Of a stretch of 64,000 nt of DNA, positions 1 to 64,000 are shown in pieces. A program made the translations under genes and the position numbers. Position 1 is the first letter of the stretch, and the number at the start of each line of letters is the position of its first letter. The DNA comes from Hexactinellida sp. DTS-2022 (taxonomy: Eukaryota; Porifera; Hexactinellida): contig JAPNXP010000013.1 of the NCBI GenBank assembly GCA_028753945.1, positions 3,658,001 through 3,722,000 on the forward strand, read 5' to 3'. The notes below the pieces were generated by a model that worked only from the letters and a program-made list of their open reading frames with translations, was not told the DNA's origin and ran no database searches.

Positions 1-1247
1 TGGATTCCCCATAAAATTCTGCGTCTGATGGGAGAAGAAAACCTTCAAAAAAGGTTTTATTCCTGCCATTAATGGGGGTTGAAATTTCTTTGTTTACTCA
101 CACTTCAGTTTCAATAAAACTGTTAAATCTAATTCCATTGTTTCAACTTGCGATTATTATATTGATTTAACTTGTTAAATTCTACTCTAGTGATTCAACT
201 TGTAATAATTATATTGATTCATCTTATAAATTACAGCTGGCTTCTATTTAATTGTAGTATTACTATACAATGGATTAAATTAAATAATATAATATAAGGA
301 ATTTGTTGACTCAACTCAACCAACCGTGGATAACATTGCTAAAATAAATAACGAATAATATAATTTAATAGCAATACACAATGAATGCAGCTGGCTTCTA
401 TTTAATTGTAGCATTACTATACAATGGATTAAATTAAATTAATTTATATAAGGAATTTGTTGACTTTACTCAACACACCGTGGATAACATTGCTAAAATA
501 TATAACTAATAATATAATTTATTATCAATACATAATGAATGAATGGCATTAAACTAAAGATGGTTTATGATAGAACCGTTAAGATTTTACATTCCACAAC
601 AACGACAGATTAAGTGATTATATTTATTTCAGCGAGAATATTCTTGCACAATTAATGTACTGACATATTTAATTCTAATTAATTCGCTCTCTGTTTACCG
701 TATAGAGATGGTTCCAAATAGATTATTGGGGTTATCGAGTGCGTGGAATTCAAATATTATAGTGAAATTCAATTTAAATAAATAATAATTGCAAATAATT
801 GAACTTAATTTATTTTGCTGTATATAATAATGGTGTTAAATAATAAATAAATAAATTAAATATTTATACTAATTAGATAAATTTCATTAATCTCAGAGAT
901 GATACAAGATAGAAACAAACTTTCAATTTATCAATTGGTCCTTATGCCAGGTACCACCTATACAAGTGGGTCTTGACACCTTGAGGTGATTATGACATCG
1001 TCAAAAAAATGTATTTTACAATTTTGTGAATTAAATAATTCGGATGGGTTGGTAGGAGTTGGGTGAATACCCAAACTGCACCTAAAAAATGCTGACTCAG
1101 CACATATTATATTCTACTGAAACTTGAATATCTCTCAAATGAAGTGAGCTAAAACGAAACTTCCAACTCACTAAGGGTCGTTGCCTTTTGAATCACTATT
1201 CTGAAATAGTTCAACACCTCATAGTGATGATGACATTGCGAAAAAAA

Positions 1248-1363
1248 ATCCAAAATTGCAGCCTGTGCCGACAGCATGTTCCATTGGAGGCACTATCAAT
1301 AGACCACCACCAAAATATAGTGCCACCAAAGGAACATGCTTCGGCACAGCTGCAATTTTGGAT
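1248..1363 (+). repeat. Terminal hairpin of the unit (type copy)
   Basis: Two near-complementary arms of about 48 nt surround a loop of roughly 20 nt. The left arm runs ATCCAAAATTGCAGCC, TGTGCCGACAGCATGTTCC, then GGAGGCACTAT. The right arm is its reverse complement, ending CTGCAATTTTGGAT. Two departures from pairing recur in most copies: an extra A in the left arm (GACAGCATG against GACGCATG) and an A/T difference in GGAGG against GGTGG. The arms contain CTGTGCCGAC and GTCGGCACAG, also found in the palindromic box at the other end of the unit. In the full window there are 29 such hairpins, 27 in the + orientation and two inverted. Confidence 0.95.
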
Positions 1364-1370
1364 TTTTATT

Positions 1371-1600
1371 ACTGTGCCGACTATACTATAGTATAGTGGC
1401 CCAGTATTGGAATCACTGCCTTTATTATTACTGTGCCGACTATACTATAGTATAGTGGCCCAGTGTTAGAATCACTGCCTTTATTATTATTTTTACTGTG
1501 CCGACTATACTATAGTATAGTGGCCCAGTATTGGAATCACTGCCTTTATTTATATTATTATTATTACTGTGCCGACTATACTATAGTATAGTGGCCCAGT
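1371..1600 (+). repeat. Four tandem palindromic boxes (box A)
   Basis: Four 35-bp boxes start at 1371, 1430, 1495 and 1566. Each has a perfect 16-bp palindromic core, CTATACTATAGTATAG, flanked by ACTGTGCCGA and TGGCCCAGT, which are imperfect reverse complements. Boxes are separated by a spacer of the type ATTGGAATCACTGCC followed by T/TA-rich sequence of variable length. They sit directly after the preceding hairpin, so they mark the start of the next unit. Confidence 0.9.
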
Positions 1601-4600
1601 ATTGGAATCACTGCCTTTATTATTTTTATTATTATTTTTTTTTTCTCCGTAGACGGTGCCCTGGCCAGAGCTTTATAGTTGATGGGCTAAAACTTGGCAT
1701 GTAGGTGCGGTTGGACCGTGTAATTTGCACCTGGGGTTACGATTTTTGATTAACAAATTTTGGACACATCTTTAACACCTTTCAAAATTTGTCTGGTCCA
1801 TAACTCAAAATATGTTTTACTAACCCCGCAAATTTTATTTCACATTTGGATTCACCATAAAATTCTGCGTCTTATGGGAGAAGAAACTTTTCAATAAAGG
1901 GGTCAATTTCTGCCAATAAATGGGGGTTGAAATTTCTTTGTTTACTCACACTTCAATTTCAATAAAACTGTGAAATCTAATTCCATTGTTTCAACTTGTA
2001 ATAAATATATTGATTTAACTTGTTAAATCTTTCACTAATGTTTCAACTTGAGATAATTTAATTGATTCAACTTATAAATTCCAACTGGCTTCTATTCAAT
2101 TGTAGTATTACTATACAATGGATTAAATAAAATATAATAATATAAGGAATTTGTTGACTAAACTCAAATCACCGTGGATAACATTGCTAAAAAAAATAAC
2201 TAATAATATAATTTATTATCAATACAAAATGAATGAATGGCATTAAACTCAAGATGGTTTATGATAGAAACAAACTCAAATTTATCTACCGTTCCTTGTG
2301 ACTCGGATCAAATAACAAATGCTTCTTCACACCTTGGGCGTTGATGACTTGGCGAAAAAAAATCCAAAATTGGAGCCTGCGCCGACAGCATGTTTCTTTG
2401 GAGGCACTATCAATAAACAACACAAAAATATAGTGCCACCAAAGGAACATGCGTCGGCACAGGCTGCAATTTTGGATTTTATTTTTTATTTTTTCTCCGT
2501 AGACGGTGCCCTGGCCAGAGCTTTATAGTTGATGGGCTGAAACTTGGCATGTAGGTGCGTATGGACCGTCTAATTTGCACCTGGGGTTACGATTTTTGAT
2601 TAACGAATTTTTGACACATCTTTAACACCTTTCAAAATTTGTCTGGTCCATAACTCAAAATATGTTTTACTAAACCCCCAAATTTTATTTCACATTTGGA
2701 TTCACCATAAGATTCTGCGTCTGATGGGAGAGGGATATTTTCAAAAATATGTTTAATTTCTGCCATAAATGGAGTTTGAAATTTCTTTGTTTACTCACAC
2801 TTCAATTTCAGTAAAAGTGTTAAATCTAATTCTATTGTTTCAACTTGTAATAATTATATTGATTTAACTTGTTAAATCTTACTCTATTGTTTCAACTTGA
2901 GATAAATATATTGATTCAACTTATAAATTCCAGCTGGCTTCTATTTAATTGTAGTATTACTATACAATGGATTAAATAAAATATAATGATATAAGGAATT
3001 TGTTGACTAAACTCAAATCACCGTGGATAACATTGCTAAAATAAATAACTAACAATTTAATTTATTATCAATAAGTAATGAATGAATGGCATTAAACTAA
3101 AGATGGTTTATGATAGAACCGTTAAGATTTTACATTCCACAACAACGACAGATTAAGTGATTATATTTATTTCGGCGAGAATATTCTTTTTGCACAATTA
3201 ATGTACTGACGTAATTTATTATAATTAATTCCTTTTGTATTTAACTTATAGAATTTTCCAATTGGATTATTGGGTTATCGAGTGCGCTGAATTCAAATAT
3301 GATAGTGAAATTCGATTTAAATTAATAATAAGTGCAAATAATTGAACTTTATTTATTTTGCTGTACATAATAATGGTGTTAAATTATTAATTTATTAATT
3401 AAATATTTATAATAATTAGCTAAATTTCATTAATCTCAGAGATGATACAAGATAGAAACAAACTTTCAATTTATCAATTGGTCCTTATGCCAGGTACCAC
3501 CTATACAAGTGGGTCTTGACACCTTGAGGTGATGATGACATCGTCAAAAAAATGTATTTTTACAATTTTGTGAATTAAATAATTCGCATGGGTTGGTTGG
3601 AGTTGGGTGAATACCCAACACGCACTTTAAAAATGCTGAGTCATCACAGATTATATTCTACTGAAACTTGAATATCTCTCAAATGAAGTGAGCTAAATGG
3701 AAACTTCCACCACTCTAAGGGTCGTTGCATACTGAAACACCTTTCTGAAATATTTTAACACCTTCATAGTGATGATGACTAGGCTAAAAAAAAAATCCAA
3801 AATTGCAGCTTGTGCCGACAGCATGTTCCTTTGGAGGCACTATCAATAAACAACCACCAAAATATAGTGCCACCAAAGGAACATGCGTCGGCACAGCTGC
3901 AATTTTGGATTTTTTTTTTTTTTTCTCCGTAGACGGTGCCCTGGCCTGAGCTTTATAGTTGATGGGCTGAAACTTGGCATGTAGGTGCGATGGGACCGTC
4001 TAATTTGCACCTGGGGTTACGATTTTTGATTAACAAATTTTTGACACATCTTTAACACCTTTCAAAATTTGTCTGGTCCATAACACAAAATATGCTTTAC
4101 TTAACCCCCAAATTTTATTTCACATTTGGATTCACCATAAAATTCTGCTTCTGATGGGAGAAGAAAACTTTCAATAAAGAGTTTTATTTCTGCCATAAAT
4201 GGGGGTTGAAATTCCTTTGTTTACTCAACACTTCAATTTCAATAAAACTGTGAAATCTAATTCCATTGTTTCAACTTGTAATAATTATATTGATTCAACT
4301 TGTGAGATCGAGTAGGCTTCTATTTTCTAATTGAAACCTAAGATTTTACATTCCACAACAACGACAGATTAAGTGATTATATTTATTTCTGCGAGAATAT
4401 TCTTGCACTGTTAATAGACTGACGTAATTAATTATAATTAATTCAGTCAGTATATGACTTATATAGATGCTTCCAATTTGTGTATTAGGGGTTATCAGTG
4501 TGCGAAATTGAAATTTGATTACCAAATTAATTAATTATTTATTTATGACAAAATAATTTAACTTAATAATTGTAAGTTGACATTGAAATTGGTGTTATAT

Positions 4601-5009
4601 TATAAATAATATTAATAATTATTTATACTAATTAATTAAATATCATAAATCTCAGAATTCAAATAAGATAGAAACAAACTTCCAATTTATCAATTGATCC
4701 TTATGCCACGTAACACCTCTACAAATGGGTATTGACACCTTGAGGTGATGATGACATTGTAAAAAAAATGTGTTTTTACAATTTTGTTAATTCGATATTT
4801 AAAATGGGTTATTTGAAGTTGGGTGATGACCCAACACTCACATAAAAAATGCTGAGTCATCAGCTATTATATTCTACTCAAACTTGAATATCTCTAAAAT
4901 GAAGTGAACTAAATGGAAACTTCCGCCACTCTAAGGGTCGATGCCTTCTGTAACACCTTTTGAAATATTTTAACACCTTCATAGTGATGATGACATGGCG
5001 AAAAAAAAA

Positions 5010-5124
5010 ATCCAAAATTGCAGCTGTGCTGACAGCATGTCCCATTGGAGGCACTATCAATAAACCTCCACCAAAATATAGTGCCACCAAAGGAACATGC
5101 GTCGGCACAGCTGCAATTTTGGAT
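5010..5124 (+). repeat. Hairpin copy with paired one-base loss
   Basis: Here the stem reads GCAGCTGTGC on the left and GCACAGCTGC on the right, so both arms lack the same C/G pair present in the common GCAGCCTGTGC form. A second left-arm change (GCTGAC for GCCGAC) is not matched on the right. Confidence 0.85.
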
Positions 5125-5135
5125 TTTTTATTATT

Positions 5136-5235
5136 ACTGTGCCGACCATACTATAGTATAGTGGCCCAGTATTAGAATCACTGCCTTTATTTTTATTATT
5201 ACTGTGCCGACTATACTATAGTATAGTGGCCCAGT
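5136..5235 (+). repeat. Two tandem box A palindromes
   Basis: Boxes start at 5136 (variant GACCATACTATAG) and 5201, spaced by ATTAGAATCACTGCC plus TA-rich sequence. Same organisation as the cluster at 1371. Confidence 0.88.
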
Positions 5236-7370
5236 ATTAGAATCACTGCCTTTATTATTATTTATTTTTTTTTCTCCGTAGACGGTGCCCTGGCCTGAGC
5301 TTTATAGTTGATGGGCTGAAACTTGGCATGTAGGTGCGATGGGACCGTCTAATTTGCACCTGGGGTTACGATATTTGATTAACAAATTTTTGACACGTCT
5401 CTAACACCTTTCAAAATTTGTCTGGTCCATAACACAAAATATGTTTTAATAAACCCCCAAATTTTATTTCACATTTGGATTCACCATAAAATTCTGCGTC
5501 TGATGGGAGAAGAAAACTTTCAATAAAGAGTTTTATTTCTGCCATAAATGGGGGTTGAAATTTCTTTGTTTACTCACACTTCAGTTTCAGTATAACTGTT
5601 AAATCTAATTCCATTGTTTCAACTTGTAATAATTATATTGATTTAACTTGTTAAATCTTAGTCTATTGATTCAACTTGCGATAATTAAATTGATTTAACT
5701 TATAAATTGCAGCTGGCTTCTATTTAATTTACCATACAATGGATTAAATAAAATAATATAATATAAGGAATTTGTTGACTTAATTCAACTCAACCGTGGA
5801 TAACAATGCTAATATAAATAACTAATAATATAATTTATTATCAATGCATAATGAATGAATGGCATCAAACTCAAGATGGTTTAAGATAGAAACAAACTTC
5901 AAATTTATCTACCGTTCCTTGTGACTCGGACCAATTAACAAATGCTTCTTCACACCTTGGGCGTTGATGACTTGGCGAAAAAAAATCCAAAATTGCAGCC
6001 TGCGCCGACAGCATGTTCCTTTGGAGGCACTATCAATAAACAACCAACAAAATATAGTGCCACCAAAGGAACATGCGTCGGCACAGGGTGCAATTTTGGA
6101 TTTTTTTTTTTTCTCCGTAGACGGTGCCCTGGCCAGAGCTTTATAGTTGATGGGCTTAAACTTTGCATGTATGTGCGATGGGACCGTCTAATTTGCACCT
6201 GGGGTTACGATTTTGTATTAACGAATTTTTGACACATCTTTAACACCTTTCAAAATTTGTCTGGTCCATAACTCAAAATATGTTTTACTAAACCCCCAAA
6301 TTCTATTTCATATTTGGATTCGCCATAAAATTCTGCGTCTGATGGGAGAAGAAATTTTCCAATAAAGGGGTCAATTTCTGCCATAAATGGGGGTTGAAAT
6401 TTCTTTGTTTACTCACACTTCAATTTCAGTAAAGTGTTAAATCTAATTCTATTGTTTCAACTTGTAATAATTCTATTGATTTAACTTGTTAAATCCTACT
6501 CTAGTGATTCAACTTGCGATAATTATATTGATTTAACTTGTGAATTCAAGCTGGCTTCTATTTTGCAATTGAAAATTAAGATTATATATTTCATAACAAC
6601 GACATATTATGTGATTATATTTACTTCTGCGAGAATATAATTGCACTGTTAATATACTGACGTAATTAATTATAAATAATTCAGTTTGTATTTAACTTAT
6701 ATAGAAGCTTCCAATTTGTATATTAGAGGTTATCGAGTGTGCGGAATTGAAATTTGATAGATAAATTAATTAATTAATAATTTATGACAAAATAATTGAA
6801 CTTAATAATTGTATGTTGACATTGAAATTGGTGTCATATTATAAATAATATTAATAATTATTTATACTAATTAATTAAATATCATAAATCTCAGAGATCA
6901 TAGAAGATAGAAACAAACTTTCAATATATCAATTGGTCCTTATGACACGTGCCGCCTATACAAGTGGGTCTTGACACCTTGAGGTGATGATGACATCGTT
7001 AAAAAATGTGTTTTTACAATTTTGTTAATTCGATATTTAAAATGGGTTATTTAATGTTGGTTGATGACCCAACACCCACTTAAAAAATGCTGAGTCATTA
7101 CAGATTATATTCTACTGAAACTTGAATATCTCTTTAATGAAGTGAGCTGAATGGAAACTTCCACCACTCTAAACGGTCGTTGCCTTCTGAAACACCTTTC
7201 TGAAATAATTTAACACCTTCATAGTGATGATGACATGGCGAAAAAAAAAATCCAAAATTGCAGCCTGTGCCGACAGCATGTTCCTTTGGAGGCACTATCA
7301 ATAAACCAACAACAAAATATAGTGCCACCAAAGGATCATGAGTCGGCACAGGCTGCAATTTTGGATTTTT

Positions 7371-7405
7371 ACTGTGCCGACTATACTATAGTATAGTGGC
7401 CCAGT
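7371..7405 (+). repeat. Single box A palindrome
   Basis: One 35-bp box immediately after the hairpin ending at 7366. It is followed by the alternative spacer TTCTAATCTTACTTCC and then by the second type of unit body (GGTCCGTAGATCGTCC). Confidence 0.85.
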
Positions 7406-8638
7406 TCTAATCTTACTTCCTTGGTTAGTTATTATTATTTTTGGTCCGTAGATCGTCCACTGAACAGAGTTTAATTAACTAAGAACCCAAAATTTCAGGA
7501 CAGGTGTCTCATGGGTTACAGATGTGCACCTGGGGTCACGATTTTTTACTACATTTTTTTGGACACATTTTTGCACCTGTTATATATTAGAAAAAGAACA
7601 ATAAATAGTGCACAAATATTTAATTTATATGCATTCGATAGAGAATTAAATTCTACACCTTTTCACAGTGCACGAATTTTCAAATTGCGCTTCGTTTGTG
7701 CCACAATTGAGTTGCAAGTTTCCTTTGTTTACTAACACTTCAGTTCAATTGAAGTGTTAAATCGAATTCTATTGTTTTAACTTGTGATAATTACATTGAT
7801 TCAACTTGTCAGATCGAGTAGGCTTCTATTTTCTAATTGAAAACTAAGATTTTACATTCCATAACAACAGATTATGTGATCATATTTATTTCTGCTCAGA
7901 ATATTCTTGAACAATGGATACATGAGATAATTAATTCTAATTAATTCGCTCTGTGTTTAACTTAGAGAAACGGTTCCAATTAGATTATTAGGGTATCGAG
8001 TGCGCTGAATTCAAATATGATAGTGAAATTAAATTTAAATTAATTATTATAGCAAATAATTGAACATAATTTATTTTGATGTAAATAATATTGGTGTTAA
8101 ATTATCTTAGATTAATTAAAAATTTATACTAATTATCTAAATTTCATTAATCTCAGAAATGATACAAGATAGAAACAAACTTTAAATTTATCAATTGGTC
8201 CTTATGGCACGTACCACCTATACAAGTGGATCTTGACACCTTGAGGTGATGATGACATCGTCAAAAAAATGTATTTTTACAATTTTGTGAATTATATTAT
8301 TAAAATGGGTTAGTTGGAGTTGGGTGATGACCCAACACTCACATAAAAAATGCTGATTCATCACTTATTATATTCTACTGAAACTTGAATATCTTTGAAA
8401 CGAAGTGAGCAAAATGGAAACTTCCACCACTCTAAGGGTCGTAGCATTCTGAAACACCTTTCTGAAATAATTTAACACCTTTATAGTGATGATGACTTGG
8501 TGAGAAAAAAAATCCAAAATTGCAGCCTGTGCCGACAGCATGTTCCATTGGAGGCACTATCAATAGACCACCACCAAAATATAGTGCCACCAAATGAACA
8601 TGCGTCGGCACAGGCTGCAATTTTGGATTTTTTTTATT

Positions 8639-8853
8639 ACTGTGCCGACTATACTATAGTATAGTGGCCCAGTATTGGAATCACTGCCTTTATTTTACTG
8701 TGCCGACTATACTATAGTATAGTGGCCCAGTTCTAATCTTACTGCCTTTATTATTACTGTGCCGACTATACTATAGTATAGTGGCCCAGTTCTAATCTTA
8801 GTGCTTTGGTTAGTTATTACTGTGCCGACTATACTATAGTATAGTGGCCCAGT
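8639..8853 (+). repeat. Four tandem box A palindromes
   Basis: Boxes start at 8639, 8697, 8756 and 8819. Spacers switch from the ATTGGAATCACTGCC type to the TTCTAATCTTACTGCC type within the cluster, so clusters grow by mixing rather than by copying one monomer. Confidence 0.88.
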
Positions 8854-8939
8854 ATTGGTCTTAGTGCTTTGGTTATTATTGGTCCGTAGATCCTCCACAG
8901 AACAGAGTTTTAGTAACTAAGAACTGAAATTTTCAGGAT

Positions 8940-9173
8940 ATGTGTCTCATGAGTTACAGATGTGCACCTGGGGTCACGATTTTTTATTACATTTTTTTGG
9001 ACACATTTTTGCACCTGTTTAATATTAGAAAAAGAACAATAAATTGTGCGAGAATATTCAATTTATATGCATTCGATAGAGAATTAAATTTTACACCTTT
9101 TCACAGTGCACGAATTTTCAAATTGCGCTTCGTTTGTGCCACAATTGAGTTGCAAGTTTCCTTTGTTTACTAA
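8940..9173 (+). other. Recurring 77-codon open frame in the unit body
   Basis: Five unit copies keep an uninterrupted frame of 74-77 codons at the same place: 7511-7735, 8940-9173, 10135-10368, 45264-45497 and 47388-47621. The predicted peptides are nearly the same (for example RKRTINSARIFNLYAFDREL). A related copy near 19500 has a frameshift. No domain or signal peptide is recognised. Close identity between copies is enough to explain the persistence, so this is recorded as an observation and not as a gene. Confidence 0.25.
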
Positions 9174-11264
9174 CACTTCAGTTCAATTGAAGTGTTAAAT
9201 CGAATTCTATTGTTTCAACTTGTAATAATTATATTGATTCAACTTGTGAGATCGAGTAGGCTTCTATTTTCTAATTAAACCTAAGATTTTACATTCCACA
9301 ACAACGACAGATTAAGTGATTATATTTATTTCTGCGAGAATATTCTTGCACTGTTAATAGACTGACGTAATTAATTATAATTAATTCAGTCAGTATATGA
9401 CTTATATAGATGCTTCCAATTTGTGTATTAGGGGTTATCGAGTGTGCGGAATTTAAATTTGATTACCAAATTAATTAATTAATTATTTATGACAAAATAA
9501 TTAACTTAAATATTGTAAGTTGACATTGAAATTGGTGTTATATTATAAATAATATTAATAATTATTTATACTAATTAATTAAATATCATAAATCTCAGAA
9601 TTCAAATAAGATAGAAACAAACTTCCAATTTATCAATTGGTCCTTATGGTACGTGCCACCTATACAAGTGGGTATTGACACCTTGAGGTGATGATGACAT
9701 CGTTAAAAAAATGTGTTTTTACAATTTTGTTAATTCGATATTTATAATGGGTTAGTTGATGTTGGGTGATGACCCAACACTCACATAAAAAATGCTGAGT
9801 CATCAGCTATTATATTCTACTGAAACTTGAATATCTCTCAAATGAAGTGAGCTAAATGGAAACCTCCACCACTCTAAGGGTCGTAGCCTTCTGAAACACC
9901 TTTCTGAAATAATTTAACACCTTCAAAGTGATGATGACTTGGCGAAAAAAAAATCCAAAATTGCAGCATGTGCCGACAGCATGTTTCTTTGGAGGCACTA
10001 TCAATAAACATCCAACAAAATATAGTGCCACCAAAGGAACATGCGTCGGCACAGGCTGCAATTTTGGATTTTATTAGTCCGTAGCCTCTCTACTAAACAG
10101 AGTTTTACTAACTAAGAGCCCAAATTTTCAGGATATGTGTCTCATGGGTTACAGATGTGCACCTGGGGTCACGTTTTATTATCACATTTTTTGGGACACA
10201 TTTTTGCACCTGTTTAATATTAGAAAAAGAACAATAAATAGTGCGCGAATATTCTATTTATATGCATTCGATAGAGAATTAAATTCTACACCTTTTCACA
10301 GTGCACGAATTTTCAAATTGTACTTAGTTTGTGCCACAATTGAGTTGCAAGTTTCCTTTGTTTACTAACACTTCAGTTCAATTGAAAGTGTTAAATCTAA
10401 TTCTATTGTTTCAACTCGTTATTATTATATTGATTCAACTTGTGAGATCGAGTAGGCTTCTATTTTCCAATTGAAAAAAAGATTATATATTTCACAACAA
10501 CGACAGATTATGTGATTATATTTACTTCTGCGAGAATATTATTGCACTGTTAATATACTGACGTAATTAATTATAATTAATTCAGTCAGTATATGACTTA
10601 TATAGATGCTTATAATTTGTGTATTAGGGGTTATCGAGTGTGCGGAATTGAAATTTGATAGCCAAATTAATTAATTAATTATTTATGACAAAATAATTAA
10701 ACTTAATAAATATAAGTTGACATTGAAATTGGTGTTAAATTATAAATATTATTAATAATTATTTATACTAATTAATTAAATATCATAAATCTCAGAGATC
10801 ATAGAAGATAGAAACAAACTTTCAAATTATCAATTGGTCCTTATGGCACGTGCCACCTATACAAGTGGGTCTTGACACCTTGAGGTGATGATGACATCGT
10901 TAAAAAAATGTGTTTTTACAATTTTGCTAATTTGATATTTAAAATAGGTTAGTTGATGTTGGGTGATGACCCAACACTCACATAAAATATGCTGAGTCAT
11001 TAGCTATTATATTCTACTCAAACTTGAATATCTCTAAAATTATATGAACTAAATGGAAACTTCCACCACTCTAAGGGTCGATGCCTTCTGTAACCCCTTT
11101 TAGAAATAATTTAACACCTTCATAGTGATGATGACATGGCGAAAAAAAAATCCAAAATTGCAGCCTGCGCCGACAGCATGTTCTTTTGGAGGCACTATAA
11201 ATAAACAACCAACAAAATATAGTGCCACCAAAGGAACATGCGTCGGCACAGGCTGCAATTTTGG

Positions 11265-11300
<36 letters not shown>

Positions 11301-12383
11301 TATCCGTAGCCACTCCACAGAACAGAGTTTTATCAACTAAGAACCCAAATTCTTAGGATGGCTGTCTCATGGTATACATATGTACACCTGGGGTTACGAT
11401 TTTTGATTAACAAATTTTGGACACATGTTTAACACCTTTCAAAATTTGTCTGGACCATAACAAAAAAGATGTTTTACTAAACCCCCAAATTTTATTTCAT
11501 ATTTAGCTTCACCATAAAATTCTGCGTCTGATGGGAGAAGAAACATTTCAATAAAGGGGTCAATTTCTGCCATAAATGGGGGTTGAAATTTCTTTGTTTA
11601 CTCACACTTCAATTTCAGTAAAGTGTTAAATCTAATTCTATTGTTTCAACTTGTAATAATTATATTGATTCAACTTGTGAGATCGAGTAGGCTTCTATTT
11701 TCCAATTGAAAACTAAGATTCTACATTCCATAACAACGACAGATTATTTGATTATATTTATTTCTGCTTAGAATATTCTAGCACAATGGATACATAACAT
11801 ATTTAATTCTAATTAATTCGCTCTGTGTTTAACGTATAGAGACGGTTCCAAATAGATTATTGGCGTTATCGAGTGCGCTGAATTCAAATATGATAATGAA
11901 ATTCAATTTAAATTAATAATTATTGCAAATAATTGAACTTAATTTATTTTGATGTACATACTATTGGTGTTAAATTATTAATAGATTAATTAAATATTTA
12001 TACTAATTATCTAAATTTCATTAATCTCAGAAATGATATAAGATAGAAACAAACTTTAAATTTATCAATTGGTCCTTATGGCACGTACCACCTATACAAG
12101 TGGGTCTTGACACCTTGAGGTGATTATGACATCGTCAAAAAAATGTATTTTTACAATTTTGTGAATTAAATAATTCGCATGGGTTGGTTGGAGTTGGGTA
12201 AACACCCAACACGCACATAAAAAATACAGGGTCATAACAGATTATATTATACTGAAACTTGAATATCTCTTAAATATAATGAGCTAAATTGAGACTTCCA
12301 AATCACTAAGGGTCGTTGCCTTTTGAAACACCTTTCTGAAATAATTTAACACCTTCATAGTGATGATGATTTGGCGAAAAAAA

Positions 12384-12500
12384 ATCCCAAATTGCAGCCT
12401 GCGCTGACAGCATGTTCCTTTGGAGGCACTATCAATAAACCAACAAAAAAATATTGTGCCACCAAAGGAACATGCGTCGGCACAGGCTGCAATTTGGGAT
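12384..12500 (+). repeat. Hairpin copy with matched arm substitution
   Basis: The left arm starts ATCCCAAATTGC and the right arm ends GCAATTTGGGAT. The usual ends are ATCCAAAATTGC and GCAATTTTGGAT. The same base pair has therefore changed on both sides and pairing is preserved. Confidence 0.9.
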
Positions 12501-12506
12501 TTTATT

Positions 12507-12541
12507 ACTGTGCCGACTATACTATAGTATAGTGGCCCAGT
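12507..12541 (+). repeat. Single box A palindrome
   Basis: One box directly after the hairpin ending at 12500, followed by the TTCTAATCTTAGTGC spacer and a TTATT run. Confidence 0.85.
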
Positions 12542-14491
12542 TCTAATCTTAGTGCTTTGGTTAGTTATTATTATTCTTCCGTAGCTCATCCACAGAACAG
12601 AGTTTAATTAACTAACAACCCAAATTTGCAGGACAGGTGTCTCATGGGTTACAGATGTGCACCTGGGGTCACGATTTTTTATTAACAAATTTTGGACTTT
12701 TTTTTTACACCTTTCAAATTTTGTCTGGTCCATAACTCAAAGAATGTTATACTAAACCCCCAATTTTCTTTTCACCATTGGATTCACTATAAAATTCTCC
12801 ATCTGATGGGAGATGAATGTTTTTACTAATAGGTTTGATTCATGCCATAAATTGGGGTTGAAATTTCTTTGTTTACTAACACTTCAGTTCAATTGAAAGT
12901 GTTAAATCTAATTCTATTGTTTCAACTCGTTATTATTATATTGATTCAACTTGTGAGATCGAGTAGGCTTCTATTTTCCAATTGAAAAAAAGATTATATA
13001 TTTCACAACAACGACAGATTATGTGATTATATTTACTTCTGCGAGAATATTATTGCACTGTTAATATACTGACGTAATTAATTATAATTAATTCAGTCAG
13101 TATATTACTTATATAGATGCTTATAATTTGTGTATTAGGGGTTATCGAGAGTGCTTAATTGAAATTTGATAACAAAATAATTAATTTATTATTCATGACA
13201 AAATAATTTAATTTAATAATTGTAAGTTGACATTGAAATTGGTGTTAAATTATAAATAATATTAATGAATATTTATACTAATTAATTAAATATCATAAAT
13301 CTCAGAAATCAAATAAGATAGAAACAAACTTCCAATTTATCAATTGATCCTTATGCCACGTAACACCTCTACAAGTGGGTCTTGACACCTTGAGGTGATG
13401 ATGACATCATAAAAAAAATGTGTTTTCACAATTTTGTGAATTATATAATTCAAATGGGTCGGTTCGTTTTGGGTGATGACCCAGAGCTCACATAAAAAAT
13501 GCTGAGTCATCAGCTATTATATTCTACTGAAACTTGAATATCTTTGAAATGAAGTGAGCATAAAAGAAATTTACAACTCACTAAGGGTCGTTGCCTTTTG
13601 AAACACCTTTCTGAAATAATTTAACACCTTCGTAGTGATGATGACATGGCGGAAAAAAAATCCAAAATTGCAGCCTGTGCCGACAGCATGTTCCATAGGA
13701 GGCACTATCAATAAACCACACCAAAATATAGTGCCACCAAAGGAACATGCGTCGGCACAGGCTGCAATTTTGGATTTTATTTTTATTTTTATTTTATTTT
13801 TCTCCGTAGACGGTGCCCTGGCCTGAGCTTTATAGTTGATGGGCTGAAACTTGGCATGTAGGTGCATATGGACCGTCTAATTTGCACCTGGGGTTACGAT
13901 TTTTGATTAACGAATTTTTGACACATCTTTATCACCTTTCAAAATTTGTCTGGTCCATAACTCAAAATATGTTTTACTAAACCCCCAAATTTTATTTCAC
14001 ATTTGGATTCACCATAAAATTCTGCGTCTGATGGGAGAGGAATATTTTCAAAAATATTTTTAATTTCTGCCATAAATGGGGGTTGAAATTTCTTTGTTTA
14101 CTCACACTTCAGTTTCAGTATAACTGTTAAATCTAATTCCATTGTTTCAACTTGTAATAATTATATTGATTTAACTTGTTAAATCTTACTCTATTGATTC
14201 AACTTGCGATAATTAAATTGATTTAACTTATAAATTGCAGCTGGCTTCTATTTAATTTACCATACAATGGATTAAATACAATAATATAATATAAGGAATT
14301 TGTTGACTTAATTCAACTCAACCGTGGATAACAATGCTAAGATAAATAACTAATAATATAATTTATTATCAATACATAATGAATGAATGGCATCAAACTC
14401 AAGATGGTTTAAGAAAGAAACAAACTTCAAATTTATCTACCGTTCCTTGTGACTCGGACCAATTAACAAATGCTTCTTCACACCTTGGGCG

Positions 14492-16806
14492 TTGATGACT
14501 TGGCGAAAAAAAATCCAAAATTGCAGCCTGCGCCGACAGCATGTTCCTTTGGAGGCACTATCTATAAACCACCACCAAAATATAGTGCCACCTAAGGAAC
14601 ATGCGTCGGCACAGGCTGCAATTTTGGATTTTTTATTATTATTATTATTATTTATCCGTAGACGGTACCCTGCCCTCACCTTTATACATTGAGGGCTAAA
14701 ACTTGACACGTAGGTGCGGGTGATCGTCTAATTTGCACCTAGGGTTATGATTTCCGTTCAAAATTTCTCAACACCTATTTAATCTAAATAAACCTCATAA
14801 CATTAAATAATAAATAGTGAGTTTGATAAAATTTGCATATTTGGATAGAGAATTAAATTCTACACCTTTTCACAGTGCACGAATTTTCAAATTGGGCTTA
14901 GTTTGTGCCACAATTGAGTTGAAAATTTCTTTTGTTTACTCACACTTCAATTTCAGTAAAACTGTTAAATCTAATTCTAATGTTTCAACTTGTAGCAATT
15001 ATATTGATTTAACTTGTTAAATCTTACTCTATTGATTCAACTCGCGATAATTATATTGATTCAACTTATAAATTCCAGCTGGCTTCTATTTAATTGTAGT
15101 ATTACTATACAATGGATTAAATTAAATTAAATTAAATATGGAATTTGTTGACTTTACTCAACTCACCGTGGATAAGATTGCTAAAATAAATAACTAATAT
15201 TAGAATTTATTATTAATACATAATGAATGAATGGCATTAAACTCAAGATGGTTTAAGATAGAAATTAACTTCTAATTTATCTACCGTTCCTTGTGACTCC
15301 CACCAATTAACAAATGGTTCTTCACACCTTGGGCGTTGATGACTTGGCGAAAAAAATCCAAAATTGCAGCCTGCGCCGACAGCATGTTCCTTTGGAGGCA
15401 CTATCTATAAACCACCACCAAAATATAGTGCCACCTAAGGAACATGCGTCGGCACAGGCTGCAATTTTGGATTTTTTATTATTATTATTATTATTTATCC
15501 GTAGACGGTACCCTGCCCTCACCTTTATACATTGAGGGCTAAAACTTGACATGTAGGTGCGGGTGATCGTCTAATTTGCACCTAGGGTTATGATTTCCGT
15601 TCAAAATTTCTCAACACCTATTTAATCTAAATAAACCTCATAACATTAAATAATAAATAGTGAGTTTGATAAAATTTGCATATTTGGATAGAGAATTAAA
15701 TTCTACACCTTTTCACAGTGCACGAATTTTCAAATTGGGCTTAGTTTGTGCCACAATTGAGTTGAAAATTTCTTTTGTTTACTCACACTTCAATTTCAGT
15801 AAAACTGTTAAATCTAATTCTAATGTTTCAACTTGTAGCAATTATATTGATTTAACTTGTTAAATCTTACTCTATTGATTCAACTCGCGATAATTATATT
15901 GATTCAACTTATAAATTCCAGCTGGCTTCTATTTAATTGTAGTATTACTATACAATGGATTAAATTAAATTAAATTAAATATGGAATTTGTTGACTTTAC
16001 TCAACTCACCGTGGATAAGATTGCTAAAATAAATAACTAATATTAGAATTTATTATTAATACATAATGAATGAATGGCATTAAACTCAAGATGGTTTAAG
16101 ATAGAAATTAACTTCTAATTTATCTACCGTTCCTTGTGACTCCCACCAATTAACAAATGGTTCTTCACACCTTGGGCGTTGATGACTTGGCGAAAAAAAT
16201 CCAAAATTGCAGCCTGCGCCGACAGCATGTTCCTTTGGAGGCACTATCTATAAACCACCACCAAAATATAGTGCCACCTAAGGAACATGCGTCGGCACAG
16301 GCTGCAATTTTGGATTTTTTATTATTATTTTTATTATTTATCCGTAGACGGTACCCTGCCCTCACCTTTATACATTGAGGGCTAAAACTTGACATGTAGG
16401 TGCGGGTGATCGTCTAATTTGCACCTAGGGTTATGATTTCCGTTCAAAATTTCTCAACACCTATTTAATCTAAATAAACCTCATAACATTAAATAATAAA
16501 TAGTGAGTTTGATAAAATTTGCATATTTGGATAGAGAATTAAATTCTACACCTTTTCACAGTGCACGAATTTTCAAATTGGGCTTAGTTTGTGCCACAAT
16601 TGAGTTGAAAATTTCTTTTGTTTACTCACACTTCAATTTCAGTAAAACTGTTAAATCTAATTCTAATGTTTCAACTTGTAGCAATTATATTGATTTAACT
16701 TGTTAAATCTTACTCTATTGATTCAACTCGCGATAATTATATTGATTCAACTTATAAATTCCAGCTGGCTTCTATTTAATTGTAGTATTACTATACAATG
16801 GATTAA
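14492..16806 (+). repeat. Near-identical 843-bp tandem copies
   Basis: The stretch repeats with a period of 843 bp: hairpins at 14513, 15356 and 16199, and the same internal frames at 14817, 15660 and 16503. By eye the copies differ at only a few bases (for example the T/A pattern after the hairpin at about 16321-16340), unlike the strongly diverged units around them. Similarity to the next unit ends near 16806. This is either a recent tandem duplication or an assembly duplication. Confidence 0.9.
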
Positions 16807-18414
16807 ATAAAATCTAATGATATAAGGAATTTATTGACTTTACTCAAATCACCGTGGATAACATTGCTAAAATAAATAACTAATAATATAATTTATTATC
16901 AATACATAATGAATGAATGGCATTAAACTCAAGATGTTTTGTGATAGAAACAAAATTCAAATTTATCAACCGTTCCTTGTGGCTCGGATCAATTAACAAA
17001 TGGATCATGACACCTTGAGGCGTTGATGACATGGCGAAAAAAATCCAAAATTGCAGATGTGCTGACAGCATGTTCCTTTGGAGGCACTTTCAATAAACCA
17101 CCAACAAGATATAGTGCCATCAAAGGAACATGCGTCGGCACAGCTGCAATTTTGGATTTTTTTTTCTCCGTAGACGGTGCCCTGGGCACACCTTTATACA
17201 TTGAGGGCTGAAACTTGGCATGTAGTTGCGGAGGGACCGTCTAATTTGCACCTGGGGTTACGATTTTTTCTCAAATGATTTCAACACCTATTTAAACTAA
17301 TTATAGCTCATAACATGAAATAATTAATATTGAGCTTGATGAAATTTACATGTACGGATAGAGAATTAAATTCTACACCTTTTCACAGTGCACAAATTTT
17401 TAAATTGGGTTTCGTTAGCGCCACAATAGAGTTGCAAGTTTCCTTTGTTTACTAACACTTCAGTTCCATTGAAAGTGTTAAATCTAATTCTATTGTTTCA
17501 ACTTGTAATAATTATATTGATTTGACTTGTTAAATCTTATTCTATTGTTTCAACTTGCGATAAATATATTGATTTTACTTATAAATTCCAGCTGGCTTCT
17601 ATTTAAATTTATTTATATAAGGAATTTGTTGACTTTACTCAACTCACCGTGGATAACATTGATAAAATTAAATAACTAATAATTTAATTTATTATCAATA
17701 AGTAATGAATTAATGGCATTAAACTAAAGATGGTTTATGATGGAACCGTTAAGATTTTACATTCCACAACAACGACAGATTAAGTGATTATATTTATTTC
17801 GGCGAGAATATTCTTGGACAATTAATGTACTGACGTAATTAATTATAATTAATTCATTTTGTATTTAACTTATAGTCGGTTCCAATTAGATTATTGGGGT
17901 TATCGAGTGCGTGGAATTCAAATATTATAGTGAAATTCAATTTAAATTAATAATAATTGCAATAATTGAACATAATTTATTTTGCTGTATATAATAATGG
18001 TGTTAAATAATAAATTAATAAATTAAATATTTATACTAATTATCAAAATTTCATTAATCTCAGAGATGATACAAGATAGAACAAACTTTCAATTTATCAA
18101 TTGGTCCTTATGCCAGGTACCACCTATACAAGTGGGTCTTGACACCTTGAGGTGATTATGACATCGTCAAGAAAATGTATTTTTACAATTTTGTGAATTA
18201 AATAATTTGCATGGGTTGGTATGAGTTGGCTGAATACCCAACACGCACCCAAAAATGCTGACTCAGCACATATTATATTCTACTGAATCTTGAATATCTC
18301 TCAAATGAAGTTTGCAAGATGGAAACTTCTACCACTCCTAGGGTCGTAGCCTCTGAAACACCTTTCATGAAATAATTTAACACCTTTATAGTGATGATGA
18401 CTTGGCAAAAAAAA

Positions 18415-18530
18415 ATCAAAAATTGCAGCCTGTGCCGACAGCATGTTCCTTTGGAGGCACTATCAATAAACAACCAACAAAATATGGTGCCACCAAAGGA
18501 ACATGCGTCGGCACAGCTGCAATTTTTGAT
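18415..18530 (+). repeat. Hairpin copy with matched arm substitution
   Basis: The left arm starts ATCAAAAATTGC and the right arm ends GCAATTTTTGAT. Compared with the common ATCCAAAATTGC and GCAATTTTGGAT, one pair changed from C-G to A-T on both sides. A further difference (GCAGCC against AGCTGC) is not matched. Confidence 0.88.
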
Positions 18531-19371
18531 TTTTTTTGTATTATTATTTTTTCTTCGTAAACTGTGCCCTGGCCAGAGCTTTATAGTTGTTGGGCTGAAA
18601 CTTGGCATGTAGGTTCGGAGTCGACTTCTAATTTGCACCTGGGGTTACGATTTTTGACACATCTTTAACACCTTTCAAAATTTGTCTGGTCCATAACTAA
18701 AGAAATGTTTTACAAAACCCCCAAATTTTATTTCATATTTGGATTCACCATAAAATTCTGCGTCTGATGGGATAAGAAATCTTTCAATAAGGGGTTTAAT
18801 TTCTGCCACAAATGGGGGTTGAAATTTCTTTGTTTACTCACACTTCAATTTCAGTAAACTGTGAAATCTAATTCCATTGTTTCAACTTGTAATAATTATA
18901 TTGATTTAACTTGTTAAATCTTACTCTATTGTTTCAACTTGCGATAATTATATTGATTTAACTTAGAAATTGCAGCTGGCTTCTATTTAATTGTAGTATT
19001 ATTATTTAATGAATTAAAACAAATTAAATTAAATAAGAAATTTGTTGACTTAATTCAACTCAACCGTGGATAACATTGCTAAAATAAATAACAAATAATA
19101 TAATTTATTATCAATACATAATGGATTAATGGCATAAAACTCAAGATGGTTTATGATATAAATAAACTTCAAATTTATCTACCGTTCCTTGTGACTCGGA
19201 CCGATTAACAAATGGTTCTTGACTCCTTGAGGCGTCGATGACTTGGCGAAAAAAAATCCAAAATTGCAGCCTGTGTCGACAGCATTGGAGCCACTCTCAA
19301 TAAACACCAACGAAATATAGTGCCACCAAAGGAACATGCGTCTGCACAGGCTGCAATTTTGGATTTTTATT

Positions 19372-19406
19372 ACTGTGCCGACTATACTATTGTATAGTGG
19401 CCCAGT
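19372..19406 (+). repeat. Box A palindrome, degenerate core
   Basis: A single box with one core change (TATTGTATAG), following the shortened hairpin at 19256-19364. Confidence 0.8.
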
Positions 19407-20465
19407 TCTAATCTTACTGCCTTGGTTATTATTCTTCCGTAGCTCATCCACTGAACAGAGTTTAATTAACTAAGAGCCCAAATTTTCAGGATATGTGTCT
19501 CATGGGTTACAGATGTGCACCTTGGGGTCACGATTTTTGATTACATTGATTTGGACACATTTTTGCACCTGTTAATATTGAAACAGGAATAATATATAGT
19601 ACCCGAATATTCAATTTATATGCATACGATAGAGAATTAAATTCTACACCTTTTCACAGTGCACGAATTTTCAAATTGCGCTTCGTTTGTGCCACAATTG
19701 AGTTGCAAATTTCCTTTGTTTACTAATTAGCACTTAAAGTACTTCAGTTCTATTGAATGTGTTAAATCTAATTCTTTTGTTTCTACTTGTGATAATTATT
19801 TTGATTCAATTTGTAAATCGAGTAGGCTTCAATTTTCCAATTGAAAACCGAGATTTTACAATCTATACCAACGACTGATTTTGTGATTATATTTCCATCT
19901 TCAAGAATACTCTTGCACTATTATTATACTGACGTAATTAATTATATATTAATTCAGTCCGTATTTTGACTTATATATATGCTTCCAATTTGTGTATTAG
20001 GGGATAATTATCGAGTGTCCGAAATTGAAATATGGTAGCCAAATTAATTATATTTACTATTTTTGACAAATAATTAAGCTTAATAAATTTAAGTTGACTT
20101 TGAAATACGTGTTAATTATTAATAATTTTAATAATTACAAGCTGCTCGCTCGCGTTACGCGCGTTCTTACAACTTGCAATCGGGCCTGCGGCCCTCGCTT
20201 GTATTTAAAGCATTTACCTTTTCAAATTAAATTCCGGTTGTTTTTTAATACATACTCCAATAGACTTAATGCAAATTGAGTAATGTATGTGCATGATTGA
20301 GCTCAAACTCATTCTAGGAGCCTATAAAAATGTCGGTTATGTAATGAAAAATTAACAAAATTATATACCCCCTCCCTACATTACGATTTTGCCATTTTGT
20401 AATAAAAAAGGACGAGCTGTAACACTTACCCCTTGAGCATTACTTAAAATTCAAAGGCCCTATAC

Positions 20466-20867
20466 CAGAGATGGAACCGGTCGGGATTTTCATGACCCGA
20501 CCCGACCGGTGCAGTTGGAGATTTGATCTGACCCGACCGGCCGGTCGACCGGTCAATCATAGCTAGCAATAATTTATAGATAATAGAATAAGAATCTGCT
20601 GTAGTGTCATGTCTATAATTTAGGAATAATTATTATGGCCATAGACCATTTAAGGAAGCCTCCTTTAATACTACTAAGCTCTCAAGGGCTATTGGAGCCA
20701 GATTCAATCAAAACAAATTATGATATTATGATATCGAATAGATCATATAGATATCTCGACCGGCCGGTCAGGGTTCGACCGGCCGGTCAAAGTTCCGACC
20801 GGTACCCGACCCGACCCGACCCGACCGGTCGACCGGTGCCGGTCAGACCAGACCGGTTCCGTCTCTG
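20466..20867. mobile_element. hAT-type MITE with CCGGTC-rich interior
   Basis: Terminal inverted repeats CAGAGATGGAACCGGTC and, at the other end, its reverse complement with one change (CAGAGACGGAACCGGTC). The 8-bp direct repeat CCCTATAC flanks both sides (20458-20465, 20868-20875). The interior is rich in GACCGG and CCGACC motifs, giving a chance open frame at 20635-20922. Non-autonomous, 402 bp. Confidence 0.92.
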
Positions 20868-21571
20868 CCCTATACACAGGTTGATTATATTACGGGGAAT
20901 CATATGGGTGATATTTAGGTGACCGCTAGTGACCCACATAACAGTAATGCTATTGTTTCAGAGTAGGGCTGTGCCCCCCTAAGCTGTCTATTTATATAAA
21001 TTGAGAAATACTAATCAGCGCCTGTACTGTTGAATATTTATGCTAATTAGAACTTACAATTTTCTAGATATTAACGCATGTCCGTGTATAATAATGAACC
21101 GACTTCAAATAGAAATTAATTAATACCACTAAGGAACTGTACAACTCTGTGGACCCATAACTTTGGGATGTGGAGAAGTTATTGAATTGATCGGTAATAT
21201 TCAAATAGACACAATGGAATGTTAGAAATGTATGGGTAGTACACGGAACACATTAACTGATTGGATGAATGACTTTCCTCTCGACCAATTAAATCACAGT
21301 CTCAGATAGGCATTCTATAACGCACACTTAACTATTGGTAGGTACATTAAAATATTTTTATACCCATACCGGAAAACCCTCGAATTTAATAGGCTAAAGT
21401 TTTGTCACCTTTAGGGAAGGGGAGATGTGAATATTTTTCTTAGATATTAGAACTTGTTTTTAGTTACACTATTTCCCACCCCCCTGCCAAATTTCAAGTC
21501 TGTAGCTCTTACCTGTTCCTCATTCAATTCTGAACAAACAAACAAAACAAAAAAATCATTGTGATTTAATA

Positions 21572-22533
21572 TACAGTAAAACCTCCAATTAGGAACACTT
21601 TGGGGACTGCTGAAAAGTGTTCCTAATATGGAGGTGTTCCTTGATAAGATGTCTGCCTTTTAGGATCCTATCATAAACTTTGTAAGGTGTATGAATGTTT
21701 GTTATAAACATGCTCAAGATGTACACTAACCGGCCAAAATTATTTGAAGAGCAATAATTTGTATTCATAAATTAATGTATATAGTAGCATATTAACATTA
21801 TTAGATGTTTCAACATGGCTATTTTGATAATTTTATATGTCAATTAAAATATAATAGCGAAATTTTTGAAACTCATTAACTATATAATTAGCTAATTAAA
21901 TAAAAAATACTGATCATTAATTAAGATGCAATTAGAATATACAAGTTCTGATTGCAGATTTGAATTCCACATGGTCGAATTACTCTAAGTGCATAATTTC
22001 AAACCAATACGATTATTTTCTACTGAGATACAGCACATTTTATTAGTGCCACTTGTGCCAGAATTGGTACGTGGCAGAGACACTTATGCCAATTAATGTG
22101 CAATAGAGCCTCTGAACAACGGACACTTTGGGACCGGAGTCGTTGTCCGCTATTTAGAGGTTGCTTTTCTATTAGACATATGCTAAATTCAATCCTTCCG
22201 TGCCACGAGGGTTGTCCGTTATTTAGAGGTTGTCCGCTATTTGGAGGGACCGTTATGGGAGGCTCCACTGTATATTGGCTAAAACGACTTGAGATTAAAA
22301 CTATCCCCACAAATTATGATGAATACGAATGGTCCTTAATGAGAGGTCCATCTGAATGGTTAAGTGACATTTGGGACACAAAAAGGTGTTCCCTGTTCAC
22401 TGTAGGGAGGTGTTCCTTAATGGGAGGTAGGTATCAATGTTAAAGCATAGTAGAAAATTGGGACTTAAAAAAGTGTCCCCTAAGCAGAGTTGTTCCTTAA
22501 TTGGAGGTGTTCCCTAATGGAGGTTTTACTGTA
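21572..22533. mobile_element. Pogo/Tc1-like MITE (TACAGTAAAACCTCC ends)
   Basis: Ends are TACAGTAAAACCTCC and its inverted counterpart GGAGGTTTTACTGTA, with TA at both borders, as in pogo/Tigger-type elements. Inner inverted motifs (TTAGGAACAC, AAGTGTTCC, GGAGGTGTTCC) repeat several times near both ends. A second MITE is inserted at 22099-22272. It sits in the 5' end of Helitron-like element 4. Confidence 0.85.
22099..22272. mobile_element. MITE with GAGCCTCTGAACAACGGAC ends, copy 1
   Basis: The left end reads CAATAGAGCCTCTGAACAAC and the right end GGAGGCTCCACTGTA. Interior motifs TTGTCCG and CTATTTAGAGG recur. A second copy lies at 28327-28516. TA borders and CAGT ends suggest a pogo/Tc1-like family. 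Confidence 0.82.
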
Positions 22534-22538
22534 TATGA

Positions 22539-23057
22539 TTTAAACTTATTTGGTAAATAACATTAATCTCAGAGATGATGCAATATATAAACAAACTTCC
22601 AATTTATCTATTGATCCTTATGCCACTTAACACCTCTACAAATGGGTCTTAACACCTTGAGGTGATGATGAAATCGTCAAAAAATTGTGTTTTTAGTAAA
22701 TTTTTACAAATTTGTGAATTCTATATTTCGAATGGGTTGGTTGGTGTTTGGTGATCACCCAACGCGCACATAAAAAATGCTAACTCATCACCTATTACAT
22801 TGACTGAAACTTGAATAACTCTGAAATGAAGTGAGCTAAAACGAAACTTCCAACTCACTAAGGATCGTTGCCTTTTGAAACACCTTTCTGAAATAATTTA
22901 ACACCTTAATAGTGATGATGACATGGCGAAAAAAAATCCAAAATTGCAGCTGTGGCGACAGCTTTTTCCTTGGAGGCCCTATCCATTAACCAGCCAGTAG
23001 ACACCAAAATATTTTGCCTACATAGGGAAATGCGTCGGCACAGTTGCAATTTTGGAT
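22539..23057 (+). repeat. 3' part of the hairpin unit interrupted at 20138
   Basis: It continues the unit body after Helitron-like element 4 and ends in a hairpin at 22936-23057. The hairpin is more diverged than most: the loop is longer (CCAGCCAGTAGACACC) and the left arm lacks several bases (GACAGCTTTTTCC). A start-of-unit motif (CGCCGTAGACGTTGCCC) follows at 23088 before the next repeat cuts in. Confidence 0.88.
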
Positions 23058-23106
23058 TTTATTATTATTATTAATATTTTTGTTTTCGCCGTAGACGTTG
23101 CCCTGT

Positions 23107-23309
23107 GGCCTTATTTACTAACAATACTTAAGTTTGCTTAACTTAAAATTAATTAAAAGTTAAGCAAATCTTGAGAAAAACTTAAGTTTTGCTAAGTGTT
23201 CATTAAGTTTTCTTAAATATTCAAAACTTAACAAAATTCTTAGAATTTGCTTAACTTTTGAGTGAAACTTTTTTTACTTGAGTGTAACTTAAGTTTTTAA
23301 TCTCCTATT
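23107..23309. repeat. Partial CCTTATTYACTAA element
   Basis: It starts GGCCTTATTTACTAAC and continues with AACTTAAG/CTTAAGTT motifs. Both features match the ends of the elements at 34963-37560. The opposite end is not present, so this is a truncated copy. Confidence 0.6.
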
Positions 23310-23428
23310 CAAGGGTGGGGTTGGTTAACCCAGTGGTTCCCAACCTGGGGTGCATGAGCCCATTGGGGGTGCACGGGACAAGGAGTGGAGTGAATATTGA
23401 GCATTTTTTTTATAATTTTTAACAGATT

Positions 23429-23569
23429 ACTTATATGGAGCTCAGTTACTGGTAACTGAACTGCCATATAAGGAGGTGTTTCAATTCTAAAAGACCCATG
23501 AGCTCAGAAATGAATTTAGACATAAATAAAAACCTACTTCAGTTACCAGTAACTCAGCTCCATATAAGT
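23429..23569. mobile_element. Small fold-back MITE (ACTTATATGGAGC ends)
   Basis: The left arm ACTTATATGGAGCTCAGTTA is repeated inverted at the right (TAACTCAGCTCCATATAAGT), and the arms extend to about 32 bp with a GTTACTGGTAAC palindrome. About 75 bp of unrelated sequence separates them. It lies in the left part of the hAT element at 23331. Confidence 0.8.
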
Positions 23570-23889
23570 ATTTTGAATTTTTAAATCTAGTTATAATCTA
23601 CAAGTTAAATTCTGATTACTCGATTATATTGATTTATTACTATTGTGTTCTGTCAGTTACCCGACGCTTTATCAAAGAGGGCTTGGTCCGTACGGGTCCA
23701 TTTACCACAACCTACCTTTGGACATTCGCCCCCCCCCCAATATGGTGCACCTCAATTCTATCCTCCCTAAAATCAGCAAAGATTGTTGTCATAAATACGT
23801 TCCGACAATGTCTAAATATACAAGTGCATACATTTGTCCCAGTGTAAAATATATTCCAAAGATTAGTGTTAATTAAGGTGGATCCAAAT

Positions 23890-24706
23890 CTATTGAAAAG
23901 GGTCATCCTCCTCATCTCCATGTACGCTCATGGTACCTAGCACAGAAGCGGCATTTCCCCTTTGTATAGCTACTGAGAGTCGCTGGACTAGGTATGTGTA
24001 CGATTTGGGGTCTTTTGATTCTTGTCTTACCTTCCTTCCTAGCTCTTGAATAAAGCACGCAGTATCTGGCCCAAAGCACCCAGTTGTTTCGATAGCCACT
24101 GGTGCGAAGTAGTGTGTCGATAAGAGATTGTAATATTTTGACCTTTTTAAAGTTTCAGCTTTAGCTGCCACTAACCCGGTTCCCCTGCTCGCTTCTGCTC
24201 TGTGGGAGGGGGCGAATGTGTCGGGACAGGTGGCATCCCAGACTAGGATCTTCCCGGATTGCCATGGTATGAGAGAAACCCCATCTGGCCTTTTTCCGTC
24301 AGTTCTGCTAAGCCCTGTAGGTTCCAGCCTTGATGGCATTTTGGCTGAAGCTAGAGACCGGTGTATGATAGAATTGATCGCTGCTTGGCGTGCATGGCGA
24401 CCTTCGCTGTATCGGCAACTGAGGCCATGGGTTGCTTGTTGATCAACCTCTGTGCCGCAGTGATGGCATAAGTGGGAGCGGCAGAGAGGGGCGCCTAAGC
24501 GTAGTCCGGCGGCAATCCTTATGGTCTCGTCATCCATGCGGAGTCCTAGGTTGGAGATTGGGAGCGCGCTCAACCATGCACCAGTTTCCTTGGCAGATGC
24601 AGCCCTTAGACGTGCACGTGCGAGATCATCTGGCGCGTTGGTGATTAATGCAGTCATCTTCTTGTGTGAGACTAGGGTATCCCATGCCTTCTGGATATGT
24701 ATTGAG
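23890..24706 (-). pseudogene. Retrotransposon C-terminus: CCHC and REL endonuclease
   Basis: About 270 codons follow the reverse transcriptase part once the MITE is ignored. Visible motifs, numbered on the open frame from 24726: a zinc knuckle C87-x2-C90-x9-H100-x3-C104, followed by RPD (146-148) and a D at 164 within LVWDATCPDT. This spacing of CCHC then PD...D is the signature of the restriction-like endonuclease of early-branching non-LTR clades (R2, R4, NeSL, HERO type). The frame ends in an acidic tail (GDEEDDPFQ). It should nick target DNA for target-primed reverse transcription. The clade cannot be fixed by eye. Confidence 0.75.
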
Positions 24707-25249
24707 CAGGGTTGTAAATAAATCATTTTTTTTTTCTCAAATCATCTCAAATCAAATCATTTTAGGTTTATAATTATTTCAAATCAAATCATTTCAAATC
24801 AAATCAAATCATTTCAAATCAAATCAAATCAAATATTTGAAATATTTGAAACTTTCAAATCATTTCGGAATCACAGTCAAAATGTATAGAAATTTTGAAA
24901 ATGATCTTATATATTTGAAATTGAATTGAAAATGACGTGAAATTATACTAAAGCGATTTGGAAACGATTTGGAAACGATTTGAAAATGATTTACCGAATA
25001 TTATTTGAAAATGATCTGAAAATGATTTGAAAAATGATTCGAAAATGATTTGAAAATGATTTGAAATAATTTCAAATCAAATCAAATCAAATCATTTGAG
25101 AATTCAAATATTTTCAAATCAAATCAAATCAAATCATTTGAGGATTCAAATAATTTCAAATCAAATCAAATCAAATCATTTGATAATTCTCTTAAATCAA
25201 ATCAAATCAAATCAAATATTTGAAATATTTGATTTGATTTACAACACTG
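24707..25249. mobile_element. hAT MITE made of AAATC repeats, splitting the RT gene
   Basis: Ends CAGGGTTGTAAAT and, inverted, ATTTACAACACTG. Direct repeats GTATTGAG (24699-24706) and GTATTGAC (25250-25257) flank it with one mismatch, giving an 8-bp hAT-type target duplication. The interior is dominated by AAATC/GATTT pentamer-like repeats and GAAAATGATTT. Its insertion makes the upstream frame end in repeat-encoded residues. Confidence 0.9.
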
Positions 25250-27795
25250 GTATTGACTATTGAGTGGGGTAATGGTGCTGGTTGTTCGTGTATATTTTCC
25301 CAATGGCGTATAGAATTGTCGAGACAGAGTCTGTGCAAATGGCGTGATTGAGGTGGCAAGATCTGTTGGACTAGTTCGGAGGAGGCAGCAGCAGATGCTA
25401 TAAAAGCAGACGGCGCAAGCTGCACTGCACTCCGGATTCCTAGCCCGCCAGACCCAACCGGAAGAGTTGCCTGGGTCCATGCAGACTCGTTATCACGAAA
25501 GGATATATTCAATATCCTGCTGGTTAATGACTTCAAAAGGTCGTCGTAGATAGAAAGGTCATCCGATTCATAACAGGGAGAAGTCCGAAGAATGTAGAGC
25601 ATTTTGGGTAGTGCGAAGGAGTGACTGAGGAGAGATAGGGCATCCTGCGAATGGAAATACTTGAGCCTCTCTCCTATTATCTGTAGTTTGCTCACTTTCT
25701 CCCGAATTGCTAATGAAATACTAACCAGGTTGCCTAGAGGCGAGCCGAGAAGTGTCGCTTGATCTGGGTGGGTGATTTTTATATCTGGAACTATAGAGGT
25801 TATTAAGTCAAGCGCATTTCTACCAAAAGAGATGGCTTCAGACTTCTTTCGGTTAAGGTGTAGTCCGAGTTCATTTGCGGCCACTTCGATAGTTGATAGG
25901 TCAGAGACAAGATCTTTAGCATCGCCTCCTACCATCCAGTCATCCAAATATAGTAGGCATAGCTCGGATTTTAGATATGATGTTATATGGTGGATGCATA
26001 AACAGAACAACATAGGCCCCAGAGGATCCCCCTGTTGCACTCCCTCGGCCGATTCCAGATATCTGTCTCCCCAATATAGGTGGGATGGTTCTGAATAGTT
26101 TGAGTACACGAAAGGGAAAATGTTTGGAATTTTATCCCTCACTGCTGCCAACATTTTGTCTCTACGGATACTGTTGAAGGCATTCTTGAAGTCCAGCTTC
26201 AAAAGGATATGTGTATCCGGCATATCTTTCAGGTAACAGCGAGCTGCATGTACCGCCGCCTCAGCCCCATGTGGAGTGCCGAACCCCAATTGTTGTGGTG
26301 CAAGGAGCGGACCAATGGTCGAAATAACATTTTTTACGGCGAGTTTTGCTGATAAGCGTCGGATAGTACAGCCAACAGCAATTGGCCTTATCCCGCCTTC
26401 CGGTTTCTCGAGGGCAATGAGGTTGGCTCCGAAAAATAAAGGGCGGATTGAATGCGGAGTAAAACCATTTAGGACTAGGTTTGTCAAAGATGTTAGAGCT
26501 TTGAGGAGCTGAAGTCCTCCTTCCCCCGCTGACGCATGTGTCATGTCTTTGAGATGTTGGGGACGTAGGCCGTCTGGCCCAGCGGCTGACCCGTTTGGGA
26601 ATGATTGAATCGCCTGAACTACATCGGCCTCCGTGACAACAATCGAAGAGGAAACATCATCTTCGGACGGAGCTGTTGGAATAAGGGTGTCTTGATGTGG
26701 TTCCGGGTGTTTCGCCTGTAGACTTCTCCACGTTACTTCATTCTTTTCCGCTATTGAGTCCTGTGAGCAAGCGATACGGATTGCCCCTCTGAAGTCTCCA
26801 TCTTCCAGCTTCTCGGTTACGCGGGTAGCTAGAGCGTCCATTAGATCTGGGTGGTCTATTTTCTTCTGTCTTACACTGTTTGTCCTGTTTGGGATTGGTG
26901 GTGGGTCAGTTTCCTCTCTGATCTGGTTGTTGATTGCCTTAGTAACGTTCCATCGTCTCCCTCCTCTCGGTGGGGCCCGAAGGCAGCGGGAAGGAAAGAG
27001 GAAAAGACGATTCCACGAGGTAAGATCGTTGTGCGCCACAACCTCTTCGATAATCGAGGCTAATTTTCTCGCACCATTATTCCTGGAAGCCCGGGGTATT
27101 CTTTTGATAGTTTTGGCTTGTGATTTTGTAAGGTTTACTTGGTTCTCTTGATTTGGGTGATGGTCAACTGAGGGCTGTTTAGCAGATCGAGAGGAGGGAC
27201 CAAATGCCGCTACTTTCCACGAACCAGGACACCGGCTCGAAATCGGTCCGTGTGTTCGGACTACTCCCGATGCATTGACGGCGATTTCGCGATTGCATAC
27301 AGTACAAACCATATCCATTGGACGACCTTCATTCCTGTTCCTGGGAATGTTTTTAACCCAAGATACTGGATTATGTTTGGTTTTATCTTCAACAGGGATT
27401 GGCAATATTATTTGAACTACCTCGACGTCTGCATCTCGTTCAGATAAGGATGCTCCTGGGGCCCGAACTACTCCTTGGGTTAGAGGGGCTCCTTCGGGTG
27501 AAAGCTTATTGGGCACTACTATTGGGCATAGGGCTGCCCCAATATCTTCTCCACTAAGTTCCGATTCAGAAAGGAGTGTCTGGATCCTTTTGGCACTTTC
27601 TGTATTGACTGGTCTGGGATCGCATGTCTCGCAATAATATTTTTCCGGGATATCAGTCTGATCCACCTCCATGCAGGCCATATGTTGCCACACCGAGCAG
27701 CCGTCACACCAGATCATGTACCCATCATCATGTGTAAACCCACAAATGCAGCGAGTGACCTCTTCAGAGACATACTCTTCGGTTGGTTCACTCAT
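25250..27795 (-). pseudogene. Retrotransposon ORF: PHD finger and reverse transcriptase
   Basis: An open frame of about 850 codons. Residues 16-58 form a full C4HC3 PHD finger (C16, C18, C30, C33, H38, C41, C55, C58), which in other proteins reads histone tails. A second C-x2-C-x14-H-x6-C motif lies at 164-189. The reverse transcriptase spans about 390-700: motif [10 protein letters not shown] (D535), motif [15 protein letters not shown] (584-597) and the catalytic YLDD at 616-619. All are intact. The start ATG at 27795 opens an N-terminus ([13 protein letters not shown]) just before the PHD finger. The C-terminal endonuclease part is separated by the MITE at 24707. MITE plus duplication is 551 bp, not a multiple of three, so another small indel must exist near the junction. 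The copy is therefore dead as a single polyprotein. Confidence 0.85.
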
Positions 27796-28081
27796 TGCTC
27801 TGTGGATCGGATCCCACCTCCTGGTAGAGAGTGTAGACTAACTGTATTATAATTATGCTAACTGTTTTTAGTTTATTTGAAGTTTTTAGTAAAGTTATAA
27901 AGCCATAAATTGTTTGTAATTCGAAAATCCTCTTCACCCCAGATAATTTTTCTCGCTCGCTGCGCTCGCTCGTCTATAAATCCATTTATACTTAGATTAA
28001 CCTTGTGATATTATTACATACTGACGCTTTTCATCCTAATGAGACCATATGATGTTCACCCCCCATTCTGTTTTATAATCG
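27796..28081. other. 5' flank of the non-LTR element
   Basis: No gene seen. It includes a short GC-rich palindromic stretch (TCTCGCTCGCTGCGCTCGCTCG) at about 27951-27973, similar in style to Helitron subterminal hairpins. Confidence 0.4.
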
Positions 28082-28326
28082 ATGCCCTTGTCAATAGAAT
28101 CCTTCAGATTTAGGTATGTCCTGGGGGTGCACCACCAAATTTTCGGGTATCAGGGGGTTCACGAGTTAAAAAAGCTTGGGAACCACTGGGTTAACCGATC
28201 TGATGCTACGGTTGCAATTCGATTACCCTCCACGGTTAACCGGTTAACCGCTCATCCTACTCAATACAATAAATCCTATAGAAAATTTTGATTATACTAC
28301 AGAATAAGACTCAGCTGTATAAAGTA

Positions 28327-28516
28327 TACAGTAGAGCCTCTGAACAACGGACACCTTGGGACCGGAACCATTGTCCGTTATTTAGAGGTTGTCCGCTATT
28401 TAGAGGTTGCTTTTCTATTAGACATATGCTAAATAAATAAATCCGTGCCACGAGGTTGTCCGTTATTTAGAGGTTGTCCGCTATTTGGAGTGTCCGTTAT
28501 GGGAGGCTCCACTGTA
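28327..28516. mobile_element. MITE with GAGCCTCTGAACAACGGAC ends, copy 2
   Basis: Ends TACAGTAGAGCCTC and GAGGCTCCACTGTA with TA at both borders. Same internal motifs as the copy at 22099-22272 (ACGGACACCTTGGGACCGG, CTATTTAGAGG). Pogo/Tc1-like. Confidence 0.87.
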
Positions 28517-28784
28517 ACCCCATAAGTACATTGACTGATACATTTCGTATTTTAGGTAAACTAAAAACAATGTTGTTTTAAGAAAATGTATTAAGTGGGA
28601 TGAGAAATGGATTTAGGACTATCATATTCTAATAAAATACAAAAAAATTTGATACTTTATACAGTAAGTTCCCAATCACTCTGCTGATATTAAACAGACC
28701 GGCTAACTGGTTAATAAAATCTGTAACCGTTAATCGATGTCAGCAACGGTTAACCGGTTAGCCGGTTAACCGAATCCAGCCTTG

Positions 28785-29198
28785 TACTTTATTTAATATA
28801 ATAATTTGAGTTCTCAAATATTTTAAAAGTTTATTAATTACAATTCTTTTAGACTTTTGTTTTTTAATTGAATATGTGTATTCAATTAAATTTAGGAATT
28901 CATTAAATACCTTTTTAATATTGTAATCAGCAGGAAAAATAGAATATTATAAAACTTCATGCTGATGATGGCATTCCATACAATAACGATCCTGCTGGAG
29001 AGTCTTATATGCCCTTATAGGTTACTCAAATAGTCCTTATAATTAAAATTAAAATATATATATTTATATACAATTGCACTGAAGGTGGTATGACTCCATA
29101 AAACATGGTTATTAATTAAGATAAACAAATAACATACAACAAATTAAAATGGAGCGTACGTATTATAACACTGAATTATTGAGATGAAATATGAAAGA
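28785..29198. other. AT-rich stretch without recognisable feature
   Basis: I see no coding frame, inverted repeat or known element end here; only short A/T runs and an AATTAAAATTAAAATATATATA tract near 29040-29070. Confidence 0.5.
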
Positions 29199-29206
29199 TC
29201 AATGTA

Positions 29207-29736
29207 CCAGGGTGCGACCCGTGCGGGATTTATTGTAAATCACGGGCTGCGGGCCTTTCTCCATGGACAGCGGGCCCAAAACGGTCCGAAAAGAGTCAAA
29301 AAAATCAATTTTACAAATGAATATACGTAGTTTAATTTGATCATGAAATTATTACTATTTTATATGTAAGTACAGCGAACTCCCGTTATAACGAAGTCGG
29401 ATATAACGAAATGGAGATTTACCCCAGAGCACTAAATGCATTAATTATTATCCGCTTATAACGAATATCCGGATATAACGAAGGAATTTACAGGTCCCAA
29501 GCACTTCATTATAACGAGAGTTCACTGTATCAACAAGTATTATAAATGTTGTTTTCGTTTAATCTAATAATCATCATAGAGAGGTAGAATCATGTCAGTG
29601 TTATCTGTAGCCTCTGCTTCAATGTACTGTCTGCTGATTCTTATCAGTAAGCAATGCCATAAAATAGACAAATTTCCTAAATCGCGGGCTGGCGAAATAA
29701 ATAAGCGGGCCACGGGCTTTACGGGTCGCACCCTAG
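29207..29736. mobile_element. hAT-type MITE (CCAGGGTGCGACCCG ends)
   Basis: Ends CCAGGGTGCGACCCGT and inverted ACGGGTCGCACCCTAG. Direct repeats TCAATGTA on both sides (29199-29206, 29737-29744). Internal CGGGC motifs near both ends. A pogo-like MITE is inserted at 29371-29529. Confidence 0.92.
29371..29529. mobile_element. Pogo-like MITE nested in an hAT MITE
   Basis: Ends TACAGCGAACTCCCGTTATA and inverted TATAACGAGAGTTCACTGTA, with TA at both borders. ATAACGAA motifs recur inside. Confidence 0.9.
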
Positions 29737-30005
29737 TCAATGTACAATGGGAACGAAACAATGCACCTTTAATTTTCAAATGGTATACAATCATTAATTC
29801 TTCTGCATGCCTGATGAATAAGATACCACTCAAGATTCATTCAGACAAAATGATAACAATATAACACCCGAGATGCTACAAAGCAATGGTGGCAAAAATA
29901 AACTACTTCGATTCTTCTTTTCAGAGATGGTGATAAATGTAAACTACTAATAGTCGTGGTTAGGAATGTTGACAAAAGATACCATTACAATGATTTGAAC
30001 ACAGA

Positions 30006-30851
30006 ATGATCCTAACATTTGAAGAAAAGACGAAAGTTTGGGAAGAAATTGCTTCCAAATTATCCCCAATGCAGGGTTTCATCCAGGCGTATGCGATGCG
30101 CCTCCAGGCGCGTAATTTCAAAAGCAAACTTTTCTAGGCGCGCGAAAATTGGGAGATGCTCCCATAGACGTAATACAAATTGAGTATTTTAGGCGCGTGT
30201 GAGCGAGTTAAAACTCAATCTAGGCGCGTGGGAAATTTTGCCTAGATGAAAGCCTGCCCCAATGCATGGAGTTTTGAGGACAAAGATGAAATTACAAAGA
30301 TATGGGCGAATATCTTAACAAAACACAAGCCGCTAATTTCGTATAAACTCGCATCAGTGAGAAAGACTGGAAGAGGTTCACCTGAGGCCTAATTAACTTA
30401 CTTGGAGGAGAAAATTCATAGCATAAAGGGAAGAGAAATTTTCGAAGGAATTCCGTGCGGAATAGATGCATCCATTGAGCCTCAAAGTTCTCAGGTGTCT
30501 GATCAAATGGTGATTACTCCTACTTTCTCGGGAGATGACGGAGTCCCTTTCAGAAGGAAATAAAAATGTTCACCACATTCGGAAGTTATTTACAAGCACG
30601 AACGCACTCTATTAGATATGGAGGAGCAAAAATGTATGTTGTTAACTAATATAGGAAATAATTTGAAACTTATAGTAGAACAGCTGCAGGAACTAAAGTC
30701 ACTCCCAGAAATACTCAGAAATCAGCAAATTATGATATCGCTACTGAGTCAACAGTCCTCCTACCCTAATATTTTAGGACCTAATGGTTTTCCTAGCGTA
30801 CACAAAAATATTTATAATTTTCAATTCTTTCCACCTCCTGATGATTTATAA
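30006..30851 (+). pseudogene. Harbinger Myb/SANT-like accessory ORF, broken
   Basis: A reading of about 220 codons. It begins ILTFEEKTKVWEEIASKLS, a trihelix Myb/SANT-like start, and continues SVRKTGRGSP and LEEKIHSIKGREIFEGIP, which is typical of the DNA-binding accessory protein of PIF/Harbinger elements. The C-terminal part (EEQKCMLLTNIGNNLKLIVEQLQEL) looks like a coiled coil. It is broken by a 185-bp hAT MITE at 30072, a frameshift next to it and two in-frame stops (TAA near 30390, TAA near 30561). In Harbinger elements this protein helps move the transposase to the nucleus; the transposase fragment lies opposite at 31043-31353. Confidence 0.7.
30072..30256. mobile_element. hAT-type MITE in the Harbinger Myb ORF
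   Basis: Ends CAGGGTTTCATCCAGGC and inverted GCCTAGATGAAAGCCTG. Direct repeat CCCCAATG at 30064-30071 and 30257-30264. Internal AGGCGCG motifs. 185 bp. Confidence 0.92.
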
Positions 30852-31042
30852 TACATAATGCTTCACTCAATGTACTAATTACAATTTTTAACAAAATAAA
30901 TGTTAGTCAATCATTCTTTATTTGATAGAATAACTAAATCAAGGTTACTTGCTAATCAAAAAAATTCGATACAATTTCTTGTCTCATGGTCACTCCATTT
31001 GCTGAAGGTTCCGGGAGATCGATATCTAGCGTAAGTTCTTCA

Positions 31043-31353
31043 TCAATATCGATATATACCATGGTTGATACATGTGTTGTGTAATAACATAGTGACCAAG
31101 ATGATTTTACAAACCCTTTCCGGAGTATAACAGAGGGTACCGCCAGTTTTATCCATTGACCTCCAACGACTTTTCCAAATCCCGAACGTGCATTCGATGG
31201 TCTTGCTAACTTTTACAAATGCTCGATTATACCTTCTTTGCCCAGGGGTGATGGGAAAAGGTATGGGAGTCATTAGATTAGTTCGTAATCCATACGCACT
31301 GTCACCCAAAAATCACTCATGGACAGAAGAAATTTGACCACTTGCTATTTTAC
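31043..31353 (-). pseudogene. Harbinger transposase, C-terminal fragment
   Basis: Encodes the end of a PIF/Harbinger DDE transposase: LGDSAYGLRTNLMTPIP, RRYNRAF, TIECTFGIWKSRW (carrying the expected last catalytic E) and LHNTC. The D of GDSAY is present. One in-frame stop precedes LGDSAY. The N-terminal half is missing because foreign sequence starts at 31354 (GGTTTAAACCATAGACTCC). The same junction sequence borders the N-terminal half of another Harbinger transposase at 61120. Confidence 0.85.
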
Positions 31354-31515
31354 GGTTTAAACCATAGACTCCTTAAGTAAAGGACTGGAACGTCGCGATC
31401 TCGGGGGTTTTAACTTGAGTCTGAGAGGCTCCAATTATAAAAATTGATAAAGCATTAAGTTTCCGGTCTCCAAATGTGATTGTTGGCATATAGGGGTAAC
31501 TTTTGGCACCCGTCA
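31354..31515. mobile_element. End of an unidentified TE (GGTTTAAACCATAGACTCC)
   Basis: About 160 bp almost identical to 61121-61209 plus 62547-62646. In both places it begins GGTTTAAACCATAGACTCC against a Harbinger transposase, but on opposite sides of the break. That fits an inserted element with long inverted ends. Here the segment is uninterrupted and provides the empty site for the hairpin unit at 61210-62546. Confidence 0.65.
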
Positions 31516-31752
31516 ACAATTTGAGGTTTTCACTCAATGTTATAGTACTATAGTTTTGTACTATAAGTGCACACTTTCACTCAATGTTATAGTACTATAG
31601 TTTTGTACTATAGTACTATAACATTGAGTGAAAGTGTGTTATAGTACTATAGTTTTTTACCTCTGTCGGACTTCCGGCCGGCCGGCCGGAAGTCCGACAG
31701 AGGTAAATTCAATAGTGTGCACTTATAGTACAAAACTATAGTACTATAACAT
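31516..31752. repeat. Fold-back region around a perfect 48-bp palindrome
   Basis: Centre 31658-31705 is a perfect palindrome: arm TACCTCTGTCGGACTTCC then a GGCCGGCCGGCC core. Outside it, TTATAGTACTATAG and its complement, and CACTTTCACTCAATG and its complement, repeat in both directions, so the whole region can fold into nested hairpins. No coding. Confidence 0.85.
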
Positions 31753-31861
31753 TTGTTACTAGAGCACACTAAAAACGAATTTAATTACTAAAGTAGATTC
31801 GTATCAATAGTAAAGCCTATATTAATTAAGGATGACCTAATGAACCATATTCGAATATCCC

Positions 31862-31962
31862 ATGGGAATTCCTATGGGCATCCCCACAAGGAAAAAATCT
31901 TTCCCATTCCCATTCCCATTCTCATTCCCATTCCCATTCCCATCCCACGGCAACTCTGCCTA
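31862..31962. repeat. Partial CCCATTCCC / CCCACGGCAACTCTG element
   Basis: A run of CCCATT repeats ending CCCACGGCAACTCTG resembles the right end of the hAT MITE at 37876-38330. The opposite end and target duplication are not visible. The remaining sequence up to 32122 is CWC27 intron with no other feature seen. Confidence 0.5.
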
Positions 31963-32122
31963 TATGCTAAGTTCTGTTGTTGTGTGTATTGTGTAATGAC
32001 TTACATACTATGATTGAGTTTCTAATCGGATTGAACACAGGAACTCTAAATGAACATTAAAATTCAGACGTTCGCAATGTTCTGCTATTTCAATACTGTT
32101 TTTAGTCGTATACTGTATTTAG

Positions 32123-32671
32123 GTCACAGGAGATACCAAGTACAACCTTTTGAGGTTTAACGATGTCCCTACAGATAAGAACGACAAACCACTAAATCCT
32201 CCAAAAATAACGAAGGTGAAAATTTTATCTAATCCCTTTCCAGATTTGAAGGCAAACAAACAAGATTCAATTACCTCCCAAAACTCTTCTGATGAAATTA
32301 TAATCAAAGAGAAGAATAGGAAATCTGTTAAGAACGTTAATTTGCTCTCATTTGTGGATGAGATAGAAAATGAACAAGATTCATTGGCAGCAACTGTCTC
32401 TGATACTTTATTGAAGTGCAAGAGCAGTCACGACTTCGAAACTGAGGGTTTAGAAAGTTACCTACCTCCACTTTCGTCTAGTGATGTTGTAGCGAGTGAA
32501 GCAATGAGTCAAATTGAAACTGGAAGCTCAGCCCAACCAATAGCTGAGGATAGTCGCGAGGTTGATAAAGACCAAACAAGTTTTTGCCCTGAAACTCAAT
32601 ATATTAAAAAATCGAAACAGAAGTATAAAGTAAAGGATTCTTCGGTTCAACCAAACAAACTATTAACAAAG
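32123..32671 (+). CDS. CWC27: CWC27 internal exon (spliceosome cyclophilin)
   Basis: A 549-bp exon, 183 codons in phase 0. It follows a TATTTAG acceptor (AG at 32121-32122) and ends at AAAG before GTAAGA. The product starts VTGDTKYNLLRFNDVPTDKN, matching the end of the cyclophilin fold of CWC27 (a GDT-YN-LRL-type motif), then NPPKITKVKILSNPFPDL and NLLSFVDEIENE, both characteristic of the region after the isomerase domain, then KCKSSHD. CWC27 is a nuclear cyclophilin-like protein of the activated spliceosome (Bact), partner of CWC22. The N-terminal ~145 residues, the isomerase domain proper, would be on upstream exons that I do not find in 1-32122. They probably lie outside the window. Function is from family knowledge; gene identity is from sequence. 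Confidence 0.92.
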
Positions 32672-32782
32672 GTAAGAAAATTCTCATTAATTGCCAGTTT
32701 ACTAGAGGATAATCTATATATTAAAAGCAAAATTGTTGTGTGTATTTGTGTTGTCCAGAATTAATAGAAAAGACCATATGCT

Positions 32783-33035
32783 CTAGAAATCTGAAAAATT
32801 GCATGCAGGTGTAATTTTACACGCTGACAACGATCTATTGGTTTTGACAACATTAAATGAGACACGAGTATACTGATTATAGGTTTCTGACGTCATGTGC
32901 CAGGCATCAGTAGTGATCAAAAGTGGTTGATTTGCAATTCGATTTAGGTGCCGGATGTATGGCCAGATTTTCTGTTCCAGAAATGCTTGGATAAACAACT
33001 GTTTGTGCACCGTAGCAATTTTTACTCCTTAAAAT
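32783..33035 (-). pseudogene. Transposase-like fragment, family unclear
   Basis: About 80 codons including LFIQAFLEQKIWPYIRHLNR and QPLLITTDAWHMTSETYNQY, then VSFNVVKTNRS. The arrangement of a D in a LLITTD-like strand followed by Y-x-x-Y resembles the catalytic core of a DDE transposase of THAP-associated type, but I cannot assign a family. No flanking ends are seen. It abuts the gypsy fragment at 33048. Confidence 0.35.
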
Positions 33036-33047
33036 AATGCCGCATCA

Positions 33048-33411
33048 TTGAATTATACTGATTATGTGGACCAGGCTCTCCGAGGATGCTCGAATGTGCA
33101 GGCGTTCGTGGACGACACATGTATTCATTCACCTGATTTCGAAGCGAATCTGAGACACCTGGAGGGCGTACTGGAGAGATTCTATGAGGCTGGAATTCAA
33201 CTAAGAGTAGAGAAGTGTTCTTTCGGGTATGAGGAAGTGGAATTCCTAGGACATTTGGTATCTAAGGATGGAAAGTGCCCCTTACCTACCACTTTATGGA
33301 GGATCGCACAGTTTCCACGGCCTATCTCGAAAAAAGAGGTGCTGCAGTTCATTGGACTGATAAACTGGTATCGGGAGTATATCCCCAGTGTTTCCATTAC
33401 CGCTGAACCAA
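33048..33411 (+). pseudogene. Ty3/gypsy pol fragment: reverse transcriptase
   Basis: Frame with VQAFVDDTCIHS (the catalytic VDD box), LRVEKCSFGYEEVEFLGHLVS and QFIGLINWYREYIP, the standard palm-to-thumb order of Ty3/gypsy reverse transcriptases. The N-terminal part of the enzyme, gag and protease are absent. An unidentified insertion of about 180 bp (33412-33591) separates it from the RNase H part; the flanking GCTGAACCA and GCGGAACCA look like a degenerate target duplication. Confidence 0.85.
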
Positions 33412-34006
33412 GGAATTATCCAGGAGCGCGAGACGCTCTTTTTGGAGCATAATTTTTGGAGAATTTGAATTTAGGATCGCGAAAATTTGGAATCCTCTCC
33501 TATACCGTAGCATTCTTTAGAGATTTAAGCACAAAAATTGGATCAGACCAGGATTAGGAGCGTATTTACAAATGGCTATATAATACACTGCGCGGAACCA
33601 CTTAATGAACTCGCGAAAAGCGGGGTACCGTGGATGTGGACTATGGAGTGTGAGATGAGTTACCAACAGTTGAAGGATCAACTGGTTAGTGAGCCTCGGC
33701 AGTTGGCCTTCCAGAATTGGGATAGACCATTCTTTGTGGAAACATACGCGTCTAGCACTGCTGTCGGAGCTGTATTGTCCCAAGATGATGGGGAAGGAAA
33801 CCGAAGACTTCTTGAGTTCTGTTCGAGTAGTTTGAATTATACGCAAAGGAGATACTCCGCAGGAGAGCTGGAAGCAGGGCCGGATTAACCCATGGGCAAC
33901 CGGGGCAACTGCCCCGGGGCCTCCACCACCAAAGGGCCTCCACCACCAAAGGGCCTCCACCACCAAAGTTGTACTTCATTTTTCACTGGACAATTGTAGT
34001 GGAAGG

Positions 34007-34546
34007 CAGAGTGGATCATGGGTCAACATTGGTGACCCATGAGGCCATGACCCATCTGACCCATCGGATTTGTGACCCATAACCCATTGACCCAACGTGT
34101 TATCCATTGACCTTTTTAAATATCTATTTTTAATATCCAAACATTATGTAACACAATATATGTATAATGTATGATGCTTGTCAATCAATTAATTTTGGTA
34201 GATTTCTTATACCAAAGAAATACCCTGTAATGTTTCTGGGTAAATTTGATTCGTACTATAACTGGAATTCCAAATGGATCATGGGTCATGGGTCACAGAG
34301 CCGTGACCCATGACCCATCTGACCCATCTGACCCATCTGACCCATGACCCATGACCAGGGCCGGCGGAAGCTCGTGAGAGGTGGGGCGGCCTTGTATTAT
34401 GATGATAATTGTGAGGATTGCAGAGTAAAAAAACACCCCAGCGAAATTTCAGAGTACCAAAAAAATCACAGAAAAAGTGGGGCGGCCCAGGCCGCCCCAA
34501 CCGCCCCTCTTCCGCCGACCCTGCCCATGACCCATGGTCCACTCTG
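34007..34546. mobile_element. hAT MITE B (middle layer)
   Basis: Ends CAGAGTGGATCATGGGTCA and inverted ATGACCCATGGTCCACTCTG. Direct repeat GTGGAAGG at 33999-34006 and 34547-34554. The interior is full of GACCCAT/ATGGGTC repeats. Inserted in MITE A. Confidence 0.94.
34356..34523. mobile_element. hAT MITE C (inner layer)
   Basis: Ends CAGGGCCGGCGGAAGC and inverted CTTCCGCCGACCCTG. Direct repeat CCCATGAC at 34348-34355 and 34524-34531. It contains GTGGGGCGGCC and its complement. 168 bp, inserted in MITE B. Confidence 0.94.
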
Positions 34547-35120
34547 GTGGAAGGAGTTAGGGGCCTCCACAACACTAGTTGCCCCAGGGCCTCCACCTCT
34601 GTTAATCCGGCCCTGGCTGGAAGCATACGCGGTAATTGCAGCTCTAAGGAAATGGAAGGTCTACTTACAGGCAGCAAGTAAGGTTGTTATAATTACAGAT
34701 CATCATCCGTTGCAGTGGCTAAGACGGCAAAAGGAGCCTCGCAATAATATGTCAGGTGGATCCTGGAGTTTGAGCCATTAAACTATGAAATACAGTTTCG
34801 CAGGGGAAGGTCCAATGGCTTCGCCGATTATTTAAGTCGACATCTGTGAGTGTGGACAGTGTCATGAATGATGAAGAGGGTTTCGAGCGAAATGTGTACA
34901 TACTAGATCAAGAAGTGGGTACTTCGTTACGAACTCCGGGATGGACAGCTCAGAGACCAGAGGGACCTTATTCACTAAACTACTTAAACTTAAACTTAAC
35001 TTAAACTAAGTAAAAACTAAGTAATCGCCAGAAAACTAATTAAAAACTAAGTAAAACTAAGCATTTTTATTACTACTTAGCAAAAACTAAGTAGGTATTC
35101 ACAAAGCAAAACTAAGTAAA

Positions 35121-35636
35121 TACAGTGGAACCCCGCGTATCGGGGCACCTCCGTCCAAGCGCTCAGCGCCCCGATACGAGGGAGTGCCCCGATACGCGGG
35201 GTTCTAAGAAAACTCCAATATGTTTGGTTTAAACAATTAAGTTAGCACCTACACAACAAATCATACACATATAGTCAAAACCTAGAGTTAAGGCTGATAT
35301 TTAAGCAGTACTACACATTACAATTTCACATTATACTTTACCTACACTAGGAGTCACAAATCAATGATATTCACGGAATTTTTTTTTTTGAAAAACTCCC
35401 CCGATTACCTCAGCACGAGTCTCTAGCGTGAGTGGGTGACGCTTAGCGGCCATTACAAAGAATACTAAGCTGCTCAAAAGTAAAAAGCATGTTACTCAAG
35501 AGAAATAATCTTCGGTGGAGTGCCCCGATAAGTGAATGGCGCCCCGATACGCGGGGTTATTTTTAATGGGAAAAACCAAATTCCCAACCGACTGCCCCGA
35601 TACGAGGGGTGCCCCGATACGCGGGGTTCCACTGTA
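35121..35636. mobile_element. Pogo/Tc1-like MITE (TACAGTGGAACCCCGCG ends)
   Basis: Ends TACAGTGGAACCCCGCG and inverted CGCGGGGTTCCACTGTA with TA at both borders. CCCCGATACG motifs recur at both ends. Nested in J1. Confidence 0.9.
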
Positions 35637-35854
35637 CTGAGTTAAAACTTAGTTTTGAGCAAATTACTTAGTTTTTACTTAGTTTTCTGGCAATTACTTA
35701 GTTTTACTTAGTTTTCATACAATTTTCTAAGTATAGTTAAGAGGTACCTTAAGTTGATAAATGAGTAGAATTTTTGAAGTTTATAATCCAAATTCCAAAA
35801 TAATTCCTAAATACTGATACTGATTGATGGGTTAGACTCTGAGTTGTTTCAGCT

Positions 35855-35872
35855 TCTATATATATATAAAAT

Positions 35873-35913
<41 letters not shown>

Positions 35914-36567
35914 CCTCACATCTCCTCTGAGAGTTCACAACAGATCTGAACCAAATTTAGTATGTCACTTAGGGGCTACCCAACCACCCTGAATAAGGAA
36001 TTTTTAAGAGATATTTACATTCCTCGCGAAGTTAACTCAAAATATGTGATTTTTTTGGCACCTTCCCATACATTTCAATTAGAATTATCAAAAGTTCACA
36101 GTGCTGCTAGAAAAACATTTCAAACGTGCAATCTAGGTTTTATTGTATGAGGAATCCAAATATTATATTTTAAAGTCAATATAATGCATAATTTGCAATT
36201 TACCATATGCATATTTTTCACACTTTGCGAGGGTACCGACCTTGACCTATCAGATTGCAGAGTTTTCACATTATTCTGACTCGAGTTTTATTGGTCTATA
36301 ATTCAATGGGTCAATTGTGTATAAAGGAAACAACAATTGAATGTCCCTTGCTATAGCTGACATTATTTAACCAATAAAATTTCAGTTTACATTGAGTTGT
36401 CAATAGTCTCATTCCTATGGTCCCCGTAATATTAATACAACTGTTTACAATATTGTTAACTTCTGTATATCCGTCATATTACACATCCGTCATATTTCAA
36501 ATCATCAACTCATTATAAGACATCCCGTGAATTTGAATACCGCGGCGAAGCGCGGGCACCCGGCTAG
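35855..36567 (+). mobile_element. Helitron-like element 5 (CTAG end)
   Basis: Starts TCTATATATATATAAAATTG followed by a long TG microsatellite. Ends with a short stem (CCGCGGCGAAGCGCGG), then GCACCCGGCTAG before T. TC start, terminal hairpin and CTRR end are canonical Helitron features. The base before TC is T, not the usual A. The chance frame at 35962-36150 shows no known domain. Non-autonomous, 713 bp. Confidence 0.75.
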
Positions 36568-36922
36568 TCAATTAATAAAAGAAAAAGTGCCACTCAATAA
36601 TAATAGTTAAGTTGTAATTGATCGAAATAAAGTTTTTATAAATAAATATTGTATTTCAACACTATTAAAATCTTAAATACTGTCGATGTTGATTCAGCAT
36701 AATGAATTTTAAATAAATGACAATTTAGTGTAAGTTACTATAAACTAAGTAAATACTTAGTTTGGGATAGAAACTAAGTAAATACTAAGTAAATACTTAG
36801 TTTTGTTTAAGTAGAATAAGCTTGAGAATACTTTATGAAAACTAAGTATACACTAAGTAAATACTTAGTTTATACTTAGTTTTACTTAGTTTAAGTTTAA
36901 GTAGTTTAGTGAATAAGGCCCC

Positions 36923-37560
36923 TGGGGCCTTATTCACTAACATTTCTTAAACTTAAACTTAAACTTAAACTTAGTTTAAACTAAGTCTTGACTTAGTTTA
37001 TGCTAAGTTTATTTAACTTCACAAAACTTATCCAAAAACTTAGTTTTTGCTTAAACTTAAACTTAAACTTAGTCTAAACTAAGTATTGACTTAGTTTTGC
37101 TTAAACTTAAACTTAAACTTAGTCTAAACTAAGTAATTACTACTTTTTGCGAAGTTTTCTTAACTTCTCAAAACTAAACTCAGAGTGATGCAACCACTAT
37201 TAGTGTCACAACCACGATAAGTTACGATAAATAATTCGTAAATATATTGAATAATTGTAAAATACAAGTATATTATCGTGTAATATTCAGTTAAGTCTGG
37301 TAAGAAGTAGACTTAACTTTTTGTTTACTTTTCAACAGAAATCTAAGCAAGAACTAAGTTTTATCTCAAAACTAAGCACAAACTAAGTTCAAACTAAGTT
37401 TAGACTTAGTTTGAGCTTAGTTTTGCTTTCTGAATACAGACTTAGTTTCAGACTTAGTTTGTGCTTAGTTTGTGCTTAAACTTAGTTTGAACTAAGCACA
37501 AACTAAGTTTATGCTTAGTTTAAGCACAAACTAAGTTTAGGAAGTTTAGTGAATAAGGCC
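36923..37560. mobile_element. CCTTATTCACTAA element J2
   Basis: Begins GGGGCCTTATTCACTAAC and ends GTTTAGTGAATAAGGCC, with alternating CTTAAACTTAAAC and ACTAAGTTT tracts inside. It joins J1 end to end through GAATAAGGCCCCTGGGGCC, so one copy probably inserted at the tip of the other. Confidence 0.72.
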
Positions 37561-37875
37561 CCAGAGCAGTGTGAACGCCTGTCAACAACTAAGGGAGCAC
37601 GGGAGTATTCGATGGACCATATAAGTAGCAAGAAGGCATGAGGATAGAAGTAGAGGGTAAGCTGTTTCTCAAGAGAGCTTTGGTAATACCAACAGTTTAA
37701 GGTTAAAATGACCGAAATAGCACATCGTATATCACACCCAGGGATAGAAAATACGTATGCCTAGTTCATACATGGGTTCAAGTCCGGACTGGAATTAAGA
37801 TTTATATTTAAAATCCCATTCTGAATGGGAATGGGACTTAAGCCCTGAATCCCGAAATTGAAAGAATGCGACTAG

Positions 37876-38330
37876 CAGGGTTGCCGTGGGAATGGGAATT
37901 CCCATGGGAATGGGAATTCCCATGGGAATGGGATGGGAATGGGAATCGTATTTATCCCATGGGAATTCCCACGGGTTTCCCATGGGAATTCCCACGGGTT
38001 TTCCCATGGGAATTCCCACGGGTTTTCCCATGGGAATTCCCACGGGGTTTCCCATGGGAATTCCCACAGGTTTTCCCATGGGAATTCCCATATGGGAATC
38101 TTGAAATTCCTTATGGATTCCCATGGGAATTCCCATGGGAAAAACATGTGGGAATTCCCATGGAAAAAGCCGTGGGAATTCCCATGGGAAAACCCGTGGG
38201 AATTCCCATGGGAAAACATGTGGGAATTCCCATGGGAAAACCCGTGGGAATTCCCATGGGAATTCCTACGGAAACCCTGTGGGAATGGGATGGGAATGGG
38301 AATGAAAATTCCCTTCCCACGGCAACCCTG
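37876..38330. mobile_element. hAT MITE built of GGGAATTCCCATGGG palindromes
   Basis: Ends CAGGGTTGCCGTGGGAA and inverted TTCCCACGGCAACCCTG. Perfect 8-bp repeat GCGACTAG at 37868-37875 and 38331-38338. Nearly all the interior is the 14-bp palindrome GGGAATTCCCATGG with spacers such as AAAACCCGT; the orientation of the spacers reverses around 38110. The frames of PMGIP-type repeats on both strands are by-products. Confidence 0.93.
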
Positions 38331-38338
38331 GCGACTAG

Positions 38339-38935
38339 GGATTAAGTCCTATCCTAGGGAATGGGAATAGGACTTAAGCCCTGAATTCCAGGTTTTGAAA
38401 TACTGTGACTGGGAATTAAGTCCTATCCTAGGGAATGGGAATGGTACTCAAGTCCTGGAATCCCGGATTTGTAAGACTAGGACTGGGAATTAAGTCCTAT
38501 CCTAGGGAATGGGTATGGGACTTAAGTCCTGGAATCCCGGATTTGAAAGACTGTGACTTGGAATTAAGTCCTATCCTAGGGAATGGGAATGGTACTCAAG
38601 TCCTGGAATCCATGATTTGTAAGACTAGGACTGGGAATTAAGTCCTATCCTAGGGAATGGGTATGGGACTTAAGCCCTGAATTCCAGGTTTTGAAAGACT
38701 GTGACTGGGAATTAAGTCCTATCCTAGGGAATGGGAATGGTACTCAAGTCCTGGAATCCCGGATTTGTAAGACTGTGACTTGGAATTAAGTCCTATCCTA
38801 GGGAATTGGAATGGGACTTAAGCCCTGAATTCCAGGTTTTGAAAGACTGTGACTGGGAATTAAGTCCTATACTAGGGAGTGGGAATGGGAATTAAGTCCT
38901 GAATTGACGAAAATGAAAGACTGCGACTGGGAATT
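38339..38935 (+). repeat. Tandem array, period 74 bp
   Basis: About eight units, each GGGAATTAAGTCCTATCCT followed by AGGGAATGGGAATGG, CTCAAGTCCTGGAATCC and ATTTGTAAGACT. Starts measured at 38411, 38485, 38559 and 38633 give an exact 74-bp period. Alternate units differ (TACTCAAGTCCTGG against GACTTAAGCCCTG), suggesting a higher-order two-unit pattern. Confidence 0.88.
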
Positions 38936-39123
38936 AAATCAGGGAATCCCATAAAGATTGGGAATTCAGGGAATTAAATCGGAATTGAACCCATGTATGC
39001 GGGCTAGTATTGCCTACCTCCGAGTCGTTTCTATTGGGTGGGAATGCGAAAAGACGTAGAACAATGCTGTAGGGCATGCACCATATGTCTAGAGAACAAG
39101 GGAGCTACTAAGAAGAGGGAACC

Positions 39124-39856
39124 CAGTGGCGTACCAGGATTATCGTGAGGGGGGTGCTCTGGAGCGAGCTTAGCGAGCGATGGTAAGGGAGGGTCTGGGG
39201 GGCAACCCCCCAGAATTCTTTTAAAATCTTAGACGCTCAAACATCGACGTACAGCCAGGGGCGTCAGGTTTCGGGGGGGCGGGGGGGCTCGCCCCCCCTG
39301 TTTTGAAATGAGCCAAAAATCGGGGGGGCCGCCCCCCCAGTTTATTTTCAAAATTATGATCGCTTTAAAGGTATTTTGATCCTAGTTTACTCAATGTGCT
39401 GTGAATAAATATGCAGTGCGTGATTGCAATACTAGATACTACTGATTATATATTATTTATTTATGTATTTGAAATGTATACGTGTAATAAAAGCCAATTA
39501 ATATTATCATAAACAAATTAATGTCATTAACTTATTTTAAGAATTCCTCAAGCTATCTTCACTTAGCTTGAGGAAATGCAGACATTGAATGCAGACATGG
39601 AAGGATTCAAAATATAATTGATATTACAGTACTATTCATTTTTATTTGTGTATTTGACATATTGAATGAACTAGTACAACGGCCCCCCGATTTTTTGGTC
39701 AACCTGACGCCCCTGAGTACAGCTATTCTTGTCACATAGTAGGAGGAGTGTAATATTGTGCAATTGTACCAAATTATAAATAACAACATATCCCTTTTGG
39801 AAACCAGTTATGAGGGGCTGTTTGAACACCCAAATGCCCCCCTGGATACGCCACTG
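39124..39856. mobile_element. hAT-like element with 5-bp target repeat
   Basis: Ends CAGTGGCGTACCAGG and inverted CCTGGATACGCCACTG. The only clean flanking repeat is GAACC (39119-39123 and 39857-39861), and removing the element plus one repeat leaves the integrase frame open, which supports a true 5-bp duplication. Another MITE is nested at 39256. A truncated relative lies inverted at 44323-44532. Confidence 0.85.
39256..39715. mobile_element. hAT MITE (CAGGGGCGTCAGG ends), nested
   Basis: Ends CAGGGGCGTCAGGTT and inverted AACCTGACGCCCCTG. Flanking repeats CGTACAGC and AGTACAGC. The related sequence near 44412 (AGCTGTACATCGATG) is the empty site and confirms the limits. G/C homopolymer runs (GGGGGGGC, GCCCCCCC) follow the left end. 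Confidence 0.92.
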
Positions 39857-40961
39857 GAACCTCTGAATCCCATCGAATTAGATGTAGCAGAGCCAAGAAG
39901 AATGATAGCCACAGACATGGCAGTCTTGCAGTGGTCAGGCGACGGATACCGATATATTCTTATTATTGTGGACTTGTTTTAGAAATTTGTAGAAGTAGTC
40001 GCTATGCAAGACCAGACCCCTGAATCTGTACGGAACGCCATAGAAACAGGATGGGTGTATAGATATGGGGTACCAGATGAATTACTGTCGGACTTGGGGC
40101 GAAATATGGATGGGAAGTGATAAGACAGATGTACACTTATTTCGGGATTGAGAAGAGGCATTTTTCACCTTATCACCCCCAAGGGGATGGCCAAGTAGAG
40201 CGGACAGTGGAGATCGTTAAACAAGCTCTACGATGTTTGCTGTCAGAACGAAAACTGGACAAGACTGTTTGGCCGAATAACCTGCAGGAAGTGGCCTTCA
40301 ACGTGAATTCACTGAAGAATGGCAGCACCAACATTACACCCCAAGAACTGATGTTCGGAGCGAAAATTAGGTCGCCGTTGGACCAGACGATAGTAACTAG
40401 CAAGTACCCGACAACCGAAAAGAAAGAAGAATGGCACGAAGCGGAAGAACACATGACCCGCAGCAAGGCGCATAGTAAAGAGTACTACGATAGAAGTACA
40501 GTTGGCGTACCTACGATAGTGTGTACTGGGCAAACCATAATGTATAATAACTTTACTCGGAGCGATGGTCTAGAGAAGATGTACACTGGACTATACTCGG
40601 GGGTAGATGTAAAGTATCCAAACGTGAAGATTAATAAGGGAAATAACCGGTTTTCATGGATCCACCTCAATGATTGCAAGGTTATCCCCATGTCTGCCAC
40701 GGGTGAGTCGTTGGAGTTGGAACACGAGCATGAAGCGTCAGAGTCCAGGACAATACACCTCGGGAGAAGTGGGGTTCGACACGGATGAACAGTCTCAATA
40801 CAGAGATACTGTGGTAGTCGAGAATCTACCTGGAGAACAAGTCGGTATGGAATGCACGGAGCAGCACATGTTGAGGCGTTCATCCAGGATTCGGAAGGAA
40901 CCGGATAGGTTCGGCAACCCCATACACTAGCAACAACACCCATATTTGGGGAGGGAGGTGA

Positions 40962-41183
40962 TGTGACGAGTGTTCAGTTGTTAGTCAACCTTAGCTAGAT
41001 GAGTTAACCCTCGGCTGGCTTGGGGTAAAATGTATAAATAGAAAAACCCCACTTTCACTTTCAATTGAAATTCAATTAACTTTCAGTTTCAATTTTACAT
41101 TCCTAGCCAGACGAGGGATAACTTATTAATGTAGAATATGTATTAGTACTCGCATTTAATCTATGTACTTGAACTACAAAAAA
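40962..41183 (+). repeat. Gypsy 3' LTR, 5' part
   Basis: After a purine-rich tract (GGGGAGGGAGGTGA), sequence begins TGTGACGAG, the usual start of a Ty3/gypsy LTR. A TATA-like GTATAAATAG lies at about 41031. The LTR is cut at about 41183 by an inverted hairpin unit. Its 3' end was not located beyond 42036. No matching 5' LTR was seen. Confidence 0.65.
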
Positions 41184-42036
41184 ATCCAAAATTGCAGCCT
41201 GTGCCGACGGATGTTCCTTTAGTGGCACTATATTTTGATGGTGGTTTATTGATAGTGCCTCCAAAGGAACATGCTGTCGGCACAGGCTGCAATTTTGGAT
41301 TTTTTATCTCCAAGTCATCAACGCCTCAAGGTGTCAAGAACCATTTGTTAATTGGTCCGAGTCACAAGGAACGGTAGATAAACTTGAAGTTTGTTTCTAT
41401 CATAAACCATCTTGAGTTTAATGCCATTCATTCATTATGTATTGATAATAAATTATATTATTAGTTATTTATTTTAGCAATGTTATCCACGGTTGAGTTG
41501 AGTCGAGTCAACAAATTCCATATATTATTTTATTTTATTTTATCCATTGTATAGTAATACTACAATTAAATAGAAGCCAGCTGAAATTTATAAGTTAAAT
41601 CAATATATTTATCGCAAGTTGAAACAATAGAATAGGATTTAACAAGTCAAATCAATATAATTATTACAAGTTGAAACAATAGAATTAGATTTAACAGTTT
41701 TACTGAAATTGAAGTGTGAGTAAACAAAGGAAATTTTCAACTCAATTGTGGCACAATCTAAGCCCAATTTGAAAATTCGTGCACTGTGAAAAGGTGTAGA
41801 ATTTAATTATCTATCCAAATATGTAAATATTATCAAGTTCACTATTAATTAGTTCATGTTAAGAGCCATAATTAGCTTAAATAGGTGTTAAAATTAATTG
41901 ATCAAAAATCGTAACCCCAGGTGCAAATTAGACTATAGTATAGTGGCACAGTTCTAATCTTAGTGCCTTGGTTAATAACTAACCAAGGCACTAAGATTAG
42001 AACTGTGCCACTATACTATAGTATAGTCGGCACAGT
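41184..42036 (-). mobile_element. Single hairpin unit, inverted, in a gypsy LTR
   Basis: A complete-looking unit on the minus strand: hairpin 41184-41300, short body type, box A 42002-42036. On the left it follows CTACAAAAAAA and on the right AATTATATTT, so it lies in an A-run like the copy at 61210. The start-of-unit motif (CCGTAGACGGTGCC) is missing; box A is joined straight to the GTCTAATTTGCACC part. Confidence 0.85.
41933..42024. repeat. Large palindrome of duplicated box A
   Basis: A box A with the spacer TTCTAATCTTAGTGCCTTGG is duplicated in inverted order around a 4-6-bp centre near 41979. The arms of about 43 bp are perfect complements. The inner copies read GTGGCACAGTTC instead of GTGGCCCAGT. 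Confidence 0.85.
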
Positions 42037-42740
42037 AATTATATTTCTCACGGATTACAGTTTACCTTCCAAACTATCGCGATCGTAAAGGTTAATTCCC
42101 GACAATAGCATATAGATGTGCATAAGTTAGATCTCTATTCTGTTTTCCACCTTACGGTAAGGCTGCAAATCATCCGTTAATTGTTTTACGTAGTATCAAC
42201 CACGAACGAACAAAGGTCGCGAAGCGACCGAGACCGAAAGCTCGTTAAGATAAAATATTAGGGCTGAAATGAATATACCGAATATATTACTAAATGATTG
42301 AAGGAATAGTATCTTCGAAAACTATTTTCGTTTGAAAAAATATTTGATTGAAACGGATATTTGTATATTACTTTTCGATACAACACGACAATTGTTTAGA
42401 TTGGAGAGATAGTCAATATAAATTCCTACCTAAACTAACCTTGTAATATCAACTTATGTCATTTGCACTTTGTCACTATGATTAAACTAATGTAACATTA
42501 ACAAATACGTGTAGCTATTTTCCACTGTATTTTGAGTCTTGAATTTGATTTAATGCTTAGTCATCGAAACGAACGAATATTTGTTCGTTACATTTCGAAT
42601 ATTTGCTTCAGGCCTAGACTAGAAAATATGTGATCTCACGTAAATTGCTTTTTACTTTTAAATTAATTACTACTTTACAGTGGTTTGAAGTAATACCATT
42701 GAGCTTTAGGCTTAAAATGTTATGTCTATTACGTTGTGTT
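42037..42740. other. CWC27 intron sequence with weak repeat traces
   Basis: Apart from the Helitron-like end at 42214, I see an imperfect inverted pair (TAGGGCTGAAATGAATAT at 42261 and ATATTTGCTTCAGGCCTA near 42597-42614) that may be a decayed hAT element, with no target duplication found. No coding. Confidence 0.4.
42214..42244 (+). mobile_element. Orphan 3' end of the CTCG Helitron-like family
   Basis: GGTCGCGAAGCGACC stem followed by GAGACCGAAAGCTCG before T matches the 3' ends at 50484, 55719 and 59703. The rest of the element was not identified. Confidence 0.6.
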
Positions 42741-42948
42741 CAGTGGTGTTTTGCCAAAAAATGAAGTGGGGGGGCGCTCCCTTTTCAAATTTAGCATTTT
42801 CTTAGAAAACATTGGTGAAAACGCCCCCAATAATGAATTCTATAGATAACTGATAGGAAGGAGCGCCCCCCCCTAGCGAAATAAGTGGGGGGGCGCGCCC
42901 CCCCGAGCCCCCCCGAGCCCCCCCGAGCCCCCCCCGAAAACATCACTG
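42741..42948. mobile_element. hAT MITE rich in C/G runs
   Basis: Ends CAGTGGTGTTTTGCC and inverted CGAAAACATCACTG. Perfect 8-bp repeat GTTGTGTT at 42733-42740 and 42949-42956. The interior has GGGGGGGCGC and repeated CCCCCCGAG. Confidence 0.92.
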
Positions 42949-43298
42949 GTTGTGTTACTTACCACTGCACTGGTGATAACTTTTATTGTTTATACTTTGT
43001 AACTACAGTATGTACTTCCAGAATACTGGCCACTTTATTTGTTATTTGCAATTTATATGTTTGTTTATAACTCTAGTTTGTAATAACAAGTCACTTAGGT
43101 TATCCTACATTTGAAGGATTCTGAAATTATATTGAGCAAGATGTTAAATCAGTTAACTTTAAAGTACACGTAAAAATACTGAAAATAGACAGTTTATTTC
43201 CTTCAGCCCTAAGAAAAGTGAATCTAGTTTTGCATCTATTTTAATCTATTTCAATTCATGAGTTGGTTGATTTTGAAATTTTGAAAATTATGTACACG

Positions 43299-43484
43299 TA
43301 CATTAGAACCTCGTTAATTCGAACACCAACGCAAGGTAAAATTTATTCGCTTTATCCGGGGTTCGTATTAACGGAGTAATACCCATTGAATAGCCATTGT
43401 AGGGACCTGATTTAGTGGAACTGTTTGTTCGTCTCATCCGGAAATTCGTATTAACCGTATTCGTACTAACGAGGTTCTACTGTA
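43299..43484. mobile_element. Pogo-like MITE near the last CWC27 exon
   Basis: Ends TACATTAGAACCTCGTTAAT and inverted ACTAACGAGGTTCTACTGTA with TA at both borders. TTCGTATTAAC motifs recur inside. It ends 103 bp before the exon. Confidence 0.88.
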
Positions 43485-43587
43485 TATATCGAGCCAAATG
43501 GATTTTCTAAATCGAGTAATCCCTCTCCGTAGTTATACTTTTATTGTTGTGAATATTCAACAGGTTTTTATCTTTCTATTTCGTTAG

Positions 43588-44076
43588 GAAGATATACAGA
43601 ATGAATATGTAAAGATTCGAAAGGAATTGCGTCAACAATCAAAGAGAAGTTTGACGAAGGAATCCCTTCTTCATAATGAAAATAAATTTTCTTCACTTGA
43701 TCCTTATCTAATACAGAGAGTTGAATATATCAGAAAGTCAGAAAGATTCAAATTGGAACCTGTCAGTCGTCAGGCCAATACAATTGCAATGCTTTCCAAA
43801 TTTTCCAGCAAACTCAAAATGATCCGTAGCATCGCCGAGAACGTATCCGACTCAGATAATTCTGACACAGAGGAAGTGAAGGAAGACCAGACTGGAGGTG
43901 ACGCCGCATGGATGTCTAGGAGTCTAAGGTTTGAGGGAGAGAATACTGTTCAGGCTAAAGACGTGTATGTAACTGGGGAAGATAGATGGGATATTTATGA
44001 TCCAAGGAATAGTATTAACAAACGCAGACGAGAAGAGAATAGAAAACAGAAGCAGAAGAATAATTCACTTAATTAG
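43588..44076 (+). CDS. CWC27: CWC27 last coding exon
   Basis: A 489-bp exon, in frame with the exon ending 32671, stop TAG at 44074-44076. The product starts EDIQNEYVKIRKELRQQSKR (charged, helical) and continues to MLSKFSSKLKMIRSIAE, then an acidic DNSDTEEVKED stretch. It ends in the family's hallmark C-terminus: AAWMSRSLRFEG, WDIYDPRNSINKRRREENRK. With the upstream exon this gives 345 residues, about what CWC27 should have after its isomerase domain. Both splice sites are canonical and no frame break is seen, so this gene looks intact despite its setting. The 3' untranslated region probably continues past 44077; no single poly(A) signal is clear. Confidence 0.93.
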   Translation, partial: EDIQNEYVKIRKELRQQSKRSLTKESLLHNENKFSSLDPYLIQRVEYIRKSERFKLEPVSRQANTIAMLSKFSSKLKMIRSIAENVSDSDNSDTEEVKEDQTGGDAAWMSRSLRFEGENTVQAKDVYVTGEDRWDIYDPRNSINKRRREENRKQKQKNNSLN

Positions 44077-44322
44077 AATTAGTTAATTTTTAGTCATCAA
44101 ACTGTAATGTATATTCAGCAAATCTCGGTCACAATTTCTTATAATCTACAGATTGGTTCTCAGAATTCAAGACTAGCAAATGTTATAATGTATTAAGAAT
44201 CGGATATAGACATTTCGTACCACGAGAATTAGTAGCAGCGACATTTCGTACCTAATTTGATTGGTCGATCTTATTATTTTTTTAAATACTAAATTAAAGC
44301 TACTATAAATTATAAATAAAGA

Positions 44323-44532
44323 ACTGGTTTCCAAAAGGGATATGTTGTTATTTATAATTTGGTACAACTGCACAATATTACACTCCTCCTACTATGTGAC
44401 AAGAATAGCTGTACATCGATGTTTGAGCGTCTGAAATTCAAAAAGAATTCTGAAGGGGCTTGCGTCCGAGACCCCCCCTTACCATCGCTCGCTCAAAGCA
44501 GCCCCCTCACGTTAATCCTGGATACGCCACTG
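44323..44532 (-). mobile_element. Truncated copy of the 39124 element
   Basis: On the minus strand it starts CAGTGGCGTATCCAGG and runs parallel to 39124-39255 and 39716-39806 without the nested MITE. It stops at GAAACCAGTT. Immediately outside, CCTGGACAGGACGCCCCTG at 44551-44570 looks like the end of a further hAT-type element in which it sits. 44077-44322 and 44572-44708 contain no other feature I can name. Confidence 0.75.
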
Positions 44533-44708
44533 AAATTCCCCGAAGATCCCCCCTGGACAGGACGCCCCTGATAATGGTGCTTGAATTTCTTCACAAACAT
44601 AGTTTATGTCTGAAAATGTACACTAAGCGTTTTTAGTTAAATCAGTAGTTAGATTTATTTACAAAATAAATTCTGTTCAATCCACCTCAAATTCCTCAGA
44701 GTGTTTTT

Positions 44709-45174
44709 ACTGTGCCGACTATACTATAGTATAGTGGCCCAGTATTGGTCTTAGTGCTTTGGTTAGTTATTATTACTGTGCCGACTATACTATAGTATAG
44801 TGGCCCAGTATTGGAATCACTGCCTTTATTACTGTGCCGACTATACTATAGTATAGTGGCCCAGTATTAGAATCACTGCCTTTATTACTGTGCCGACTAT
44901 ACTATAGTATAGTGGCCCAGTATTAGAATCACTGCCTTTATTACTGTGCCGACTATACTATAGTATAGTGGCCCAGTTCTAATCTTACTGCCTTTAATAA
45001 TAATATTTATTTTTACTGTGCCGACTATACTATGGTATAGTGGCCCAGTATTGGAATCACTGCCTTTATTATTTTTACTGTGCCGACTATACTATAGTAT
45101 AGTGGCCCAGTTCTAATCTTAGTGCTTTGGTTAGTTATTACTGTGCCGACTATACTATAGTATAGTGGCCCAGT
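44709..45174 (+). repeat. Eight tandem box A palindromes
   Basis: Largest cluster in the window. Boxes start at 44709, 44775, 44831, 44887, 44943, 45015, 45077 and 45140. Spacers of both kinds alternate (GGTCTTAGTGCTTTGG, GGAATCACTGCC, TTCTAATCTTACTGCC). Box 6 has a broken core (TATGGTATAG). Confidence 0.9.
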
Positions 45175-46399
45175 TCTAATCTTACTGCCTTGGTTATTAT
45201 TATTGGTCCGTAGCCTCTCTACTGAACAGACTTATAATTACTAAGAGCCAAAATTTTCAGAATATGTGTCTCATGGGTTACAGATGTGCACCTGGGGTCA
45301 CGATTTTTTTAAACATTTTTTTGGACACATTTTTGCACCTGTTTAATATTAGAAAAAGAACAATAAATAGTGCACAAATATTTAATTTATATGCATTCGA
45401 TAGAGAATTAAATTCTACACCTTTTCACAGTGCACGAATTTTCAAATCGTACTTAGTTTGTGCCACAATTGAGTTGCAAGCTTCCTTTGTTTACTAACAC
45501 TTCAGTTCAATTGAAGTGTTAAATCGAATTCTATTGTTTCAACTTGTAATAATTATATTGATTCAACTTGTGAGATCGAGTAGGCTTCTATTTTCTAATT
45601 GAAACCTAAGATTTTACATTCCACAACAACGACAGATTAAGTGATTATATTTATTTCTGCGAGAATATTCTTGCACTGTTAATAGACAGACGTAATTAAT
45701 TATAATTAATTCAGTCAGTATATGACTTATATAGATGCTTCCAATTTGTGTATTAGGGGTTATCGAGTGTGCGGAATTGAAATTTGATAACCAAATTAAT
45801 TAATTAATTATTCATGACAAAATAATTTAACTTAATAATTGTAAGTTGACATTGAAATTGGTGTTATATTATAAATAATATTAATAATTATTTATACTAA
45901 TTAATTAAATATCATAAATCTCAGAATTCAAATAAGATAGAAACAAACTTCCAATTTATCAATTGATCCTTATGCCACGTAACACCTCTACAAATGGGTA
46001 TTGACACCTTGAGGTGATGATGACATCGTCAAAAAAATGTGTTTTTACATTTTTGTTAATTCGATATTTAAAATGGGTTAGTTGAAGTTGGGTGATGACC
46101 CAACACTCACATAAAAAATGCTGAGTCATCAGCTATTATATTCTACTCAAACTTGATTATCTCTAAAATGAAGTGAATTAAATGGAAACTTCCGCCACTC
46201 TAAGGGTCGATGCCTTCTGTAACACCTTTTAATATATTTTAACACCTTCATAGTGATGATGACATGGCGAAAAAAAAATCCAAAATTGCAGCTGTGCTGA
46301 CATCATGTCCCATTGGAGGCACTATCAATAAACCACCACCAAAATATAGTGCCACAAAAGGAACATGCGTCGGCACAGCTGCAATTTTGGATTTTTTTT

Positions 46400-46496
46400 A
46401 CTGTGCCGACTATACTATAGTATAGTGGCCCAGTTCTAATCTTACTGCCTTTAATATTATTACTGTGCCTACTATACTATAGTATAGTGGCCCAGT
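46400..46496 (+). repeat. Two tandem box A palindromes
   Basis: Boxes start at 46400 and 46462 (variant CTGTGCCTAC) after the hairpin ending at 46392. Confidence 0.85.
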
Positions 46497-49400
46497 ATTG
46501 GAATCACTGCCTTTATTATTTTTTTTATTTTTATTTTTTCTCCGTAGACGGTGCCCTGGCCAGAGCTTTATAGTTGATGGGCTGAAACTTGGCATGTAGG
46601 TGCGATGGAACCGTCTAATTTGCACCTGGGGTTACGATTTTTGATTAACAAATTTTGGACACATTTTTAACACCTTTCAAAATTTGTCTGGTCCATAACT
46701 CAAAATTCCTTTACTAAACGCCCAAATTTTATTTCATATTCGGATTCACCATAAAATTCTGCGTCTGATGGGAGAAGACATTTTTCAATAAAGTGTTTAA
46801 TTTCTGCCATAAATGGGGGTTGAAATTTCTTTGTTTACTCACACTTCAATTTCAGTAAAGTGTTAAATCTAATTCTATTGTTTCAACTTGCGATAATTAT
46901 ATTGATTTAACTTATAAATTCCAGCTGGCTACTATTTAAATATAGTATTACTATACAATGGATTAAATAAAATAATATAATATAAGGAATTTGTTGACTC
47001 AACTCAACCAACCGTGGATAACATTGCTAAAATACATTACTAGTAATACTATATTTTATTATAAATACATAATGAATGAATGGCATTAAACTCTTGATGG
47101 TTTATGATAGAAACTAACTTCAACTTTATCTACCGTTCCATGTGACTCCGACCAATTTAGAAATGGTTCTTCACACCTTGGGCGTTGATGACTTGGGAGA
47201 AAAAATCCAAAATTGCAGCCTGCGCCGACAGCATGTTCCTTTGGAGGCATTATCAATAAACAACCAACAAAATATAGTGCCACCAAAGGAACATGCGTCG
47301 GCACAGGCTGCAATTTTGGATTTTTATTAGTCCGTAGCCTCTATACTGAACAGAGTTTTACTAACTAAGAGCCCAAATTTTCAGGATATGTGTCTCATGG
47401 GTTACAGATGTGCACCTGGGGTCACGTTTTATTATCACATTTTTTTGGACACATTTTTGCACCTGTTTAATATTAGAAAAAGAACAATAAATAGTGCGCG
47501 AATATTCTATTTATATGCATTCGATAGAGAATTAAATTCTACACCTTTTCACAGTGCACGAATTTTCAAATTGTACTTAGTTTGTGCCACAATTGAGTTG
47601 CAAGTTTCCTTTGTTTACTAACACTTCAGTTCAATTGAAAGTGTTAAATCTAATTCTATTGTTTCAACTCGTTATTATTATATTGATTCAACTTGTGAGA
47701 TCGAGTAGGCTTCTATTTTCCAATTGAAAACTAAGATTCTACATTCCATAACAACGACAGATTATGTGATTATATTTCCTTCTGCAAGAATACTCTTGCA
47801 CTGTTAATATACTGACGTAATTAATAATAATTAATTAAGTCAGTATATGACTTATATAGATGCTCCCAATTTGTTTATTAGGGGTTATCGAGTGTGCGGA
47901 ATTGAAATTTGATAGCCAAATTAATTAATTAATTATTTATGACAAAATAATTAAACTTAATAAATATAAGTTGACATTGAAATTGGTGTTAAATTATAAA
48001 TATTATTAATAATTATTTATACTAATTAATTAAATATCATAAATCTCAGAGATCATAGAAGATAGAAACAAACTTTCAAATTATCAATTGGTCCTTATGG
48101 CACGTGCCACCTATACAAGTGGGTCTTGACACCTTGAGGTGATGATGACATCGTTAAAAAAATGTGTTTTTACAATTTTGCTAATTTGATATTTAAAATA
48201 GGTTAGTTGATGTTGGGTGATGACCCAACACTCACATAAAATATGCTGAATCATTAGCTATTATATTCTACTCAAACTTGAATATCTCTAAAATTATATC
48301 AACTAAATGGAAACTTCCACCACTCTAAGGGTCGATGCCTTCTGTAACACCTTTTATGAAATAATTTAACACCTTCATAGTGATGATGACATGGCGAAAA
48401 AAAATCCAAAATTGCAGCTTGTGCCGACAGCATGTTCCTTTGGAGGCACTATCAATAAACCACAACCAAAATATAGTGCCCCCCAAGGAACATGCGTCGG
48501 CACAGGCTGCAATTTTGGATTTTTTTTTTTTTTTTCTCCGTAGACGGTGCCCTGGCCAGAGCTTTATAGTTAATATGCTGAAACTTGGCATGTAGGTGCG
48601 ATGGGACCGTCTAATTTGCACCTGGGGTTACGATTTTTGATTAACAAATTTTGGACACATCTTTAACACCTTTCAAAATTTGTCTGGTCCATAACTCAAA
48701 ATATGTTTTACTAAACCCCCAAATTTTATTTCATATTTGGATTCGCCATAAAATTCTGCGTCTGATGGGAGAATAAATTTTCCAATAAAGGGGTCAATTT
48801 CTACCATAAATGGGGGTTGAAATTTCTTTGTTTACTCACACTTCAATTTCAGTAAAGTGTTAAATCTAATTCTATTGTTTCAACTTGTAATAATTATATT
48901 GATTTAACTTGTTAAATCCTACTCTAGTGATTCAACTTGCGATAATTATATTGATTTAACTTGTTAAATCCTACTCTAGTGATTCAACTTGCGATAATTA
49001 TATTGATTTAACTTATAAATTCCAGCTGGCTTCTATTTAATTCTAGCATTACTATACAATGGGTTAAATTAAATTAATTTATATAAGGAATTTGTTGACT
49101 TTACTCAACTCACCGTGGATAACATTGCTAAAATAAATAACTAATAATTTAATTTATTATCAATAAGTAATGAATGGCATTAAACTAAAGATGGTTTATG
49201 ATAGAGCCGTTAACATTTTACATTCCACAACAACGACAGATAAAGTGATTATATTTATTTCGCGAGAATATTCTTGCACAATTAATGTACTGACGTAATT
49301 TATTATAATTAATTCCTTTTGTATTTAACTTATAGACGGTTCCAATTGGATTATTGGGGTTATCGAGTGCGCTGAATTCAAATATGATAGTGAAATTCGA

Positions 49401-49876
49401 TTTAAATTAATAATAAGTGCAAATAATTGAACTTTATTTATTTTGCTGTAATAATAATAGTGTTAAATTACTAATTTATTAATTAAATATTTATACTAAT
49501 TAGCTAAATTTCATTAATCTCAGAGATGATACAAGATAGAAACAAACTTTCAATTTATCAATTGGTCCTTATGCCACGTACCACCTATACAAGTGGGTCT
49601 TGACACCTTGAGGTGATGATGACATCGTCAAAAAAAAGTATTTTTACAATTTTGTGAATTAAATAATTCGCATGGGTTGGTTGGAGTTGGGTGATTACCC
49701 AATACGTACTTTAAAAATGCTGAGTCATCACAGATTATATTCTACTGAAACCTGAATATCTCTCAAATGAAGTGAGCTAAATGGAAACTTGCACCACTCT
49801 AAGGGTCGTTGCCTACTGAAACACCTTTCTGAAATAATTTAACACCTTCATAGTGATGATGACTAGGCGAAAAAAA

Positions 49877-49993
49877 ATCCAAAATTTCAGCTTGTGCCGA
49901 CAGCATGTTCCTTTGGAGGCACTATCAATAAATCACCACCAAAATATAGTGCCACCAAAGGAATATGCGTCGGCACAGGCTGAAATTTTGGAT
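49877..49993 (+). repeat. Hairpin copy with matched arm substitution
   Basis: The left arm reads ATCCAAAATTTCAGC and the right arm GCTGAAATTTTGGAT. The usual sequence is ATTGCAGC with GCTGCAAT, so the G-C pair became T-A on both sides. A neighbouring difference (CTTGTG against CACAGG) is unmatched. Confidence 0.9.
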
Positions 49994-51984
49994 TTTTTAT
50001 TATTATTTTTTCTCCGTAGACGGTGCCCTGGCCAGAGCTTTATAGTTGATGGGCTTAAACTTTGCATGTAGGTGCGATGGGACCGTCTAATTTGCACCTG
50101 GGGTTACGATTTTTGATTAACAAATTTTTTACACATCTTTAACACCTTTCAAAATTTGTCTGGTCCATAACTCAAAATATGTTTTACTAAACCCCCAAAT
50201 TTTATTTCATATTTGGATTCGCCATAAAATTCTGCGTCTGATGGGAGAATAAATATTCCAATAAAGGGGTCAATTTCTGCCATAAATGGGGGTTGAAATT
50301 TCTTTGTTTACTCACACTTCAATTTCAGTATTGTGTTAAATCTAATTCCGTTGTTTCAACTTGTAATAATTATATTGATTTAACTTGTTAAATCCTACTC
50401 TAGTGATTCAACTTGCTATAATTATATTGATTTAACTTGTGAATTCAAGCTGGCTTCTATTTTGCAATTGAAAATTAAGATTACGAGCCCTTCGGTCTCG
50501 GTCGCTTCGCGACGGATCACTCTCTCACAAAAGTCGCTTCGCGACTTTTGTTTGTTCGTGTTAGGCACTACGCGATACAATTAACGGCCGCTTCGCGGCC
50601 TTTCCCTTCCCAAAAAGCTATAATATTACTAATGAGTTCACCTGTGGCTAGTGAATTACACACTGTGACTTAATAACGCGTGCCTAAAATTCATTTTGGG
50701 TTGTGATTACTGTAATTTGTTTGGGGAATTATGTTGAGTAAGTTATTCTCATTGCTCAATAGTTATTAATTATTAGTTAATTAATAGCTCAATAGTTCTT
50801 AAGGGTAGCTCGTTCAGCTATATTAAAGGTTAGCTTGTTAGCTCAATTAAATTGAGACATGTGGTTGGTAAATTATACGCAATTAATTATTTCAGTAAAT
50901 TGTATTGCAAAGTAATTTACTAACTCTGGGTGTAATCTCTCCATAATAATGGTTTAAAGAGGAGTTGCAAAATATTTGATTTAATAGTAATAAACATTTA
51001 TAGATCTCACCATAAACAATTCATTTTGCAGGAGCTGGGTTAGTGAATTATTTAATTTAATTGATAGCAATAATTAACATAATAAATCTCATCGTTAGGC
51101 AGAACCAAAATCATAGATTACTTAACTTAATTCATTTCTAGTAGAAATCCTAGGTTCCATTGATAGTCTTATTATAGAAGCCAATAGGTGTAATAAATAA
51201 ACAATGCATTAGGGACTCTAATATTATACTTATGTCATTGACGTAAGCTAAATACATCACGAATAGAAATAAACTGATGGAAGCCAAACTGGATTAATCA
51301 AGTATGCAATTTCGGAAATATTGTAGGTGAAGATTAAATCATAAACCTCAATATATGCAATGATGCAGCAATTGGAGGTTACATTTTTGTTATTGCCTGG
51401 CTCAGATTAAATGCGAAAATTATAAAAAATTCTAGAGACATGCAATACATTCTGTTTTATAATGTGACAAAATTATTTATCGATTGAACCAAAAGTGTAA
51501 GAGCTGAATCCAAATTAGTTCCCACGTGACGTCACATTCCCATAAATCGGAACACGTGTGTCTCATTGTATGTAGTGTTATCATCTAAAATTCTGGGCGA
51601 ATCGAATAAAAACTGAAAGAGTTATTCCCAAATATGTGCCTTTATGACGTCATAATCCCGTTATTTCGCTTAGAAAACCAATAGATCGTTGTCGCAGTAC
51701 AAAATTACCCCTGTCATAGCCTACTCTATATATGGCCTGACAGTAACCTATAAAATATGGACCAAGGATGAAGGAGAAGATGGTAATATTTATCCAACCA
51801 CAATATTTAATTTCAAAAATAATAATAATATATTAATAATCAACTACATTAATTAGAAATATTCTTGAAATATATACTACTATTGATCAGATCTTATAAT
51901 TTTTATTCCAAACTCTTCTATTGACGTACTATCCCATCCTTTTTACATTTCGCTCTGGTATTTTATTCATATTAGCTTCTATTC

Positions 51985-54132
51985 ATGCCTAACTCTTGTT
52001 CTGTCCCCGACTCCCCGGTTGCAAGCAATTACAACCCGGATGACCATGTTCCTATGTTCAAGATGTCTCAAAGTACACCAACCCTGAATCATGCCTGGAC
52101 ATGCGCTCTTCGTCGCGAGGATATCGGTGATCTGAAGTTGGTCTATGTATGTATCAACCATTTCAGAAAGAATACATAGACTACACTTTCAAAGTCCCAA
52201 AAGGAGATGGTACTTTTACTGAAGTACCGCGGGCCAAGCCAAAGCTGAAGGAAGGCGCTGTACAAGTTTACTGCCCGGCTGCCCGGCATATTACTCATCC
52301 AAACCTAACAAACGGAATCGCTTGTCATACGATGCAAAAGAGGAAGAATTGATAAACCAAACACTACAACTCAGCTTGAGATCCGAGAGTCAAGAGAAAG
52401 AGAAGTTTGTGGTCAACTCTCTACAGGACTTGAGAGATAAGTTAACCTTGATTTATTTACCTTATAGTTGGTTGGTATGGTTCCGTAATGAGAGTAACAT
52501 AACGTTTGTTCTCGCTAAAATGGCTGAAAAAAATATCTCCGTAGATTTGTACCTTGAAATCAATGCTTATTTATCCACCCCAGCCTATTTTAATGGACAG
52601 AGTATATCCGTTCCCATTGCTGCAATTAGTGACATCCGAGAAATTGAATCTATTTTGCAGGAACTTGCTTTAAAATACAACTCTAGTTCTTATTGTGATT
52701 ATCCCCTTAAGTTCGGTTGTGCATTCTTTCAAGATGTATGTCAATTATATAATTCAGAAAGAAGAAGTTTAGCCAAGTTAGCTCCTCATTTGACTATGGA
52801 GTCATGTTTTCCGTCTAGCATAGAGCGTCAAAAATGTAAAACTGGTTTTGAAAGTCGTTAACGAATTAACAATATCTGCGCTAACTATCCAGAACGAATT
52901 GCGTTATCCAGAATATAGAAAGAATACTCCGGAGTTTGTTGATACCATTCTTACTGTTTAGAAATTATTCAACGTTAACACACCATTTAAAGGAATACGT
53001 TTGAATGATAATTTCTCGAGACCTTTGACTTTTAATGACGAGCGCAGGGTTTTTTCTAGGGGGGGGGGGGCAATTGCCCCCCCTACCGGTTTTCTGCCCC
53101 TGTAGGATATTTCAGTATGCCCCCCCTTATACTCATAATCTTTCAAATTGCCCCCCCTTTCAAACAATCCTAGAAAAATCACTGGAGCGATTTCTATTTT
53201 TGACTCGTGTAGTTTTTGGTTAGATGCTTGGCAAACTTTACCAGAAAAAATTGGCAAACTGAGTAAACAAACATACACCAGTTTTAGACATGCTTGCATT
53301 GCCTTATCACAAATTACCAACCATTTGACTCAATCTTGTGGCTTTACATATGTGTTGTCCTCCTTCTACAGACGGATCCCTTGTAACACCATTTCGGTCT
53401 ATACCGTATGATGTCGGGTTCTAATTATCACATCTCCTATCTTCAAATCCATGAACCGAGCGTCGACTTAAACTTTCTAGCATATTAAACATATTTACTG
53501 ACCAACAAGACACTTCCTTTCAATCTATTCAGTCATTTGTTAAGTCATTTTCTTGTCCGTATTCCACTACTGATGGTGAATTCAATTGGAGCCATTTCTT
53601 GATAGATTCATGACCTATCAACAATTGATTGTGGTTCACAGTTGATTCAATCATTAGCCTTTATTGCAGGCTATTCTGTCCATCAGTACCTGAATCAAAC
53701 AAAACCGTGTCATGTCTGTCTACATATGCTAACACTTGATAAATAATTTCTCCTTGATTTAGACCTGGACTCTCAGTATAAACTTCTGCAGCTATCGGAC
53801 CGTGGCGGACTTAAATATCCATCTGAGCCAGTTTGGAAATCCATTCTTGTTATATGGAAGACCTTTAGTGCCATCGAAAACAATAAAGAGCTGTTGGCAA
53901 AGCTTGTAAGTGGACCTTCTAGAAAATAATATTTGAACTCGCGTTGCTGTATTTGGAAGATAGTGATAATTGTGATCCAAGTATTTGGAAGTCTACTTGT
54001 ATTAGCTGTGGTGTGTTTAGTTGGAACATCTTATCGAGGCTAGTCTTTACCGCAGCGAATTGCTTTCTTGTAAACAAAGTTAAGAATTATAACTCGCTGG
54101 TTCTTTCAAAAAGTATAGAAAGCGTAAATTAA
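51985..54132 (+). pseudogene. P/THAP9-like transposase, decayed
   Basis: The N-terminus (MPNSCSVPDSPVASNY, AWTCALRRED, VYVCINHF) follows the THAP DNA-binding domain pattern, but the second zinc-ligand cysteine appears replaced by serine. A frameshift lies near 52160. Central pieces: APHLTMESCFPSSIERQ, ELRYPEYRKNTPEFVDTIL, LFNVNTPFKGIRLNDNF, WLDAWQTLPEKIGKLSKQTY. The late part has the family signature HHFGLYRMMSGSNYHISYLQI around 53390-53455, with TAA in place of the usual acidic codon just before it. Then AFIAGYSVHQYL, CHVCLHML, SDRGGLKYPSEPVW and CISCGVF up to 54132. Several frame changes and a 140-bp insertion (53045-53184) break it. Intact relatives would bind the terminal repeats and cut DNA using GTP as cofactor. 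Confidence 0.82.
53045..53184. mobile_element. hAT-like mini-element with 5-bp target repeat
   Basis: Ends CAGGGTTTTTTCTAGG and inverted CCTAGAAAAATCACTG. Flanking repeat GAGCG (53040-53044 and 53185-53189). Poly-G then poly-C runs inside. Removing it with one repeat keeps the transposase reading frame continuous. Confidence 0.85.
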
Positions 54133-54649
54133 AGAAATTCTCTTAATTATGTGTTTACTTATTTGTATTTACCATGATTTGTATTACTCTGTTTATTCTT
54201 ATTTATATTATGTAGTTAAGTGTGTCGTGTGTCACTGCTAGAGCCAGAGAGAGAAAGAGGAGAGAGGAAGAAAGCAAATAATTGTGTAGTATTTACTGTA
54301 GCATTAATATTAAAAATTGTACTGTTTGTGTTTATTATTACTATTAAATTATGAAAATCCAATCACCCTTCTCATTACAGCTAATACTAATCACGGGCTA
54401 GCAGGGCTGAGTTATATATACGACCTAGAGATATAAAGAACTTGGTAGTTCAATATAGAAAACATTAAAAAATTAAAATTTCCCATCTTCTTGTGCATCC
54501 CTGGTATATCTACTGTCAGGCCATATATAGAGTAGGCTATGCCCCTGTATAAAAATTTTCAGCTTTCTGGGACTCGTAGTCTTTTCAATTAATTCTGGAC
54601 AAACACACAAACACACACACACACAACAATTCCGCTTTTAATATACAGA

Positions 54650-54734
54650 TATATTTCATAACAACGACATATTATGTGATTATATTTACTTCTGCGAGAA
54701 TATAATTGCACTGTTAATATACTGACGTAATTAA
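54650..54734 (+). repeat. Hairpin-unit fragment between two Helitrons
   Basis: 85 bp of unit body (TATATTTCATAACAACGACA to GACGTAATTAA) that continue from 50483 and run on to 55720. They show that elements 1 and 2 are independent insertions in one unit. Confidence 0.93.
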
Positions 54735-55719
54735 TCTATATTATTAAATCTCGATTGTTGTTTGTGTGTGTGTGTGTTTGTCCGGATTATATTAAAGTGA
54801 TGGGGGAATAGAAACCGCAATTAATATTGGGATATAAACTAACTTTCAAATGTTATAATAGGTAAACAAATGTTATAATAGGTAAACAAGTATGCTGAAC
54901 ACGAATTTCGCGTTTATAAATTTCTCATATTAATATTTGTTGTTGTTGTTTACACAAAATAGGTAAACAAATTAATGAAAATTCAAAATCAACCTAGAAG
55001 TTAGCTTCCAACGGGTATTATAGCTAAACAAGTATGCCGAACACGAATTTCGCGTTTATAAATTTCTCATATTAATATTTGTTGTTGTTGTTTACACAAA
55101 ATAGGTAAACAAATTAATGAAAATTCAAAATCAACCTAGAAGTTAGCTTCCAACGGGTATTATAGGTAAACAAGTATGCCGAACACGAATTTCGCGTTTA
55201 TAAATTCTCATATTAATATTTGTTGTTGTTGTTTACACAAAATAGGTAAACAAATTAATGAAAATTCAAAATCAACCTAGAAGTTAGCTTCCAACGGGTA
55301 TTATAGCTAAACAAGTATGCCGAACACGAATTTCGCGTTGATAAATTTCTCATATTAATATTTGTTGTTGTTGTTTACACAAAATAGGTAAACAAATTAA
55401 TGAAAATTCAAAATCAACCTAGAAGTTATCTTCCAACGGGTATTATAGGTAAACAAGTATGCCGAACACGAATTTCGCGTATATAAATTTCTCATATTAA
55501 TATTTGTTGTTGTTGTTTACACAAAATAGGTAAACAAATTAATCAGATTCAAAATCAAGCTAGAAGTTAGCTTTCAATGGGTATTATAAGTATATAACTA
55601 TGACAAATATTACTAACTTTGTAATCAAATGTTTAGTGAGGAGTAAGGCCGCGTAGCGGCCGTTAACTTGAGGTGCGTAGCACCGATCTGTCGCAAAGCG
55701 ACCGAGACCGAAGGGCTCG
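54735..55719 (+). mobile_element. Helitron-like element 2
   Basis: Starts TCTATATTATTAAATCTCG after A, then a TG-rich tract and TTGTCCGGATTA. Ends with GGCCGCGTAGCGGCC, a TGCGTAGCACC stem, GACCGAGACCGAAGGGCTCG, then T. The flanks join to restore ATTAATTATAAATAATTC of the unit. The interior is mostly a 142-bp tandem repeat. Non-autonomous, 985 bp. Confidence 0.85.
54880..55590 (+). repeat. 142-bp tandem repeat inside Helitron 2
   Basis: Five copies with starts of AAGTATGC(C/T)GAACACG at about 54889, 55030, 55172, 55313 and 55455, giving 141-142-bp spacing. Each has TTGTTGTTGTTTACAC and AAAATCAACCTAGAAG. Confidence 0.92.
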
Positions 55720-58700
55720 TTATAAATAATTCAGTTTGTATTTAACTTATATAGAAGCTTCCAATTTGTATATTAGAGGTTATCGAGTGTGCGGAATTGA
55801 AATTTGATAGATAAATTAATTAATTAATTATTTATGACAAAATAATTGAACTTAATAATTGTATGTTGACATTGAAATTGGTGTCATATTATAAATAATA
55901 TTAATAATTATTTATACTAATTAATTAAATATCATAAATCTCAGAGATCATAGAAGATAGAAACAAACTTTCAATATATCAATTGGTCCTTATGACACGT
56001 GCCACCTATACAAGTGGGTCTTGACACCTTGAGGTGATGATGACATCGTTAAAAAAATGTGTTTTTACAATTTTGTTAATTCGAGATTTAAAATGGGTTA
56101 GTTAATGTTGGTTGATGACCCAACACCCACTTTAAAAATGCTGAGTCATTACAGATTATATTCTACTGAAACTTGAATATCTCTTTAATGAAGTGAGCTG
56201 AATGGAAACTTCCACCACTCTAAAGGGTCGTTGCCTTCTGAAACACCTTTCTGAAATAATTTAACACCTTCATAGTGATGATGACATGGCGAAAAAAAAA
56301 TCCAAAATTGCAGCCTGTGCCGACAGCATGTTCCTTTTGAGGCACTATCAATAAACCAACAACAAAATATAGTGCCACCAAAGGATCATGCGTCGGCACA
56401 GGCTGCAATTTTGGATTTTTTTATTTTTATTATTATTATTTTTTCTCCGTAGACGGTGCCCTGGCCAGAGCTTTGGAGTTGATGGGCTAAAACTTGGCAT
56501 GTAGGTGCGTATGGACCGTCTAATTTGCACCTGGGGTTACGATTTTTTATTAACACATTTTGGACACATTTTTAACACCTTTCAAAATTTGTCTGGTCCA
56601 TAACTGAAAAAATGTTTTACTAAACCCCCAAATTTTATTTCATATTTGGATTCACCATAAAATTCTGCGTCTGATGGGAGAAGAAATCTTTCAATAAAGG
56701 GGTCAATTTCTGCCATAAATGGGGTTTGAAGTTTCTTTGTTTACTCACACTTCAATTTCAGTAAACTGTGAAATCTAATTCCATTGTTTCAACTTGTAAT
56801 AATTATATTGATTTAACTTGTTAAATCCTACTCTAGTGATTCAACTTGCGATAATTATATTGATTTAACTTAGAAATTCCATCTGGCTTCTATTTAATTC
56901 AAATATTACTATACAATGGATTAAATAAATATTATAATATAAGGAATTTGTTGACTAAATTCAACTTAACCGTGGATAACATTGCTAAAATAAATAACTA
57001 ATACTATAATTTATTAACAATAAATATTGAATGATTGGCTTTAAACTCAAGATGGTTTATGATAGAACTAACTGTTAAGATTTTACAATCCACAACAACG
57101 ACAGATTAAGTGAATATATTTATTTCGGCGAGAATATTCTTGCACAATTAATGTACTGACGTAATTAATTATAATTAATTCCTTTTGTATTTAACTTATA
57201 GACGGTTCCAATTGGATTATTGGGGTTATCGAGTGCGTGGAATTCAAACATTATAGTGAAATTCAATTTAAATTAATAATAATTGGAAATAATTGAACTT
57301 AATTTATTTTGCTGTATATAATAATGGTGTTAAATAATTAATAAATTAATTAAATTTTTATACTAATTAGCTAAATTTCATTAATCTCAGAGATGATACT
57401 AGATAGAAACAAACTTTCAATTTATCAATTGGTCCTTATGCCAGGTACCACCTATACAAGTGGGTCTTGACACCTTGAGGTGATGATGACATCGTTAAAA
57501 AAATGTATTTTTACAATTTTTTTAATTCGACATTTAAAATGGGTTAGTTGGTGTTGGGTGATGACCCAACGCACACATAAAAAATGCTGAGTCATCATCT
57601 ATTATATTCTACCCAAACTTGAATATCTCTAAAATTATATGAACTAAATGGAAACTTCCACCACTCTAAGGGTCGATGCCTTCTGTAACACCTTTTTGAA
57701 ATAATTTAACACCTTCATAGTGATGATGACATGGCGAAAAAAAAATCCAAAATTGCAGCCTGCGCCGACAGCATGTTCTTTTGGAGGCACTATAAATAAA
57801 CAACCAACAAAATATAGTGCCACCAAAGGAACATGCGTCGGCACAGGCTGCAATTTTGGATTTTTATTATTATTATTTTTATTTTATTTTTTGTATTTCT
57901 CCGTAGCAGGTGCCCTGGCCACACCTGTATACATTGACGGCTGAAACTTGGCATGTAGTTGCGGAGGGACCGTCTAATTTGCACCTGGGGTTACGAATTT
58001 CTATTAAGAAATTTTTGACACATCTTTAACACCTTTCAAAATTTGTCTGGTCCATAACTCAAAATATGTTTTAATAAACCCCCAAATTTTATTTCATATT
58101 TAGATTCATCTTAAAATTCTGCGTCTGATGGGAGAAGAAAATTTTCAACAAAGGGTTTAATTTCTGCCATTAATGGGGGTTAAAATTTCTTTGTTTACTC
58201 ACACTACAATTTCAGTAAAACTGTTAAATCCTACTCTATTGTTTCTACTTGCGATAATTATATTTATTTAACTTATAAATTCCAGCTGGCTTCTATTTAA
58301 TTGTAGTATTACTAGACAATGGATAAAATAAAATAATATAATAATAGGAATTTGTTGACTCAACTCAACCAACCGTGGATAACATTGCTAAAATAAATTA
58401 CTACTAATATATTTTATTATCAATACAAAATGAATGAATGGCAATAAACTCTAGATGGTTTATGATAGAAACAAACTTCAAATTCAACAATCGTTCATTG
58501 TGACTCGGACCAATTAACAAATGGTTCTTCACACCTTGGTCGTTGATGACTTAGCGAAAAAAATCCACAATTGCACCCTGCGCCGACAGCATGTTCTTTT
58601 GGAGGCACTATCAATAAACAACCAACAAAATATAGTGCCACCAAAGGAACATGCGTCGGCACAGGCTGCAATTTTGGATTTTTTTATTTATTTTTTCTAC

Positions 58701-59072
58701 GTAGACGGTGCCCTGGCCACACCTTTGTAGAACAAGTCTTGAAACTTGGCATGTAGGTGCGGTGTTACCGTCTAATTTGCACCTGGGGTTACGATTTCGG
58801 ATTAACAAATTTTGGACACCTTTTTAACACCATTAAAATATTTTCTCGTCCATGACTCAAAAAATGTTACACTCAAGTTGTCAACCACCAATTTTTATTT
58901 CACCATTGGATCCACCATAAAGTTTTGGGTCAATTGGGAGAGGACAGTTTTTAAAAAAATCCAAAATTGCAGTTGTGGCGACAGCATTTCCTTTGGAGGC
59001 ACTATCAATAAACCACCACCAAAATATAGTGCCACCAAAGGAACATGAGTCGGCACAGCTGCAATTTTGGAT
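55720..59072 (+). repeat. Hairpin-unit array, block 2, right part
   Basis: Continues the unit broken at 50483. Hairpins at 56300-56416, 57745-57861, 58563-58679 and 58959-59072. The last unit is only about 390 bp: the hairpin is joined early to the body (GGAGAGGACAGTTTTTAAAA). After TTTTGGATTTTA the Harbinger sequence begins. Confidence 0.92.
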
Positions 59073-59194
59073 TTTACTCTATGTTCACAACTTTATACAC
59101 GACTATGGCATCAGCGCTTCATATACTTGAACTTGAAATTGTAATTAGCTTACGTCGTCAAAGAGTTTTTAGAGATCGACTTAATCACTTAGAG

Positions 59195-59306
59195 CAGGGG
59201 TCCGAAAAATCTCGAAATTTGTATTACGCGTAATGGGAGGGGGTCCGCATAGTGTTTAATATTTGTTATAGGGGGTCCGCGGTTGAACAAAGGTTGGGAA
59301 ACGCTG
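59195..59306. mobile_element. hAT-type MITE in Harbinger transposase
   Basis: Starts CAGGGGTCCGAAAA and ends GGTTGGGAAACGCTG. Flanking repeats ACTTAGAG (59187-59194) and ACCTAGAG (59307-59314) differ at one base. GGGGGTCCGC motifs inside. Excising it with one repeat restores HLEQYSD. Confidence 0.82.
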
Positions 59307-59702
59307 ACCTAGAGCAATATTCAGATAGAGAATTTATTACGCGGTATATGTTCATTGAAATTCTAGATCAGATTTCGAGTAAAGTTCATCGATCAACTAC
59401 TCGCTCCTATTCTATCCCTGAAACAACACAATTGGCAGTAGCACTACAATTCTTAGCCACGGGCACATACGTCTGTATCAAGATGCGTTACAGCTGTGTG
59501 TGATGTTTTAGTTCTATTGTGCATAGATATATTCAATTTCCAAATGAAACGACAAAAGATTTTCCAAGAATCCATTTTCAACAAGGCGGATTTCTTTTAT
59601 TTTTGGCTGTATTGATTTTGGCTGTATCACATAAACCTATCATAGCTCCCTCATGCAATGAAGACATCTATATTAATAGAAAGTTATTCCATTCTATTAA
59701 TA

Positions 59703-60548
59703 CGAGTCCTTCGGTCTCGGTCGCTTCGCGACGGATCACTCTCTTACAAAAGTCGCTTCGCGACTTTTGTTCATTCGTGTTAGACACTACGCAATACAAT
59801 TAATTAACGGCCACTTCGCGGCCTTACTCTCCTCAAATATAACTCATATTAAATAAGTTCAACCTGTGACTTGTAAATTACACGTACTCAATTCAGTATG
59901 TGCTATTTGGGAGCCAAGTATTTCAACTAATTAATTAATTCATACATGTTATTTACTAACCCATTTACTGCATAGTAAATTGTTTAATAATTATTAATTC
60001 GCTGCATCATCAATGTCTTTTATTATGCAGAAGATATAGGTATAGTAAATAGTGGAATTACTTTGATAGTAATATTATGCATACTTATTTGATTGACGTA
60101 AGCAAATAATACATCTATCACCAATAAACTGATAGAAGCCAAACTGGATTATTTCGGAATTAACACTTGCACTTTGCTATACCTGTGTTGGTACGATACA
60201 CTATTTATGGTTGATTAGTGTAGGGATTAATTAATTGACTGTGTCACAATCAGAAGAAAAATGGGAATTCGTGAACTGCTATCAGGTGTAGAAATTTAGT
60301 GTACGTCTAATGCTTTGAATTTTCTACAGATCGGAGCAAAATTGGGAAGCTAGTATACAAAATATCTGTTTTCGCAACTGTGACGTCATAATCCCGTTAT
60401 TTTGTTTCAAAAACCAATAGATCGTTGTCGCAGTACAATTTACCCCTGCATGCCAATTTTCAGCTTTCTAGGACTCGTTGTCTTTCCAATTAATTCTGGA
60501 CAAACACACACACACACACAACAATTCCTCTTTTAATATATAGATAGA
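59703..60548 (-). mobile_element. Helitron-like element 3
   Basis: On the minus strand: TCTATCTATATATTAAAAGA after A, a TG tract, TTGTCCAGAATTAATTGG, and at the other end AAAGTCGCGAAGCGAC stems and GACCGAGACCGAAGGACTCG before T. Joining ATTAATA and TACAAGC restores the Harbinger transposase frame. It shows the P-element empty site found filled in element 1. Confidence 0.82.
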
Positions 60549-60554
60549 TACAAG

Positions 60555-61027
60555 CGTGACCTACGTTATAATAAGTCCTGTTCATTAGTGTTACCTTTGG
60601 ACCATTGATGTCGTTTAAGTCCATTGATTATTTTACAATAAGTGTTATAGTTAGAGATATATAACCAAGTAGTAATCCAGAACGAAAAATATGAATGCCT
60701 TGCTACCTTTGCAGTCGGTTCATGTCGAAAATACTCTAAAAATATAGGAAGTTAACCCAATTAGTTATTATTGTTCTTCAAATGTTTATTTGCTAAAACT
60801 TTATATTCACTTTCATGTTTTCTTTAATATTTTGTACTTTTGCAACATTAATTTACTTCAAATGTGCTTGGTATTAAACCCAATAATATTTTACTTCTTC
60901 TGGATTACTACTTGGTTATATATCTCTAACTATAACATTTATTGTAAAAAGAATCAATGGACTTAAACGACATCAATGGTCCAAAATTTAACACTAATGA
61001 ACAGGCCTTATTATAACGTAGGTCACG
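60555..61027. mobile_element. Fold-back element (CGTGACCTACG ends)
   Basis: Arms of about 130 bp: CGTGACCTACGTTATAATAA is repeated inverted at the right, with matching CATTAGTGTTA, CGACATCAATGG and ACTACTTGGTTATATATCTC blocks. Flanking repeat ATACAAG (60548-60554, 61028-61034) includes the last base of Helitron 3, so this inserted after it. Confidence 0.85.
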
Positions 61028-61208
61028 ATACAAGCTATTTGTGACCACGAATTTCGCTTCATTGATGCTGTCGTTAAGTGGCCCGGCAGCACTCATGATG
61101 CGTTTATATGGCGACAATTGGGTTTAAACCATAGACTCCTTAAGATAAGGACTGGAACGTCGCGATCTCGGGGTTTTTAACTTGAGTCTGAGAGGCTCCA
61201 ATTATAAA

Positions 61209-61324
61209 ATCCAAAATTGCACCCTGTGCCGACGCATGTTCCTTTGGTGGCACTATATTTTATTGGTTGGTTATTGATAGTGCCTCCAAAGGAGCATGCT
61301 GTCAGACAGGGTGCAATTTTGGAT
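61209..61324 (-). repeat. Inverted hairpin with matched arm change
   Basis: The outer stem reads TTGCACCCTGT and ACAGGGTGCAA, where most copies have TTGCAGCCTGT and ACAGGCTGCAA. The same pair is swapped on both arms. A nearby right-arm change (GTCAGACAGG) is not matched. Confidence 0.88.
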
Positions 61325-62546
61325 TTTTTTTCGCCCAGTCATCATCACTATGAAGGTGCTAAATTATTTCAGAAAGGTGTTTCAGAAGGCAACGACCCTT
61401 TAGAGTGGTGGAAGTTTCCATTCAGCTCACTTCATTAAAGAGATATTCTAGTTTCAGTAGAATATAATCTGTAATGACTCAGCATTTTTTAAGTGGGTGT
61501 TGGGTCATCAACCAACATTAACTAACCCATTTTAAATATCGAATTAACAAAATTGTAAAAACACATTTTTTTAACGATGTCATCATCACCTAAAGGTGTC
61601 AAGACCCACTTGTATAGGTGGCACGTGTCATAAGGACCAATTGATATATTGAAAGTTTGTTTCTATCTTCTATGATCTCTGAGATTTATGATATTTAATT
61701 AATTAGTATAAATAATTATTAATATTATTTATAATATGACACCAATTTCAATGTCAACATACAATTATTAAGTTCAATTATTTTGTCATAAATAATTAAT
61801 TAATTAATTTATCTATCAAATTTCAATTCCGCACACTCGATAACCTCTAATATACAAATTGGAAGCTTCTATATAAGTTAAATACAAACTGAATTATTTA
61901 TAATTAATTACGTCAGTATATTAACAGTGCAATTATATTCTCGCAGAAGTAAATATAATCACATAATATGTCGTTGTTATGAAATATATAATCTTAATTT
62001 TCAATTGCAAAATAGAAGCCAGCTTGAATTCACAAGTTAAATCAATATAATTATAGCAAGTTGAATCACTAGAGTAGGATTTAACAAGTTAAATCAATAT
62101 AATTATTACAAGTTGAAACAATGGAATTAGATTTAACACTTTACTGAAACTGAAGTGTGAGTAAACAAAGAAATTTAGGCCCCCATTTGTGGCAGAAATT
62201 AAACCCCATATTGAAAGATTTCTTCTCCCATCAGACGCAGAATTTTACGGTGAAACCAAATATGAAATAAAATTTGCGGGTTTAGTAAAACATATTTTGA
62301 GTTATGGACCAGACAAATTTTGAAAGGTGTTAAAGATGTGTCCAAAATTTGTTAATAAAAAATCGTAACCCCAGGTGCAAATTAGACGGTCCCATCGCAC
62401 CTACATGCCAAGTTTCAGCCCATCAACAATTAAGCTCTGGCCATTGCACCGTCTACGGAGAAAAAAAAAAAAAATAATAAAAATAATAATAATAAAGGCA
62501 GTGATTCCAATACTGGGCCACTATACTATAGTATAGTCGGCACAGT
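61210..62546 (-). mobile_element. Hairpin unit with resolved insertion site
   Basis: A complete 1337-bp unit on the minus strand, from the hairpin end TCCAAAATTGC to box A at 62512-62546 (GTCGGCACAGT). It interrupts CTCCAATTATAAAA / AAAAATTGAAAAAGC; the uninterrupted relative at 31437 reads CCAATTATAAAAATTGATAA. The added bases are the unit plus up to four A residues. This defines the ends of the element and shows insertion into an A-run. Confidence 0.88.
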
Positions 62547-62884
62547 AAAAATTGAAAAAGCATTAGGTTTCCGGTTTCCAAATGTGATTTTTGGCATATA
62601 GGGGTAACTTTTGGCACCCGTCAACAATTTGAGGTTTTCACTCAAAATTTCTCTCACCTCGACAAGTTATTACGTCATTGTCACATTTCGAGAACCCTAA
62701 AAAGTCACTTAATCGCACATAATTCGCGCCTTTTAAGAGATAAAAATCTGAAAATTTAATAGAATTCGCCTACTAATCGGAAATCAGTGTCATTTCACCT
62801 ACTCATTCTTCAAATGAGATTTGTTTTTTAGCATGTATTTTAAGGTATCTCAATTTTGTTATTGATATGTGTAGAACAACAACA

Positions 62885-64000
62885 AATAATTATATTGATT
62901 TAACTTGTTAAATCCTACTCTAGTGATTCAACTTGCGATAATTATATTGATTCAACTTATAAATTCCAGCTGGCTTCTATTTAATTGTAGCATTACTATA
63001 CAATGGATTAAATTAAATTAATTTATATAAGGAATTTGTTGACTTTACTCAACTCACCGTGGATAACATTGCTAAAAAAAATAACTAATAATTTAATATA
63101 TTATCAATAAGTAATGAATGAATGGCATTAAACTAAAGATGGTTTATGATAGAACCGTTAAGATTTTACATTCCACAACGACAGATTAAGTGATTATATT
63201 TATTTCGGCTAGAATATTCTTGCACAATTAATGTACTGACGTAATTTATTATAATTAATTCCTTTTGTATTTAACTTAAGAAGTTTCCAATTGGATTAGT
63301 GGGGTTATCGAGTGCGCTGAATTCAAATATGATAGTGAAATTCGATTTAAATTAATAATAAGTGCAAATATTTGAACTTTATTTATTTTGCTGTACATAA
63401 TAATGGTGTTAAATTATTAATTTATTAATTAATATTTATACTAATTAGCTAAATTTCATTAATCTCAGAGATGATACAAGATAAAAACAAACTTTCAATT
63501 TATCAATTGGTCCTTATGCCACGTACCACCTATACAAGTGGGTCTTGACACCTTGAGGTGATGATGACATCGTCAAAAAAATGTATTTTTACAATTTTGT
63601 GAATTAAATAATTTGCATTGGCTGGTTGGAGTTGGGTGAATACCCAACACGCACTTTAAAAATGCTGAGTCATCACAGATTATATTCTACTGAAACCTGA
63701 ATATCTCTCAAATGCAGTGAGCTAAATTGAAACTTCCACCACTCTAAGGTTCGTTGCCTACTGAAACACCTTTCAGAAATAGTTTAACACCTTCATAGTG
63801 ATGATGACTAGGCAAAAAAAATCCAAAATTGCAGCTTGTGCCGACAGCATGTTCCTTTGGAGGCACTATCAATGAACCACTACCAAAATATAGTGCCATC
63901 AAAGGAACATGCGTCGGCACAGGCTGCAATTTTGGATTTTATTTTCATTTTTTTTTTCTCCGTAGACGGTGCCCTGGCCAGAGCTTTATAGTTGATGGGC
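62885..64000 (+). repeat. Hairpin-unit array, block 3 (runs off the window)
   Basis: Starts in the middle of a unit body (AAATAATTATATTGATTTAAC) after unrelated sequence, so its 5' part is truncated. Hairpin 63821-63937 follows; the next unit start (CTCCGTAGACGGTGCCC) is at 63958. Confidence 0.9.

Follow-up and report, generated by a model that had tools for sequence, protein, structure and literature searches.

A mobile unit with filled and empty sites in one window

The window, a stretch of 64,000 nucleotides (C5:3658001-3722000) from a genome searched as 112.4 Mb in 18 contigs, contains single copies of a repeated unit, arrays composed of the same hairpins and boxes, and a host repeat that is interrupted by one copy of the unit. 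The features are listed with coordinates, strand where assigned, and the evidence in brackets.

61210..62546, minus strand: inserted unit of 1337 bp, very probably a non-autonomous Helentron (HINE); 5' end at 62546, 3' end at 61210 (empty/filled comparison)
62512..62546, minus strand: box A, the 5'-terminal palindrome with inward motif CTGTGCCGAC (sequence, 21-mer count)
62461..62496, minus strand: A/T-rich linker between body and box A, a T-run on the element strand and the proposed self-target (sequence, array joints)
61210..61323, minus strand: 3'-terminal hairpin of ~115 bp with the same inward motif (DNA fold)
62032..62138, no strand: internal 52-bp tandem repeat, 2.1 copies (Tandem Repeats Finder)
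61118..61209, no strand: left half of the interrupted host repeat, probably the end of another, inverted-repeat element (genome search, flank alignment)
62547..62764, no strand: right half of the interrupted host repeat (flank alignment)
31354..31537, no strand: empty site, an uninterrupted paralog of the host repeat (genome search, alignment)
41185..42036, minus strand: second single copy, with one hairpin and one box A, in an A/T run (end letters)
1..23056, plus strand: block 1 array, which extends leftward as far as C5:3649936 or beyond; 22 hairpins and 19 boxes when the 9 kb to the left is counted
44709..59071, plus strand: block 2, a whole array of 14.4 kb at one T-run, with 8 hairpins and 10 boxes (joined-flank matches, token order)
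62885..64000, plus strand: start of the next array, which leaves the window (sequence comparison)

As the preliminary description of this DNA had claimed, filled and empty sites are both present in the window: exactly one unit stands between the two halves of the host repeat, and the 31354 copy is continuous. The flanks had been described as equal to 31354-31515; the halves do match, but at an identity of about 96% (96.6% over 89 bp for 61121-61209 and 96.0% over 100 bp for 62546-62645 against its continuation), and the match extends beyond 31515 to 31537. Comparison with other copies places the host repeat at about 61118-61209 and 62546-62764. The borders of the unit, where A residues alone had been reported, indeed consist only of A's, the left border reading ..ATTATAAAA followed by TCCAAAATTG and the right border GGCACAGT followed by AAAAATTGAAAAAG, while the uninterrupted site of the host repeat reads ..ATTATAAAAATTGATAAAGC. 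In the fetched loci and the window, the letters of the empty site were AAAAATTGATAAA in 17 of 24 distinct contexts and one-base variants in the other 7, a count obtained with a search pattern that matches empty sites only and is thus uninformative on the number of filled sites. The host repeat in its continuous form (162 bp) was used to search the genome, and 40 of 1314 candidates were scored; 41 of the 42 matches listed span the junction, the 31354 copy included, and the matches were spread over many contigs. Because these matches run uninterrupted across the site, the empty state of the host repeat is ancestral, and the interruption pattern exceeds chance. The reading that the 31354 copy is a precise deletion product and that transposition is unneeded, which the preliminary description had named as a danger to its own model, is refuted by these many dispersed uninterrupted copies; nothing was found in its favour, and we consider its probability negligible.

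Since at least 10 inverted pairs within 1.6 kb occur among the host-repeat matches, this repeat probably forms the terminal inverted repeats of a different element. Just to the left of the host repeat, at 61078-61122, 14 protein letters are legible in the sequence by eye, presumably a Harbinger-type transposase motif. The empty site is adjoined at 31540-31700 by nested palindromes with a GGCCGGCC core.

The two ends of the unit

The left end of the unit is a hairpin of ~115 bp that starts TCCAAAATTGCACCCTGTGCCGAC and folds as DNA at -43.5 kcal/mol (z -12.1), and box A, at the right end, is an imperfect palindrome whose last letters are GTCGGCACAGT (fold z -5.2). An inward-pointing motif, CTGTGCCGAC, is separated from the box A end by 1 base and from the hairpin end by 14, and this 10-bp inverted motif is the only sequence common to the two ends. 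Read on the minus strand, a reading that goes beyond the preliminary description, the element opens with box A, preceded by T's, and closes with the hairpin, followed by T's; the element strand starts ACTGTGCC after the T's and finishes GGA before the T's. Covariation among the 26 window hairpins gave no overall support for the fold (term +0.27), with a two-sided, pair-keeping change at 4 of 34 pairs, in one sequence each.

Genome-wide, the 21-mer of box A has 5623 exact occurrences and the 33-mer of the hairpin 3563 (with up to 2 mismatches), the reversed-pattern control yielding 0 in both cases. Near-identical copies of the window unit were detected at C12:4531457 (99.55% over 1337 bp), C15:3011817 (99.46% over 1287 bp) and C15:3131122 (99.61% over 1281 bp). 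The fetched sequence contains 15 terminal boxes, of which 14 have the intact end and are followed by AA (14 of 14), the fifteenth being a chimeric joint, although some of these loci had been pre-selected with one trailing A through the box A search pattern. The chimeric joint, at L079:3422-3457, passes from a hairpin arm into box A at the common GTGCCGAC motif, as if the two ends had recombined. Other families seem to share the box A 5' end. At L063, L065 and L049, box A ends stand on bodies that are unrelated, and the sequence fetched there contains no match to the hairpin.

Single copies and whole arrays at T-runs

Uninterrupted paralogs were found for four of the six sites tested, namely two of the four single copies and both whole arrays. 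For the single copy L064 (C1:927208-928703), 3 matches span the joined flanks; the 2 that were read have GAATGAAAAAATGGG, compared with eight and five A's at the filled site. The joined flanks of block 2 are spanned in 8 of 40 matches (40 of 197 candidates scored), and the 7 of these 8 paralogs that were fetched are all continuous, with TTTT at the site in 6. For the array at C15:3010237-3014542, the joined flanks are spanned in 3 of 5 matches, judged from the alignments, the best having 94% identity over the whole 179-bp query. No uninterrupted paralog of L042 or of 41185-42036 was present among the matches listed (40 of 1698 candidates scored). The latter copy, given previously as 41184-42036, has seven A's at its left border and AATTATATTT at its right, and the left edge of block 2 at 44709 reads TTTTT followed by ACTGTGCC, so the letters agree with the A/T runs reported there.

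The net homopolymer gain was 4 bp at the 61210 unit, 7 bp at L064 and 5 bp at block 2, and nothing but homopolymer was gained. Because this gain varies among the three sites read, there is no fixed target duplication, and the limit of 4 bp given in the preliminary description does not hold. The same ambiguity and a variable number of T's are reported for HINEs in PMC4067079. Single copies and whole arrays are insertions at T-runs with fixed ends, box A and the hairpin; the mobility of the unit, its insertion into A/T runs and the nature of its termini thus stand as first described, and the satellite blocks, which had not been viewed in this way, are themselves single-site insertions.

Coding partners and family assignment

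The genome contains at least 151 Helitron_like_N matches, which fall broadly into two score groups. A coding copy on contig C8, from the group at ~104 bits, has Helitron_like_N, PIF1, UvrD_C_2 and Exo_endo_phos matches above the Pfam cut-offs and OTU just below, with Rep, PIF1 helicase and a fused endonuclease in one frame and a DUF6570 match in a second. Its Rep region reads SPHVHSLLW, presumably an HUH-type motif. Upstream of this copy there is a match to unit positions 800-1268 (91%), directly followed by the next hairpin. As a complete element the C8 copy was rejected: no hairpin end was found on its 3' side within C8:1586000-1599000, and its 5' side runs boxless into the next hairpin. A dispersed element with inverted ends, L078:1-2107, is apparently inserted in the C8 Helentron; it behaves as a separate insertion, since position 2107 is where the matches of other copies either stop or start.

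As the C8 copy lacks complete ends, the two-ended coding example was taken from contig C12. Like the unit, this element of ~11.2 kb (C12:2809558-2820755) is bounded by a hairpin end (L079:4759, C12:2809558) and a box A end (L080:206, C12:2820755), and between them lie a Helitron Rep match and an open frame of 1698 aa on the minus strand. Both termini are thus common to the non-autonomous unit and a coding element, and the orientation agrees, with box A 5', then the genes, and the hairpin 3'. The hairpin ends are 92% identical over 135 bp and the box A ends 80% over unit positions 1115-1337. The element was read at both ends and over the first 481 bp at the left, where the unit matches only at 1-135 (92%), 357-520 (72%) and ~814-896 (87%); as unit positions 136-788 have no full match in those 481 bp, we claim kinship for the ends and not an origin by internal deletion. 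The family at ~220 bits (L009-L016) was also considered as a partner and set aside, as no unit ends were found in eight fetched stretches of 3.5 kb, a scope that leaves room for ends further out; the ~104-bit family gave the match. Copies of the ~220-bit family align with one another at offsets of ~69 bp, that is, they contain internal tandem repeats.

The preliminary description knew of no family with these termini. We find that termini, target and coding partner fit the Helentron/Helitron2 group: a short inverted motif is present at both ends in asymmetric positions, and at the three sites read the target is T-rich with no duplication beyond T's, as in Helentrons and HINEs. The long 3' hairpin is unusual, for no separate short palindrome follows the 3' motif, which lies within the terminal hairpin of ~115 bp. 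The 5'-TC and 3'-CTRR ends and the insertion between A and T that mark a canonical Helitron (Helitron1) were not found. A cut-and-paste or foldback (MITE-like) transposon with hairpin ends would account for the long terminal hairpin and for the 10-bp inverted motif shared by the ends, yet such an element should have a fixed-length duplication and long terminal inverted repeats; the three sites read show no fixed-length duplication, the ends have nothing beyond that motif in common, and a Helitron Rep frame lies between the same pair of ends at C12, so that we regard this alternative as very improbable. Instead, the 61210-62546 unit is highly likely to belong to the HINEs, the non-autonomous Helentrons of the Helitron2 group, with the minus strand as its element strand.

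By analogy with the known family, we infer rolling-circle transposition of the unit. A Rep protein would nick at the T-run adjoining box A, one strand would be peeled off and copied with the 3' hairpin serving as the stop mark, and the strand or its circle would then join a new T-run, with no genuine duplication of the target.

Order of hairpins and boxes in the arrays

Single elements (61210, 41185 and L064) have one hairpin and one box each, and the C12 element has one box at the box A end that was read; L042 has one hairpin and two boxes. In the two C5 blocks (the window and 9 kb to the left, block 1 being incomplete and block 2 complete) there are 30 hairpins and 29 boxes, but only 10 of the 29 boxes come right after a hairpin token, the other 19 following another box, and 19 hairpins follow a hairpin without an intervening box. 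Throughout the array sequence examined, 40 of 64 hairpin starts come after a boxless body, 16 after a box and 8 after neither, all 8 of the last being preceded by at least 4 A's. At the joints the linker is divided, its left part standing at body-to-hairpin joints and its right part at box-to-box joints. The complete C15 array consists of three bodies and then three boxes. Its middle body shares 99.5% identity with the window unit across positions 1-1287, and its middle box has the window unit's GATTCCAAT, flanked by two GATTCTAAT boxes; the subtype of the middle box is the one known for the middle body, an agreement that could be luck with two common variants.

Units 99.5-99.6% identical to the window unit occur in three array stretches on two contigs, and because they stand among pieces of 84-94% identity, the sequences suggest that they arrived separately, a pattern that gene conversion could mimic. 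Local duplication also appears to act, since the neighbouring units 14628-15471 and 15471-16314 are the same at all but one of 843 bases whereas the adjacent 13774-14628 is 83% identical; by this likeness the pair is best read as a recent local duplication. In block 2, one unit contains a 142-bp tandem repeat of 5.1 copies at 54874-55592, with unit positions ~694 and ~690 on either side.

We propose, with about an even chance of being right, that the arrays are pile-ups formed by orientation-locked nested self-insertion of Helentron-type elements. Each element would bring its own preferred target, the T-run between body and box A, and newcomers would for this reason land inside older copies, in the same orientation, to give body, new element, box. 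The older copy's box would be pushed outward, leaving runs of boxless bodies and box clusters, and local duplication would add further copies. Insertion of whole elements into the linker of an older element would produce the layout observed. If so, an array is a nested record in which bodies are opened and boxes closed, and the order of insertion could be read from it.

Several counts bear on nesting. In block 1 the running order never falls below zero, whereas block 2 finishes at -2; its two surplus boxes count against nesting, and so do the two boxes beside the one hairpin of L042 and the near-identical 843-bp pair. Body-to-box adjacencies are fewer than in shuffled orders in block 2 (2 compared with a mean of 4.4, P 0.03) and not clearly fewer in block 1 (8 compared with 10.2, P 0.15). 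Types of adjacent bodies and boxes (n = 26) were 14 alpha-i, 7 beta-ii, 1 beta-iii, 3 alpha-ii and 1 unclassified, so pairing is not strict, and when extra boxes were paired with boxless bodies by the stack rule, 11 of 18 matched in type, which is not significant (p about 0.15, hand calculation). For these type counts, tokens more than 4500 bases apart had been placed in separate groups, which cuts block 2. As many array pieces are incomplete, their unmatched boxes say nothing on nesting, and loci L047-L076, having been chosen through the box A search, are biased towards boxes.

The same family could have built its arrays in other ways. Each array may be a rolling-circle concatemer inserted once, with box clusters arising by slippage or alternative 5' nicking, and the presence of whole arrays at single T-runs (block 2 and the C15 array), the near-identical 843-bp neighbours and the ascription of tandem Helitrons to rolling-circle replication in PMC12628747 and PMC4067079 speak for it. 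Such a concatemer predicts alternating bodies and boxes and similar units, whereas most boxes come after a box, box subtypes are mixed within clusters and units almost identical to the window unit stand among far more divergent ones; we hold this origin to be possible but rather unlikely. The arrays might also have grown mainly by unequal exchange among a few founder units, independently of transposition. The 843-bp pair beside its divergent neighbour is what such exchange would leave, but exchange alone accounts neither for the arrival of near-identical units at three places on two contigs nor for boxless bodies accompanied by about as many separate boxes, and we consider it unlikely and somewhat more doubtful than the concatemer. 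Nested self-insertion, as proposed above, would generate separated bodies and boxes at one site, and the internal order of single-site satellite blocks, the notable point here, suggests repeated self-insertion.

Relation to known systems

The case bears on how transposons are converted into satellite DNA, for here one genome has the repeat unit, its single-copy mobile form, coding relatives, empty sites and whole arrays at single empty sites. By the order of hairpins and boxes, three routes to an array can be tested directly against one another: rolling-circle concatemers, unequal exchange and repeated self-insertion. The comparisons that follow relate to the accessible portions of the cited papers. 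Helentrons and HINE/DINE-1 elements (PMC4067079) likewise have a Rep/PIF1 helicase protein with a fused endonuclease, inverted motifs near both ends, palindromic ends, a T-rich target with a variable number of T's and no target duplication, internal tandem repeats and tandem clusters. At the Helentron 3' end described there, the motif lies 38-60 bp from the end and is followed by a short palindrome, whereas here one terminal hairpin of ~115 bp contains it; a further difference is that body and 5' box are separate in our arrays. Helitron2 (PMC3627910) also has hairpins at both ends, an asymmetric inverted motif in the 5' hairpin near the 5' end and insertion between TTTT and T, but differs in that our partner protein has an endonuclease and no separate hairpin lies downstream of our 3' motif.

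FoHeli elements of Fusarium oxysporum (PMC5148889) are similar in their non-canonical termini, hairpins, joined-end evidence and rare tandem insertions, but are in that account mostly single elements, with no box-cluster arrays described. HINE-borne satellites of the Pacific oyster (PMC7492417) likewise place satellite-like DNA into T-rich sites with joined-flank empty sites, although the satellite there is the internal repeat of one element, whereas in our arrays a whole element is repeated. Plant centromeric arrays (Xiong et al. 2016, via PMC12628747) also consist of tandem Helitron copies, but have many 5' ends and a single 3' end, whereas both ends are about equal in number and separated here. 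Rolling-circle Helitron arrays, nested insertions and transposon dimers arising through insertion-site preference are already described in these papers taken as a set (PMC4067079, PMC5148889, PMC3627910, PMC7492417, PMC12628747); a search of the open-access literature found no account of arrays in which boxless Helentron bodies and clusters of 5' boxes stand apart at a single empty site.

Other features of the window

A tandem array with a period of 74/148 bp occupies 38333-38937. On the minus strand at 25207-27795 there is a frame of 862 aa that encodes a reverse transcriptase domain and, at its N terminus, a PHD finger, an unusual retroelement protein.
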